64,000 bases of DNA from assembly GCA_027922465.2 (NCBI GenBank), contig BQMF02000265.1:496001-560000 (forward strand), read 5' to 3'. Positions 1 through 64,000 of the stretch are shown piece by piece. The notes beneath the pieces are model-generated. The model worked only from the letters and a program-made list of their open reading frames with translations, had not been told where the DNA came from and did no database searches. Within the stretch, counting starts at the first letter, position 1. Every line of letters starts with the position of its first letter. This DNA comes from Turritopsis dohrnii (Eukaryota; Cnidaria; Hydrozoa; Anthoathecata; Oceaniidae). Both the position numbers and the translations under genes were made by a program.

Positions 1-774
1 TTGATTGCTGAAGGTATCGCATGCGTGCGTACCATGAATATCTTAGACTGTGATTTGCAGGTGCAATGGCATAAAGGCTATTTTTTGGCTTCACGACGAC
101 GACGACGATCGGTTTGCATTCCAAACACCTCGCGTATCCGCGATTTGAACAAAACGTTATTCCTATTAGTTCATCAGCCAAAAAAGGTTACGTTCCATTG
201 GGTTTGCAATGTATTTGCTTCAAACTCACGTCGCACACAAAAAAAGAAATAATTTCGCTCACAACTCAATCTACCATTTTGCGTGACTTACAAACAAACA
301 AACAAACAAACAAACAAACAAACAGACAGACAGAGAATCGGCTATTAATATATAGATTCCGGTTATTAAAATGTCAGACGAAAAATTAAAATGTCTCATA
401 ATAACCGGCGTTTATCATGGTTTAACGTATGGGAAAAAGAACCCATCATTTATTTTATCTACTTTGCGCGAGATTTCTTTTAAGATCGGTTTTTTTTTCA
501 CCACGGTTTTTCTATAACAAATAACAAATAACAAAATGAAGCAATTCTGTCGGAGATTCTATCAAAACCGAAGCTTACAACCGAACTTTCAGTCGAATCA
601 CGCCTATCTGTTATCGCAATGAGACCAGCAAGACGAGATCCATAGCGCTTATTTCAGCAATCAGAGCTTCTCACTTTTTACCTCATGTTGCTATTTTAAA
701 GATGAAGAAAATAAATTACAACAAAAAATGTCGCCATTGTAACTGAAAACTCGGATCACAACAGGGTTACATCA
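1..774. other. Non-coding; CAAA/CAGA microsatellite
   Basis: No gene recognised. A CAAA repeat of about eight units starts at 291 and passes into CAGA units ending near 335. The open frames here match nothing I know. Confidence 0.6.
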
Positions 775-1203
775 ATGAGCTCCCTGAAAAATGTCGTTAA
801 AATCGTTGAAGATTTCACAGGAAAGAAGTATCGTCGTTTGATCGTCTGGAGTGATGGAATGAGTGCAAAATTCCGTTCACGTTTTATTTTCAAAATGTTG
901 TCTGGTACCCTTTTTCAGAGAAAGAAGTTTTGTGGTTTTATAACGAAAGACACCATGGCAAAGGGTCGATGGGTGGTGTAGGTGGAACCCTGAAAAACGT
1001 GCGAAAGGTCAAGTTCGGTCAGATGTTGTCTACACCCCAAGGGATTTTGCCAACGCTGTCATGAAATTCATCCCGTGCATAACAATCATTTATCTGCCTC
1101 AAGAAGATGACACTCCACTTATCAAGGACACATTAAAAATTCATAAACTGAAACGACGTGTAAAAGGGAGGATGAAACATGATTTTTCCGAATCCCGCTA
1201 ATA
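775..1203 (+). pseudogene. Decayed copy of an uncharacterised invertebrate multicopy protein
   Basis: Three overlapping frames read as one protein if two single-base shifts are allowed, near 925-930 and near 1020. The first piece (775-981) has the motif IVWSDGMSAKFRSRFIF. The second has a HHGKG motif followed by GGVGGTLKN. The third runs to a stop at 1201-1203 and has YTPRDFANAVMKFIP. I remember this order of motifs from uncharacterised, repetitive cnidarian proteins, but I cannot name the family. No introns with clean splice sites explain the shifts, so I call it a pseudogene rather than a spliced gene. It is probably part of an old mobile element. Confidence 0.6.
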
Positions 1204-2992
1204 GTCACAGAACTAATTAAACAAAAGGAAAAAGTTAAAGTTAATCAAGCTGCGATTGATATTAAAGTATTCATTTTTATCTTATAAACGAACCGTCAAC
1301 TATAATATTTCCAACTTTTGTTTTTTTATTGTTTTTTTTTTGAAATATTTTTTACATGTTGTTGTAGTTTTTATGGTCTTTTGTGTTTGAATGAAAATCA
1401 ATGACACCTCAACCATTTTTTATACTATGTTACAGGCATGTGGTTACATAAGAACAACAATTGAAAATGCCGGATACTTGTCTTTTGATATTTCTTGTAC
1501 GATAATCTATTTATTACATAACAATGCTAATGTTTGTGACAATTTCACCCACCCCATTTAAATTTAATTACTCAAAAGTGTCATGAATTTTCCTGATGAA
1601 GACCGGTGATGGTGGTTAACGGCCTATCGTCCTGCATCTAAGGAAACCTATCCTGAAGTAGGTCTTTCCGGCATTTGTTGATGTGATTTGCTGTAATAAA
1701 AATAAGTCATCTAGAAGAAAGCGGCCTCTCCTTTTTGAAAGGTTTTCTTGCAATTTATGTTGCTATTGTTACGAATATTTGGGGAAAAACACTGCGCCCT
1801 TGATAGTAAGGGATGTTGTGTTAAAGAACCATAGGTATTAATTTCGATATTTACCCTGATGTACGAATGGATTTATTTGCGTGCCCAATATAATTTTTTA
1901 TTCTAGAAAAAATTGCTATAAAACAACAGGATTTAGAAAGAAAAATCAATATATTACCTTTAAGGTGTTACACTGCTTTTACTTGCAAATAGGTAACGAT
2001 TAAATTAATAGTTAAAATTTCCTGAATTTCACTTAAACAGGATAAAACTTTTGATTAACGCCAATGTCATTTCAAGTCATGTATTTGTCAATTCTATTTC
2101 TGTAATTCTGTAATTGTTTATGTCCATATATTTCTGTTTAGGCAACAGTATAATGTATTGTCAATAATTTTAAATATATAGCATTTTTCAGTAGCTTCAT
2201 CGCAAGAAATTATGCATTGTAATCATTCAATCGTCACTAAGGAAATTGGAAGGCGCTGTTGATTTTCTGAAAAGATTGGAGGATTTGTATCTATGAATTT
2301 TTTAATAGATTTTGCAATAAACTAGTTAGCAAGTGCTTTAGTAGTTACAAACATAAAATATCAAAATCCAATTTAAAACTGGACATTAGAAATTCCCATC
2401 GACTGATAAAACTGTTTTTAAACGATCCTTCTGCTGAAAGTGTTTTATATATAGCCCGTAACAAATTTGATTCATTCGAATACCAAAATATTTATTTCAT
2501 TATAACGAAAAATCATAAAGATGACCTAGAAATAATTTAATGGACTCTTTTTAAATTTGGCAATAGTGAAATTTAAATCACTGAAAACATATTTTACTTT
2601 GAAATCAATATCTAGTTTAGCTAAAAGTCAGACTTTATTAATCATTTTTGAAGATGATAAATTTCTTATGCCTGCATCTTCTTTCTGAACAGGTAGAGGA
2701 AAAAACAGATATTATTCTTAGGTAACTCGTAAGGTGTGCACAATGTCACTACTTAAATTCTATAACGAAAACATATAATTTTGTGATTTGTCCGAAATTT
2801 ACGTCCGAACCTTTTCTGCTCCCTGCTTTCCATTAATCAGTTTTACGTAAACAACCTTATAGTTTAAATAAATAAAAGCAATCTGAGAAAAGTATGTGAC
2901 TGAATGTTTTTTTCTGAAATAAATTCAGGTGAAAGATTGAGTATGTAATCACGACAATAAAAATGAACTGTCAGAAAGCTGAAAAAATATTA
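1204..2992. other. Intergenic, no feature seen
   Basis: AT-rich sequence with T-tracts near 1320-1350. I see no coding exon, RNA gene or repeat that I can support, apart from a weak possible hairpin near 1640-1670. Confidence 0.5.
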
Positions 2993-3394
2993 CACCTTTT
3001 TTTATAAGCATAACGGTTATAAGCATAATTAGGCTGATAATTGCCTAAAATTGAAGCATATACTAAGCATACCTTTGACCCTGAAAAAATTGTGTAAGCA
3101 TAAACAATGGTCAAAAAATAAATCTTATCTCATTTCATTTTTCTTTTTTGCTGCTATTTACCATATAAAAACCCTACATCTTTGCTAAAAAACTATAACA
3201 ATATAGGTTTGAAAATAAAAAACTAAAATAAATAAAAAACAAAGGTCAAAAAATAAACTGAAACTCAATATTTATGGCAATTTGGTGTGGATAGACTAAG
3301 CATGTTTATAAGCATGGATTAAGGTTCGATTCTCTGAATCTTTAAGCATAATTGAGGCTGAGCCAAATTTCCCTGATGCTTATAAAAAAAGGTG
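2993..3394. mobile_element. 402-bp MITE with 19-bp inverted ends
   Basis: The left end at 2993-3011 reads CACCTTTTTTTATAAGCAT. The right end at 3376-3394 is its exact reverse complement. The inside repeats the heptamer AAGCATA several times and codes for nothing. No convincing target-site duplication is visible, so the superfamily is open. A diverged partial relative lies at 8630-8676. Confidence 0.7.
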
Positions 3395-3625
3395 CCATCA
3401 TTCAGTGAAAATGATTTTTGTTTGACTATTTCATGAAGATCATGTAAGAAAGTTTAAGAAAGTTTGATCTATTTTGTTAACGTAGAAATACACACGTAGA
3501 AATATCTCTCCTGAAAGAGAATGAAATTCATCCTCCAAAATGTCTTTAGAAAGTTCAGAAACGTTAACAGTTGAGAGAAATGATTTGATTTGTTCTGAAA
3601 GAAAATTGTTTTATCAAAATGACTA

Positions 3626-3993
3626 CTTTCGCGGCCAGATGCTTTTGGCTCTTTTTCGCGAAAGTTTATGCCTTTTGAAATTCACGCGATATGATAGATA
3701 ATTTCAAAAACGCGGTAGTTTTCTCAAGCGAAAAAAACTTTTATCCAAGCAGATTTCAGCAAACTTCAGCTGTACGTTGGTGAAGATGCAAGGTGAGAAG
3801 CCGATAACAAGAAACGGATTTTGAGGGGGAAAGTTGAAGAAAATTATTTACTTAAATAAAGAAGAAAGAGAAATTAGAAAAATTAAAAATAATCGGGTTT
3901 TTTTCTCATTCGCGAAAGTTTCTCGAAATTTGTTCCAAATTCTGCGAAACGCGAAAGTTTTTTTTGACACGCGAAAGTTTCTGCCCGCGAAAG
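3626..3993. mobile_element. 368-bp TA-flanked MITE (CGCGAAA family)
   Basis: The ends are CTTTCGCGG at 3626-3634 and CCGCGAAAG at 3985-3993. Each is flanked by TA (3624-3625 and 3994-3995), as expected for a Tc1/mariner-type target duplication. The body is full of CGCGAAAGTTT motifs. Its length and motif content resemble the 361-bp element at 58357-58717 and the diverged element at 52571-52944. Confidence 0.6.
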
Positions 3994-3995
3994 TA

Positions 3996-4934
3996 GGGAA
4001 GGAATAACGAACTCCCATGTATAAAAGGGAACCTGCTCACGATTTTAGGATTTGAATAGGACTAATATATACGTTTACGCTAGATTCACGAGATCTGCGT
4101 TTTAGGTTTAATTTTCACATCAGACAGTTCCAATATTAATTTAAGAAATCACATGATGGGATACTGACTTGTATATTTTCAATCAAACGGGCATATAGGA
4201 ATTTGCCAATTATAGAAGAGGAATTAAGAGAACATCCTCAGTAGAACCGGAAAGCGGCAACTATCGATTCGTGTGTTAAATATATTACGCTATAACGAAA
4301 AACAAACGATTAACAAACGCTAATGACGTGTACCCTAGCAACAGCATCCTTGATATCCGCATTAGAATATCCTTTTGTGATTTGGGTATTTTCACTCTTT
4401 ATTGTCTAAATTTGTTGAAGATAATTTCTGTTATTTGTTATGACTCATGCGTCTTACACGTGCGAAACTCGGAATTGTCGATTGTAGGGTGAACACTGTT
4501 CAATATGATGGAGGGCGTTATTTTATGAAAGAGTTATTTACAAATTAAATCACATTTCTATCAAATACCAAAGATCCGCCGCAAATGACCATAATTGCAA
4601 TTGATGAATCATTAGATATACGAATTTTGAATTCTGAAGTTGTTTTGGCGATGACATATTCAAGATTTATATCAGACACAATATAAAGACATAGGAACGA
4701 CCCTGTCAATGTTCATTACAAAAGGAAAATCGCAATTAGCTTCTTATTAATAGTTTTCTCGGTTATTTAAAAAAGATATGTCTCTAAACCACTACTAGTG
4801 ACTCCACACGAATCCTTTGGTAGAAATCAACTAAGTTTGCTAGCTTTAAATGGTTGACGAAATAAAAAATATATAAAGTAGATCTTACAACAAACAGTAT
4901 AAATCAGGGACGTCTTACGATTTCGTTGGGGTAT
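3996..4934. other. Intergenic, no feature seen
   Basis: AT-rich non-coding sequence. I found no coding potential or repeat that I can support. Confidence 0.5.
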
Positions 4935-5350
4935 CATCGAGACGTCTCAGTGAAGATGTGATTGGGACGTCTTTTGAGATTCCCACTTCGCGACCATTTC
5001 GCGACGTCTCTACGACGTCTCTACGACGTGAATTTCATAATTCTGCGATGTCGTTACGATGTCGTTGGGATGTCATCGAAACGTCTCAGTAAAGATGTGA
5101 TTGGGACGTCTTTTGAGATTCCAACTTCGCGACCATTTCGTGACGTCTTAGGGACATCTTTGCAAAACGTCTCTACGACGTGTCTACGACGTAAATTTCA
5201 TAATTTTTTGACGTCGTTACGACGTCGTTGGGATGTCATCGGGACGTCTCAGTGAAGATGTAATTGGGACGTTTTTTGAGATTCCCACTTCACGATCATT
5301 TTGCCACGTCTTAGGGACGTCTTGGAAAGACGTTTTTGGAAAGACGTTTT
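4935..5350. repeat. Tandem repeat, about 140-163 bp units rich in GACGTC
   Basis: Three diverged units start at 4935, 5074 and 5237, each with CATCG(A/G)(A/G)ACGTCTCAGT followed by a conserved block containing GAGATTCC and CGACCATTT. Unit lengths are 139, 163 and a partial of about 114. They are studded with ACGTC palindrome halves. Open frames across it are a by-product of the repetition. Confidence 0.75.
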
Positions 5351-5799
5351 TGTGCCCACTGGGAATTTGCCTTATTGTGCAAGCAAACAGTGGGATCTCG
5401 ATAGTTAAATTCTTCGTGACAGTGACACATGAAACGTGGGCTTTTTATTACTGAAGCAAATATGTTTTATTACGTCAGCTTCAATTATAATACTGACATT
5501 GATATACTTTTCGTATACTTCTCTGTTAAGGTCTCTGCAAAGTTGAATTAATTATATTCCCACGACATGTCCTTCCACATGAACTTAAGACAGGAAGACC
5601 AACATCAAAACAGCGGACAGCTAAGAATAGGGAAGCTATACGAATAAAAGTTTCGCTTGAACATGTTCGACCTATAATTATAATTATCCTTTTCGATTAC
5701 GATCGTTAAAATACCACTGGCAACTGAATCGAAACAAACAACAATTATGACAGTATATTCTTATGCAACAAATCAATTACCTGTTATTCAATCATACAG

Positions 5800-5807
5800 T
5801 ATAAAAA
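5800..5807 (+). promoter_or_regulatory. TATA box of the chitin-binding protein gene
   Basis: TATAAAAA lies 95 bp upstream of the start codon at 5902. A transcription start about 30 bp downstream would leave a leader of some 60-70 nt, which is plausible for a highly expressed secreted protein. Confidence 0.5.
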
Positions 5808-5901
5808 GAGAAAAAGAAATCACAAACAGCACTACACAAAAAATCGAAATCAACGAAAGAAATCATCTTAAAGCTTTAACAGCAACTCTAATACTTTGAA
5901 C

Positions 5902-6736
5902 ATGAAGATTTTCATCGTGATTTTTGCAATTGCCGCAGGTAAATATATGTATTCTTGTTTTCAACTGAAGATTTCATGGAGTCTCATTACTTTCACGTAT
6001 ATTCTTAGTTGAATACTTTGATTTCTTGAACATTCCTGATTTTTGTTATAGGTTCATATGCACAATTAGAAAGAACAACCAAAGCTGGACCAACAATTCC
6101 ACCAGTTCATTGTAAGTATCTACTAACCATCAACAATGAATAACTGCATTCACTTATGTAATATAAATCTCTAACATTTAACATCTCTTTTTTCCACAGG
6201 TCCCAACTCCTTATGCGAATATAAAAAAGACGGAAATTATGCTTACAAATTGGGGGATAAAGAAAAGAAAAACTACTTTGTACAATGTGTTAGTGGACTT
6301 GCTTATTGTCAAGGATGTTGGCCGTTAAGTCTGTATTTCAAAGAAGAATGTAACCAATGCGTGTACGATTTAAAGGGTAAAAACGAATTTCTCTATTCAT
6401 CACAATGATATTAAATCAAGTTCATTTTATGAACAATCTGTGTGAGTTTAACAAATTAGAAATTGATTTTCATAATTATATTTTATAGATGTCTGTTACA
6501 CTACTAAATCATGGATACCTCAGCCAACTTTCAAGTGTCCTAACATATGCAAAGAAAGGGGACCAGACTTCGAAGGAAACATTGCTGATCCTAATGAAAA
6601 ACGTCATTATGTTGGCTGTTGGAGAGGAACAACCGTTGGATGTGTTCGATGTCCTGGAAAGTTACTCTTCAATGAAAAGGAAAACAAATGTTTATACGAC
6701 GGTATTCATTTCACAGAACCATTGAATGATTATTAA
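5902..6736 (+). CDS. Secreted chitin-binding (peritrophin-A/CBM14-like) protein, 4 exons
   Basis: Exons 5902-5938, 6052-6111, 6200-6376 and 6489-6736 join in frame with GT-AG introns (donors GTAAAT, GTAAGT, GTAAAA) to give about 173 residues. The N-terminus, MKIFIVIFAIAAG, is a signal peptide. Two cysteine-rich modules follow, each with the CBM14 pattern: Cys, an aspartate/glycine turn, an aromatic-plus-Cys (YFVQC and HYVGC), and a final Cys pair (CWPLSLYF and CPGKLLF blocks). Such proteins bind chitin in extracellular matrices or linings. Binding is inferred from the family. No transmembrane segment follows the signal peptide. The last 27 nt of coding sequence recur at 13546. Confidence 0.85.
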
Positions 6737-7257
6737 CTTAATGTTTGATAGATGCATTAAATTATTTGAATTTAATTTAAAACTTGCTTGTAATGACTTT
6801 TAAAAAATGATTATGATTTATATTTGAACTAGAAAATTGGTTTTAGTTTCCTGGTACAAGTTTATCATGCATTTGACAAAATAATCATATTCATTTGAAT
6901 GTTCTACATAATACCTAACGAGTTCAGTAACATGAAAGATCCTTGATTATATAAACAAAAGTACGATCCATCAATTTCTTTCAGTTATACTTTTAACCTG
7001 ATGAATTTAGATATTCCTTTTCTGGTAGTTCATTAAGAAAATGCACATCACAATTTTTTGCTGAACTACTTATGTGTTACTTACGGTGTAGTAGGGAAGT
7101 GACAATGTCGTAACAAAACACCTGTTTGTGTCCGTGGAGATTGCGTTTTCATTTTGGCTTGATATTGTGTGGATTAAAATTTGTGTGGATGACATTCGGA
7201 GATTGTTACCATGAAATTGTTACCAAATTCCAGGCAAATTCCAGTTAAAACTTTTCC
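6737..7257. other. Intergenic, no feature seen
   Basis: AT-rich sequence downstream of the chitin-binding gene. I could not fix a polyadenylation site with confidence. Confidence 0.45.
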
Positions 7258-7345
7258 AATTTTCATAAAGATTTGTACAAAGCACAATTGGAAGGTGCTG
7301 ATTTTGAATTTGACAGTCATTATGTCAGATTCTGGCCAAAGTTTT
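7258..7345 (+). repeat. Isolated diverged copy of the 128-bp foldback unit
   Basis: The stretch contains TTCATAAAGATTTGTACAAA, then GCACAATTGGAAGGTGCTGA and TTTGAATTTGACAGTCAT. These are the same landmarks, in the same order, as each unit of the arrays inside the foldback element at 21394-25671. It is a solitary relic 14 kb from the arrays. Confidence 0.6.
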
Positions 7346-8629
7346 TAAACTTGGCAAATTTTGAAAGTGATTTTTTGTTCGCGGAAAAGTGCATCATGCA
7401 AATTGATGGTGATAATTTCAAATTTGCAACATTGATCTCCAATAAAGAGTTTGGGAAAAGAGGCTATACCACTTTTTGTCATGTGACAGTTATTTTGATG
7501 TAGTTGAAATTATAGACCTAGGGAGCATATGGATTTTTACAAATTTGCTCAATGGGCATAATAGGACGAGGGTGTTAATTTAATTTTCTTTGAAAATTAC
7601 TTGTCCTGTAATCATCGTTTTACATAAGAGAATTTACATAGCTATCCAACAGAAGGTTTGATATATTCAAGGTGAAAACGCTTTGAACGTTTGCTTTGTA
7701 AAAGCTTTTTAGTCAGCGACTTTAGCCAGCTGGCTATTGGAATAGGGTTTCGTAGTAGTCGTCGTCTATAATTTTTATTCCATTTTTATTTCTTGTTCAG
7801 TAATATTCAAGTAAGAGAAAGATTGCGTGCGAAGTATAAGATTAACAAATGCCGCTGATTTGCTGCCGTAATCGGCTGCATTTTTTCATTTGCATCTAAT
7901 CTTTCGAAATCGTTTATGAAAAACGTGTACGTTAACTGTTAAAGATATTTTATACATTTTAGTCGCAGATGCATGGATATCAAGCTAGGTTTGGACAGAT
8001 GCATTACAACGAGCATAGCCGGTATTAAAGTATTAACTGCTTCATCAAAACTAAAAGATCCTTATTTTATAAGCTTACTAACATGTTATTTTAGAAGGAC
8101 ATACTGAATAACAAAAGCAAATTATATTATAAGCCATGTGTTGTCAGTCAGCAACCGTAGGTCACTGACTATTGGTTTCCATTTTAAAAGGTATTAATAA
8201 ACATCTTTTTGGCGTGCTATACAAAGCCTATCAGATTTCAGTTATACTAACATTAGTCAGTGAAACTATTCGGCAAATAAAAAATTAACAGGGACCCCTT
8301 AAATACGATTTTCCATTACTTGAATTTGAGCGATCGATCACGATTTGGGTTTTGAGACGCGAGCACTTGCTTACATTGGTTTTCAGGGAAACCGACAATC
8401 GCAAAAGGTAGGTTTACTTTGCTTCAGTCTGATTGTTGGCGAGCAAAAATGTGATCGATTGCTCATATTTAATGAATGGAAAATCGCTTCAACCACTACA
8501 CGAACATTTTTTACAGGTTTTTTTATCTGATTGCTTTGCTGTTGACTTGTAGTTACTAGAGACTGCTTTAATTTGATTTCATCAAAAAAGATTTGGTAGA
8601 ATCGGTTTCATAATTTCGAAAAAAACAGA
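7346..8629. other. Intergenic, no gene seen
   Basis: Non-coding AT-rich sequence. Short open frames are not supported by any motif or splice structure. Confidence 0.45.
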
Positions 8630-8676
8630 TTACACTTTTTTCTTTTTATAAGCAACAAGTTTATAAGCAACACTAG
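8630..8676 (+). mobile_element. Partial copy of the TTATAAGCA-type MITE
   Basis: Starts with ATTACACTTTTTTCTTTTTA and then TATAAGCAAC twice, matching the left end of the 2993-3394 MITE (ATTACACC, T-tract, TATAAGCATAA, TTATAAGCATAA). No matching right end was found before 9500. Confidence 0.45.
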
Positions 8677-8712
8677 TAAATTTTCTATAAAAAAGTTAAG
8701 CAACAGTACAAG

Positions 8713-9482
8713 AAGAATATCATTCAGTCATCAGGCTCATAGCTTAACTGTTTCATTTGGTTGTAGCTTGTCCGCCAACTTTTAACTGAGGTGAGCCCCT
8801 TTGCATCCTGTACTAATGTATAGGTTAAAATATCACTAAGAAACATAAATGGTATGGATTATTTTTTAGAAAGGAAATATTCTCGTTTCAAGTCGCAATC
8901 CCGTAGGAAATCCTAGATAGTTCCGATTCTAATTCATAATGATATCACAAAGATCAAGAGCAACTGAAACAGTTAGTCATAAAAAAAAAGATAAACAAAT
9001 GCAAGAAGTAAAAATATGACCACATAGCATAACAATAGACGGGTTTCGTGTGACGTATCATGTTGTCGTTCCCAGTCCCATGCGCGGTTTTGGAGGCAAA
9101 AAAACATAAACAAACACGGAAAATGTATGAGAAATATTGAATAGACCTTTAAATATACACGTAAACCTTAGCCATCTTTGTTATTGAAATTCTAAGAGCA
9201 ACAAAGCCTTGTAAAATATTGTTTTCTTGCGCTCGATGACTCTGCTTCGAAAAAAAATTGGCACTCATAAAATTATAGTTGATCAAGAAAAAATATCGTT
9301 TGATTGAAAATTTTGATTCTCCCTATCAGATTTAAGTATTGCTTAACAAACACATAAAGCTTTTCAATCTTTTTTAATCATGTTTTGAAAGTGTGGTTAC
9401 AAAAAATAAAAATCTTCCATTTCCAAACACGTGCGTTCGTTTTCAACACAAAATTGTGTGGCAAACATACTCTGGATATTAG
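8713..9482. other. Intergenic; one arm of a short inverted pair at 9039
   Basis: No gene. ATAGACGGGTTTC at 9039-9051 recurs in reverse complement at 13266-13278, with a second shared block (CATGCGC, GGAGGCAAAA) further in on both sides. This could be the end of an old DNA transposon. Confidence 0.4.
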
Positions 9483-9853
9483 AAAAACTTAGAAAATGGT
9501 GATAAAGCACAGTATGTTAAAAAATTGACTCTCGGCAATGGTGAACTACTTCAAGACCCATACAACATTTCACATGGTTGGGTTTCTGTTGATCAATTAC
9601 CAGACGTTACTTGGCCAGACACATACAATTACCTTATCAAAACACCCAGTGAGTTTAGGATAGACAAATTGAATATGTCATTACAGGCTTATAATTTCTT
9701 TATATCTACAAGATACAAGATATTTACATATATGATATGAAAAGCCCAAGCAAATTCTACTGTGTTAAGACATCAGGTTTTACTAATGAAAAATCAATGC
9801 TTGTAGCTAAAAGATTGAATTGGAAATTCCGGTGCAGAAAGCAATTTTTTTGA
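9483..9853 (+). pseudogene. Fragment of a SWIM/YqaJ-associated uncharacterised invertebrate protein
   Basis: After a possible acceptor (ATTAG, 9478-9482) the frame reads through LTLGNGELLQDPYNISHGW and DVTWPDTYNYLIKTP to LQAYNFF. A shift near 9712-9722 then leads to QDIYIYDMKSPSKFYCVKTS and a stop at 9851-9853. The order DPY, WPD, YNYL, AYN(Y/F)F matches a recurrent cnidarian/mollusc domain found upstream of SWIM zinc fingers. This assignment is from memory. A frameshift, no start codon and a short length suggest a relic. Confidence 0.55.
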
Positions 9854-9873
9854 TTCTTTGAAACATGTTTGTA

Positions 9874-10053
9874 TCAAAACACATTTTCATTCTTGATATT
9901 GATTATAGCTTTCTTCAATCTGTAATTTTCTTTAATGCTGCGTCGAAGATCAATTCTATATTTTGAAAGCATGGCATTACTACTATTCAAACCATGTTTG
10001 GTTGATTGTAGTTCTTCATTCGTAGCTGCAATCTTCATTAAGGCTGTCCTTGT
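9874..10053 (-). CDS. Possible terminal exon of an unrecognised spliced gene
   Basis: On the minus strand, a polypyrimidine tract plus TTTTAG ends at 10054. It is followed by about 60 codons of charged, coiled-coil-like sequence with motifs MKIAATNEELQ and LRRSIKENYRLKKAI, ending in TGA at 9874-9876. An acidic stretch (DEETFDDNDENLY) on the same strand near 10290-10340 could be an upstream exon. The overall gene model is not resolved and the function is unknown. Confidence 0.3.
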   Translation of the reverse strand, partial: TRTALMKIAATNEELQSTKHGLNSSNAMLSKYRIDLRRSIKENYRLKKAIINIKNENVF

Positions 10054-10943
10054 CTAAAAAAAATACAATGTTTGAAAAACTTTAGCAAGACCAACAAAAA
10101 TTAGAATGAATGTACAAAAGAAATTTTCACCAGCTCTTCACTTAAAAAATAAGATATCATTGCTGATCACTGTGTACAAATCAGATGTTCTTTTTCAAGT
10201 TAGCAAAAAAAATACTATGACGAAGACATTAGCAAAAATGGAACTTTCCCCCAAACACATTATTCATAATTAAATCTCTTCTGACCTTCTACGATATAGA
10301 TTTTCATCATTGTCATCAAAAGTCTCTTCATCGTTATGATCTTTGGGTACTGGTTATGGCTGAAGTCTTCTTTTGGTTATGTGTTCATACCTTTCAGTCT
10401 TTTGGTGGTCTGTATCAGAAGAGTTCTTGGAAAACACGAAGATGGATTACACTTGTCATTAGACTTTTTGGCTATTAAAAAGAAAATATTAACACTTCAT
10501 AGTTTGTTTCACACGATAATGGAAAATTGAAATCTTTATTTATATGTCCATTGAACCTAAGCCAAATATATTTGTTGTGTTATGCAATATTGACAGTGTG
10601 TTGAGGTACTACAAACTAGAATAGTTGAGAAAAAATTAAATTACAAAGCTGAATTTCCTTAAAAAGTTGAAAAAATAAGATTTAGATTACCTGATACGAA
10701 GTGAGCACTGCATAATCTAGCATTTTCAATGTCTGCATCTGTTTAAGGCCACTCATTTCTCTTCAGTTTACTAACCCATTACCTTTCCTTTTGATCATCT
10801 CTTTTCTTTGGAGGAAAGCGATAGAAAATCAACTCAGAAGAGCTTGTTTTTCTGTCTGTACATCCATATGCACAGCACAAACTTCGAATAATGATATATT
10901 TTCATACACATATGAAAAAAAGTTGGAAATTACAAGTAAGTGA
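10054..10943. other. No supported gene
   Basis: AT-rich. Apart from the possible minus-strand exon near 10290-10340, nothing is supported. Confidence 0.4.
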
Positions 10944-12494
10944 GCATCACCCTCGATCACTGGTCCGAATGAATCCTTTAATTTCTCGACCGTTCAATCG
11001 AGAGAGGTACTGTCACACTTACGAAAGCTGAAACGAAATAAAGCTGTTGGAATCGACAACCTTCCACCTGGTTTCCTGAAAGACGTTGCGATTTCTATAG
11101 TATCTCCATTGACTCACATATTCAACCTATCACTTCAGACAGGCGTAGTTCCAAATGATTTTAAAGTTGCAAAAGTCATCCCTTTATATAAATCAGGCAC
11201 TAGTGATAATTTCGACAATTATAGACCAATCAGTGTATTACCCATAATTTCAAAAATACTTGAGAAATGTGTACATACACAAGTTATGGAATATCTCGAG
11301 AAAAATAAATTACTTTCCATGCACCAGTTTGGTTTTCGAAAGCATCGGTCCACAGAACTTGCAGCTACTGTTTTTACTGATCATATTCGGAAAGGAATGG
11401 ATGCCGGCAAGTATACGGGAGCAATTTATATCGACCTCACCAAGGCTTTTGATACTATTAGTCATGCTACCATCCTTAACAAATTACCAGAGTTTGGTAT
11501 TACTGGTACTTCCTACGAATGGTTCACTAGCTACCTCTTTTGTCGACACCAAAAAGTAACGTTGAACAACGTTCTTTCCGATTCAGAACCGGTGTATTGC
11601 GGTGTACCACAAGGTTCTATTTTAGGACCTCTTCTGTTCCTGCTACATTTCAACGATTCTTCTAATTGTATTGTCCACTGTGAAATTGTCGAGTATGCTG
11701 ACGATACAGTACTTTTTATCTCGCACCAAAATATTCAGACAATTGAGCAACTTCTTAACGAAGACTTTTCGAACATATGTACATGGTTAGAGGAGAACGA
11801 GCTCATAATTAACCCCAAGCGAGGAAAAACAGAATTCATGGTTTTTGGAACAGGTAAACGACTACATCGCGTGACGGATCAACCTATGAACATTAAATAC
11901 CGCTACACTGAAATCAACTATACAACAACATACAAGTATCTTGGTTTACAACTCAGTAGTACGTTGAATCTGTCTGATCATATCACTATGTCCCTGAAGA
12001 AAGCTTCAGGTCGTGTAAGATTACTGAGAAGAATAAGATCTTTCGTTGATGCTCATTCCGCTGCTTTAATCTACAACTCGATGATTGTACCTCTACTAAC
12101 ATATTGTCCACTTGTAACTTCATGCATGAACAATACTCTTCAATTAAATATGTCGAATTTGGAATTGAGGGCACTTCGTATAATTTCAGCTGATAGATCG
12201 GTACACATTCCTAAAATATCAAATGTTCTCCGAAAACGATGCTGCACATACGTGTTCAAATGCCTTCATGATGATGTTTGTGAACATTTCACTGATTATT
12301 TCAAAGTTGTTTCCGGTAGAATCGGAACACGTAATAATGGTATATCTGTCAACCTTCCAAGAGTGAAATTGGAAGTGGCGAAAAAAGGTTTTTACTTTAT
12401 GGGTGGAAAATATTTTAATGAATTACCATGCAATATACGCAGCTCTGATACTGTGTCCATTTTCAAGAAAAGGCTTAACGAATTTTTAGTTTGA
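10944..12494 (+). CDS. LINE reverse transcriptase (C-terminal part of ORF2)
   Basis: The frame is open from 10944 (after TGA at 10941-10943) to TGA at 12494. The first internal ATG is at 11109, so no genuine start is present. Reverse-transcriptase landmarks appear in order: KVIPLYKSG and YRPISVLP, LTKAFDTISH (motif A), GVPQGSILGPLLF (motif B), YADDTVLF (motif C, with the catalytic Asp pair) and TYKYLGLQL. About 516 codons are intact with no stops, suggesting a fairly recent insertion. No RNase H domain or C-terminal zinc knuckle is obvious. The clade is uncertain; CR1/L2, I and Jockey are all possible. Confidence 0.85.
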   Translation, partial: ASPSITGPNESFNFSTVQSREVLSHLRKLKRNKAVGIDNLPPGFLKDVAISIVSPLTHIFNLSLQTGVVPNDFKVAKVIPLYKSGTSDNFDNYRPISVLPIISKILEKCVHTQVMEYLEKNKLLSMHQFGFRKHRSTELAATVFTDHIRKGMDAGKYTGAIYIDLTKAFDTISHATILNKLPEFGITGTSYEWFTSYLFCRHQKVTLNNVLSDSEPVYCGVPQGSILGPLLFLLHFNDSSNCIVHCEIVEYADDTVLFISHQNIQTIEQLLNEDFSNICTWLEENELIINPKRGKTEFMVFGTGKRLHRVTDQPMNIKYRYTEINYTTTYKYLGLQLSSTLNLSDHITMSLKKASGRVRLLRRIRSFVDAHSAALIYNSMIVPLLTYCPLVTSCMNNTLQLNMSNLELRALRIISADRSVHIPKISNVLRKRCCTYVFKCLHDDVCEHFTDYFKVVSGRIGTRNNGISVNLPRVKLEVAKKGFYFMGGKYFNELPCNIRSSDTVSIFKKRLNEFLV

Positions 12495-12715
12495 ATTTAA
12501 ATCTTTAATATTAATTTTTATTTATCTACCCGATATTAATGTGTTCATAATGTGCCTATCCACGGAGCGTTCTTTGTGTTCATACCTGTCCTTTTCCATC
12601 CATTCCTTTTCTGATGTCTCTATAGTGGTCTCCTTCTGATTTGAATAGTGTATTTTATTATACGAATTTTTATTTTAATATTTTATGCATATATAGTATT
12701 TTATACAATTATCAC

Positions 12716-12768
12716 CCTCGTTCCCAGAGCCTTTTATCATCATAAGCCGAACGGCCCTGGGAACGAGG
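12716..12768. other. Stem-loop in the LINE 3' region
   Basis: The arms are CCTCGTTCCCAGAGCC at 12716-12731 and GGCCCTGGGAACGAGG at 12753-12768, pairing at 15 of 16 positions around a 21-nt loop. A 3' stem-loop is a common recognition element for the reverse transcriptase of stringent-type LINEs. It could instead be a small palindromic MITE inserted in the tail. Confidence 0.65.
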
Positions 12769-13130
12769 TTGAAGGTATATAACTAATTTTGACCAATCGA
12801 GTTGACATATCTTTTGCATATTCCTTTCTCTGATATTTTGATGCATTTTATCAGTCATGACCTTTCCTAGTTTTATGAGTTTTGTTTGTTCTTCGTCCTA
12901 CTTCACTGGTTTTACTGCAAGAGGAATTCTGAGGCATTTCCTTTTTTCTTTTCAATTTTGCCTTTAAAAGACTTGTTCTGTATATATGTATTTTTAGAAT
13001 TTTTTACCAATTTTACTGACAATCTTACTAACATTATTTCACTTTATTTTATAAACAGGACTCTATTGACAACAGTATTTTCATTTTTTAAATGTTTATA
13101 ACTGACGGATCATCCTGTATAAAAATTCGC

Positions 13131-13158
13131 TAATAATAATAATAATAATAATAATAAT
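13131..13158 (+). repeat. TAA microsatellite tail
   Basis: About nine TAA units at the likely 3' end of the LINE. Confidence 0.7.
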
Positions 13159-13545
13159 TATAACCTTCGCATGTACTGTTTCGCTGCAAAAATGGTGGAG
13201 GCAATCAATTTGTTTTGCCTCCACTTTTTTGCGCATGCGCGTTGCGCTTCGAAAAATGTAAACACAGAAACCCGTCTATAGAAAGTGATAGATCCAAGGC
13301 AGACCAACTAAGTTTGTCTTGACTTAAATAAGCTCTAGGTTGTGTTTCAACCCTAGGCATTTTTCCCAATAGTGACCAAATCACTTTAAACAAATTTTCT
13401 CTAGGAATATGCAAATTGATCATAGAATATTGAATAATTCGCCATTGAAAGTAATTAAAACTCAAAAATAATAACAGCAAGTTTTTAAAAATCAGCGGAA
13501 GCTTTTCAGTATAACCATTCTCAGTGCTAGTAAAAATGTACCACC
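13159..13545. other. Intergenic; one arm of a short inverted pair
   Basis: GAAACCCGTCTAT at 13266-13278 is the reverse complement of the arm at 9039-9051. Otherwise nothing supported. Confidence 0.35.
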
Positions 13546-13602
13546 ATTCATTTCACAGAACCATTGAATGATGATTATATCGTTGGTGATAATATTTAAA
13601 AT
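13546..13602 (+). pseudogene. Remnant of the last exon of the chitin-binding gene
   Basis: The 27 nt at 13546-13572 are identical to 6704-6730 in the last exon of the chitin-binding gene. The shared frame gives IHFTEPLND, preceded by Lys-Cys as in the gene, and runs on to a stop after the divergence point. The rest of the exon is absent. It looks like a scrap of a second gene copy, later separated by insertions. Confidence 0.5.
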
Positions 13603-13665
13603 GAATTAGTGATAATTTAGCAGAACGGTTTTGAGTCTGGTACTCGAACATCGCTTCAGTTACGG

Positions 13666-14383
13666 CATGGAGGTATAAAACAGAAGGAGAACGAACTCAA
13701 AATCTGCTATTGTACTATCCGTGATGCGCTGCATTGTTTAAGTCCTCAGTGTGTAATAACATATAATTGCTATCATCTTGCATAATTTTTATAATTTTGG
13801 CGTTCTTGCGTGAAAATTTCGTTCATATCAATTCTCCAATGTGATTAAAGATCGTTAGGGTAAAGTTCTTAGCATGCATAATCTGTAGGAATTGGGAGAA
13901 TTATGCAAAAACGTCACAAATATGCAACGAAAACATTGCAACTTCAGGTCTATATATCTCGTGATCCCCTCAAGCAGTTTCGCCGAGCTTCAGTTTTTGA
14001 AGAGAGAATAATCCTAAGTTTTTGCACGTACCGCGGCACTATCGAGGCACATTTAAGTCAGAAAATATGTAGATTGGAACTTATACATGAATTACGCGAT
14101 ATCTTCAACTCTGTATAAAAACATAGATTTTCATTTGTTTCTCAAGGAAGCTTTAGGTTTAATAATCTGCTTGTCACTATGCAGCAAGTTGATCCGTTGT
14201 TATAATGGATGATATTTGGTTTTTAAATTGTCGTTAATTTTTAAAAAAAGTATTCGTTTCACCGACAACCAGCCGAAAGCGCATCACGGATGACATCAAA
14301 GTGATACCGCAATGAATAGAATAGTCATTATCTGAATAATAGAAAAATAAGAGTTCGTTCTCCTTCTGTTTTATACCTCCATG
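13666..14383. mobile_element. 718-bp non-autonomous DNA transposon, perfect 33-bp inverted ends, 7-bp target duplication
   Basis: The left end 13666-13698 begins CATGGAGGTATAAAACAGAA and is the exact reverse complement of 14351-14383. Both sides are flanked by GTTACGG (13659-13665 and 14384-14390). A second, subterminal inverted pair is perfect over 14 bp: ATCCGTGATGCGCT at 13717-13730 against 14278-14291. The inside has no credible coding sequence. The 7-bp duplication is unusual and does not settle the superfamily; P-like and Dada-like elements are candidates. Confidence 0.9.
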
Positions 14384-14477
14384 GTTACGGACTTGTATAG
14401 TTACTTTTTTCTAAGTTATTTTGAAATGCATATTATGAGTTCATGTTTTTTTGTTGCGAAAGAGCAGTTCTTGTATT

Positions 14478-14587
14478 CAGAGGCGTAGTTAGGGTCAGTC
14501 AAAAAAACCTGGAGGAGTTCAACTTTATGATATTTCTTTTCAGTCTTAAGTGGCGATTAGGTTACTTGCACGCTTTCCTTTTCTACC
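14478..14587 (+). mobile_element. Truncated hAT-like MITE
   Basis: Begins CAGAGGCGTAGTTAGGGTCA and matches, in inverted orientation, the complete MITE at 26455-26609 over about 110 bp, including a block at TCTTAAGTGGCGATTAGGTT. It stops abruptly after TCTACC, so the second end is missing. Confidence 0.75.
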
Positions 14588-14610
14588 ATAAATGACTTAA
14601 CCCAGCCGGC

Positions 14611-14925
14611 AAAAAGACGTTTTAAAGACGTCTTAAAGACGTCTTGGAAGACGTCTTAAATCCGTCTTAAACTGGTCGGATTTGTCCGTTTAGAAAAGGT
14701 CTTTTCAAGACGTTTTTAATGCGTCTACCAAGACGTCTTTAAGACGTTTTTAAAACGCATTTTTAGACGTTTAAAACTTCTTTAAGACGTTTAGAAAACG
14801 TCTTTTCAAGACGTCTTTAAGACGTTGTAAAAAGACGTTTTTTAAACGGACAAATCCGACCAGTTTAACACGGATTTAAGATTTAAGACGTCTTTTAAAG
14901 ACGTCTTAAATCCGTTTAATCTATA
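14611..14925. repeat. AAGACGTCTT-rich nested palindrome
   Basis: Dense AGACGT(C/T) motifs surround a perfect 25-bp inverted pair at 14668-14692 and 14843-14867 (starting TAAACTGGTCGGATTTGTCC). A looser outer pair, AAGACGTCTTAAATCCGT, lies on both sides. The whole can fold into one large hairpin and is probably a MITE. Confidence 0.7.
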
Positions 14926-15469
14926 TGGAAAAAACGTTTTAAAGATCACTTTAAGAGGTTTCTTCAAAGACGGTTGTTGTATATTTTCGGAATAGATGAA
15001 AACAGCTAAGTTTAAGCCATGATTTCTTTCGGAACAATTACAATTTCTAATTTTTATAGACAATAAATAAATATATGAACAATTTAATAAACAACAAACA
15101 AATAAATAGATAATAATTTCTATTTCACTTATTTATATATACACATATTCAGGAACATTACTCATTAAATCGAGGGTAAAAACAAAAAGCTGTTGGAATT
15201 AAACACCTCTTGCGCAATGGGATCTACCATTATCATTTACCAACTTGACCCTTTATTTGGATCCGGTCTCTGGAGATTGAAAATTGAAAGTGCAAATATT
15301 ACTCTAAGTCAATTCAAACTATTTGAGTGATGAAGAACTACATTACTTTTAATCGTAATTTCCCACAAAAGAGAGTATCAAACTTATGATAACTGGGTGG
15401 AAACGGTTGACAAAACTACATCGCAACCCTAATCCTAACAATGTGTATGATACTAATATTAATATATTA
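14926..15469. other. Intergenic, no feature seen
   Basis: AT-rich sequence between the GACGTC palindrome and the stop of the DUF4806-type gene. An EnSpm-type terminal repeat might be expected here, but I could not find a convincing one. Confidence 0.4.
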
Positions 15470-17562
15470 TCAAGAGCTTGGCACGCCTTTCTTCAAAGTG
15501 GCAGGAGCATTTTTTAGTTTTATGGAAATAATTTTTCGAATTTCTTTTTCTTCTGCTTTGTATTTCTTTACAACACAATCTAAAACGAAGATAAACATTA
15601 CCTAGTTTTGATGATTTAAAATAATGGCATAACTGAAAAGTCTAACAGGGCACAAGCTACTTACCAACAACAACTCTGTACAACCTCTTTTCCTCGAAAG
15701 GGGTTTTGTTTCCATGCCCTTTCATATTGAGGAGAGCGAGTAATTCAGATGAAAATAACCTAACGTAAAAGGATGAATTATGGATTATTCAAAGTATTAA
15801 CTGAAGTCTGACTATTGAGAAGTATTATAGAAATCCCCCTACAAGCACTCTGGTCCGTTATCAAACGTAGGGTCATTAAAGTATGATAATAAATTACCGT
15901 TTCATAATTAAATTTACTGCGTCACGGAAGTCCGAACCACCTACTTGCATCAGCTGTGAGATCTACAGGAAAGGAAAAAAATATTATAAACTAGCAAGAA
16001 TATAAAACTTATTCAATGGTTGAATACTCACCAGAATTTCTCTTTCAGTAGGATTTCCCAACCTTTCTTCGAATTGGTTAAAGTCGTCCAAATTTTCTAT
16101 TTTTTCCAACTGGCTTAACGCATTCGGTTTGGCGTGGACATTGTTGAATTCCCTAAACTGTTGATCCAACTGCAACAACAGACGGCACATTTTGGTCTGG
16201 CGGTCAACAATCCTTTCTAACGTATCTAAAAAAGAAACAGGCGAATACATTTGAATTACATTAGAATGGTTGTAGGTCTATACCTAAACAATAGAGGATG
16301 TCCATACTTTCGATTGCACTGAGCCTTCTTCCCACAGATTTGTCGTCATCTGCATTTACTCTTTGATTATCACTAGAACGTTAAATGTACACTTATAAAA
16401 GGCTTACTGAAACATCACCTTATGTTTGTGTAATTTTCCCGCTTTTAACTTAACTAATGCATATAGAAAGATGTACTTACATGGCTAAAAAACTGTTCGG
16501 GATCTCTAGCAAATCGCTTTGGTCCGAAATGGACTTATTGATGGAACTAAAACAGTTTGGAATAAAATTTGGTAAAATAAGATTACAAATTATATAAAAT
16601 CGTACAGCAATTACAGTGTATTTATATACAAAAACAATCATAACGTACTTATTTTTGTGATGACTGCCACCTGGGACATTGTGATGACTGCCACCTGGGA
16701 CATTGTGATGACTGCCACCTGGGACATTGTGGCATTCAATGTTGGTGAAGGAGCTATTAATAAAAATTACAATTATCCAAAAAATAATAAAACATTCATT
16801 TAATAAAGAAAGTTTTTGTATAAATCTACCTGTTTTGAAGTTCACTTGGAATTTCATTACATTCCAAGTAGGATTTATTTAAGGAGCTAAAAAAGATAAT
16901 AATAAATAATTCAATTAGTTTTAAACACAAGTTTTAGTTTTATTTCACATATGTCACAAAAAGTGAGAACACTAGCGTTCGAGAAATAAAAGGGGAAGTA
17001 TGACTTACTTCTTCTCCACTATTGATTTTATTCTCTTTCTAGGTAACTCCGGTGAGCTATCTGGTGAAAGGGAAAAATCAGGAGGAGGTGGCTTATTAAC
17101 AGGCAACGTCTTTTTCTTCCCTACATTTTGAGGAGATACATAAAAAATTAACTTTCAACAATAAAACAACACTTCCAATGACAGAATTTCACTTAAACCT
17201 TTAAATGATGATTTCTCATCAGATGAAATGTCGCTCTGAATGTTATTGCACAAGTCTTCGTCACCTACATAAATTGAAATCATGTGACAAAAACTGTGAC
17301 AACATAGTAGTTACAGAAAAGAAATGTTAAAAAGGAGAAACCAAGGTTTTAAACTCACCAGTAAATAATACTTGTGAAATAGGATAAGCTCCCCATTTTT
17401 CAGTTGGAACAGCTCTGCTTTGATATAACTTTGAATTATTTATTTCGTTTGGCCAATATAATTTCTGACCAATAACCCAATTCGACGGGACTGTCGACAT
17501 GGTTTTTTTCCCATTATCAACATACTCGATGCACATATGGCTCATCTTGGATCCAGTCAGCT
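15470..17562 (-). CDS. DUF4806-type protein, 11 exons, likely companion of the EnSpm-like transposase
   Basis: Minus-strand exons, 5' to 3': up to 17562-17359, 17264-17199, 17120-17009, 16886-16830, 16753-16649, 16546-16481, 16372-16284, 16225-16032, 15962-15898, 15759-15665 and 15579-15470. All introns are GT-AG and every phase matches. The N-terminal exon has VPSNWVIGQKLYWPNEI and PTEKWGAYPISQVLFTGE, the usual head of DUF4806 proteins. The last exons read LISQLMQVGGSDFRDAVNLI and LFSSELLALLNMKGHGNKTP, the DUF4806 domain. In between is a proline-rich basic segment (PRKRIKS) and an exon with three 24-bp repeats coding NVPGGSHH. The first ATG may be at 17545; an acceptor CAG just upstream suggests a further 5' exon. 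Function is unknown; such genes often lie beside EnSpm-like transposases. Confidence 0.75.
16655..16729 (-). repeat. Three 24-bp coding repeats
   Basis: GTGATGACTGCCACCTGGGA plus CATT occurs three times in exact tandem inside exon 5 of the DUF4806-type gene, coding for repeats of NVPGGSHH. The identity of the copies points to a recent expansion. Confidence 0.8.
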
Positions 17563-17922
17563 CTGTAAAAATTATTTTCAACATGAAGAGCACACACAAA
17601 CACCAATATTTTAAGCATTGTCAAAAATATATACAACAGCGAGTAAAATTATAAAAATAAAATTATAAAAAAATATGATAAAAGTATCTATTTATCATAT
17701 ATACCTAAAGAAGACTTGAGACACAACGGTTTAACGTTTAATTGTAAAAACCTCACATGAAAATAGTAATTATATTTTTGAGAACAAATTCAAAGAAGCA
17801 CTCAAATCTCACAGAACTACCAAACCCATGAACTATTTTTCACAACATTTTCTTCCTAAAGATATTGTTTAGATGGATATAAGTTAAAATATAAATATTT
17901 CTAAACCTCTAAATAGAGTTCT

Positions 17923-19899
17923 TTAAAACTTTGTGGATACTATGTCATGATGCAATGGAAAAAAAGCTAAACCTTGTTTCCATAGTAAAACGACTACCTT
18001 TTTGAAAAATTCATGTCTATTTAATATGGTATGTGACTTAGGTATAGCTCCAACGTTTTGGATGAAAAAGATGCCGATAGATCTTGAATCCAAAGGATCA
18101 TTATAGAGAGGGCTTGTGTATTTGAGTTTCATCACATCACAGATACATGTGTTGTTTGGTAAAACTTCTTTGATGAAACAAAACTTGGTTTTACTTCCCA
18201 ACAAAAAACAGGAATCTTTTGTCACTGATGATATTTTAAAACACTTTTTTGGTACTTTCTTCAATCCACTGAGATCTGCTTCAACTTGCCTTTTCATGAT
18301 TTGACTAACAGGATTCTTGGCATTCTTCACTTGCTTCTTAAAAACTTTCATGTAATTTTCGAATTTGAATGCCGATAAACTGTCCAAAGAACAACCAAAA
18401 TTCATGACATCATCTGGAAGGTGAATCAGACTGTGTACGTTGTATACAGGAAATGAGGAACCATAGATCACAGATGAAGTGGTAGTAAACCATATTAACA
18501 ATTGACGTGCATATTCAACATATTTGGATCTGAAGTCTTTATCATTATGAAGCAAAATGGAAACAGCAACATGCAAGGAAAGAAAGTGGTTATATGTACT
18601 ATCTGGAATAATGCCTTTGAGGACCAAGGGGCAGGTATAAAGGAGAAAAGATCGGAACTCAGTGGCTTTCCAGTGAGACAGTTCAGAAAGTGACCTTGGC
18701 TGCCTGTTAAATTCACTTGGCAAAGAACCATTCAGTGCACACAAACGATTGGATATCTGATTAGTCTGTATTTGTGATATACGACAGGTATTAGGACCCT
18801 TCAACAAAAATGTTAACATGCGCTTTACAACTCCCAGAAGGACCAGGTGCATATAATCAAGTACAAATTCTGTGACACAGTTAACATTAATGTCTAGCAG
18901 TGGTGATCGACATCCTTTTTGATGTAATGGATAAGCCATTTGACGGAATTCAGTGTCATTTCGCAACGGTGCCTTGTGATTCAAGAACACAATACGATTG
19001 TTATGGTACTCACCAGCCACTTGGCATCGTTCACAAGAGTGATAACCAGTATTTCCAGTGATACATTTTAAAAAAGAACGAGCTGGTGCATCACAAACAA
19101 AATAACTAATTTTAAAATTGTAATAAACATTATCAATATTCAAACCATTGTACTTTAAATTTTTAGCTTCAGCCACAAAATCAGACAAATAATCTTCAAT
19201 AGAGTTAGGTTTAGCAGATCCATGAAACAATCCAATGACAAACACATTATCGTTATTGGTTAAACAACCCAGAATTGGCCATAATTGACTTTTTGAAGAT
19301 TTGGATAACGGAAGACCATCAATGTTAACACATATCTCTAAAGTTCCATTGCAAGAAGACAGATCTGTTGAGGTTATAATTCTATTCAGACATTTTTCAA
19401 TGCCACAGAAGTAATATAACCCCCCACATTTCTCAACCCAGAGAATACTTCTTGGAGATTGTAGCAAAGTTCTCGAATCTTTTGGCAATGCCATACCACT
19501 TTTCCTCAAAAGAAGAAGGAGATCATTAATGCAAGCTCTTGAGCAGTTGTGGTGTACAGCCCAAGAAGCTAATTGTTCAGTGATATTAGCTTCTTGATTA
19601 AGATCATGATCTTCATCAGAAACATTAAGAGATGGTGACAAGGATTCTGGTGAACAGTATGAAAGATTGTCGTCGTCGTCATCATTTGAGTTTGCCTCAA
19701 TTGTATTTTCCAAATTTTCAAAAGCGATTGCTGATGCTGGTACCAGATTTTGTTGTGTTGAAACTACCGGAGATGTTCTTTCACTGTTGTTATTTTCACC
19801 AAATAAGATATTGTTCACATACTGATTTAGTTTTCTTCGTTTGTGTCGTTCTTGCGATTCATTCATCTCAAAACTAAGATATTTATATAATTTTATCAT
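17923..19899 (-). CDS. EnSpm/CACTA-like (Tnp2-related) transposase
   Basis: A single uninterrupted frame of 658 residues. A start at the second Met (19866, MNESQERHKRRKLNQ) is also possible. The N-terminal 120 residues are acidic and low complexity, with a basic patch. The core follows the Tnp2-like order: DGLPLSKSSKSQLWPIL near residues 193-209, YFVCDAPARSFLKC near 266-280, a paired-Cys motif C-x2-C (CERC) then GEYHNN, and LDYMHLVLLGVVKR near 348-361. The protein would bind and cut transposon ends; catalytic acidic residues cannot be assigned by eye. It is intact and shares orientation with the DUF4806-type gene about 360 bp downstream, which suggests one autonomous element. No CACTA-type ends were located. 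Confidence 0.75.
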   Translation of the reverse strand: MIKLYKYLSFEMNESQERHKRRKLNQYVNNILFGENNNSERTSPVVSTQQNLVPASAIAFENLENTIEANSNDDDDDNLSYCSPESLSPSLNVSDEDHDLNQEANITEQLASWAVHHNCSRACINDLLLLLRKSGMALPKDSRTLLQSPRSILWVEKCGGLYYFCGIEKCLNRIITSTDLSSCNGTLEICVNIDGLPLSKSSKSQLWPILGCLTNNDNVFVIGLFHGSAKPNSIEDYLSDFVAEAKNLKYNGLNIDNVYYNFKISYFVCDAPARSFLKCITGNTGYHSCERCQVAGEYHNNRIVFLNHKAPLRNDTEFRQMAYPLHQKGCRSPLLDINVNCVTEFVLDYMHLVLLGVVKRMLTFLLKGPNTCRISQIQTNQISNRLCALNGSLPSEFNRQPRSLSELSHWKATEFRSFLLYTCPLVLKGIIPDSTYNHFLSLHVAVSILLHNDKDFRSKYVEYARQLLIWFTTTSSVIYGSSFPVYNVHSLIHLPDDVMNFGCSLDSLSAFKFENYMKVFKKQVKNAKNPVSQIMKRQVEADLSGLKKVPKKCFKISSVTKDSCFLLGSKTKFCFIKEVLPNNTCICDVMKLKYTSPLYNDPLDSRSIGIFFIQNVGAIPKSHTILNRHEFFKKVVVLLWKQGLAFFPLHHDIVSTKF

Positions 19900-21086
19900 T
19901 ATTGATATTATTATTGTTTTAAAATAATTTCAGCAGGTCATAATATATATTATACACACTTAACAAAGACACATAAATTTTGAAATATTGTGAATGAAAT
20001 ATAATTGTGTTTTTCTGTTACTAACTATTTATGCACAATACATTTACTGACTTATTGAATGTTACTTGCCATTCTCCTACCCATCCTGTTTTCAAATTTT
20101 AACATACTGACTGATCTAATCTATCAAATCATATATATATATATATGTAGATGAGTTTCTGATGTTAATACCAGTTAAAGATCTGTTTAAACTAAAAATT
20201 TAATAAACTTCACAAAAATAGATTTCGAGTGTTAATGAGTATTATTTTTAATAATTTTTTTTGTCTTAAAAACACCTCCTGAGAACCGGTTTAACCGACA
20301 GTGTGCAGAGACCATCTAATTGCCAACCAAGATGCGTGCACATATTGGTAGGAAATTGACTTGATCTATAAAGCATTTATGTTGAAACTCACAGCAATTA
20401 TCGAGCAAAAAACACTAATGTTTATAAACATCACGTCACTCAGAAACTCATCTTTACTTAACTTAGTTTAAAACCCTTCTTTTACTATTTCCACTCTGAC
20501 TTCTTATTACAAATACGTCGAACTGTATATAGTCAAACTGTATATACTTTATATTTTATTTTAATTATTTTATTTTATGCAGGACAGACAAACATTCTAA
20601 TAACTGAAGTTTTTATCCTCATAACGATAACAACAACAACAACAACTTACAATAAAATAAAGTATTACAACACACAACTGAAAATGATGTGGAGCTATTT
20701 TATGTATATATACATCTAGCTATTTGATATATATCTACTCTATCAGAAGACCATCATTAAAAAGTCATCCACCACCAGCCAGAGCAGAGTCCAGAGATAG
20801 CTACACACAACTAATTCATCCATTGGTAAAAACTCAGTCGTTGCTATATAAAGTTTAGCAACAAACTTTTACTTGGAAACTAATATAAATCTTTAAAAAT
20901 CATGAATGAATCTTCAACGCAGTCTCTCTCTTCAGCACTCACGCAAAACATAAAAATAAACAACTAATGATCTCGAGTAAGAAAAAACATAGAAATGATG
21001 TAAAATACATACCGATTTCTCAGCGAAGATTTACTTTCACAACTAAGACTCCACTCTTTCAGAAATCTTTTGTACAACACTAACGC
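19900..21086. other. Intergenic; likely 5' region of the EnSpm-like element
   Basis: AT-rich with a short AT microsatellite near 20128-20145. I could not identify the transposon end or any gene. Confidence 0.4.

Positions 21087-21115
<29 letters not shown>
21087..21115 (+). repeat. Homopolymer of 29 G
   Basis: An uninterrupted run of 29 guanines after TAACGC. It could form G-quadruplexes. Its true length is uncertain because such runs are hard to sequence and assemble. Confidence 0.9.
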
Positions 21116-21117
<2 letters not shown>

Positions 21118-21583
21118 ATACAATAATTTTAAAAGATTTTCTTGAAAAATCCTTGCGAATGAAATTCATAATATTGCCATTTCTTGCAAATCAACAATAA
21201 ATGTATTCTTTGAATAATATTTTAACAATAGATTGTTTGCTTTCATGTTTAAAATTACAAAATGTAACTATATTTCTACCCCCCTGATTCTTTCCCGCTT
21301 TAGTAGATATAAAGTGACAGTTCTACATCACCTCTGACGTCACAACCTCACGAACCAATCAGCGTTGAGAATAAGAACCAATTAAATCTAATTATTGACT
21401 TTAGGACACCCGTGGTGGAGTAAAGTATTTAAAATACCCGTGGTTTCTCCTCCTACTACTACTACTACTACTCCTCCAAGTTATGAACGTTTTCGTGCAG
21501 CGTTTACATGACATCGTTGCCGAATTCGCAAATTTGGTCAAATTAGGACTTCCAGTTGACCAATTTTCATGAAAATTTGCACA

Positions 21584-22960
21584 GATCACAATTGAAAGGT
21601 GCTGATTTCAAATTTGACAATGATTTTGTCAGGTTTGACTAAAATTGGCCAATTTAGGCCAAATTTGGACCAAATTTCGTAAATTCTTCAATTTTCACAA
21701 AAATTTGCACGGATCACATTTGAAAGGTTCTGATTTCGAATTTGACAATGATATTGCCAGGTTTGACTAAAATTGGCCAATTTAGGCCAAATTTGGACCA
21801 AATTTCGTAAATTCTTCAATTTTCACAAAAATTTGCACGGATCACATTTGAAAGGTTCTGATTTCGAATTTGAAAATGATATTGCCAGGTTTGACTAAAA
21901 TTGGCCAATTTAGGCCAAATTTGGACCAAATTTCGAAAGTTCTTCAATTTTCATGAAATTTTGCACGGATCACAACTGAAAGGTGCTGATTTCGAATTTG
22001 ACAATGATATTGCCAGGTTTGACTAAAATTGGCCAATTTAGGCCAAATTTGGACCAAATTTCGAAAGTTCTTCAATTTTCATGAAATTTTGCACGGATCA
22101 CAATTGAAAGGTGCTGATTTCGAATTTGACAATGATATTGCCAGGTTTGACTAAAATTGGCCAATTTAGGCCAAATTTGGACCAAATTTCGAAAGTTCTT
22201 CAATTTTCAGGAAATTTTGCAAAGATCACAATTGAAAGGTGCTGATTTCAAATTTGACAATTATTTTGCCAGGTTTTACTAAAATTGGGCAATTTAGGTC
22301 AAATTTGAACCAAATTTAGAAAGTTCTTCAATTTTCATGAAATTTTGCACGGATCACAACTGAAAGGTTCTGATTTCGAATTTGACAATGATATTGCCAG
22401 GTTTGACTAAAATTGGCCAATTTAGGCCAAATTTGGACCAAATTTCGTAAATTCTTCAATTTTCACAATAATTTGCACGGATCACATTTGAAAGGTGCTG
22501 ATTTCGAATTTGACAATGATATTGCCAGGTTTGACTAAAATTGGCCAATTTAGGCCAAATTTGGACCAAATTTCGAAAGTTCTTCAATTTTCAGGAAATT
22601 TTGCAAAGATCACAATTGAAAGGTGCTGATTTCAAATTTGACAATTATTTTGCCAGGTTTTACTAAAATTGGGCAATTTAGGTCAAATTTGAACCAAATT
22701 TAGAAAGTTCTTCAAATTTCAAAAAATTTTGCGCCGATCACTTTTGAAAGGTGCTGATTACGAATTTGTCAGTCATTTTGTCAGATTTGAACAGAAATGG
22801 GTAATTCGGGCCAAATTTGGATCAAACTTAGAAATTTCCGCAATATTCATAAAAATTTCTACAACTCACAATTAGAAGTTGCTGATTTTGAATTTGCCAG
22901 TCATTTTATTAGATTTGAACATAATTTGGCAATTCGGCAATGTTGTATTTTGAGACTAAA
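21584..22960 (+). repeat. Left 128-bp tandem array
   Basis: The landmark GATCAC recurs at 21584, 21712, 21840, 21968, 22096, 22224, 22352, 22480, 22608 and 22736, with a degenerate copy at 22864: exactly 128 bp each time. Units contain GGCCAATTTAGGCCAAATTT. The perfect spacing over 11 units with only substitutions implies turnover by unequal exchange or conversion. Confidence 0.9.
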
Positions 22961-23085
22961 TATGCATCGTTGTGTTACGTCCTGAAGTCTTCAAGCCAAG
23001 CGGCTTCTTGTTTTAATTGCTTTCACTAATAAATAGCATAAGCTCGTTTTCAAAGTTTATTCTCGCAAACCTTACAACATTCAAG

Positions 23086-23310
23086 ATGGAAGTTGGACAA
23101 GCTGATACTGTCGCTGCTGTTACGCAACATTATGAGTCCACTAAATGGCATTTCAAAAGTATTTCTAATGAAAAAATCGTTTACGCTCGAGATGAAGATC
23201 CTGACGATACAATCATTATACGTTGTCTCTATCCTGCCTTGAAAGAATATCACAAAGTTTTTGGATTGAAAGGTGTTTCACATGTTCATTTTTGTTTGCG
23301 GCAATTTTAA
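23086..23310 (+). CDS. Small open frame in the foldback spacer
   Basis: The unique spacer between the two arms holds a 74-codon frame starting MEVGQADTVAAVTQHYESTK and ending before the right arm. The frame is open further upstream to 23017, but ATG at 23086 gives the more natural start. I recognise no family. It may be a captured exon fragment or a by-product of a unique sequence trapped between arms. Confidence 0.35.
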   Translation: MEVGQADTVAAVTQHYESTKWHFKSISNEKIVYARDEDPDDTIIIRCLYPALKEYHKVFGLKGVSHVHFCLRQF

Positions 23311-23399
23311 AGATAACAAGAAGCCGCTTGGCTTGAAGACTTCAGGACAAAACACAACAATACATATCTGGTTTCTAAAATACAAACTTGCCGAATTGC

Positions 23400-25500
23400 C
23401 AAATTACGGTCAAATCTAACAAAATGACTGGCAAATTCAAAATCAACATCTTGAATATTCAAGAACTTTCGAAATTTGGTACAAATTTGGCCCAAATTGT
23501 CCATTTTTGGTCAAATCAGACAAAATGATTGCCAAATTTGAAATCAGCACCATTCCAATGTGACCCGTGCAAAGTTTTATAAAACTTGAAGAATTTTTGA
23601 AATTTGGTCCAAATTTGGCCTAAATTGCCCAATTTTAGTCAAACCTGGCAAAATAATTGTCAAATTCGAAATCGGCACCTTTCAATTGTGAGCCGTGTAA
23701 AATTTCATGAAAATTGAAGAATTATCGAAATTTGGTCCAAATTTGGCCTAAATTGCCCAATTTTAGTCAAACCTGGAAAAACCATTGTCAAATTCGAAAT
23801 CGGCACCTTTCAATTGTGACCCGTGCAAAATTTCATGAATTTATCGAAATTTGGTCCAAATTTGGCCTAAATTAACCAATTTTAGTCAAACCTGGCAAAA
23901 TCATTGTCAAATTTGAAATTGGCACCTTTCAATTGTGAGCCGTGCAAAATTTCATGAAAATTGAAGCATTATCGAAATTTGGTCCAAATTTGGCCTAAAT
24001 TGCCCAATTTTAGTCAAACCTGGCAAAACCATTGTCAAATTCGAAATCGGCACCTTTCAATTGTGACCCGTGCAAAATTTCATGAAAATTGAAGAATTAT
24101 CGAAATTTGGTCCAAATTTGGCCTAAATTGACCAATTTTAGTCAAACCTGGCAAAATCATTGTCAAATTCGAAATCAGCACCTCTCAATTGTGAGCCGTG
24201 TAAAATTTCATGAAAATTGAAGAATTATCGAAATTTGGTCCAAATTTGGCCTAAATTGCCCAATTTTAGTCAAACCTGGAAAAACCATTGTCAAATTCGA
24301 AATCGGCACTTTTCAATTGTGATCCGTGCAGAATTTCTTGAAAATTGAAGAATTATCGAAATTTGGTCCAAATTTGGCCTAAATTGCCCAATTTTAGTCA
24401 AACCTGGCAAAACCATTGCCAAATTCGAAATCGGCACCTTTCAATTGTGACCCGTGCAAAATTTCATGAAGATTGAAGAATTATCGAAATTTGGTCCAAA
24501 TTTGGCCTAAATTGACCAATTTTAGTCAAACCTGGCAAAATCATTGTCAAATTCGAAATCGGCATCTTTCAATTGTGAGCCCTGCAAAATTTCATGAAAA
24601 TTGAAGCATTATCGAAATTTGGTCCAAATTTGGCCTAAATTGCCCAATTTTAGTCAAACCTGGAAAAACCATTGTCAAATTCGAAATCGGCACCTTTCAA
24701 TTGTGACCCGTGCAGAATTTCTTGAAAATTGAAGAATTATCGAAATTTGGTCCAAATTTGGCCTAAATTGCCCAATTTTAGTCAAACCTGGAAAAACCAT
24801 TGTCAAATTCGAAATCGGCACCTTTCAATTGTGACCCGTGCAGAATTTCTTGAAAATTGAAGAATTATCGAAATTTGGTCCAAATTTGGCCTAAATTGCC
24901 CAATTTTAGTCAAACCTGGCAAAACCATTGTCAAATTCGAAATCAACACCTTTCAATTGTGAGCCGTGCAAAATTTCGTGAAAATTGAAGCATTATCGAA
25001 ATTTGGTCCAAATTTGGCCTAAATTGCCCAATTTTAGTCAAACCTGGCAAAACCATTGTCAAATTCGAAATCGGCACCTTTCAATTGTGACCCGTGCAGA
25101 ATTTCTTGAAAATTGAAGCATTATCGAAATTTGGTCCAAATTTGGCCTAAATTGCCCAATTTTAGTCAAACCTGGCAAAACCATTGTCAAATTCGAAATC
25201 GGCACCTTTCAATTGTGACCCGTGCAGAATTTCTTGAAAATTGAAGAATTATCGAAATTTGGTCCAAATTTGGCCTAAATTGCCCAATTTTAGTCAAACC
25301 TGGCAAAACCATTGTCAAATTCGAAATCAACACCTTTCAATTGTGAGCCGTGCAAAATTTCGTGAAAATTGAAGAATTATCGAAATTTGGTCCAAATTTG
25401 GCCTAAATTGCCCAATTTTAGTCAAACCTGACAAAATTATTGTCAAATTTGAAATCAGCACCTTTCAATTGTGATCTGTGGAAAATTTCATGAAAATTGT
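23400..25500 (-). repeat. Right 128-bp tandem array (inverted)
   Basis: About 17 units in reverse orientation to the left array. Landmark TGACCC/TGAGCC occurs at 23561, 23689 and 23817 (128-bp steps); one unit at 23817-23936 has a 9-bp deletion. Units share CCAATTTTAGTCAAACCTGG. Several higher-order repeats suggest recent amplification on this side, explaining why it is longer than the left array. Confidence 0.9.
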
Positions 25501-25669
25501 TCAGCTGGAAGTCCGAATTTGACCAAGTTTGTGAATTCGGCAACGATGTCATGTAAACGCTGCACGAAAACGTTCATAACTTGGAGTAGTAGTAGTAGTA
25601 GTAGTAGTAGTAGGAGGAGAAACACGGGTATTTTAAAGACTTTACTCCACCACGGGTGTCCTAAAGTCA

Positions 25670-26059
25670 ATGAGTAAAAATTTGAAAGAATTGAAAAATT
25701 CAATTCGTTACGTAAAATTTGAGGATCTACAACAAGTCAAGAATATGTATACGTTAATGAAAGATATAGCAAGCAATTGTGCCGTATCAACTAACGATAA
25801 CGGAAGTGATTCGATTCAGCTTAAAATGGAGGATGGAACATACATTGGAATTCAACTCACAATGAAAGCAGACTTTCCTCAATTAATCTTAACCAATCAC
25901 GATGTCAATGGAAAATTCATTACTGCCATCTATTTGTTTATTAATGACGGAATCAATCTGTTGAAATATTTGAACACTCGATTTCAATTTCATACTTCAG
26001 ACTTGCTTAAACATGATCAGAAAAGAAAACACGATCTTATAAATGACAGCTTTTTTTAA
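25670..26059 (+). CDS. Hypothetical protein, 129 aa
   Basis: The frame starts at ATG 25670, which overlaps the last bases of the foldback right end, and runs to TAA at 26059. It has no signal peptide, no transmembrane segment and no motif I recognise; residues 40-110 look like an ordered alpha/beta domain. It is convergent with the polymerase remnant at 26128-26960, as genes in Polintons often are, so it may belong to the same old element. The foldback probably landed at its 5' side. An AATAAA lies at 26092. Confidence 0.45.
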   Translation: MSKNLKELKNSIRYVKFEDLQQVKNMYTLMKDIASNCAVSTNDNGSDSIQLKMEDGTYIGIQLTMKADFPQLILTNHDVNGKFITAIYLFINDGINLLKYLNTRFQFHTSDLLKHDQKRKHDLINDSFF

Positions 26060-26127
26060 TTGTTATTATATGTATGGATAATTAGTGAGAAAATAAACTA
26101 TACAAAGTAGCTAATTGATTTTGTCTT

Positions 26128-26960
26128 TCATCTTGTTTTGTAATGTCCATATGGAATTGAACTAATTCCATCCTTTAATAAATATCGTTTATCATCATAT
26201 GCCGACAAAGTTGTTTTGTTTTGACAAATAGTGAAAATTAAATGTTTTTGTGATCGAATACCATTCATCTTATGCATGTATTTCACATTTCCAAACAAAC
26301 AATCGTAATAATCCTGATGTGATATATATTTCTTGATGACGTATTTCTTCACACCTTTTGCTTTCGTCATAGTTTTTTTTATCGAATTCTAGTGAATACA
26401 TTTTTGCACGTAAACCAATAAATTCTCGCATTAAACATCCATTCCAGAGGCGTAGCCAGAGGTCAGTCAAAATTTGTGGAGGAGAGTTCAGTCTTTTAAG
26501 GTAGAAAAGGAAAGCGTGCAGGTAACCTAATCGCCACTTAAGACTGAAAAGAAATATCATAATGTTGAACTCCTCCAGGTTTTTTTGACTGACCTTGAAT
26601 ACGCCTCTGCATTCAATTCGTCTTTCATCTTTCCAATCACCTTTTTGTTTTTCGTCGAGTAACACTTATGATCTCGTGAATAGCCGCTAAAATCGAACAG
26701 GTCTTGATCTCTCAACATATCAGCATACAAGTCATCAGTTTGAATTCGATAAGCGAGTGAATCCGTATCGGTAAACAACAGTTTCGATTGATCATTGGGA
26801 TATTTCACTTTAACATATTGATAATGAAATCGATACATGAGGACTTTACTCAAATCCAAAACAGCCAAACCAGTATAAATCGGTCGGTTTAAAATCAAAT
26901 TCGCCTTCGCACGTTCCACAGCCACCAGATTTTCATGAAAAACTTTAAATGATTCGAAGG
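26128..26960 (-). pseudogene. Remnant of a second Polinton-type DNA polymerase B
   Basis: The minus strand reads SFKVFHENLVAVERAKANL, then LLFTDTDSLAYRI (motif C, with the catalytic Asp pair), GKMKDELN, MREFIGLRAKMYS and GVKKYVIKKYISHQDYYDCL. It corresponds to the C-terminal palm and thumb of protein-primed polymerase B and differs clearly from the full-length copy at 27423. It is split by a MITE (26455-26609) and shifted once at an A-run near 26375-26383. The 5' part is missing: coding similarity stops exactly at the left end of the large Polinton. Confidence 0.8.
26455..26609. mobile_element. 155-bp hAT-like MITE with 5-bp target duplication
   Basis: The ends are CAGAGGCGTA and TACGCCTCTG, flanked by CATTC at 26450-26454 and 26610-26614. 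Removing the element and one CATTC rejoins the polymerase frame without a shift, so the insertion point is certain. CAG(A/T)GGCG termini with 5-bp duplications fit the hAT-like 5-bp groups. The element at 62753 shares this type of end. Confidence 0.85.
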
Positions 26961-27322
26961 AGAGATAGTATAATGGGGATTCCAGCGCAAAAACGCGCAC
27001 GCGCACACGCACACACACGCGCACACACGTTGCGCTACAATCCGCCTATATCTATCAGTCAGCTATATCTATCAGTCAGCTATATCTATCAGTCAGCAGC
27101 ACCTATATCTATCAGCAGTCACACACACGAAACGACGTCATCAGATTTTGGCGCAACCGATGACCCCATCAATCAAACCCCTTCTGCGCATGCGTCGAAA
27201 ACTGTTGACATCAGCACTATCGTCGAAAACCGTCGAAAAGTGTTGCCCTTTCGTCGAAAACCAACGAAAACTGTTGACATCAGCACTATCGTCGAAAACC
27301 GTCGAAAACTGCTGACTACTGC
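26961..27322 (+). repeat. Left inverted terminal repeat of the Polinton
   Basis: It contains a CG/CA alternating run (26994-27028), three exact 17-bp tandem units CTATATCTATCAGTCAG (27046-27096) with a partial fourth, and two copies of TGTTGACATCAGCACTATCG (27203 and 27272). These last correspond to the CRE-type repeats of the right end, but here TGACGTCA has become TGACATCA. Confidence 0.75.
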
Positions 27323-27337
27323 TAACATACATATTGA

Positions 27338-27422
27338 ATGAGTCAGGGAATTCCCTGACTCATGCGTCAGTTCTGTCCACTCGTAAAAAATTTCCAAGTT
27401 GAAAAAGTGTATATAATAAAGG
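27338..27422 (+). promoter_or_regulatory. AP-1/NF-kB/AP-1 palindrome and TATA-like box before polymerase
   Basis: TGAGTCA (27339-27345), GGGAATTCCC (27346-27355) and TGACTCA (27356-27362) abut without a spacer and form a perfect 26-bp palindrome with the flanking A and T. The palindrome ends 60 bp before the ATG. TATATAATAAA at 27410-27420 lies just before the start codon. The same layout, at the same distance, precedes both ankyrin-type genes. Binding by host factors is inferred from the consensus match. Confidence 0.75.
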
Positions 27423-30400
27423 ATGTTGAATAACAAAACAGTTCGAGAATTGAGAACCCAAGCAAAAGAGCGTGGCTTTAAAGGGTACTATAAGCTTAGG
27501 AAGGCTGACCTCATCAATTTATTAGATGCTCCAGTAAGACCACCTAGGAGAGCTGGAGTAAGGAAACCTCTTAGACAAGTCACTATACTCCCAAAGCCTG
27601 AATACATGGATATTTTTGGGCTTGAAGAGATGATGAAGAACCGATCAGTTGTAAAATCTAAACTCAACGAATGGTATGACTGGCTTGTGAGTTATGTACC
27701 AAAGTCAATTAAAGAGCCTATACAGAACGCTTTCTCTAAAGCAAAAAGTGATATTTTAAAGTTGTACAACAATACAAAGGAAAAGCTTGGGTTAAAAAGT
27801 ATGGTTGAAGAACAGGCGATGGAAGACACCAACAACACAAGTATGAGTGATGATTTTATACCTATGAAGCATAAGCATGCACTACATAAAACTTTCCGAA
27901 GCTTTCGTATAGCTGGTATAGCAAAAGCTGATGTTGATGGATACTTCAAACTAGTGAGAGCAAATGTGGAGAAGTTAATGGAAGAGCAGGTTGAGGACAT
28001 GGGGTCTGCTAAAGTACAACTCTCTCTATGGATCATGTGGAAGAAGCGAGAGAAGCTTTTAATTCAACTTGAAGATGGAGATAAATATGGATATATAAGG
28101 ATAGACAAAGTCTTTAACAGCTTGATGATGAGAGTGTTCCAAGGTAGTGACATGAAAGAGATATTGGATGAGATGTTTGCATATATCAAAACCCAAGTAG
28201 AGCATCCTGCATTACCACAAAGCGGCTTCACCATCGATCACATCATGCACCTGGACGTAGACTTTCACAAGCTGCAGCTGATGAGAGGATCTTCATACAT
28301 CGAACTACCATCCTGGATAGCGTCGAAAAAGGCAATCATCAACCCTAAAAACGATGATGAAGAATGCTTCAAGTGGGCTGTAATAGCAGCACTACATCAT
28401 GAAGAGATTGGAAAAGATCCACAACGCATTTCAAAGCTACAGAAGTATGAGAATGAGTACAACTGGGATGGTTTGGAATTTCCTGTAGCAATAGACAAGA
28501 TAGGAAAGTTCGAGAAGAATAATCCTAACATTGGGGTGAACGTACTATATATCGAAGAAAAGTCTACAAAGAGGAGGATCAACACCACACGAGAATCTAA
28601 TCGTAACATAAGCGCAAAGAAGCAAGTCAATCTGTTGATGGTATGTGATGGAGAGAAAAATCACTATACAGCCATCAAGAATCTGTCAAGGTTGTTGGGT
28701 CAAGAAAACACAAATCACAAATGTGCACAGCACTTTTGCATCAACTGTCTAAATGGTTTTCACAATGTAGAGTCACGAGACAAGCACTATATCTACTGCT
28801 CTGGCAATGAACAAGTTAGAGTGGAGATGCCTGGAGAGAAGGAAAAATGGCTGTATTATAACAATGGAGAGATGCAGTTCAGAGTACCTTTTGCTATCTA
28901 TGCAGATTTCGAGAGTCTTTTAGTACCTATGAAGGAAGATGGGAGAGAGAAGAACACAAAAACACTATCGAAGCATATACCTTCAGGATGGTGTACGTAC
29001 AGCAAGTTTGCGTATGGAGATGTGCAAGATCCTCTAAAAGTATACAGAGGTGAAGATTGTGTAAAGAAGTTTGTGGATCATCTGGAAGATGAAGTTAAGC
29101 GGTTGTATGCGACATTTCCAGAGCAGTCGATGATAGAACTGACGGATGTTCAGAAGCGTGATCATTGGGATGCAGAAACTTGTCACATATGTATGCTGCC
29201 ATTTTCAGATCCTCAAAATCGCAAAGTCAGAGATCACTGTCACTATACAGGTTTATATCGAAGTGCCGCACATAACAATTGCAACCTAAGATACAAGATC
29301 CCACATCATATCCCTATCATCTTTCACAACTTAAGTGGCTATGATGCACACCTCTTCATTAGAGAACTGGGGGAAAAGTACAACATGGAAGATATAGGAT
29401 GCATCGCGGAAAATAGGGAAAAGTATATATCCTTCCATGTCAAAATAGCAATACCACTTGCTGGTGTTTTCAACTCTGATGGTGCACAAGTGTACAAGAA
29501 GATCGAGCTGAGATTCATTGACAGCTGTAGATTCATGGCATCAAGTTTGGATAAATTGTCCTCTAATCTTAGCGATGAGCAGTGCAGAAATCTTCGATGG
29601 TTTTACAAGGAAGATAGCATCTTTCAGTTGATGCGCCGCAAAGGTGTATATCCATATGAGTATATGGATAGTTGGGAAAAGCTTGCTGAGAGAGAGCTAC
29701 CTCCAAAAGAAGCCTTTTACAGCAAGCTGAACATGTGTGGTATAAGTGACACAGACTACGAACATGCACAACAGGTGTGGAGAAGAGTGTCTCCAAAAGG
29801 AGACGTGACAACACTTGGAGATTACCACGATGTGTACTTGGCAACGGACGTTCTACTGTTAGCAGATGTGTTTGAAACGTTTCGGGATACATGCTTGCAT
29901 CACTACCAATTGGATCCACTCCATTTCTACACAGCACCCGGTTTGGCGTGGAAAGCAGCCTTGAAGTATACCCGAATAGAGTTAGAACTGCTCACAGACA
30001 TAGACATGCTGTTAATGTTCGAGAGAGGTATACGAGGAGGTATAACACAAGCTGTACATCGCTATGTAAAAGCAAACAATAAGTATATGGATGATCAATA
30101 TGATCCGAAGGAGGAATCCTCATATGTAATGTACCTTGACGCAAACAACCTTTACGGTTGGGCTATGGCATCAGACTTGCCAACACATGGATTTAGATGG
30201 GTAAAAAATGTTGAGAAGTTCACACCTGAAGGTATTGCGAAGTTAGTTAAGAAGAATGAGTATGGCTATCTGCTGGAGGTGGATATCGAGTATCCAAAGA
30301 GGCTACATGATGCTCATAATAGTTTACCATTTCTACCTGAGAGAATGACGCTTGCAAAGGTGGAAAAACTCGTACCAAATCTCCACAACAAGCATGAGTA

Positions 30401-31337
30401 TGTCATAGATATAAGAGCGCTACATCAAGCGTTGACTCATGGCTTAGTTCTGAAGAAAGTCCACCGAGTCATCAGGTATCATCAGGTTGCCTGGCTCAAG
30501 CCTTACATAAACTTAAACACAAGACTGAGAAAAGAATCAAAGAACGACTTCGAAAAAGACTTTTTCAAGCTTATGAACAATAGCGTGTTTGGTAAGACGA
30601 TGGAGAATATACGGAACCATCGCAATATGAAGTTAGTTACGAGCGAAAAGAAGTATAAGGGGTACGTCATGAAACCTAACTTTAAAAGTGGAGTTCGCTT
30701 TAGCGCAAACTTGATGGGTGTGGAGATGGGTAAGACAAGTATCAAGATGATGAAGCCTGTATACATAGGTCAGGCTATACTTGATATGAGTAAGATGTTA
30801 ATGTATGAATTCCACTATGACTACATGCAGCCGAAATATGGCAGTAAGCTGCAACTCTGCTATATGGACACTGACAGCTTCGTGTACCACATCAAGACGG
30901 AAGATTTCTATCGAGATATAGCTGAAGATGTAGAAAAGAGATTTGACACGAGTAATTATTCAGAGAAAGACAGATTATACACATTAAAGAATGAGAAGGT
31001 TATTGGTCTGATGAAGGACGAACTTGGTGGTAAGATCATGACGGAGTTTGTGGCTTTACGAGCTAAACTCTATGCATACAAGACGCTAGAGAAGGAAGAC
31101 AAGCGATGCAAAGGCATGAAAAAGTGTGTGGTTAAAAAATCCATTACATTCGAAGATTATAAGAAGTGTCTAGAAGATGGAGGAAATCTATATAGAGAAA
31201 TGGTAGTGCTTCAAAATAAGAAACATCAAATGTATACACAAAAAGTGAACAAGATTGCTTTGAACAGAGACGATGATAAACGCATCATACAGACAGATTT
31301 GATCACAACGCGTGCTCGAGGATTCATAAATTCATAA
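27423..31337 (+). CDS. Protein-primed DNA polymerase B (Polinton pPolB)
   Basis: 1304 residues, intact. An N-terminal SAP/HeH-like helix pair (VRELRTQAKERGFKGYYKL, residues about 7-25) may bind DNA. A Cys/His cluster (CAQHFCINCLNGF) follows near residue 435. The exonuclease motifs are FAIYADFESLL (near 490), NLSGYDAHLF (near 638) and YLATDVLLLAD (near 805). An HNH-like insert with CHICMLPF and RDHCHYTG begins near residue 587, as in other Polinton polymerases. Palm motifs are YLDANNLYGWAM (near 904), KLMNNSVFGKTMENI (near 1049) and CYMDTDSF (near 1147). It would copy the linear element from its ends with a protein primer. Its promoter carries the AP-1/NF-kB palindrome. Confidence 0.95.
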   Translation: MLNNKTVRELRTQAKERGFKGYYKLRKADLINLLDAPVRPPRRAGVRKPLRQVTILPKPEYMDIFGLEEMMKNRSVVKSKLNEWYDWLVSYVPKSIKEPIQNAFSKAKSDILKLYNNTKEKLGLKSMVEEQAMEDTNNTSMSDDFIPMKHKHALHKTFRSFRIAGIAKADVDGYFKLVRANVEKLMEEQVEDMGSAKVQLSLWIMWKKREKLLIQLEDGDKYGYIRIDKVFNSLMMRVFQGSDMKEILDEMFAYIKTQVEHPALPQSGFTIDHIMHLDVDFHKLQLMRGSSYIELPSWIASKKAIINPKNDDEECFKWAVIAALHHEEIGKDPQRISKLQKYENEYNWDGLEFPVAIDKIGKFEKNNPNIGVNVLYIEEKSTKRRINTTRESNRNISAKKQVNLLMVCDGEKNHYTAIKNLSRLLGQENTNHKCAQHFCINCLNGFHNVESRDKHYIYCSGNEQVRVEMPGEKEKWLYYNNGEMQFRVPFAIYADFESLLVPMKEDGREKNTKTLSKHIPSGWCTYSKFAYGDVQDPLKVYRGEDCVKKFVDHLEDEVKRLYATFPEQSMIELTDVQKRDHWDAETCHICMLPFSDPQNRKVRDHCHYTGLYRSAAHNNCNLRYKIPHHIPIIFHNLSGYDAHLFIRELGEKYNMEDIGCIAENREKYISFHVKIAIPLAGVFNSDGAQVYKKIELRFIDSCRFMASSLDKLSSNLSDEQCRNLRWFYKEDSIFQLMRRKGVYPYEYMDSWEKLAERELPPKEAFYSKLNMCGISDTDYEHAQQVWRRVSPKGDVTTLGDYHDVYLATDVLLLADVFETFRDTCLHHYQLDPLHFYTAPGLAWKAALKYTRIELELLTDIDMLLMFERGIRGGITQAVHRYVKANNKYMDDQYDPKEESSYVMYLDANNLYGWAMASDLPTHGFRWVKNVEKFTPEGIAKLVKKNEYGYLLEVDIEYPKRLHDAHNSLPFLPERMTLAKVEKLVPNLHNKHEYVIDIRALHQALTHGLVLKKVHRVIRYHQVAWLKPYINLNTRLRKESKNDFEKDFFKLMNNSVFGKTMENIRNHRNMKLVTSEKKYKGYVMKPNFKSGVRFSANLMGVEMGKTSIKMMKPVYIGQAILDMSKMLMYEFHYDYMQPKYGSKLQLCYMDTDSFVYHIKTEDFYRDIAEDVEKRFDTSNYSEKDRLYTLKNEKVIGLMKDELGGKIMTEFVALRAKLYAYKTLEKEDKRCKGMKKCVVKKSITFEDYKKCLEDGGNLYREMVVLQNKKHQMYTQKVNKIALNRDDDKRIIQTDLITTRARGFINS

Positions 31338-31469
31338 GATTCATGCTGAATAGTGAGTAATTCATGAGAAGTTTTTTCTCATGATCTCATGACGCAAATG
31401 AGGTGAAATTGTACGCTTGAGTGATTTTAAGCTATCATAAATAAGCTGAAATCATGTTTTATTAATGTG

Positions 31470-31560
31470 ATGTGTAGTGTGGTGGTTACAACGTAAAACT
31501 TGTAATCTTGAGATCGCTAGTTCGATCCCCACTCGGTCTCTCATGTCCTGGTTGAAAAAC
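31470..31560 (+). repeat. tRNA-like sequence, probable SINE head
   Basis: GTGTGGTGGTTACAACG resembles a polymerase III A box, and TAGTTCGATCCCC is a good B box at the normal spacing. Between them CTTGTAA could be an anticodon loop like that of tRNA-Thr(UGU). The T and anticodon stems pair poorly, so it is not a functional tRNA gene. A SINE inserted between Polinton genes is the likeliest explanation. Confidence 0.45.
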
Positions 31561-31700
31561 TTGCATGAGTGCGCACTTCCCCGCAGTTGCGTTGGATATA
31601 TCGCGGTTTGGGTAGACTTCGGTCTGGGTGATTAATCACTGTCAGGTTTCACTGGTCCACAGAGACATTCAGGTTACCGTCAAATCGATCGAAATTCAAC

Positions 31701-31828
31701 ATAAACGTCAGGGCTTGAAGGTGTTAGCATGAACCTAAACTACTATCACATGTGGCTGTCGGGATATAAACGTCAGGGCTTGAAGGTGTTAGGATGAAGC
31801 TAAACTACTATCACATGTGGCTGTCGGT
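31701..31828 (+). repeat. 65-bp tandem duplication
   Basis: ATAAACGTCAGGGCTTGAAG begins at 31701 and again at 31766, and the two copies differ at very few positions, which implies recent duplication. Function unknown. Confidence 0.8.
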
Positions 31829-32387
31829 ACAAAAACCTAAGGGTTCTCTAAAATAGAGTTTTCTAAAATTATCGAATTTTTCCGAGAGACACCACAAGCA
31901 GACATTGAAGTGTAAATGAATGGTATAAAACTTAAGAGCGGAATAATTTGAAATTGTGGTGAACAGGCGACAGAGTCTGCCGGAAAGGGAAGGTCTAGTG
32001 GAGCGGCTAGATTGGAACTGGATGGTGCCGTCCGCTCCCGGTATTCACCACAAAATGTGCCAAAAGTTGTCGGGAAAAACTGTGACTAAATGTAATATAC
32101 TCGAGCAGAACATGAACGGCCATTACGTGCGTAGTAGTCGGAGCTCGTAAGTAGTCACACACAAATAGTCTAAGATCTAGGGGTAGAGCTCAGAGCTGGT
32201 GGATTCGAGAAGCCAGGGTGGAGTGCCGGTTAGATCGAAGACAATGAATTAAAAACCCTCTAGGGTATCGCAACAACAACATCATCATCAACAACAAAAA
32301 CCCTAGGGGGTTCTCCTAAGGGAGTTTTGTTTTCAATAATAATATAATATTCGTTTCATGTAGCTCATCACCGCCACATGAAAGAAA

Positions 32388-33044
32388 ATGTACGAAGTAA
32401 TACTACTCATCTGTTTCTGCGTTCCGACAGGACTTTGGATGTTTGTTTTCTGGAAGTGTCGTCATATAATAAATCTAGTAATGAATATCGATGGATCTAT
32501 TGACGTAGTTGGTACTCCAGCAGAAGCGCAGAAAAGAGCAGAACTTATACGTGCTGTACAAAGTGGTCAACATCTTGGCGGTAAAAAACCTTGGACAGTT
32601 GAAAGAGTGAATAAGTTGCAAGACAAGACCATCGAAAAGCTATACAAAACATACACGGAGGGGAATGAGTTCCAGCAAGAAACGCCTGATTTCAACGCTC
32701 TGATATCTAATTTGGTAGGTGTGAGAGATGTTTCAAAGATGATGAAGGAGATCAACGGAAATCCACTCATCACTAATTCCATCACGAGTTATATGGCGGC
32801 ATCTATGCCTGGCGTTTCACCTATGGATGTGATAGGGTCTACTATCTACTCAAATTGTAAAACTTTTCTCGGTCCTTTGGCGCTGTTTGCGATCATTTTT
32901 AGCAATCTTGATTGGATTAAGTACGCAAAAATCGCTGAAGAGCGTCAAATAAATGAGCGAAGACGAGAAGAAGATAGTAAAATTGAAGGACCCTGGGAGA
33001 GTCGCGAGCGGGAAGAAGCTAGCAGAGTGGAACCGAAAGAATAA
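32388..33044 (+). CDS. Polinton membrane protein, 218 aa
   Basis: An N-terminal hydrophobic segment (VILLICFCVPTGLWMFVFW, residues 4-22) is followed by a charged middle domain, a second hydrophobic segment (FLGPLALFAIIF, about residues 162-173) and a highly charged Glu/Arg tail. I recognise no family. Position among the other small membrane-protein genes suggests a virion or assembly role, which is inference. Its last 92 nt overlap the next gene in another frame. Confidence 0.65.
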   Translation: MYEVILLICFCVPTGLWMFVFWKCRHIINLVMNIDGSIDVVGTPAEAQKRAELIRAVQSGQHLGGKKPWTVERVNKLQDKTIEKLYKTYTEGNEFQQETPDFNALISNLVGVRDVSKMMKEINGNPLITNSITSYMAASMPGVSPMDVIGSTIYSNCKTFLGPLALFAIIFSNLDWIKYAKIAEERQINERRREEDSKIEGPWESREREEASRVEPKE

Positions 33045-33294
33045 AAAGAACTTAGAAGTACCTACGCAAGTACCTACACAAGTACCTAATCAAGTACCTA
33101 ATCAAGTACCTACGCAAGTACCTACACAAGTACCTACTAAGACGTATATGATTGGAGGAGCTGGTGGTGCCATAGCTGTTTTAGCTGTGGGGTTGTTAGT
33201 CTGCTACTTCTACACACGATCTTCTACTAAGCCTTCCGCTGACACTGGCTCAAAGGTGCAAGCACAAAAACAAGATCATTTTTGCTTAATATAA
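32953..33294 (+). CDS. Single-span membrane protein with VPTQ/VPNQ repeats, 113 aa
   Basis: The protein starts with a basic head (PGRVASGKKLAEWNRKNKK), then seven tandem VP(T/N)(Q/K) units at residues 36-63 encoded by CAAGTACCTA repeats, then a transmembrane segment (GGAIAVLAVGLLVCYFYT). The basic head motif recurs in other Polinton small proteins as I remember them. The repeat may act as a flexible stalk. It starts inside the preceding gene; the stop TAA is directly followed by the ATG of the next gene. Confidence 0.65.
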   Translation: MSEDEKKIVKLKDPGRVASGKKLAEWNRKNKKNLEVPTQVPTQVPNQVPNQVPTQVPTQVPTKTYMIGGAGGAIAVLAVGLLVCYFYTRSSTKPSADTGSKVQAQKQDHFCLI

Positions 33295-33516
33295 ATGGAG
33301 AAAGAATTCATGGATAGCATGTGGCAGGCGGCACGTTTACTAGGCTACACCAGCTTGTACGCGTACGCTGGAAAAAAATTCTTCAGTGTAGGAGCTCCAT
33401 CCGCAAAGCTAGATTTAGCTGATGTGGGAAAGCTTGGACTATACCTTGAGATGGCAATTTTGTCAGATGATTACGCACTCAAGCAAGGGTGGTACAAGGA
33501 TAAAATTTCGGTTTAG
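33295..33516 (+). CDS. Small Polinton protein, 73 aa, unknown
   Basis: The ATG immediately follows the stop of the preceding gene (TAAATGG). Aromatic- and alanine-rich N-terminal half, no clear transmembrane segment. Unknown function. The tight, same-strand packing supports it as a real gene. Confidence 0.55.
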   Translation: MEKEFMDSMWQAARLLGYTSLYAYAGKKFFSVGAPSAKLDLADVGKLGLYLEMAILSDDYALKQGWYKDKISV

Positions 33517-33520
33517 ATAA

Positions 33521-33931
33521 ATGGTTAGCATCTTAATAGGAGGGGCAGTAAGTGCAGCACTATTCACGTTTGGCAACTACGCAGAGAGGGCTCTCTCTGG
33601 TGATGAGGAAGCAGCAGCAGATCGAGAAGAACGTGCTATGGCAGCCGAAAAAACGAGACAAGCACAAATGGAATGGGATCGAGAGCGCGCGACACGCCTT
33701 GACTTTATCAACAACAGACTTCGACAAGAAAATAACGCCTCTGCGTACATCTCTGATCTTGATCGAGGTATGCACGAGTACTACGAGGCAACACAACAGC
33801 GTCTCTCACCTTTACCCCCTAGGCCTGAATTAACGGATTTTTATAACCCTTCTGAAGCTCAAAAGACTGGTGAATTGGTAGCGATCGCTGGAACTCTAGG
33901 TATTGTTGGATTTCTGCTCTACCGTATGTAA
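33521..33931 (+). CDS. Polinton protein with N- and C-terminal hydrophobic segments, 136 aa
   Basis: Begins MVSILIGGAVSAALFTFG and ends with LVAIAGTLGIVGFLLYRM. Between them is a long charged helix rich in Glu, Arg and Ala (residues 25-75), likely coiled coil, and a proline segment (LSPLPPRPEL). The start lies four bases after the previous stop. Function unknown; an inner-membrane or core-linking virion protein is a guess from the layout. Confidence 0.6.
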   Translation: MVSILIGGAVSAALFTFGNYAERALSGDEEAAADREERAMAAEKTRQAQMEWDRERATRLDFINNRLRQENNASAYISDLDRGMHEYYEATQQRLSPLPPRPELTDFYNPSEAQKTGELVAIAGTLGIVGFLLYRM

Positions 33932-33934
33932 TAA

Positions 33935-34919
33935 ATGACTGAAACGTTGCGTGACATCTACTACAAACCAGAGAATCTGTGGAAAGGGAAGAAAGCCATT
34001 AAAGAGCTTCAGAAGGCTGCCTGGAGTTACTAAGGAAACAAGTAGTAGAAGTGGCTAGACTCATCAAGCTTTATATCAGATACATCTACCAAGGCCTGAG
34101 CACATCGACTATCCTCACTTTTACGTGACCAAGGTGAACAAGATCCACCAGGCCGATCTTTTGTATCTTCCTCATGACAAAGTCTATCAGAATACGTACA
34201 AGTACGCTTTGAATGTGATCGATATTGCTTCAGGGTATAAAGCGAGTAGACCTCTGAGAACGAAGAAGGCGAGCGACGTTGCAGAGATGTTTGCTGACAT
34301 TTACAAAAAGGGTCCACTAAAGTGGCCTGAGAAGCTCTATGTAGATAACGGATCAGAGTTTAAGTCGGAAACAGCCAAGGTCTTCCAGAAGCACGATGTC
34401 GAGGTGGTGAGAGCTACAACAAAGCATAACCACAGAAAGCAAGCCTTTGTGGAAAACTTTAACAAACTCCTCGCGGAGAAACTTTTCCCTATACAAGATG
34501 CGCAGGAGTTGGAAGATCCAGAGAAAAACAGTACCACTTGGGTAAAACACTACCAGAAAAGTGTGAGTCAACTGAACAACAATGTTCTTGCCAGAACCGG
34601 GATGAAACCCTCAAAGGCGATTAAACTGGAGGAAGTTCTGTTAAAAGTTGAGTTTTACCCGAAGGAAGAAACTTTACCTGAAGCGGGATTATACCGCTAT
34701 TTGCTAGCGCCGGGTGAGGAACATGACGGCATAAAACGACGCGCAACAGACAACAACTGGAGTCGGGAAACGTATCGGGTCGATAAGATATTGCAATACC
34801 AAGGTCAGCGTGTTTTGTACTACCTAGAAGATGGCCCGAAGAGATCTTTTGTATGTGAAGAACTTATGCTTATTCCTGAGGCTACGGAAGTACCTCCAGA
34901 ATACGTAAAAAAGTGGTAG
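33935..34919 (+). pseudogene. Retroviral-type integrase, N-terminal part broken
   Basis: The catalytic core and C-terminus are intact from about 34059 to 34919. The DDE triad is visible: Asp in HQADLLYLP, Asp in LYVDNGSEF and Glu in AFVENFNKLL, with exactly 35 residues between the last two. The C-terminal part (GLYRYLLAPGEEHD, SRETYRVDKI, ELMLIPEATEVPPEY) is typical of Polinton integrases. A separate short frame (33935-34033, MTETLRDIYYKPENLWKGKK) gives the N-terminus. Between 34020 and 34085 similarity jumps frame about three times and crosses stops, so the N-terminal domain cannot be made as one protein. The element is probably no longer able to integrate by itself. Confidence 0.8.
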
Positions 34920-34950
34920 TCTCATAAATATTTCAAAGTTGGAGTTTTTG

Positions 34951-34965
34951 TTGCATATAATAAAG
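34951..34965 (+). promoter_or_regulatory. TATA-like box directly before gene 34966
   Basis: TTGCATATAATAAAG abuts the ATG and resembles the TATATAATAAAG(G) preceding the polymerase and ankyrin genes, but without the AP-1/NF-kB palindrome. Confidence 0.5.
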
Positions 34966-35553
34966 ATGTTGCGTTTTGGACAAATCGAAGTTTCACGGAA
35001 TGACTTTAACTCTAGTGCAGAACTTGCCGACATTTACACTATCGACATGTCAAAGATCACTATAGCAGAACCTATCGTAGCAAACAAGAACGACCTGAGG
35101 TACTACATCGGGTATGAGAAGGAAGCGAGTAAAATTGTTCCTCTCTTGATCAAGACCCCAAAGAATTGCCACTCTTCAGGGGTATCGAGGTATAACGAGA
35201 CATCTGCCTGGAAGATGGGATTCAACGTGTTGGATGATAAAGCTTGGTGTGATGCCTACAACGCGATTGCTGATCGTGTGCAAGAGCTTCTCTTCAAGAC
35301 CTTGACAGGTACTGTGATAAGTACTGCAGGCTGGATCAACCCAAAGCTCATCTCCTGGGATGGTAACATCAAAACAAAGTTTATAAACGATTCACCGCCG
35401 TTCAACAAATCCTGCAAGGCCACTGCTGTGTTGAAGATCGGAAGCGTGTACACACAGAGCCATCACAACCACTACCTCCAAGTCCATCTGAAAGAGTGCA
35501 AGTACCATGAAACAGATATGCGTGAGAGCCTTCTCAGTGATGACGATGAGTAG
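34966..35553 (+). CDS. Conserved Polinton protein, 195 aa, unknown
   Basis: The start at 34966 is chosen over 34939 because the TATA-like box abuts it and the product MLRFGQIEVSRNDF resembles related Polinton proteins in my memory. The sequence is a globular alpha/beta type with no membrane segment and an acidic C-terminal tail (LLSDDDE). Motifs: YYIGYEKEASKIVPLLIKTP, WKMGFNVLDD. A single-strand DNA-binding role would be reasonable for this position and acidic tail, but it is not shown. Confidence 0.6.
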   Translation: MLRFGQIEVSRNDFNSSAELADIYTIDMSKITIAEPIVANKNDLRYYIGYEKEASKIVPLLIKTPKNCHSSGVSRYNETSAWKMGFNVLDDKAWCDAYNAIADRVQELLFKTLTGTVISTAGWINPKLISWDGNIKTKFINDSPPFNKSCKATAVLKIGSVYTQSHHNHYLQVHLKECKYHETDMRESLLSDDDE

Positions 35554-35588
35554 AGACTTCAAAGTTAATGTTGTAACTTTGAAGAAAA

Positions 35589-35902
35589 TGGCAACAGTGA
35601 AACAACTAAGGCTGAAAGCGAAAGAAGAAGGTCTTCGAGGCTATTCTACGATGAACCGAAATGAACTTACGAGGGTCTTGAGTGGTGAAATAAGGTACAA
35701 GCGGAACCAGCGCTCTATAGGAGTGCAGACAGAGTTCCCCGAGTGTCACGAATGTGCACTGAATAGACTTTTTTGTAATCTCTCGAAAAAAGCGTTTGTC
35801 AAAAGACAAATTTATACATCGCCAGCAGGTGAGGAGACTGATGTTGAAACCGGAGAGATCGTAGGCTATGAGGTTGACTGTACCAGGCATTACTTCAAGT
35901 AA
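35589..35902 (+). CDS. SAP-like domain protein, about 104 aa
   Basis: From ATG 35589 the product opens with VKQLRLKAKEEGLRGYSTMN, a SAP/HeH-like helix pair strikingly similar to the N-terminus of the element's own polymerase (VRELRTQAKERGFKGYYKL). A CHECALNRLFC cysteine cluster follows. It may bind DNA at the ends or be part of the core. The longer frame from 35507 overlaps the previous gene and is less likely. The last 8 nt overlap the convergent innexin gene. Confidence 0.6.
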
Positions 35903-36956
35903 ATGTCTCCCACTTGACGTCCATACGTGTGCAAGTTGGAAGTTGTTCATCAGGGTGTATACCCGTCATCATCTGGTTGATTTCATAAAATTTTTGGATA
36001 TCTTTTTCTCGAACAGCCTCATAAAGTTCCAATTGATACATAGTGAAGCCTTTCCTATTGGAACGATGGTAGTTTTGGTACATTCGCCCTAGTGTTATTA
36101 GTACACCAATGCAAGAAACTATAGTTCCTAACACTGCAACCAACCACACTATAATGAAGCAGTAGCCATATATGACATGTGAAGATATCTCACATGATAA
36201 AGTTAGTGTATTGGTGTATATAACCGTGAGACTACCCTTATTTGCCTCAATCGTGCACATACCCATAGTAGGAAAGAGTACATTATTACCTTTCTTCGTT
36301 ATATCTGGCACTCCTATGAGTTGTCTGCATGCCTGGAGAATCGACAGGTTCATGATGATGTACAAAATTTCCACTATAAATTGGCAAAAAATGTACACAT
36401 TCTTCGTACAAGTCACAGTATCACAAAAGTACACATTATAAATCGCTGCTGCAGAGGAAGATTCTACACAGCTCTTAAATTTTTCCAATCGCTCAAAGTT
36501 CCACTTGAACAACATATATGGCAACTGTAATGCCATTGAACATGCTAGAATGAAGAATGGAATCCATTGGTAAGATGTGATAATAGTCTTTTTCATGGGC
36601 ACACATGATCCTCGCGACTTACATAGCACATGACTGCCATCTAGCTGCTGGAGAATTCCAGTCATATCGAGAGTATCAGGAATTCCGTACTCGTGAGATA
36701 GTTCATATTTTGTGAGCTCCTCATATATATATAGACCCTTCATCCAGCAAGCATTTTGTATGAATTTGTTCCCTACATCCCAACCTAACATATTGCAATT
36801 CATGCCATCTTTGTACCAACACCATGCCGTTATGAGAGTTGTCAACATGATTATCTTTGAACCCAGCAGCCTGTTAAATCTGGATGTAACTGAATCATTT
36901 CTCTTCTTAGTAAAATCTATAGCGAGGACTTGCTTGAGCGGATCTATAATATTCAT
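35895..36956 (-). CDS. Innexin (gap-junction/hemichannel protein) carried by the Polinton
   Basis: 353 residues from ATG 36956 (the frame extends 7 codons upstream without an ATG). Four membrane spans are visible. The first extracellular loop has NCNMLGWDVGNKFIQ then ACWMKGLYIY, the typical paired Cys with CW(V/M). Span 2 carries SYQWIPFFILACSMALQLPY, the YQW(V/I)PF innexin signature with its proline, followed by FKW. Loop 2 has FPTMGMC and a second Cys in TLTLSCE. The cytoplasmic tail is short. Innexins form intercellular channels; polydnavirus vinnexins are a known viral precedent. It is intronless, has GC content like neighbouring Polinton genes, and sits between capsid and polymerase genes. 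Confidence 0.85.
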   Translation of the reverse strand: MNIIDPLKQVLAIDFTKKRNDSVTSRFNRLLGSKIIMLTTLITAWCWYKDGMNCNMLGWDVGNKFIQNACWMKGLYIYEELTKYELSHEYGIPDTLDMTGILQQLDGSHVLCKSRGSCVPMKKTIITSYQWIPFFILACSMALQLPYMLFKWNFERLEKFKSCVESSSAAAIYNVYFCDTVTCTKNVYIFCQFIVEILYIIMNLSILQACRQLIGVPDITKKGNNVLFPTMGMCTIEANKGSLTVIYTNTLTLSCEISSHVIYGYCFIIVWLVAVLGTIVSCIGVLITLGRMYQNYHRSNRKGFTMYQLELYEAVREKDIQKFYEINQMMTGIHPDEQLPTCTRMDVKWETFT

Positions 36957-37070
36957 TTTATCTCTTTTCAAATCCAATATTCAACTCACTAGAGCAGAAC
37001 TGCTCGCTCTCTGCAGCTTTGGCCCGAAACTGGAGTTATCAAATGAAGATTGAAAAGGTCGAGTAAATAA

Positions 37071-37301
37071 ATGGAAGACTTTTCAAATCCAATATTTGAC
37101 TCTGCCAAGGATAGACTCCTTAAAATATTCAACGAAATGTCAAAGCCTAGAGCGACTGCTCCAGAACAAACATTGTATACTTGCCATTGCTGTGGGAGCA
37201 GGAACATTCTTTCAATACCAAAACAAGTCAGGTCATGTGACGAGGGAACGTCAGTGTTCAATGAGTGTAACAACTGCCATAGCAAGTGGAGGGATGGATA
37301 A
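37071..37301 (+). CDS. TFIIS-like zinc-ribbon mini-protein, 76 aa
   Basis: Two CxxC pairs (Cys38/41 and Cys66/69) frame the sequence QVRSCDEGTSVFNECNNC, which follows the TFIIS C-terminal ribbon pattern Q-x-R-S-x-D-E-x-x-T/S-x-F-x-x-C. The acidic Asp-Glu pair that TFIIS inserts in the RNA polymerase II active site is present at 57-58. Only about 30 residues precede the ribbon, so the TFIIS domains that bind the polymerase are missing. It could modulate host transcription or be a general zinc ribbon. The start ATG follows AAATAA. Confidence 0.7.
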   Translation: MEDFSNPIFDSAKDRLLKIFNEMSKPRATAPEQTLYTCHCCGSRNILSIPKQVRSCDEGTSVFNECNNCHSKWRDG

Positions 37302-37311
37302 TACAAATGTC

Positions 37312-37339
37312 GTTTTGTAGCTTTGCCAAGCTATAAAAC
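37312..37339. terminator. Hairpin between convergent genes
   Basis: GTTTTGTAGCTT and AAGCTATAAAAC pair over 12 bp (one G-T) around a 4-nt loop, just after the zinc-ribbon gene and before the end of the minus-strand gene at 37363. Similar hairpins mark other convergent ends in this element. Confidence 0.55.
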
Positions 37340-37362
37340 ATAAGGAGGGGGTGCCTCATACA

Positions 37363-38015
37363 TCACATAGCAGGTGCACTCGGGGTATCTGAACTGCTCA
37401 CGAGCTTTTTTGCGATTTCTTCGCGACCTTCTTTCCTTCCACGTTCCAAAAGCTCTTGCTTCTGATGTTCGTAAAGCTGTTTGATCACCTTCCTTGATCG
37501 TTTTCGCAGCTCTTGCTTCTGATGTTCGTAAAGCTGTTTCTCCTCCATAATTCGAGTAAACTCAGGATGATCGATGGTACCGTCTCGTAGACTTTTGATA
37601 TTAGCACACGCAGACTGTCTAGAACGGTCTGCGCAGCGAATGCGATATCATGATTTTTCTGTCTTTTTACATCGAAAATAGAGGCACATTTTTGAATACC
37701 GCTCATTATTAGACCCACCACGAGAGCTGTCACACACAGCGCGATGCTCATCGAAGTATCCATTTCTGATACCAAGCATGCAATCTCACCACCAGAGAGT
37801 ACAACATTCACCGCGATCAGAAAGTAACATGCATATTTCGCAACTGCTGAGTAGTGTGAAAATTTGCGCTCTAAAGATGTTCAACTTTCTAGTTCCCGAG
37901 ATAGGTATGCTTCCGTCTCCTTCACCGCTTGAATTCTATAGTTTTTTGCGTATCCATTCTCTGGGTCTGGTAAAACAGGATATAGCTTCTCCGTATTCAC
38001 GTTGTACATTGCCAT
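37363..38015 (-). pseudogene. Polinton membrane protein gene with in-frame stop and frameshift
   Basis: ATG at 38015 lies 4 nt after the minor-capsid stop. The frame reads through NVNTEKLYPVLPDPENGY to an in-frame TGA at 37881-37883, continues in the same frame with KFSHYSAVAKYACYFLIAV and two hydrophobic segments (second: ALCVTALVVGLIMSG), then shifts near 37625-37640 to IKSLRDGTIDHPEF and two KQLYEHQKQEL repeats. This domain order, an N-terminal helix, two membrane segments, then a helical IKSLRDG(T/A)I..EF tail, matches a cnidarian Polinton protein I remember. The two lesions mean this copy is dead unless the stop is read through. Confidence 0.65.
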
Positions 38016-38019
38016 CTGT

Positions 38020-38700
38020 TTATTTGAAGGCGACGAGCATATTGATAGCTTTTAAATCAACTTTCCTGCCTTGATCGTCGGTGACGTAAAAATTCAACGT
38101 TCGCGTTGAGAACCTCAATTTGCTGGGGAACATAGGACGTTCATAGTGATACGATATGATGTCGCCATACTCGTACTCAGGCTTCTGAAGTTCAAAATTG
38201 TGCAAGATGCCCGACCCTTTACCGTTCTCCACCAGCATCGTTGTGTTTTCAAATTCCTGACAGTATAAACGTATAGACTTGAACGGGAAAAAGTTTGAAA
38301 AAGACTTGTAGAGGCCTTCTATGAAAAATCTATGTTTCGGACTTTCTAGACCTAGTAAGTATAGAAGACCTTCCGTCATTATTACCTTGTACCCTTTGGA
38401 TACTGATAACTGAAGCTTACCATCACATATCTGATCTAGATATACGCTTTGAAGTGATCTTGCATTTATATTATCGCGAATATTCTTTGACGTATATAAC
38501 CCAGGTGCGAAGTGAATGTGGATTGGATTGGGGTCTGTTGCTACTTGATCTTTCGTGATGGTTATCGTTTGAGGCTTCTCGAGGTTGAACCACCCCACGT
38601 ATAACATTGCACTTTTTATCCCAATCTCTGTGCCTTCTTTTAACTCTATTGGTAACTTGGTTTCTCCAAGATGGGTGACATTTAGATATGTTTCATACAT
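38020..38700 (-). CDS. Minor capsid (penton-like) protein of Polinton
   Basis: 226 residues, intact. The C-terminal half, with VENGKGSGILHNFELQ, YGDIISYHYERPMF and LNFYVTDDQGRKVDL, matches the jelly-roll minor capsid proteins of Polintons in my memory. Such proteins form the pentameric vertices of the capsid. The start at 38700 is divergent from the next gene across a 14-bp promoter. The downstream membrane-protein gene follows after 4 nt and probably shares the transcript. Confidence 0.7.
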   Translation of the reverse strand: MYETYLNVTHLGETKLPIELKEGTEIGIKSAMLYVGWFNLEKPQTITITKDQVATDPNPIHIHFAPGLYTSKNIRDNINARSLQSVYLDQICDGKLQLSVSKGYKVIMTEGLLYLLGLESPKHRFFIEGLYKSFSNFFPFKSIRLYCQEFENTTMLVENGKGSGILHNFELQKPEYEYGDIISYHYERPMFPSKLRFSTRTLNFYVTDDQGRKVDLKAINMLVAFK

Positions 38701-38714
38701 TTATTATAAGAGAA
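38701..38714. promoter_or_regulatory. Bidirectional virion-gene promoter, copy 1
   Basis: The whole 14-bp spacer between two divergent ATGs is TTATTATAAGAGAA. The same 14-mer, inverted, sits between the second divergent pair (41025-41040). Both directions carry a TATAA-like core. Confidence 0.65.
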
Positions 38715-39797
38715 ATGAACTACGACAAGGTGCGGTATATACCAAAATTCGGGCAACCTAGTACACTCTTAGCTGCTAAGGAACTCTGGGAGCAAAGGAT
38801 CGTTGTGGATCAACAAGGGAACTTTTTCATCGCTAAGTTTCGCGATATTTTCTCATTTCCGTTTGTACCCATGGAAAATGACAGATGGCTCGATATCGAC
38901 ATGTACCCAGGACAGTTATCTTTTGCTACCTGGTTAGCTACGACTGGTCGCGGCATATCAACGCAACATCTACACCATAAGAACCCTATGATTGCGAGCA
39001 TCTACCGCTTTCACGTCTATTTTCAGATACGTCTGATCTTGAAGCAACTTGAAATTCCTCTACCAAGTGAACTAAGCTTCAACCCGCGAGATAACAAATA
39101 CAATTCAAGTGCGTTCAAGACGCTCTCTGCAGAGTTTGACATACCAGCTGACAAGTTCTTCTGGCGATACCCTGCTCGCATGCGGAGAATTGGCAAGAGT
39201 TGGGAATTCTACGTTCAAAATGATGTTGATGCTGGGTTAAGTAGAGCTGGTATACAACGCTTGTCGCAGAGTACGCGGATGTACGCACGAATGCTTTTAG
39301 AAAGTCAGGCGAGTGCACGTTCCGTTATAGCGGGTGACACTGGACGTGCCTTGGATGCTCAAAAGATCTTCATGACCGCAGTAGAGCAAGCGATCCGGAA
39401 AGACACCTCTTTAGCGGAAGAGATTGGTAAGTTCCAGAAAGCCTTAAGTTACGCTAGATCGGAACCTGATTATGGCGTTGCCCTCGGTACATACCTAATA
39501 CCCAGCGATTTAAAGCTTGGGAATCTCGACAACATCTCTGATTTTTCGACAAAGCTTACCGTTGCGACTCACATCGGTAAACTACCACCACCACCTAAAC
39601 AACACTCTTTGGGAGGATTTCAGGGTCGCAGAATGGCTTCCTCCGATCCTCCAACATCTTCCGTTAAGCGAGCTCAAACGTCTTCCGTTAAGCAAGCTCA
39701 AACGTCTTCCGCTGCTAAGCAGCATGAAGAAGAAAAGCAAGCTCTCATGTGGGTAGGTGTCGGCTTAATTGCGCTTCTTTTGTATTTCAAACCATAG
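38715..39797 (+). CDS. Conserved Polinton virion-type protein with C-terminal membrane anchor, 360 aa
   Basis: The start at 38715 (MNYDKVRYIPKFGQP) abuts the shared promoter; the upstream extension would overlap the divergent gene. A conserved globular N-terminal half contains DIDMYPGQLSFATWLATTGR and YRFHVYFQIRLILKQLEI. A low-complexity Ser/Gln linker with three QTSS(V/A) repeats follows, then a C-terminal hydrophobic anchor (LMWVGVGLIALLLYF). I recall the N-terminal block from uncharacterised cnidarian Polinton proteins and cannot name its function. The last 33 nt overlap the end of the convergent gene. Confidence 0.65.
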   Translation: MNYDKVRYIPKFGQPSTLLAAKELWEQRIVVDQQGNFFIAKFRDIFSFPFVPMENDRWLDIDMYPGQLSFATWLATTGRGISTQHLHHKNPMIASIYRFHVYFQIRLILKQLEIPLPSELSFNPRDNKYNSSAFKTLSAEFDIPADKFFWRYPARMRRIGKSWEFYVQNDVDAGLSRAGIQRLSQSTRMYARMLLESQASARSVIAGDTGRALDAQKIFMTAVEQAIRKDTSLAEEIGKFQKALSYARSEPDYGVALGTYLIPSDLKLGNLDNISDFSTKLTVATHIGKLPPPPKQHSLGGFQGRRMASSDPPTSSVKRAQTSSVKQAQTSSAAKQHEEEKQALMWVGVGLIALLLYFKP

Positions 39798-41024
39798 CCA
39801 GTTGCCTATCAGACCAACCACCAAAACTACGACTACCCATGCGTTGCTTGCTAGAGCTATGACACCTTTCTTCAGAAAGTTTAAGAGCCAGCTTACAACA
39901 CTTCCAATGATCCCCGGCAATGCAGCTCCAAGTTTGCTTGCAAGTTTTCCGAGAACGCGTCCAAGTGCTTCGAGCTGCTTCTTCACCCATTGCTGCACAC
40001 CAGCTCGTCCAGAAGCAGTAGGAGGACTTCCTGGAGGAGCACCACCACCACCTGTGAGAGAGGTTGCTATCGTTGATATTACCAGCGAAAACGCTGTTAA
40101 GATTGAAACGATTGTGATCCCTTGCTCTCGAAAGAGGATGCGAAGTTTCTCCCTTAGTGTTCTATCCTTGTCGAGGACTTTGAATACCGTCTCTTTGATG
40201 CGCGACCACTGGCTAGACAACTCCTTGCGGTTACCACTGAGCACCTCTAGTCGAGATGCACGCTCCGCTTTCAAATTGGAGAGTCGTCGCTTAATCTCTT
40301 CTTTTATTTCAGGTTTATCGGTTTCACCTACTTTACGTTCTTCTTTTGCTATTTGACTATCGATTTCGCCTAATTTTGCTAAGTTGTTCTCCAGCTCCCC
40401 ACGTATTCGTTTTAGTGCATCGTCTAAGCCTCTAAGTTCACGCAAACCAAGTCCAATCCCTTGCTCGCTTAAGATCTCATCCACCTCTAATGTTTTTTGG
40501 GTGCCTTGCTCGAGCATTTCACCCAATACCTCCCTCGCATTTGAGATGTTGTCGATGACTTGACTGTTATCTAAGCTATCCATTTCAATATTTTCTAGTT
40601 GTTTCACTATTTTACGGCTTACCTTACCCATCCGATCTGGTGCACCTGTCAGTCTTTTTATAGCATCCTCTCCACCTAGGATTCCTTTAATACTATTTGG
40701 AGCTAAAAATCCTCCCCTTTTTTTTGTTATTCGGTGCCATTCATCATTTTTATAAAATTCAACTTTTGCGACACCTGGTGTATTCGTTGAAGTTACTCGA
40801 AACCGATCCAAACCCAAATTGGGATCTCCTCCTTTTATACCAAGATGGTTGTATAAATCTTCTATTGTCTGTCTTTTAATTTCTATTCCCTGCTGAATTG
40901 ATGCGCTTGGTATTTCAGAAGAATCGCCTGTGTCAGATATAAGCGGTGTAGTGTCAGATGTAAACGATGTATCTTCTACATTTTCAAATTTACCGTAAGG
41001 TGTTTCAAATGAGTTAAAGGCCAT
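39765..41024 (-). CDS. Conserved Polinton coiled-coil/membrane protein, 419 aa
   Basis: The start at 41024 (MAFNSFETPYGKF) abuts the shared bidirectional promoter; the frame upstream would overlap the capsid gene's ATG. Layout: a disordered head, a small globular domain around residues 45-120, long coiled coil (residues about 130-290), LFREQGITIVSILTAFSLVI, a Gly/Pro hinge (GGGGAPPGSPP), an amphipathic segment (GKLASKLGAALPGIIGSVVS), and a final hydrophobic span. The order resembles a membrane-active virion protein, but no function is established. Being paired with the major capsid gene suggests late, structural expression. Confidence 0.65.
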   Translation of the reverse strand: MAFNSFETPYGKFENVEDTSFTSDTTPLISDTGDSSEIPSASIQQGIEIKRQTIEDLYNHLGIKGGDPNLGLDRFRVTSTNTPGVAKVEFYKNDEWHRITKKRGGFLAPNSIKGILGGEDAIKRLTGAPDRMGKVSRKIVKQLENIEMDSLDNSQVIDNISNAREVLGEMLEQGTQKTLEVDEILSEQGIGLGLRELRGLDDALKRIRGELENNLAKLGEIDSQIAKEERKVGETDKPEIKEEIKRRLSNLKAERASRLEVLSGNRKELSSQWSRIKETVFKVLDKDRTLREKLRILFREQGITIVSILTAFSLVISTIATSLTGGGGAPPGSPPTASGRAGVQQWVKKQLEALGRVLGKLASKLGAALPGIIGSVVSWLLNFLKKGVIALASNAWVVVVLVVGLIGNWLWFEIQKKRN

Positions 41025-41040
41025 TTCTCTTATAATAAAC
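41025..41040. promoter_or_regulatory. Bidirectional virion-gene promoter, copy 2
   Basis: TTCTCTTATAATAAAC separates the ATG of the minus-strand gene from that of the major capsid gene. It is copy 1 inverted, plus two bases. Confidence 0.65.
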
Positions 41041-42297
41041 ATGTATGGTATTGCAAACCCTCATAAGGAATATATGACTCGCTTTGCCTTCAACGCACCG
41101 CGTCAGCATGTCAAGATCTCGAATACACCAAGTACCATTGACCAGACTCTATATCTAGATGTGAGGCTGCCGAATCTAGGTGCTAATGATGTCATTCTAC
41201 CAGAATCGCTCAAGCTCACGTTTGATATCAAACTCAACTCCACCGATACAGGACGCTACATCGTCAACAACTTGGGAAAGGCTTTGATCGAACAGTTGAC
41301 TATCAGTTACGAAGGAAACATCATCCAAGACATTCAAAATGCTGATGTGATGGAAATTTACAAGGACAGATGGCTACCTGAGGAAATGCAAGTGGAACGT
41401 ATCCAACAGGGAATAGATCCGGAGGGTGATGTGAACAAGCTCAGAGTCACACCGGGTGCAACGAGTACTTCAACGAGTAAGTCCGCCCTGGCAGCTGTCT
41501 ATGGTAACCGTTTTGCCATTCCTCTATGGGAATTTTTTGAACTCGTCAAGCATCTCCCCTATGTACAGCTTCGCGATCGTTTAAGCTTCAAAATTAAATT
41601 CGCAGAGTATGGAAAGGTCATCAGAGATGCAGGATCAGGATCAGGTGCTTCGAAGAAAGATCCTGACGGCACCTACACTATCTCCAACATTGCTCTAGAA
41701 TTCGACAAGGTAGAAGACTCTGACTTCAAACTAAAAGTCTACAATGAACTTGCCAATAGGCGACTACCCTACACCCGTGTTTTACGGCATAGAATAATCC
41801 CTTTGGACAAGAAAGATACCGCCTGGAATATACAGGTAAACGTGCCCAGCGAGAGTTTAAAGGCTCTTGTTCTATTCTTTCTTGATCCAGACAAACGAAA
41901 AGCATACGCTATGGATAACACCCATTACTACAACCCGAAAATCAGCAAGGTAGACATTACCATCGAAGGAGAGCCTAATCAACTCTATACACAGGGCTTA
42001 CTTCCAGAAGAAATGTATGCCCCGGCACGGAAGTATTTCACTTCCAATGAACTGCTGCCGGCCATTAGTCCTTCTAAATTCTTTGATTCTAATTACTGTC
42101 TTTTTATCGACTTTCGAAGTGTTGCTGACAATACTCTACATGGTGCGGGGAGGCGCCTCAAAAACACTTCAGATGGTGTCACACTGCAGATCACCAAAAA
42201 AGCTGATGGTGCGGGAGCCATCCAATGTTACCTCTTTGTGCTACAAGATGGACAGGTTACCTTCATGAATGAGCGCTTCCACAGTGTCGGCTACTAA
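41041..42297 (+). CDS. Major capsid protein (double jelly-roll)
   Basis: 418 residues, intact. Typical Polinton major-capsid landmarks: RFAFNAPRQHVKISN near the N-terminus, GRYIVNNLGKALIEQLTISY, the IYKDRWLPEEMQ block, the AIPLWEFFELVKHLPYVQL block and YTISNIALEFDKV between the two jelly rolls, LPYTRVLRHRIIPL in the second. It would build the icosahedral shell as trimers. It is transcribed divergently from the coiled-coil gene and followed after 5 nt by the packaging ATPase. Confidence 0.9.
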   Translation: MYGIANPHKEYMTRFAFNAPRQHVKISNTPSTIDQTLYLDVRLPNLGANDVILPESLKLTFDIKLNSTDTGRYIVNNLGKALIEQLTISYEGNIIQDIQNADVMEIYKDRWLPEEMQVERIQQGIDPEGDVNKLRVTPGATSTSTSKSALAAVYGNRFAIPLWEFFELVKHLPYVQLRDRLSFKIKFAEYGKVIRDAGSGSGASKKDPDGTYTISNIALEFDKVEDSDFKLKVYNELANRRLPYTRVLRHRIIPLDKKDTAWNIQVNVPSESLKALVLFFLDPDKRKAYAMDNTHYYNPKISKVDITIEGEPNQLYTQGLLPEEMYAPARKYFTSNELLPAISPSKFFDSNYCLFIDFRSVADNTLHGAGRRLKNTSDGVTLQITKKADGAGAIQCYLFVLQDGQVTFMNERFHSVGY

Positions 42298-42302
42298 AAT
42301 AA

Positions 42303-42908
42303 ATGAACCTTATTAAAGATCCTTGTACCACCATTTTTTCAGGACCGACAGGCTGTGGCAAGACGGAACTGGCTCTACGCTTACTACAGAACCACTTCAA
42401 GCACCACTTTGACTACATCGTCATTCTCTGTCCTTCCCTCCGATGGAATACAACCTATAAAGACTGTACGATTCTCTGGGAAGATGATGATGTTTTTCTG
42501 ATCCAACCTACACCACAACAGGACTTATTATATTGGATTGAGATATTCACCAAGCAATTGGCAGGGCAGGAAACCTTATTCATCATCGATGATTCCATAG
42601 CTGATGAGAAACTCGATAAGAAGAGGACTCCACTTCTCAATCTAAGTACCACAGGACGTCATCAAAAACATAGTCTATGGCTTCTCACCCAAGTCTACAC
42701 AGCTCTTCCAAAAACTATCAGACGGCAAGCAAAGATGCTATTCGTTTGGTATCCTAAAGAGAAGAGTGATGTTAAGCTTATCGATGATGAAACCAATGTC
42801 ATCAAAAACGATTGGAGTGACATCTTGCAAGAATTGGATGCTTCAGAACACGCATATCTTTACATACGATGTAGGTTCCCAAGGAGTTATAAGGTTGTTC
42901 TTCAATAA
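42303..42908 (+). CDS. FtsK/HerA-like DNA-packaging ATPase
   Basis: 201 residues, intact. Walker A is GPTGCGKT at 14-21, Walker B is LFIIDD at 92-97, and STTGRHQKHSLWLLTQ follows, a usual A32-type sensor region. It would pump genome DNA into capsids. The ATG comes after TAAAATAA just behind the capsid stop, and the stop codon lies inside a perfect hairpin. Confidence 0.9.
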   Translation: MNLIKDPCTTIFSGPTGCGKTELALRLLQNHFKHHFDYIVILCPSLRWNTTYKDCTILWEDDDVFLIQPTPQQDLLYWIEIFTKQLAGQETLFIIDDSIADEKLDKKRTPLLNLSTTGRHQKHSLWLLTQVYTALPKTIRRQAKMLFVWYPKEKSDVKLIDDETNVIKNDWSDILQELDASEHAYLYIRCRFPRSYKVVLQ

Positions 42909-42926
42909 GTATACAAACTTATTGAA
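42901..42926. terminator. Perfect hairpin over the ATPase stop codon
   Basis: TTCAATAAGT and ACTTATTGAA form a 10-bp perfect stem with a 6-nt loop. It overlaps the stop of the ATPase gene and lies 33 bp from the stop of the convergent ankyrin gene. A near copy follows the second ankyrin gene. Confidence 0.65.
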
Positions 42927-42958
42927 AACATGTGGGTAGAAATGTCTTCTCCTCTTCA

Positions 42959-43336
42959 TCATGCTGCTGCAGCCATTGCCCCTTCAAACTCTGTCGCGCC
43001 CCACTCCTTACAGAGTTTAACTGTCTCGAAGTGCTCATTCTCAGCTGCTGCTAGTATTGCACCACTAAAATTAGTCGCACCCCACTCCTTACAGAGTTTA
43101 ACTATCTCGATGTGACCTTTGTAAGCTGCTGCAGCCATTGCCTGATTAAAATTGGTTGCACCATATTCCTTTAACAGCTTGACATTCTCGATGTGACCAT
43201 TGAAAGCTGCTGCTAGCATTGCCTGATTAAAATTCGTTGCACCATATTCCTTGCATAGCTTGGTATAATTATGGGACTGTCCATATCCTAACCATTTATA
43301 TAAAGAAGTAACAATGATATAGAAATAACTCAACAT
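42959..43336 (-). CDS. Ankyrin-type repeat protein, shortened copy, 125 aa
   Basis: It starts MLSYFYIIVTSLYKWLGYGQ and has four repeats built on (I/N)VKLCKEWGATNF plus AMAAAA, about 33 residues each. This repeat subtype is known to me from marseilleviruses and invertebrate iridoviruses. A TGA after the fourth repeat cuts it short compared with its 223-residue neighbour, and the C-terminal region is missing. The two genes have nearly the same head and the same promoter, so they are a tandem duplicate. Confidence 0.75.
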   Translation of the reverse strand: MLSYFYIIVTSLYKWLGYGQSHNYTKLCKEYGATNFNQAMLAAAFNGHIENVKLLKEYGATNFNQAMAAAAYKGHIEIVKLCKEWGATNFSGAILAAAENEHFETVKLCKEWGATEFEGAMAAAA

Positions 43337-43475
43337 CCTTTATTATATACACTTTTTCAACTTGGGAATTTTTTACGAGTGGACAGAACTGACGCATGAG
43401 TCAGGGAATTCCCTGACTCATTTGATGAATTTTTTATGAGTGGCCAGAACTGAGTTAGGGGATTTCCCTGACTCA
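43337..43475 (-). promoter_or_regulatory. AP-1/NF-kB/AP-1 promoter of the first ankyrin gene
   Basis: The TATA-like box TATATAATAAA is read on the minus strand at 43339-43349. The palindrome at 43396-43421 holds TGAGTCA (43397-43403), GGGAATTCCC (43404-43413) and TGACTCA (43414-43420). It begins 60 bp from the ATG, as for polymerase. A second, decayed copy at 43451-43475 has TGAGTTA, GGGGATTTCCC and TGACTCA. Confidence 0.75.
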
Positions 43476-43502
43476 CCTTCTATTTTAGGGACAATGTTGT
43501 TC

Positions 43503-43531
43503 TTCAATAAGTAGTTTGTATACTTATTGAA
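43503..43531. terminator. Perfect hairpin at the end of the second ankyrin gene
   Basis: TTCAATAAGTA and TACTTATTGAA form an 11-bp perfect stem around a 7-nt loop, overlapping the last codons of the gene. Almost identical to the hairpin at 42901-42926. Confidence 0.65.
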
Positions 43532-44195
43532 AATATCCAGTTAGAAATTTCTTATATTCCTCGTCAAAGTACCAATCCCACACTCTATCCGGATGCATGG
43601 CAACTTCTACCAACTCGTAATAGAGATCTTTCCCGAAGCGACGCTTGTGATGATAGCGAAAGAGCTCCTCGTGAATAGCGTCATAAACTAACCAACTTCG
43701 ACAGAGTGCTACAATTATAAAGTCCCCATTCTCAGCTGCAAACTCCATTGCCTCATCAAAATCTGTTGCACCCAACTCCTTGCAGAGTCGAACTATCTCT
43801 AGGTGACCCTCCTCAAGAGCATCTGCTAACCATATTGCTAGGTGAAAACCCGTCGCACCCCACTCCTTACAGAGTTTAACTATCTCGATGTCACCATTGA
43901 GAGCTGCTAAAGACATTGCTAGGTTAAAATTAGTTGCACCCCACTCCTTACAGAGTTTAACTATCTCAATAAAACCATTTACAGCTGCTAAAGACATTGC
44001 CTCATCAAAATCTGTCGCACCCTGTTCCTTGCACAATTTAACTAGCGCGATGTCACCCTTATACGCTGCTGAAGCCATTGCCCTGTTGAAATTCGTTGCA
44101 CCATATTCCTTTAACACTTTGGTATAATTATGTGACTGTCCATATCCTAGCCAATTATATAAAAAAGTAACAACGTTTCTGAAATAACTCAACAT
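43524..44195 (-). CDS. Ankyrin-type repeat protein, full-length copy, 223 aa
   Basis: Five repeats of the LCKEWGATNF type, with units such as EIVKLCKEWGATGFHLAIWL and EIVRLCKELGATDFDEAM, then a distinct C-terminal region (YHHKRRFGKDLYYELVEVA, HPDRVWDWYFDEEYKKFL). The same C-terminal order appears in proteins of large DNA viruses, in my memory. Ankyrin proteins of such viruses often act on host ubiquitin ligase or NF-kB pathways, which is interesting given the NF-kB site in the promoter; this link is inference. The head (MLSYFRNVVTFLYNWLGYGQ) is shared with the shortened copy. Confidence 0.8.
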   Translation of the reverse strand: MLSYFRNVVTFLYNWLGYGQSHNYTKVLKEYGATNFNRAMASAAYKGDIALVKLCKEQGATDFDEAMSLAAVNGFIEIVKLCKEWGATNFNLAMSLAALNGDIEIVKLCKEWGATGFHLAIWLADALEEGHLEIVRLCKELGATDFDEAMEFAAENGDFIIVALCRSWLVYDAIHEELFRYHHKRRFGKDLYYELVEVAMHPDRVWDWYFDEEYKKFLTGYFQ

Positions 44196-44311
44196 CCTTT
44201 ATTATATACAATTTTTCAACTTGGGAATTTTTTACGAGTGGACAGAACTGACGCATGAGTCAGGGAATTCCCTGACTCATTTGATGAATTTTTTATGAGT
44301 GGGGATTTCCC
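44196..44311 (-). promoter_or_regulatory. AP-1/NF-kB/AP-1 promoter of the second ankyrin gene
   Basis: TATATAATAAA on the minus strand at 44198-44208. Palindrome with TGAGTCA (44256-44262), GGGAATTCCC (44263-44272) and TGACTCA (44273-44279), again 60 bp from the ATG. A further NF-kB-like GGGGATTTCCC lies at 44301-44311. Confidence 0.75.
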
Positions 44312-44339
44312 TACTTTCGAGGAGGGGAATTCAACCGTG

Positions 44340-44611
44340 ACCGACGAGTCGATGAAACTGCTGACGTCAGCATTCATTTTGGGGTGGTTTTGATTGATGA
44401 CTTCGATGATGTGCTGACGTCAACACTTTTCGACGATAGTGCTGACGTCAACACTTTTCGACGATAATGCTGACGTCAACATTTTTCGACGCATGCGCAG
44501 AAGGGGTGGGCACTTTGTCATTTTTACCGATTTTTTTTTCGCGAGTCGCTGCGGAGGGAGTCGGAAGCACTTGCGCAGTGTGTGCGCTACAATCCGCAAT
44601 ATACTATCTCT
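44340..44611 (-). repeat. Right inverted terminal repeat with four CRE palindromes
   Basis: TGACGTCA occurs at 44362-44369, 44415-44422, 44443-44450 and 44471-44478; the last three are in exact 28-bp register within tandem units (TGCTGACGTCAACACTTTTC). GACGCATGCGCAG resembles an NRF1 site. The end is TATACTATCTCT. Confidence 0.75.
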
Positions 44612-47600
44612 AGGGCTGACGTCTGGCGAATTCCACGTTCGGACTGGTTGCCACTAGATCGTACCCCGTAGATCAATGTTTTTATCACTTTCTCCTCAGG
44701 TGGCTGGTGGACGTCAAGAGTATCATGCCATAGGTAGCGTTGATAGTACCATTGATCAGGACGAAGTTTGATAGAATTATACATTTTGGTGACATCAGTG
44801 TGGAAGGCAGATCTATGAGTATACCATCGGATGAGAATTTCGACCAGTTTGTTCATGCCATTGATTCCTTTGGCAAGGATTGAATTTAGACTATAGCCAC
44901 TGCTAGTAGGTTGCGAAGCATCGTATACGATTCTACATGGCGTTGTTAGCGAGCTGAGCTTCCAGACAGCCCGCCATGGGATGTAGTTTTGGATGATGTT
45001 TGAAGCAAGCTGATTTTGTTGATATTGAGGCAAGTTTTTGACATAATCCACGTGACCGAGTTTTTGAAGCTTTCGTTCGGATTCCAGAACGTCTTTCTTG
45101 TCGTCTGGATGTCTTTGAAGTTTTGCAATTTGTTGATTGTAGACTTTCAGTGCCTTGGAACGATTTGGTGCCAGTCGAGTGATCGGATCTTGTATGAACG
45201 GAAGAGTTGCTATAGTGATTTGCTCCTCAGGTTTCACGACGACTGATTTGTTGATTATTTCTTGTTCGATTTCTTCACGAATACTGGTTGCTTCAATTGA
45301 CCCATTTGATTTGCAATCAATACAGGAACGACACTTCGTGCAACGATACGTCACTTCACTGCCAGCATTTTCAGCAATTTCAAATGTTGTTTGTTGCTGA
45401 CCAAAATACGAATTGCGGGAAACATGAAACGACTGATGGGTACATAACAACGGAACATCTGGATTGATTTGATAACCTGATTGAAAAAGCCTGAATTGGT
45501 TGCAAACGAACTCATTCCTTCCATTTCCGTAGTGATTTTTGTTGATCATTGTGAACAACTGATGCGGTCCGCCAATTACTCCACGACTGCCACACGAGTT
45601 TCGGAAAACGGATTCGTATATAGTCAATCCAGATGGCATCTGAAAGATTAGTTTTGGATGGTATCGAAGATACTTGATCCCTATCATAAAGTCGACATCC
45701 CCACCTATGGTTGGTGGTAGTTTTGGTAGCTTTGTGGGATTACCTCCAACTTTTCTGAATGCTTCATGGACGTCATGCTCGACTTGGCCGTTCAGATGAT
45801 ACGTTGGAAACGTTGAGGTGATCTTATCAAGTGAAATGCCAGTGAATGTTGCCGAAGATCCATTGAACATTGGCAATTTTACTGAATAAACATTGGTTTG
45901 GATGGGTGTAGTTACAGCTCCAACTCCACCCAGATTGACTGGTATCTTGCATTGTAGCTCTGCTGATGATCCAAGTTGACTGACTGCTTTCTTTCTCACG
46001 ATAAATTCATCGCAGCCTGAATCGTAAAATATGAGGTAGGATTTACGATCTATTGTGATTTCTTGGAACTTGAAGATGGCTGATTCATTAACGCTATCAT
46101 TTGAGGATTGAGTTTGAAATGAAGAAATCGAGACAAAATTCGAAATGTTCTTTGAATATTCTGGGATATTGTGTCGTTTGATGATGCATCTTTGCTTGAA
46201 TTGTTCCAGTAGTTGAACGTTTTCAGGGTCGTTTTTGTGTTGCTCGCACACCAGCACGTGCTTCTTTATCTGGTAGGCGTCATGACTTTCGTGTCTGCAG
46301 GCGAACTTGCTTTGGCATTTCCCTTCCTGGTGCTTGCCAGAGTCTGTAAGAGCACCCGGAAATAAACATTGATGGCAGAGTTTCTTACGTTTCAACACAG
46401 CAAAACGTTCGGATGGTGACATTTCCACGAACTCTTTGCATACGAAATATTGTACGATCTTGATGCCTTGAGGACCGGAGGTTGGTAAGTGATCAGACGA
46501 ATTGCATATGGCACATTTCAGGTCGGAGATGGTATTGTTGATCTGGTATTGACTTGAGAGATGTGAACGTTGATGCTTTTGGACTTTATCAGGATCTGAT
46601 GACGTGATAAGTTGCTTTTGATGTTGAACCTTTAAGTCTCGTTCCAGAAATGTTATCAATTCGGACCAAAGTTCTTCACCTTCAATCTCCTTGTCGCAGA
46701 TGGACTCAAGCCAACGAGTTGTTCTCGAATCACCAATCAGTTTATATAAACGTTGGATTCCATCACTATTGTACAGTTTGGCTTCGATCTTGTGTTGTTT
46801 GCTCAATGACATCAAATCTTTCATTATTGCGACAATCTTGGCCAGTGTGTCTGCAACTTTCGAGGGGTTTCTGTGTTTCCAAACACTATCGAGAATAGAA
46901 AACTCTTGTAGTTTGTTGTTTAGCAGAATGTTTGTGTTGCCAAATGATGACTTCAAACGCTTCCAGATTTCATCAATGTCTGTCTCAGATTTAACGATTG
47001 ATAAAGCTGGATCCTCCAGGTAGTTGTTACGGAGTAGGTCAGGCAAGAAGCATCTTGGAGTAGTTCGCTGATGGAGCTTTTCAAATTCAGTTTGAAAGGT
47101 ATAAATGTCAAGCTTGGAATTGAAGCCACTGAATTTCGACAAATTGATTTTAAGAAGAGAGTCTTTGAAAGTTGAAAGTTTGTCAATCTCACGATCAGCA
47201 AATTCCTTTTCGATTTGAGATGAATGACTTCGGAGAAGACTGTTTAAAAGTTCATACCTCTCTTGCAAGTGGAGAACTTCATCCTCTTTTGTTGTACCGG
47301 TGGTGTCTTTAATCAGCATTCTGAGGTCAGCTGCCAACTTTTCCATTGATTTGATAAGATCGACCGAGTTCTTACTGGCGTTTTTGACAACGGAGTCTGA
47401 GACTTTTCCAAGATTGATGGTAACTTTTGATTCAATCATTCCCAAAGAATGATTAATATTCTTGATAACGAATTCGATTGATTTCAGTTCAGCCATTTTG
47501 GCTGAGTTTTCGACAAATTCTTTTTGTTGACGTTTGAAATCTTTAGCTTCTTTGATGTAACTTTTAATCTTCATGATTGTGGCTTGGTAGGATTCATAGA

Positions 47601-47892
47601 AGGATTCCTCCATTGATTCCTTGGGAAACTGGATAAAAAGATGACGGAAAGCTGTCCTCATGGATTCGATCTTTGAGATGTTATCATCAATTTCCTCATT
47701 TGATGTCGATTTGTAAATGGTATTTTCGTCGAGGAAGTCATTGATGTCTTCAATTACGAGTGTCATCGAATTGGGTAACGCTTTATGGTCTGCCATTATT
47801 TTTTCATCTAGTTCATCAGATTCAGGTTTGATAGCTTTTATTCCGTGGAGATCAAATACTTTGTAATCGATCCGCTTACGAGGTCTTGACAT
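44612..47892 (-). CDS. BEL/Pao retrotransposon gag-pol, truncated in the reverse transcriptase
   Basis: About 1090 residues from ATG 47892. In order: a gag-like helical region (KLDIYTFQTEFEKLHQRTTP), Cys/His clusters near residues 455-555 (CAICNSSDH, CHQCLFPGAL, CRHESHD), an aspartic protease (LIFYDSGCDEF, near residue 624), a Cys-rich linker, and the start of reverse transcriptase (CRIVYDASQPTSSGYSLN, FHTDVTKMYNSIKL, TLIYGVRSSGNQSERGI). The frame runs cleanly to 44612 and is then replaced by the Polinton right end, so the rest of reverse transcriptase, RNase H, integrase and the 3' LTR are absent. Gag-pol is one frame with no stop. Confidence 0.9.
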
Positions 47893-48600
47893 TGATGAGT
47901 TGATGAGGTGACGTATTCATAGAACTTGTTTGAATGTAGCGGGACTCGCTAGGGTGTTTGTAACAAATTGACAAATTGATATTGGTATTGATAATTGATT
48001 ATTGTTCAAACTAAGAATTAAATATAGAAAAGAAAAAGACTAATGACAAAAGACTAATGACAAAATGACAAATGATAAATGACAAGAAAAATGACTTTAA
48101 ACTGACTAGAAATATGAATTTGACTGAAAATTGCTTACGAAAAATTTGATAAATATATTATAAATGATAACTAGGCTATAAATACGGAAAGTGAAAAAAG
48201 GAGCCTGAGCACGAACGTGCCATGAACAAATGAACGGAGAACAAGTGAAAACAAGTATCGCAAAATGTAGAAAGTAAAATGAAAAATTCTAATAAAATTA
48301 AATAATCAATATTTAGATTTTGAGCATATAGAATAGATTAGATATAGAATAGAATAAATAAAATAAATCTTACCAAGTTGCCCAAGCATAGGTCCAAAAA
48401 TTTGACTAGACGTTGAAATAAAACTTGAAATAGAGAATGATAAATTCTACGCTCACACGACCTCACTGTGTGAAATAAATCTGCGACTGAGAAATAACAA
48501 AAAAATGACAAGCAAATAAACGCGCGAGAATGGGCGAGAAATCCCCAAAGGCTGTGACGTGTACAAACGTGCAATAAAGAAAAGGCAAATTACGTAATAA
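47893..48600 (-). other. Likely BEL 5' LTR and leader, limits not defined
   Basis: This lies directly upstream of the BEL gag start on the minus strand. The other LTR has been lost, so ends cannot be fixed by comparison. A minus-strand TTACAAACA at about 47960 followed by CCCTAGCGAGTCCCGC is a weak candidate for the LTR end plus primer-binding site. Confidence 0.35.
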
Positions 48601-48685
48601 AATTATCGTAAAAAATGTTTTCCCAGATGACTTTTAGAAGTCATAAATCCTTTTACAAACAGTCATTATTATTTTGCGTTTTTAG

Positions 48686-50174
48686 TCACAGTGGTTTTCT
48701 GATGATTGCCCTGATGGTGTACTTGTTTATAGTCATTCCACAAATTTGTATACCGATCGTGGAGTTAAAACATTTGAGGTATTTGATAGGCTCTGTCTTT
48801 CGCGCCGGTGTAAATTGAAATGGGATGGATATGAAGATAGTGTATTTTGTTTATCGGCAGCAACTTGTGCGGGATATGAAATCGGTAAGTTACTTTAAAC
48901 TTAACCTTCCTTTAGCTATTCATTTCCCTTTGCGAGGTGTTTATTGTTTGTATGTAGGCTGGGATTTTGTTGATGGTGTCATGTCATCTAAGCAAACATT
49001 TCGTGGTTTTGTTCAATGTATGAACAACAAGTACGACAGGTTTACACCAAGTGGTTTGCCCTTCATGAGTGTTCAAACTTTTATTAATTGGTTTTTTGCG
49101 TGGGGTTCAAGGATGAAAATCGACTTTCGTCAAACCTGTTATTGGTGTGATGGACCATCGCGAATCTTGGCATGTGATGGAACAAAGCTGGGTATTGGAT
49201 TTAAACATACCTTCGTATCACCTATCGAAACCCCATCCAAAATCACTGAATCCAATAATGCATTGCGCAGAAAAGATCGTTCTTTTCTAGCTTGTCATGA
49301 AAGCAACTTGCGACTAGCATTAAAGAATTTATGTGACGCGATCCTAAAGAATGGGCCGCAAGATCCTCAAGACGCTGCCAATGTTAGAAACCATTTACCC
49401 GAGAAAAGTTTGCCCGCTTTCAATGTCATGATAGATTCGAATGATGAACTTCTAAAGAAGGCTTACGCTCGTGTTTTTAAGCTGTTATCATACGATTCAT
49501 CCGTCGACACATTATTACCACTTCCATTTTGTCGTGAAATCATGCACTTTCTTTCTCAAACACATCGATCAGTGGATGAATTGAAGTCCTTTGTTAACAA
49601 GATATTTCATTTCTCATTTGATTTTGGACATTTACTTTCGTCGACGATGAAAGACGGTTCATTTAGCTCTGAAGTTATACTGTTATTAACCTGTTGTGTA
49701 GAATCGGTGCTTTCAATTCATGAAAAAGATGTAACGGCGGAGCCAGCCATTCCAATCCCTGCCACCTATAATCCACCCAAGTACGGTCGAGCGTATTATT
49801 TCTCGAACCATGGCTGCCAGTTGCGTCACATGAGAAAATTTGACATTGACGGCAAGAGTTCAGATAAGAACTTTGATGATGTCCCGGATTTGGTCTGTGC
49901 GAAACGTTTCCCGCAAGTGAGCAAGAAAGGGACTTCATATTTGTTTTTATGGTTTTGCCCTTCCCATGGCCATTGTTATGGCTTTCACATAATTCCTGGC
50001 TCTGAAGGTCGTAAGGATCCGTCTGCCTCATTATACACGCACAAGGAAGTTGCTCCAGAAGTAATCTTTTATGACTTTGCCTGCAGCTTATCTGAGTACA
50101 CCAAAAACCGTGAATCGGGTTTCTACAGCAATTTATCTATTTGTCTGTCTTTATTATATAACTGCCCACACTAA
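48686..50174 (+). CDS. KDZ-like transposase gene, at least two exons
   Basis: Exon 48686-48884 follows an acceptor TTTTTAG and reads SDDCPDGVLVYSHSTNLYTD, VFDRLCLSRRCKLKWDGYED and TCAGYEIG. A 73-bp intron (48885-48957, GTAAGT...TAG) joins in phase to WDFVDGVMSSKQTFRGFV. Later motifs include LACDGTKLGIGF, YGRAYYFSNHGCQL, CPSHGHCYGFHIIPGSEG and VIFYDFACSLSEYTKNRES. The last matches the conserved (D/N)xACxLxEYxxNRE of Kyakuja-Dileera-Zisupton transposases. The frame ends at 50174 where similarity to the family seems to fade, so the 3' end is either spliced or degraded. The 5' exons are not resolved. Confidence 0.65.
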
Positions 50175-50612
50175 GTTCTCCGATTTTTAGAAGTTTATCT
50201 CGCGAAATGTCACGAAATTAAATGTTCCTCCTACTAAAAAATCTGTTAAATTCACAATATATATAGTTTGCTCGCGAAACTTTCTCCTGCAATGACTATG
50301 AACAATATTATGTTTGTGTAAGAAATTAGCACTTCGATGATCAAATTTGTTTGTTTATTAGATTGAGATTTTTATCCCTTAGTTGTGCTCTAGACAGACT
50401 ACAAAATCTGCTTGAAATAAAAAACATACGGCAAAAAAAAAATTCCAGACTGCCGACTTGTATGAGGCTCCAGGATGGCAATGCCAACCTAAAGTTTTGG
50501 CAAGGTTGGCAAACATTTGCCGGCCTGTGGCCCGCTTTAGCTTAATTTATCCATATAATTCAGAAGGGCTGCAGAATGTTTATTCATCAAGACATTTTCC
50601 TACCCTCCTAAT
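50175..50612. other. No supported gene
   Basis: Non-coding sequence after the KDZ-like gene. The missing 3' exons could lie here, but I cannot define them. Confidence 0.35.
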
Positions 50613-50730
50613 TCTGGCACTATTTCCTTTTTGTAACCCCCTCCCCCCTATAGGATTAGAGGTAAGGTTAGGGTCAGAGGGTTAGGACTAGGTTTAGTGT
50701 TTAGGGGGTATGAAAAGGAATAGCGCCCTA
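50613..50730. mobile_element. Small MITE, about 118 bp
   Basis: Imperfect inverted ends: TGGCACTATTTCCTTTTTGT (left) against the reverse complement of ATGAAAAGGAATAGCGCCC (right). Both sides touch TAATT, a possible target duplication. The inside is G-rich with GGTTAGGGTCAGAGGG. Confidence 0.5.
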
Positions 50731-51243
50731 ATTTCTTTAAGAAATTAGTCAACAAACTTGTTTCCTGTTAATTTTTTGACCCAAATTCTTATATGATCAT
50801 TAATCAGCATTAAATTCTATACTACATTCATCAATAAAATTAGAAGAATCAGTAGGTCGTGATGAGACAGAAGGGCAGTTTTGAGGAGAGAGGGCACGGC
50901 GGTTGTTGCTCCGCGCGCTTAGTTTGTGTGTGGAAAGGGGGAGGGGAATTTGCGCTATAACTTTACCAGGAGAAGTTAACAGCTCATTAATATTCAAAAA
51001 AGAATGGCTGTCATGTTATATGGTATGGTTTTAATGATAAGTAAGGGGCTTCGCTTCCTACCTGCAGCACAAACGAAAATGAAAGTCACTATTAGCCTAC
51101 CATTATACCTATCGCATGAAACGCTTTTTTAAATGACGTATTAACTTCACCATATATGGGATGGCCTCAAATTGTTAGACGAACACCCTCTTCAACAAAA
51201 TGCTTAAGATTTCGAAAAGAATTGGGAGATTTCTGCCGTTACT
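50731..51243. other. No gene seen
   Basis: Contains a short GC-rich segment near 50870-50960. Nothing else is supported. Confidence 0.4.
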
Positions 51244-51624
51244 TTAAAGAAAACAGACACAAACATTTCTTTTATTTATAACCATTTCGGTTAGATTATC
51301 GTTTAAAAAACTTTCTGTGATATTTTCTTCATTGTTGATATCTACATCCCATTTGTCACAGTACTCTTTCAGTTGGCTCTGAAAGATTGTAATATCATTT
51401 GAAGAGTTGCCAACTGTTACCTTGACAATACGTGAAATGGACAGATTGGAAAATCGTGAAAATGCATGGCATTTGCTGCATTTGAAAAATTCAGAAGCCA
51501 GCTGCTCCACGGATGCCTGCTCAACATTAATGTGACATTTGGGACATCGTGCTTGTTTGGAAGATATAGAAAAGCTCATAACAGGAAAAGTTTGGATTGA
51601 GTAAAGCTTATATGGAGGTGGCAA
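51244..51624 (-). CDS. Zinc-ribbon protein, possibly RPA-like exon linked to the Helentron
   Basis: 126 codons with two CxxC pairs (CPKCHINVEQ, CSKCHAFSRF), then RIVKVTV and an acidic helical tail. Upstream of the listed start the same frame continues with LPDDYADRLPPPYKLYSI to about 51648, where a possible acceptor CTAAG lies. The zinc-ribbon-plus-beta layout is reminiscent of the C-terminal domain of RPA70-like proteins carried by some Helitrons. It has the same strand as the Helentron 2.4 kb upstream. Assignment is tentative. Confidence 0.4.
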   Translation of the reverse strand: MPPPYKLYSIQTFPVMSFSISSKQARCPKCHINVEQASVEQLASEFFKCSKCHAFSRFSNLSISRIVKVTVGNSSNDITIFQSQLKEYCDKWDVDINNEENITESFLNDNLTEMVINKRNVCVCFL

Positions 51625-51651
51625 CCGGTCCGCATAGTCATCTGGCAGCTT

Positions 51652-52570
51652 AGTGAAGATGGTATCCGATGTACTTGATACAACTATTTCATTACCAGCC
51701 AGAACAAATGTAATAATTGTGATAGATGTAATGATCGAGCCCGGGAGATTCGGTTGTCATAATTATGGCATATTGAAAACGAGGTGGAGTTTGATAGAAA
51801 TAATACTGCATAATCAATTACGGGAAAGGTGTATTAGTCTTGGAAATGTTATTCTCAAAAGAAAAGAGAATTAAAAATGCGTTAATACTGAAGCAGCTAA
51901 GCAGCATATTAGGCACGCTTATCTAATGCACGTTATCGTACCATGAAAACGAAAATGAAAGGGTATGTATCTATGAAAAACGAAGGACGAAAACTTAGTT
52001 CACATTTATACTGTATCTCAAGCGCAATCATAATCTTCAATACAAAATATGAACTGATTACAACACTTAATTTTTCATATTAAAAAAGCTTTTGTTTTTG
52101 TTTGTTTGTTTGTTTTTGTAAAACTAAAGTCATAGGTAGTTCTAGGTAACAACATAAGGTCTTTTAGTCTATCATCCACCGAAATAAATTCGTACGCGGG
52201 TACCAACCAGTTTGATTTGATTTACTTCATGAAATAATTACAGATGCTTGTTAGAGTTCAAGTGGTCGATATACGTCAAGTTTGAGGTTTAGCAAAGAAT
52301 CGAAGACATCCAGTGATTTCAAAGCGTTGTAAATGTAAGTTAGTGTCTTGCGACGTTTAATCAAGGTTAAGCAGCAAATTGACCACATCCAGTCATATAA
52401 CAGCAACAGGGATTTAACATAATTTCTTGAGTTTTTTAGGAAATGGTCAACCTGAATGAACAAATTTGGTTTGGTAAGATTTATCGCACCAGCAAATTTC
52501 AACTTCTGAAAAGAGAAAAGAAAATAACAATTTTCAATAATTCTCCACATCTATTAATTTGATATACCAA
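51652..52570. other. No supported gene
   Basis: AT-rich. A minus-strand open frame at 52251-52550 has no motif and is probably chance. Confidence 0.4.
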
Positions 52571-52944
52571 GGGAATTAATTTTCGTGGAATTAAATTTCG
52601 CGAGTTTCGTGAATTTTCGAAAAAACCGCAAAATAAAATTCCTGCGAAATTTTAAAAATGAGGGCGTTTGCAAAACTCGCGAAATAAACTAGCACCGATT
52701 TCACTTTCGATGTTAACTCGAAAAAAAATCATTCGGTAAATTCTATATATAATTTACAGAACGCTTAATTTTGAAACCCGTGTATTCTCGCGAAAATGAA
52801 GTTTCTCCGAGTCAAAAATTGCCTTTTTTCTCAATTTAAGACTGTGTTTTATGGCAAACTAGCGAAACCCGCGAAATATATCAATTTCACTTCTTTGCGA
52901 AAATTCGTTCTCGCGAAAATTAGTTCCCGCGAAAATTAGTTTCC
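52571..52944. mobile_element. Diverged CGCGAAA-type MITE
   Basis: Inverted ends are imperfect: GGAATTAATTTTCGTGGAAT (left) versus the reverse complement of CGCGAAAATTAGTTTCC (right). The interior repeats TTCGCG and CGCGAAA. TA follows the right end. It is similar in size and content to 3626-3993 and 58357-58717. Confidence 0.5.
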
Positions 52945-53831
52945 TAATTCATGAATCAAAATCTTACCTTGTCAATGCTTAACACTTGCTGTCATCATGA
53001 ACTCTGATCAGTCGAGTTAAGTTAAATGACACTGAAAATAAACAATGATATGTATTTATATTCTATTTGTTTAGTACATCTAGCCCTGTTAAAACTTTTC
53101 TTAATGTTTTTACAAAAAACTGTATATGAACAGAAGGCTTTTTGTTAACTTTTTCCCCTCAGGAAGACCTGAAATAGATAATTGTAATAGAAACAGTATT
53201 TACCTTCTTTTGGTACATATAACTTGAAATTTGAATCCAGATCAATCAACCAAATTCAATTTTACAACTTGCATGTTCTACTTCCTATAGTTCAGCATTC
53301 CCACCAAATTATGCACAGCCATAATGAAAAGTAATGTCGCCATTGTCATTTAGGATTTTCTGATTACGGTTTTATTTTTTTGACCACAGTATGAAAATAA
53401 CCTGAATTCACATTACACTGACAATTATAGTAATATTGAACTAGAAAAACACAATGAAAACGATAAAATAATAAATATCTATATAAATATGCTTGGGTAC
53501 CATCATTGACTGATTTAAAAAGCTTTTCAAAAACATGAACATTACAGAGCGTTGATATGAATCTGAGTACCCTGACTAGAATAAAAACAACAAGAAAAAT
53601 ATTACAATCTGTTTTCTCAATCTGGAAGTCATCATCATAACAGATGCTGTATTCTCAGAATAAGTATTTTAACAACTTGAAGTCTTTTCCTTTTGAAAAA
53701 TGAAATTCTTGTTTCTAAAAATTACTAGATTAAATCGTATCACTCAAGGAAACAGAAATTTCATAAACTGGTTGATTGCAACATCTTATTATGAGATGAC
53801 TTCCAAAAATTATCTCCCCACCACTGCCCAG
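52945..53831. other. No supported gene
   Basis: AT-rich, non-coding. A plus-strand open frame at 53700-53987 is likely the untranslated 3' side of the Helentron, not a gene. Confidence 0.4.
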
Positions 53832-53884
53832 GTGCAGCTGTGCAATTGTGCTGCACAAACAAGGTATGCAAGACCTTTGCATAC
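53832..53884 (-). other. Twin hairpins, candidate Helentron 3' terminal structures
   Basis: GTGCAGC and GCTGCAC (53832-53838, 53850-53856) and GTATGCAA and TTGCATAC (53864-53871, 53877-53884) form two short perfect hairpins 100-150 bp past the Helentron stop on its own strand. Helitrons need a hairpin near their 3' end to stop rolling-circle transfer. The exact terminus is not determined. Confidence 0.4.
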
Positions 53885-53983
53885 AATTAAAAAAAGATAT
53901 TTTATTCAAAAGTTACAAGGGTCACATTTTAGACTATGGAAAAGGTGTACGTCTAAACAATTGAGGCAAATTCATCAGAATAC

Positions 53984-55117
53984 TTAGAATTCCTGGAAAG
54001 ATATCCTTACTGCATCATGATCTGTGAAAAACAAACACTTAACATCACACTCAGTCAAAAACATTTCAAGCAAATCCTGGTGAATATAGGCATGATCAAT
54101 CAATGAGCCACTGATATGTGTAGGTTCTGATACCTTCTGCACAAACCTATCTAAGACAGAAGATAGTTGTGAATTAACACCTAGATTAAAATCACCCACA
54201 ACTATATTAACATGTTTAGATTCCACTAAGTATTGTAATGTTGTTAAGAATTGAGGCACTTTCTGGTCCTTCTGCCGATACACAAGCAGAATATTAAAAC
54301 AAATTGGTGAAAAACTGGTCTTCTTCACCTGCACAAAAAAAAAGCCATCTGTTAAAAAAGAATCATTAACATGTAAATTGGTACTACAATATATTGCTTG
54401 ACTCTCAAACTTATGGTGACTGTTGTTGAACATAACTCTGAAACCAGCCATGGAAAGCTCTCCTGTTAAATCTTCATCAGAGTATTTGATTTGTGTTTCG
54501 GTGCAAAGAATCATATCACTGCCTAATAATATACGGTCCACTTTTATTTCTTCTAAATACTTTCGTAAAGATCTCACATTGCAGATAGTCATTATGAAAT
54601 TATTGGATTGAACTGGCATAACATCTTTAATCTGCAATGTCTGATATTCTCTGAGATACTCATATTCCCTTGTTACCTTCTCATCTGCTCGTATAGCATT
54701 CTTGTTAAACTGTCCAATTAAAAAGAGACCATTTATTGACTTAACACGGCTAAGTGCTACATACATTTGTCCATTATTAAACATTCTTTGTCTGAGCAAG
54801 TCAAAGCTAACAATTATTTTATCCAAACTCAAGCTCTGAACTTTGTGGCATGTGCATGCCCATGCTAAGATCAAGGGAAATTGTGTTCGCTTAATAATGG
54901 CTGATGAACTTTTTTTTACATTTGTTCGAATTTCAATAGTAACACGTTCTAGTGGAACAACACGATTTTCCCTCGCAAACCTATCAGATAACATCTTATT
55001 ATAGCCAGCTTTTCCGTCATCAAATCGCACATATATTTTTTCCACAATGCCATTTCTCTGACATAATTTAAACACTGTACCCAATTGACCATTAATCAAC
55101 CTATCAGTAGTCAACAT
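53984..55117 (-). pseudogene. Helentron helicase C-terminus and endonuclease
   Basis: The first part has the late PIF1 helicase motifs: LINGQLGTVFK, LAWACTCHKVQSLSLDKI and MYVALSRVKSINGLFLIG. From about residue 170 an endonuclease/exonuclease/phosphatase domain begins, with ICNVRSL, CTETQIKYSD, VVGDFNLGVNSQ, SLIDHAYI and FTDHDAVRIS. The aspartates and histidine of GDFN and DHD-type motifs are present. The piece itself is open but is out of frame with the preceding helicase part by one base near 55113. Confidence 0.85.
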
Positions 55118-55853
55118 TGGATGTTAGCATAACCCTTGCACCAACTTTTAGTGTCAAGTTAAATACCAGACCTCCGGTTCTACCTGCTGGGCAATTTAAC
55201 AAATTCTTATACAAATGACAAGGAACACCTTTGGGGATTTGATCGGTTGCATTCAAACTATATTCAAAACTATCAATTTGATTGAGCATAAGATGGTTGT
55301 GTTGACTAGCTAGAGAATTTTCCGCAAAAATATGAAGTGCATCATGTGGAAAGTTCTCATCAGTGTTACTTATGAAGCGTGATTTTAAAAGTTTTTCATC
55401 CTCTTGAGTAAGTTGACCAATCCTAATATTATTCAGAAGGTCTATAAGCACACTATCACCTCTCTGCCTCATTACTTCTGTGAGCTCAACCATTTCAAAA
55501 TTTCTCCACAGAGGAAATATATTATAAGATACGTCATAATACTCTGCAAATATAACTCTTTTCAATACCGGCGGTAGTTGATATAAATCACCAACAAGGA
55601 TAACACTTAATCCAGCAAATAACCTGAATGTTTCACATCCGTAAATTTCATTGAGCCTTTGGTGTACGTGCAATAGTAACTCATTAGACATCATAGAACA
55701 TTCATCTATTATTAAAACCTTAACTTCAGACAATTGCATTCGCAGTGTACATTTTCGCTTATCAGGAAGTTTTGGTACAACCAATCCATGACATTCTACA
55801 GGAATTCCTAATCCAGAGTGTATTGTTGTTCCAGCAATATTAATTGCAGCCAC
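55104..55853 (-). pseudogene. Helentron PIF1-type helicase, middle part
   Basis: Motifs GTTIHSGLGIP, VLIIDECSMMSNELL (Walker B, DEcSM), LVGDLYQLPPV (motif III) and LTEVMRQRGD (motif IV) in PIF1 order. The frame is open but separated by single-base shifts from both neighbours; the segment joining it to Walker A lies in another frame just upstream, between 55853 and 55893. Confidence 0.85.
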
Positions 55854-55887
55854 ACCAGTTGGAGCCAGTAAAAGAACCTTGGGCTTG

Positions 55888-58173
55888 TCAGGTGAAGCAG
55901 TAACTTAATGTTTTTGAAACAGAAGCATGTATGGTTTTCACGACATGTGATTTTCCAACACCAGCTCCTCCAGTTATAAATATATGCAACGGTTCAATGA
56001 TTGTCGGTTGTTCACAAGATAAATTTTTCACATAACATCTAGCCCATGAATTAACTACTTCAAACACACCCCTCTGCTTTGCATTTAAGGATTGAATTAA
56101 ATCATTTATTTCGCTGTCAGGAAGCAGATTAATATGCGGTAAGGGGATGGTTTCAACAGCTCTCTCATTTTCAAAGTAGTACACAGGATTTTCTTGACTT
56201 TCCTGTTCACACTCATCGTCTGTGTTATTGAATTGGGTGGCTTCCTCCTCCACATCATCATTTTCTTGCTGTGCGTGTCCATCAGTCAATGGAGCATATC
56301 TGAAATTAATGAAAGCTGTATCTACTAAGTCTGCCCAAGGTTCAAAGCGTGTTTTATTAGTGATTATCAAATTTAACACACCAGGTTCTTCTAACTTTTT
56401 AACATAAGAGCCAGTTAGTTGAGCTTTTAATTCCGATTCCTTTCTAAAGGGATAAAACATCATTAATAAGTGATGGGCGTAAGCTTCTGGATGAGAAACT
56501 GGATTTGGGGTGTGGTAACGTACAACTAATTTGATTCGACGACACTTCATTTTTTCTCTTGATGACATGAGAGGAATTGATGATGGATATAATAAAGAAA
56601 CATTATCATCATCATCTAAAAGTACTTCTGGTTGAGTGTCATTTTCTGCGTCTGCCTTAGGTTTAGTATCAAGAACATAATATGCCATAAATTCGGCATA
56701 ACAAAAGCTGTCTAGCACACTGTATTTTCCTCCTTGAAATTTCAAGTCAGGCCTGTCCATATACCTATCAAGGTTATTTTTTTTAAACACATCGATACTG
56801 TCTTCTGGTAGTTCTTTTAATTCCTCCTCATTCTTGCAAACTCTGTATCGTTTTTCTGGGAGATTTGAATTAGCAAAAACAACAGCTGGAAAACATTTTT
56901 TAAGCCACAACTCTGGCATCAACTGATAGACGGCCTCTTGCACTGAACATTGCCGACTAGTAAGAAATGCAGCCGCTAATATTTTCATGTGATTTTTGAA
57001 GTCAATGTTGTTATTATTCCGTGATTCTTCTAGTGCATTTTTCATTACTAATGAAGAGTCTGATTCAGACTTGGAGAAATATGAACACATGTATGCCACT
57101 GCTTTGTAGTAATTAAAAACAGGTTGTATGTCCAAATTTGCTTCCCAAGCTTGCAAACCAATATCAAAATAATTATTCACAAAACAAGAGTTAGGAGGCC
57201 TACGAAAATGAATCTGAAAGTCTTGGTCAGGTGAAATTGACAATGCTTCATAGTATTGATCAGTTGTCAGCCCAAGAGACTCTAAAATTTCAGGAATACT
57301 AGTTTGTTCCACATAACTGGGTTTATTTGGGTCAAGATAAGAATCTATGTAGCCCTTTACAGATTCCAACACATTTTTTCTTGATTTTAACAACACTGTT
57401 CGCTCATTTTCTGGCATACCTTCATCTAAAGGCTCTGCAATAATGGTGTGCTCTGTGAAGTAACGTCCATAATGAAACCGGCAAGGAATATTTTTGTACT
57501 TTCTGCAGGAGTTCGAATGCCGATGAGTTTGATACTGAGACACTAATTTATGCAGTTCTGGCTCCTCTTCTGGATCAGGTAAGTCTGCACGTATCAATTT
57601 ATCAACAAATCCTAAATAATCATTCTTAGTTTCTTTGCTTAAAACAGGTGCATAAGGAACCCATATAAAGGAGTGGATATGTGGACTACCACGAAACTGA
57701 AATTCAACTTTTATAGCATAATATTCAATTTTACCTAAAGGTCCATATTTCCGCAAAAGAATTTCTTTAAAAAATGTTTCAACCCTAAACTGAAAGTGCC
57801 GTGCAGTGAATACAGGGTTTTGATTCAACATTTCACACCTGTTTGCATAATCAAAATGTTCTTCTGTAAGATTAATATTATTCAGCCGGGCAAGAATAAC
57901 TAACAGCTCATCCCATCGTAGGTCTGCGCACGACAAGGTCAGAAAGAATGTTGGTAAACCTAATTGTTTAACCATGGCAAGAACATCATTTAAGAAGCCT
58001 TTCCAATATGCAGGTGTTCCTTTTACAGATTTCATAAATAAAAAGCCTTGATCTTCTGACATGAAGGACTTAACAGTTTCCTTAAAATTATTTTTCAGTT
58101 GTCCTGCAGTTATCTCTCCATGAACTTTGCGTTTTGCTACATTTATTTGGTTGAGCAAATTCATTTGCTGCAT
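55888..58173 (-). pseudogene. Helentron Rep (HUH) domain to helicase Walker A
   Basis: 761 codons. The metal-binding HUH motif is in FRGSPHIHSFIWV near residue 157. The Tyr motif region reads AVAYMCSYFSKSE near residue 350. Further on are NVAK-type and RRIKLVVRYHTPN blocks, and the helicase Walker A (FITGGAGVGKSH) near residue 745. The frame ends by a one-base shift about 15 codons after Walker A. Rep would nick and rejoin one strand during rolling-circle transposition. Confidence 0.85.
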
Positions 58174-58354
58174 AGTGCAAAGAAAATATAGTCAGTGTTA
58201 GATGCAAATCTCTGACTAAAATTTAGCAGTCGCTGGTTAAAGTATTTTGTGGCAGACAATGCAACTTCTCGGGTCACTTTGTAACCAAATTTTCCTGATG
58301 GAAGCAAATATGGAAAAGCAAGCTCTTCACAAAAATCATCAACAAAGAAAGACA
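58161..58354 (-). pseudogene. Helentron segment 3' of the MITE
   Basis: Encodes MSFFVDDFCEELAFPYLLPS and GKFGYKVTREVALSATKYFN, the conserved Helitron block before Rep. It is separated from its 5' part by the 361-bp MITE and from the next piece by a one-base shift near 58173. Confidence 0.85.
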
Positions 58355-58356
58355 TA

Positions 58357-58717
58357 CCTTAAGGCGAGAAATTGTCGCGGAGATTTATTTTCGCGAGGTA
58401 AAAAAAATTGCATTTCGCGGGTATTAATTTTCGCGAATGGATGCAAACAGAAAATTTCGCGGGTATTTATTTTCGCCAATCGGAAAAAAAATTAATCTTT
58501 TTTTTTGTCTGCAACTTGGAAAAAGCGATAATCTTTCTAAAAGTTTAAGGAAAAATGAAACTTTACAAATTTGTTATTTTTAATCTTTTTTTCGCGGGTA
58601 TAAATTTTCGCGAATGCGACTCCTAGAAACATTTCGCAGGTATTTAATTTTGCGAAATCGACTAAAATTCGCGAAATTCGCGAAAATTTGTACCCGCGAA
58701 AATTTCTCGCCTTAAGG
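58357..58717. mobile_element. 361-bp TA-flanked MITE inside the Helentron gene
   Basis: Inverted ends CCTTAAGGCGAGAAATT are perfect (17 bp, 19 with the flanking TA). TA is present at 58355-58356 and 58718-58719. Removing the element with one TA rejoins the Helentron frame with the expected residues on both sides. The interior is rich in TTTCGCG. It belongs to a Tc1/mariner-type MITE family. Confidence 0.9.
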
Positions 58718-58719
58718 TA

Positions 58720-59354
58720 GGCTGCTTACATTCACCTGGAGCTACATCCAAAATTCCTTCTATTGCATTATAAATATTAGGTATCAAACAAATCTCATCT
58801 GAACCTGTTTGCTCAAGATTCATTGGATTTTCGTCTTCCAGTTCATCATGGTTGTTGGTATTTGCATTTTCTTCAGTACTGATTGGAAATTCATCTTGAT
58901 CAGTAATTGCATCAGCATCAACTAGAGAAAGTAACTCTTTAGTGATATTATCCATGTTGATGAGAATATCAGCATAGAAAGGGTTGTTTGCCTTTAAATA
59001 CTCCAATGCACCTTTTACACAATCAGGACGGACATTTTCAAATAAAACATGGCCACGAAAATGAAGTTTTCTCTTTAATTTAACAAAAATTAATCCATTG
59101 CTGTCCATTCCTTGTGGTAAGCAATTACTAACTGCATTAACATTCACTGGCACATTACAAACAGCACCTTCAATTTTAGGCATTTGACCTTTAGGCATAA
59201 TACTTATTTTTTTGAACAATATGCGTTTTGCAATCAAAGTCTTTTCCAAGCGATTGAGACACTGAATTTCTTTAGGTAGGGGCAAGACTTCTAATTTGTT
59301 CCGTACTGCTTGGCAGGGCACAGCTCCTTTCAGCAAATGGTGGTCACAAGTCAC
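58720..59354 (-). pseudogene. Helentron N-terminal region before the MITE
   Basis: Begins with TCDHHLLKGAVPCQAVRNKL and contains RLEKTLIAKRILFKKISIMP, KLKRKLHFRGHVLFENVRPD and EYLKANNPFYADI, all conserved Helitron N-terminal motifs, and ends VAPGECKQP at the MITE. It continues the upstream piece after a one-base shift near 59375. Confidence 0.85.
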
Positions 59355-60790
59355 ACAAACATACTTTTGCCATCATAACTTGCTTCATCAGTAAATACTG
59401 GAGTTAATTCATATTTGTAGCATTCCTTTTTAAACACCTTTACTGTTCTACGATAAAGACAACGGTTGCAAACCACACATACATGGTAAGGTCCCTGACA
59501 TATTTTAGATTTAAAACTTGAAACACAATCTTTACTTTTCCTACAAACCTTCAAAGCTTTTTTCTTTTTTTCAGCATGTTTTTGAGATCCTATGTTCAAT
59601 GTGTAGGCAATTCGCTTGGAATTTTTATTTTTAACTTTTGAAACTTCAGTGGCTTTTCTTTTCCTGCACTGAGCTTTAGCTGAATCTGATGCATTTCGCT
59701 CCCTACACTTAGCTTTGGCAGAATCTGATGCATTTCTTTCCCTACATTTAGCTTTGGCAGAATCTGATGCATTTCTTTCCCTACATTTAGCTTTGGCAGA
59801 ATCTGATGCATTTCTTTCCCTACATTTAGCTTTGGCAGAATCTGATGCATTTCTTTTCCTACACTTTGCTTTAGCAGAATCTGATGCATTTCTTTCTCTA
59901 CATTTAGCTTTGGCAGAATCTGATTCATTTCTTTTCCTACACTTCGTTTTAGCAGAATCTGATGCATTTCTTTCTCTACATTTAGCTTTGGCAGAATCTG
60001 ATTCATTTCTTTTCCTACACTTCGCTTTAGCAGAATCTGATGCATTTCTTTCTCTACATTTAGCTTTAGCAGTATCTGATGCCTTTCGTTCTCTGCATTT
60101 TGCCTTTTCATTAGCAGTTCTTTTTCTTTTCCGATCTTTTGCCTTAGAATATTCATTTTGAAGATTTTCTATAGTACCATCTTCCAAAATGTTTACACAA
60201 ATACTTTGTGTTTCAAAAGGTACAGACAAATCAGTTTCATTAACATATGTGGAAATCAAATAATTTTCAAGGTCAGTTTTTGTTTTAAATTTCAATAATG
60301 TTGAGAAACCATTAGCAGTTGACTGACCAAATATATCTTTGCTATGTGAATCAAATAAAAAGTAAAAATTTTTTGTCCAAATTACAGAAATGCAATAACC
60401 TTTTATAAAAAAAATGAGAGAATCTCCATCAAAATCCTCTGAAACCAAAAACCCAGACAGGTCTCCATAACTTAACAGACCACTTCTGTTTTTTAAAAAT
60501 CTTAAAAATATATGGCTTCCCAGCAAAGTTATTTGTTGTGGAAGTTCTGTAGCCATTAAGTAGTCTTCACTATTCAAGGATTTATATAGGTCATCCCCTT
60601 GCATGACAATGAAATCCAAATCATCAGCATTCCATCGTCCAATATGTTTTATTGCTGAAACACAGATTGAAATCAAAGCACAACATGAACACTGCCTGCC
60701 AGCTGTGCTACCAAACATTACATCTGCTTGATTAAACCTGCCTTGGACTGAAGTCTCAATTCTTATATTTCCCTTAGTCAATGGTGACAT
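59351..60790 (-). pseudogene. Helentron N-terminal protease-like domain and repeat tail
   Basis: 479 codons from ATG 60790. The first 200 residues have AGRQCSCCALISIC (likely Cys nucleophile) and FYFLFDSHSKDIFG (likely His), the layout of a papain-fold cysteine protease/deubiquitinase-like domain common in Helitron proteins. From about residue 220 to 360 there are eleven or so 13-residue repeats of AKCRERNASDS, giving a basic tail. A Cys-rich part (CVVCNRCLYRRTVKVF) then leads to the next piece, but a single-base loss near 59375 breaks the frame. Confidence 0.8.
59690..60110 (-). repeat. 39-bp coding tandem repeat in the Helentron
   Basis: About eleven units coding AK(C/A)R(E/K)RN(A/E)SDS. 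Two sub-types (RERNASDS and RKRNESDS) alternate in the distal part, showing that pairs of units were duplicated together. Long open frames in the other five frames are by-products. Confidence 0.85.
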
Positions 60791-60938
60791 TGTTAATTCA
60801 GTGATAACACGGCAAGGCGATGTGACTGATAAAACTTATTAATTGTACTAGCAAACCGATTAAGCTGTTATATAGAAAGTAGACTAATATAAATGACTGT
60901 AAAAAATATAATTGATGTGAAACAAATGTAATCAAATA
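60791..60938. other. Upstream region of the Helentron gene, nothing distinct seen
   Basis: AT-rich leader or promoter region; no clear TATA box chosen. Confidence 0.3.
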
Positions 60939-61158
60939 GGTGCTTGGGGAAAGCACAGAACGAATGGTGCTTGGGACAAAGCACAGAGCGAATGGTGCTT
61001 GGGCAAAAGCACAAAACTAAAGGTGCCTATAACAAAGCACAAAATAAAAGGTGCTTCTTTTGGGAAAAGCACAAAACAATACGGTACTGATTAACAGCAC
61101 AAAACAATATGGTACTGATTAACAGCACAAAACAATATGGTACTGATTAACAGCACAA
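60939..61158. repeat. Array of short hairpin units at the 5' side of the Helentron
   Basis: Units of the form GGTGCTTGGG...AAAGCAC occur about five times, then three nearly identical units GGTACTGATTAACAGCACAA (61082-61158). GTGCTT and AAGCAC can pair inside each unit. They may be 5' end structures or regulatory repeats of the element. Confidence 0.65.
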
Positions 61159-61380
61159 AAATAAGATAAACGATGCGTATATGAATTTTCAATCAAGAAA
61201 TCAGACAAGAAAAATACTTTCTTCAACACGCGTTCAGCTTCTTCAGGTTTCTTTCAGAATATTGTTTTTTTCAAAGATGATTTACAAATTACCACGTGGT
61301 ACTACTGCTCAGGCTAATCAGAAAGATTGGTGAAACAAAACATACACGTGACCTATAATAGCACTTGACTGTAAACTTAT

Positions 61381-61522
61381 CGCAGAATTCATGTAATTCA
61401 TGTAAACACCACACGAAATGGTTCATAACTTGGAGGAGTAGTAGTAGTAGTAGTAGTAGTAGGAGGAGGAGAAACACGGGTATTTTAAAGACTTTACTCC
61501 ACCATGGGTGTCCTAAAGTCAA
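61381..61522 (-). mobile_element. Solo end of the 128-bp foldback family
   Basis: Matches the right end of 21394-25671: CATGTAAAC, a spacer, GTTCATAACTTGGAG, a TAG microsatellite, GAAACACGGGTATTTTAAAG, and GGTGTCCTAAAGTCAA at the tip. There is no array and no second end within the window. Confidence 0.8.
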
Positions 61523-61749
61523 CAATATGAAAAATACTTTATAGTTCTTGGATGGAAACTTCGTCGATATTTCTTTCTAATTCATCCAGCTCATTTTTTT
61601 TCATTCACGCAAATACAAACAGAAGACTTGGATGAGATCGCTGATTTGATATTTGAACACATGAACATGATGTTCACTTTGTTGTTTTTCTTCAGAGATT
61701 TAATTTAAGAGCTCTTTTCTGAAACAACAACAAATTAGTGAGTATCGCC
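61523..61749. other. No feature seen
   Basis: AT-rich non-coding spacer. Confidence 0.4.
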
Positions 61750-62066
61750 AGTTTATTTATTTATTTACGAATGTTTACCCAGGATAGCCTCTTCAGTTTC
61801 TTAAGGTACTGTTATCAATGAGAGGGTCCTGCGAAGGAGGTGCTTGAGCATTTAAAGTCCCCATTTGGGCTACGAAACCTGTAATGACAGAAACCGCTCA
61901 ACTAAACAACCACCCCCTAGACATCATTCCTACTCTCTTGCTGAGTGCTAAGCAGAGAGGAGTGATTCACACTGTTATAGTCGCTGGCATGATTCGGTCG
62001 GGGGTTGAACCTGCGACCTCCCAAACAGGAAGCGAGCACTCTACCACAAGGCTACCAGTTGCAATT
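61750..62066 (-). mobile_element. tRNA-derived SINE, about 315 bp
   Basis: Read on the minus strand, the head is GGTAGCCTTGTGGTAGAGTG (A box) with GCAGGTTCAACCCCCGACC (B box) about 32 nt further on, folding like a tRNA. A body of about 230 bp and a TAAA-type tail (TTTATTTATTTATTTA on the plus strand at about 61754) follow. Target duplications are not clear. RNA polymerase III promoter function is inferred from the boxes. Confidence 0.8.
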
Positions 62067-62752
62067 GTAATTGAAATTGTAATTCTAGAACTCTTGTCAC
62101 TTAAGATCTTTATAAACTACTGCGGAACGGTATCCACAATTACGTGATGGCGATGCGCTTTATTCATTACAGAAATTAAATTAATTACAGTGTGTCGAAA
62201 CCATCGTTTATTCGATAGTTAAAAATAGTTTTCTCCAGCCTAGCAAGATATGACGTAATGATATTGTCACTCAGTATCGTATAGTCACCCATTTGCCCTT
62301 CATGTGTGTACCAAAGGAAACACCATAACTTCGAATGCTTATTTCGAATGAGTTGATATTGTTGTGAAGTTCCAAATACGAAAAATGTAAAAACATATAA
62401 ACAAAAAATCAACAACTAACTTGTCCAACAGTTATTTCTTTTCCAAACTTGAGAAACATCCCGATTAATCCAAGAAATAAACATGGTTGCTATAAAAGGG
62501 AAGGGAAAGATATGGTGCAGTAAATTTAGGGCATTTACGATTTGTTAGTGTGGCCGTGATGTTGCTATTCGGAAAGCTTGGACGAGAATCAACTAAACTA
62601 TCTTTCAATGATCAAGTTTTAAAAGGGAGAAAAGTTGAAGTTGTTTGAGGGACCTTTGAAAACAGATTTATTTTTGTGTAGTGGAGCGTAGCAAGTGCCG
62701 TGGAGCGAAGCGGAACAAAGTCCATTTGATATGATCAAATACCAGTGGCGGA
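62067..62752. other. No gene seen
   Basis: Non-coding AT-rich sequence; a minus-strand open frame near 62185-62415 has no motif. Confidence 0.4.
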
Positions 62753-62904
62753 TTAGAGGTATGTCGAAATTTGTAAAGGAGAGTGTTTAGCAATCTAACC
62801 ATAAAAGAAAAGCGTTCAAATAATCCCATTGATATAAATAGAATTCACAAATTATGTTAATGCTCTCCTACACAAATTTCTACATACCTCTAGATCCGCC
62901 ACTG
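62753..62904. mobile_element. 152-bp hAT-like MITE with 5-bp target duplication
   Basis: Ends CAGTGGCGGATTAGAGGTAT and, reversed, CAGTGGCGGATCTAGAGGTA. Perfect AATAC duplications at 62748-62752 and 62905-62909. Internal inverted similarity extends another 20 bp (AAATTTGT, GGAGAG). Confidence 0.85.
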
Positions 62905-62909
62905 AATAC

Positions 62910-63653
62910 TGTCGAAATTTACTAACAGAGAGATGCATTTTCATCTGCTGTAAATCAACAAAAGTTTGCGATTAGTCTCACTGACAGTATTCAGAGAGAG
63001 TATTTATAGAGTAGTTCAGTCAGATATGATTTTGAATTTTCAACAAATTTTCAAAGTATGGCTTTTAGGCAAATTTACCTGTTAATCAAGGACTGTTCGT
63101 TAAAAAAAAAAAAGTCATTTTTAGAGTTAAATAGATTGTTTTTTTTCCGAGAAGCCTTTGAGATTTGTTTTTTGTGACTTCCAACAAACTCCTACCCTAG
63201 ATGGAAACGTTGTTTCCTGAGAATTTCTTAAATTCAGTGAAGGCTGCAGAAAAAGCTGTAGATTCATCATCCGTACTTTTAATCCAATTAAAATTTAATT
63301 GCTACTATCCTCGCGTTTATTCAGCTTTGTGTTTTGATCCACTGTTTACAGTTTTATTTCCACACAACATAATCAAGTCACTTACGATTTAATGAGTGAC
63401 CACTTAGAAATTCTTATTACCAGTTTGAAATTCTTATTCCAATGAATGATTCCATTGTTGCTAATGGCAACTGATTTGTATGTGCTGTATATAAATTTGC
63501 ATCGTAAAGATTTACCTTTGTATCTTACCGTCGAGACATATCAAAACAGTTGACGTCATCATGAAATTCATCTATTTGAAGAAATACGAACTCTGTCATT
63601 TATGTCAGTCAAATTTTGTTGCTTTTCAACAAAAATGTAACCATATTTATCCA
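62910..63653. other. No gene seen
   Basis: AT-rich. The plus-strand open frame at 63201-63392 shows no motif or splice context. Confidence 0.4.
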
Positions 63654-63713
63654 CAAAATATTGTCTCATTTGCTACTCAATAGCAAAATATTGTCTCATT
63701 TGCTACTCAATAG
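63654..63713 (+). repeat. Exact 30-bp tandem duplication
   Basis: CAAAATATTGTCTCATTTGC plus TACTCAATAG occurs twice without a difference. Confidence 0.85.
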
Positions 63714-64000
63714 CAAAATCATCAGAAACGTTCAAAGTACGTCCACTCTCGAGAACTGAAAACCTCGAGTAATGGAACACTTCGAAAACCTTTTGTCGGC
63801 CTTTCAGTTCCCCAGTGGAATAATTAGAAGTAAAAAAGAGTTTGAAAAAGTGGCGAAAATTAGAGGCTAGGCTATAAAGGCGGATTTACACACAGTGAAT
63901 GTTTCGCGCGAAGCGAACTTTTAGCGGCGAAAAAATCGCCTCATCTCGATTTACACAAACAAAATTTTGGTGCTCGAATTACTGTTTTCATGGCTAGTTG
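63714..64000. other. GCGAAA-rich sequence, possible element start cut by the window end
   Basis: From about 63880, CGGATTTACACACAG, CGCGCGAAGCG and GGCGAAAAAATCGCC look like the start of a palindromic repeat, but the other end is outside the window. Confidence 0.3.

Follow-up and report, generated by a model that had tools for sequence, protein, structure and literature searches.

A Predicted AP-1/kB/AP-1 Promoter Unit in Both Terminal Repeats of a Polinton from Turritopsis dohrnii

Introduction

A locus in the hydrozoan Turritopsis dohrnii raises in a concrete form the question of how integrated Polintons are switched on. The stretch of DNA analyzed here (64,000 nucleotides, called the window throughout) harbors an element in which an NF-kB (kB) site, flanked directly by two AP-1 sites, stands before the polymerase gene at one end and before two ankyrin-repeat genes at the other. 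Such an arrangement may place the element under the control of stress or immune signals of the host. Combinations of kB with AP-1/CRE sites occur in the HIV-1 LTR and in the HCMV immediate-early enhancer, where they respond to host signals and are linked to reactivation; these are nevertheless other classes of virus and are not known to have a tight AP-1/kB/AP-1 unit of the kind present at both ends of this Polinton. The questions are therefore what this unit consists of, what is conserved in it among related copies, and whether host regulation or mere copying accounts for it better.

The Element and Its Surroundings

The element is Polinton-like and measures about 17 kb. It is bounded by terminal inverted repeats (TIRs; 27177-27429 against 44189-44507, in inverted orientation) whose outer part contains indels, and the left TIR leads into a Polinton-type DNA polymerase (pol) ORF of 1304 aa (27423-31337, forward strand). 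Of 8000 proteins scored against the pol product, 7546 were homologues at E <= 0.001, and PF03175 was present on some of the 120 homologues listed; the window protein itself matched no PolB Pfam model at E <= 0.01. The closest named relatives among the matches listed belong to Hydractinia (59%), followed by Stylophora (47%) and Chrysoperla (46%). Toward the other end lie a major capsid protein ORF (41041-42297, forward strand), for which a double jelly-roll fold is predicted (mean pLDDT 75.5, pTM 0.80) that resembles the capsid proteins of SGIV, PBCV-1 and mavirus with TM about 0.5-0.6, and an A32-type packaging ATPase ORF (42303-42908, forward strand; Pox_A32, E = 8.5e-10, above the cut-off). 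An ORF at 34287-34919 gave a weak match to rve, the retroviral-type integrase, that remained below the cut-off (E = 0.11, with the ORF pieces unjoined), and no adenain-type protease was named in the part of the ORF set scanned with Pfam. The double jelly-roll capsid, the A32 ATPase, the relatives of the polymerase and the TIRs are shared with animal Polintons/Mavericks.

A 15-bp direct repeat TGCGCTACAATCCGC is found beyond the recognizable TIR on each side (27031-27045 and 44583-44597), and a retroelement-like ORF (44587-47892) ends at its right copy. The target-site duplication of Polintons is usually short, about 6 bp, and the 15-bp repeat exceeds that. A 128-bp tandem repeat forms two arrays next to the element (21561-22896 and 23452-25499), the ORFs outside it resemble mobile elements as judged by eye, and tRNA genes and Rfam families gave no match in the 64-kb window.

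The Palindromic Unit in the Window

A 26-bp palindrome in which an AP-1, a kB and a second AP-1 site abut had been described at three positions, and the coordinates confirm all of them. The perfect palindrome ATGAGTCAGGGAATTCCCTGACTCAT lies before pol at 27338-27363 (AP-1 27339-27345, kB 27346-27355, AP-1 27356-27362), before ankyrin ORF 1 at 43396-43421 (AP-1 43397-43403, kB 43404-43413, AP-1 43414-43420) and in the right TIR at 44255-44280 (AP-1 44256-44262, kB 44263-44272, AP-1 44273-44279). The fixed spacing to the start codon, put at 60 bp in the initial annotation, also holds at all three places, with 59 bases as the exact figure: it separates the palindromes from the ATG of pol (27423, forward strand) and from those of the two ankyrin ORFs (43336 and 44195, reverse strand). 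These 59 bases are taken as the core promoters (27364-27422 on the forward strand, 43337-43395 and 44196-44254 on the reverse strand), and the window copies are near-identical well beyond the palindrome alone, from its outer edge as far as the first bases past the ATG. No longer perfect palindrome exists in the window, the next being an 18-bp AT repeat; the chance expectation for perfect palindromes of at least 26 bp is 0.002, and among simulated random palindromes 0.2% were centered on a kB site and 0.08% had an AP-1 site in an arm.

The palindrome is accompanied by further sites. On the right, the outer TIR (44281-44507) contains CREs TGACGTCA at 44362, 44415, 44443 and 44471 together with an extra kB site GGGGATTTCCC (44301-44311). 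A second GGGGATTTCCC site belongs to a diverged unit upstream of ankyrin ORF 1 (43451-43475), composed of TGAGTTA, the kB site (43458-43468) and the one AP-1 site that it has kept (43469-43475). On the left, the outer TIR (27177-27337) bears TTTCGACG and CRE-like repeats, and the two ends of the element diverge, with indels, outboard of the outer edge of the palindrome. The kB consensus GGGRNWYYCC matches the window six times against a simulated mean of 1.8, a total that is not extreme because six was also the maximum of 60 simulations. What stands out is position: 5/6 kB matches (0.02 expected), 7/11 AP-1 sites (0.12 expected, with 11 against 10.4 expected in the whole window) and 4/6 CREs (0.009 expected) fall inside 745 bp of TIR and promoter sequence, a region picked after the sites were known and whose sites are copies of one another. 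The single kB match elsewhere in the window is located at 32307-32316, 81 bp upstream of ORF 32388.

The three conserved copies had been held to argue for selection, a point that does not stand: two of them sit in the terminal inverted repeats and the third is internal, which makes the three palindromes dependent on one another. This origin in terminal repeats favors the most serious alternative to a regulatory role, according to which the block is identical only through copied or recombined terminal repeats in a young family and its likeness to transcription factor sites has no effect on expression. The clustering of kB matches at the corresponding promoters of other copies, described below, speaks against it.

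Polymerase Copies Selected by Protein Alone

The comparison drew on the 36 best-scored of 1505 pol candidates, selected by protein; 35 are distinct from the copy in the window, and 10 of these 35 are ends of elements also sampled in the genome search described below. The scored copies are 98-100% identical and 35/36 have no internal stop, a pattern of sequences that marks a young, recently amplified Polinton family. The claim of a repeated element at promoter position was upheld, with the AP-1/kB/AP-1 order upstream of pol in 35/35 further copies at 53-85 bases before the ATG. TGAGTCA and TGACTCA are intact in every one of the 35, and the kB core between them occurs as GGGAAATCCCC (18 copies), GGGAATTCCC (15), GGGAAATTCCC (1) or GGAAATCCCC (1); these four cores vary in length and sequence and all fit GGGRNWYYCC. 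At least one perfect CRE TGACGTCA was present within 300 bp in 31/35 copies and none in the remaining four.

Perfect symmetry, advanced earlier as the conserved feature, fared less well, being retained in only 15/35 copies, and the commonest version, GGGAAATCCCC, is asymmetric. Related Polintons with conserved genes and without the palindrome, named at the outset as the observation that would speak against the idea, thus do occur in the literal sense (20/35), yet these copies keep both kinds of site. Judged from the aligned copies, what is conserved is the AP-1/kB/AP-1 architecture and not the symmetry; GGGAATTCCC and GGGAAATCCCC differ in a way that costs the symmetry and leaves the kB site in place, which argues for transcription factor sites and against symmetry.

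Conservation of this kind has to be read with the age of the family in mind. The adjacent core of about 50 bp varies hardly more than the unit itself, with 10 haplotypes among the 35 copies and mostly single changes, and no more than a few mutational events lie behind the kB versions. With 98-100% identity among the sampled copies and a nearly invariant adjacent core, conservation may owe much to recency; both facts suit an explanation by copying. The four versions of the middle site, all within the kB consensus and all between intact AP-1 sites, do not.

Copies of the Unit Across the Genome

A search of the 436-Mb genome with the 24-base palindrome core, allowing up to 3 mismatches, returned 155 places, and the reversed control returned 0. 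Among the 50 of these 155 places that were listed, many are paired 9-18 kb apart. Forty-six of the 50 were fetched, and the first 20 fetched all share one core promoter, with an ATG that follows the 24-mer at 59-60 bases (20/20). Additionally, 14 opposite-end zones were fetched without foreknowledge of their content. A scan of the resulting 60 loci with the core matched 57, namely the 46 exact places and 11 of the 14 zones, with the match in L041 covering only part of the length; L050, L054 and L056, the other three zones, have no recognizable core promoter. All 11 promoter-bearing zones carry TGAGTCA-kB-TGACTCA, with GGGAAATCCCC as the kB core in nine and GGAAATCCCC in two. That the perfect palindrome is missing from these 11 is partly a matter of construction, exact places having already been listed; the retention of the kB and both AP-1 sites in zones fetched blind is not due to construction. 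In the same zones the promoters, with 1650 bp, had 16 kB matches; the interior, with 68,880 bp, had 6, and another 3 fell outside. The interior group is found at +4.4 to +5.0 kb, which roughly corresponds to the weak site at 32307 in the window, and a kB match near the equivalent of that place is found in 6/11 of these zones.

Outer flanks in the family are of two kinds, X, in which an extra kB site is usual, and Y, marked by TTTCGACG and CRE-like repeats. The two kinds combine across elements as X/X, Y/Y and X/Y; the element in the window is Y/X. Such mixing of end types is in line with copying and recombination of terminal repeats. In L009-L068, pol, an ankyrin-type leader and a third kind of gene (start ATGATCGATAGGTTT) directly follow one promoter. 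Several such genes share their first codons, so that promoter and leader look like a swappable cassette. The gene labels of the opposite-end zones rest on the first 15 nt, and some of the 'ank' labels are probably wrong: three zones with that label, L030, L034 and L049, carry the internal kB site that is otherwise seen on the pol side.

Relatives were also sought outside this genome. In viral contigs the pol protein search and the MCP alignment found none, the exact 24-mer was present in 0 contigs, and the pol alignment gave one 102-bp match. Genome contigs yielded three contigs of bacterial MAGs with pol identity of 28-45%. Neither a kB-consensus nor a CRE site was detected in these three and L001, but the sequence of L004 begins only within the gene and L002 represents another lineage.

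Start Motifs and Gene Classes

A TATA-like box had been attributed to the three promoters as a shared feature. The sequence in question, TATATAATAAAGG, ends at the ATG and begins 13 nt before it, and it is no canonical TATA box because it is too near the ATG. Its core octamer TATAATAA occurs 8-11 nt before 6/14 inspected starts, that of the capsid gene included (six of its eight copies in the element are at starts), so that it is better described as a general start-codon motif; its presence before genes without kB sites rules out a TATA box private to the kB promoter.

The kB and AP-1 sites are distributed more narrowly. Within 200 bp upstream, kB sites occur at 4/14 gene starts (pol, both ankyrin genes and the weak site at ORF 32388) and AP-1 sites at 3/14. 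A different motif, TTTCTCTTATAATAAA, is common to two divergent gene pairs: one copy precedes the capsid gene as a bidirectional candidate late promoter (41024-41039, forward strand), and the other lies between the divergent ORFs 38700 (reverse) and 38715 (forward), at 38700-38715 on the reverse strand. No kB or AP-1 site was found within 200 bp of either pair, the capsid gene start included, and TTTCTCTTATAATAAA pairs about 2.35 kb apart recur in 5/11 promoter-bearing zones of other copies. The arrangement of these motifs suggests an early class of genes (polymerase, ankyrin) as against a late class (capsid).

The Ankyrin Genes

The two ankyrin-repeat ORFs, both on the reverse strand, encode 125 aa (ORF 1, 42959-43336) and 223 aa (ORF 2, 43524-44195), the internal protein being 68% identical to the terminal one. 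Their promoters differ at 1/107 upstream bases as against 21/123 of the first coding bases (Fisher test, p = 1.6e-5), a result that applies to the 107 homologous bases, since 130 bp that overrun the homologous block give p = 0.74. Promoters so much more alike than the adjoining coding sequence count against passive copying, and the sequences fit promoter constraint or local conversion, which these counts do not separate.

It is also conceivable that the element both senses and tunes NF-kB. One AP-1/kB/AP-1 promoter type would then drive both the polymerase and, from the opposite end, the ankyrin-repeat proteins, as an innate-immune reactivation switch whose ankyrin products act on host Rel in the manner of IkB/BCL3. 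Such a feedback is very unlikely. An identity of the ankyrin proteins with IkB is unsupported, as the 34 PDB matches were nearly all designed ankyrin proteins, and the named homologues, all of them ankyrin proteins, include no NF-kB-related name. The ankyrin homologue P0244 and the pol homologue P0005 are each listed with a contig of 35,283 bases, which may mean that this Polinton lineage regularly carries the ankyrin gene along.

Host Factors and Proposed Mechanism

Taken from the sequence evidence, the reading preferred here, with a probability of roughly 0.6, is that AP-1/kB/AP-1 constitutes a terminal early promoter unit read by host bZIP and p50-like NF-kB proteins. The putative composite cis-regulatory unit precedes, by 53-85 bp, the start codons of the inward-facing terminal genes: the polymerase on one side and, on the opposite side, ankyrin or related leader genes. 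The putative promoter cassette belongs to each of the two terminal inverted repeats; CREs usually accompany it, and extra kB sites sometimes lie farther out. Its predicted readers are a p50-like NF-kB dimer and bZIP dimers of the AP-1/CREB type, all from the host, and the unit would mark an early gene class apart from the capsid class with its start motif TTTCTCTTATAATAAA. Immune or stress signals would thereby alter how strongly the integrated element is expressed, an increase being the most likely outcome.

The GGGAATTCCC 10-mer is the EMSA probe used for NF-kB of the sea anemone Aiptasia (PMC5700166) and for the NF-kB of Capsaspora and choanoflagellates (PMC8677719). The binding profiles of sponge and anemone NF-kB are described as close to that of human p50 (PMC5700166). 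Two jellyfish NF-kB proteins bound a consensus site yet failed to activate an NF-kB reporter in human cells; in yeast, one of the two activated a GAL4 reporter (PMC12221839).

How far these observations favor induction over copying or over silencing can be weighed as follows. An account by copied terminal repeats alone, for which the identity of the sampled copies and the invariance of the neighboring core provide grounds, is unlikely in view of the preserved sites and their concentration at the promoters. Repression has to be considered as well, since jellyfish NF-kB bound without activating the reporter in human cells. If the unit serves silencing or latency, the element would be held off by p50-like NF-kB homodimers or by bZIP repressors of the host, and signals would alter its state indirectly; palindromic kB sites suit p50-like homodimers, and the lack of reporter activation by the two jellyfish proteins in human cells agrees with this (PMC12221839). 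The activation in yeast by one of the two points the other way, and a mobile element would presumably gain little from a host silencer at both ends, which makes this explanation decidedly improbable. That the block is a symmetry element (a hairpin, part of an origin or the site of an element-encoded dimer, with a chance likeness to transcription factor sites) would accord with perfect 26-bp symmetry inside terminal repeats, and it is very improbable given that this symmetry persists in only 15/35 pol copies, and given the asymmetric commonest version, the internal copy beside the second ankyrin gene and the unequal distance from the palindrome to the outer TIR limit at the two ends.

Relation to Known Systems and Significance

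An early promoter under host control, as preferred here, has its closest parallel in WSSV, a DNA virus of invertebrates. According to a review (PMC6683665), the ie1 (wsv069) and related early promoters of white spot syndrome virus (WSSV) respond to host Relish/Dorsal, with positive feedback described, and the wsv069 and wsv249 promoters are listed for c-Jun/c-Fos. The likeness lies in host-signal sites in the early promoters of an invertebrate DNA virus; the difference is that WSSV is an unrelated large virus, whereas the Polinton carries an abutting predicted AP-1/kB/AP-1 unit in its terminal repeats. Mavirus-like endogenous virophages (EMALEs) are likewise integrated, possess TIRs and have promoter motifs taken to tie them to an outside trigger, giant viruses (PMC8547959); unlike theirs, the trigger proposed for this Polinton is not another virus, being host Rel and bZIP factors. 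The literature covered, consisting of titles and openings of abstracts and part of the text of PMC6505742, with most subscription journals outside coverage, contained no kB/AP-1 promoters of Polintons. Viral promoters driven by host signals are known, and a tight AP-1/kB/AP-1 unit at the ends of a Polinton is new as far as these searches show.

A putative promoter that brings canonical immune and stress sites to each end of a young family with many copies makes the switching-on of Polintons directly testable. If the proposed reading is true, a strategy of WSSV and of some vertebrate viruses would extend to Polintons; additionally, the element would scatter ready-made NF-kB/AP-1 enhancers through its host genome (155 places for the motif), with possible effects on neighboring genes.
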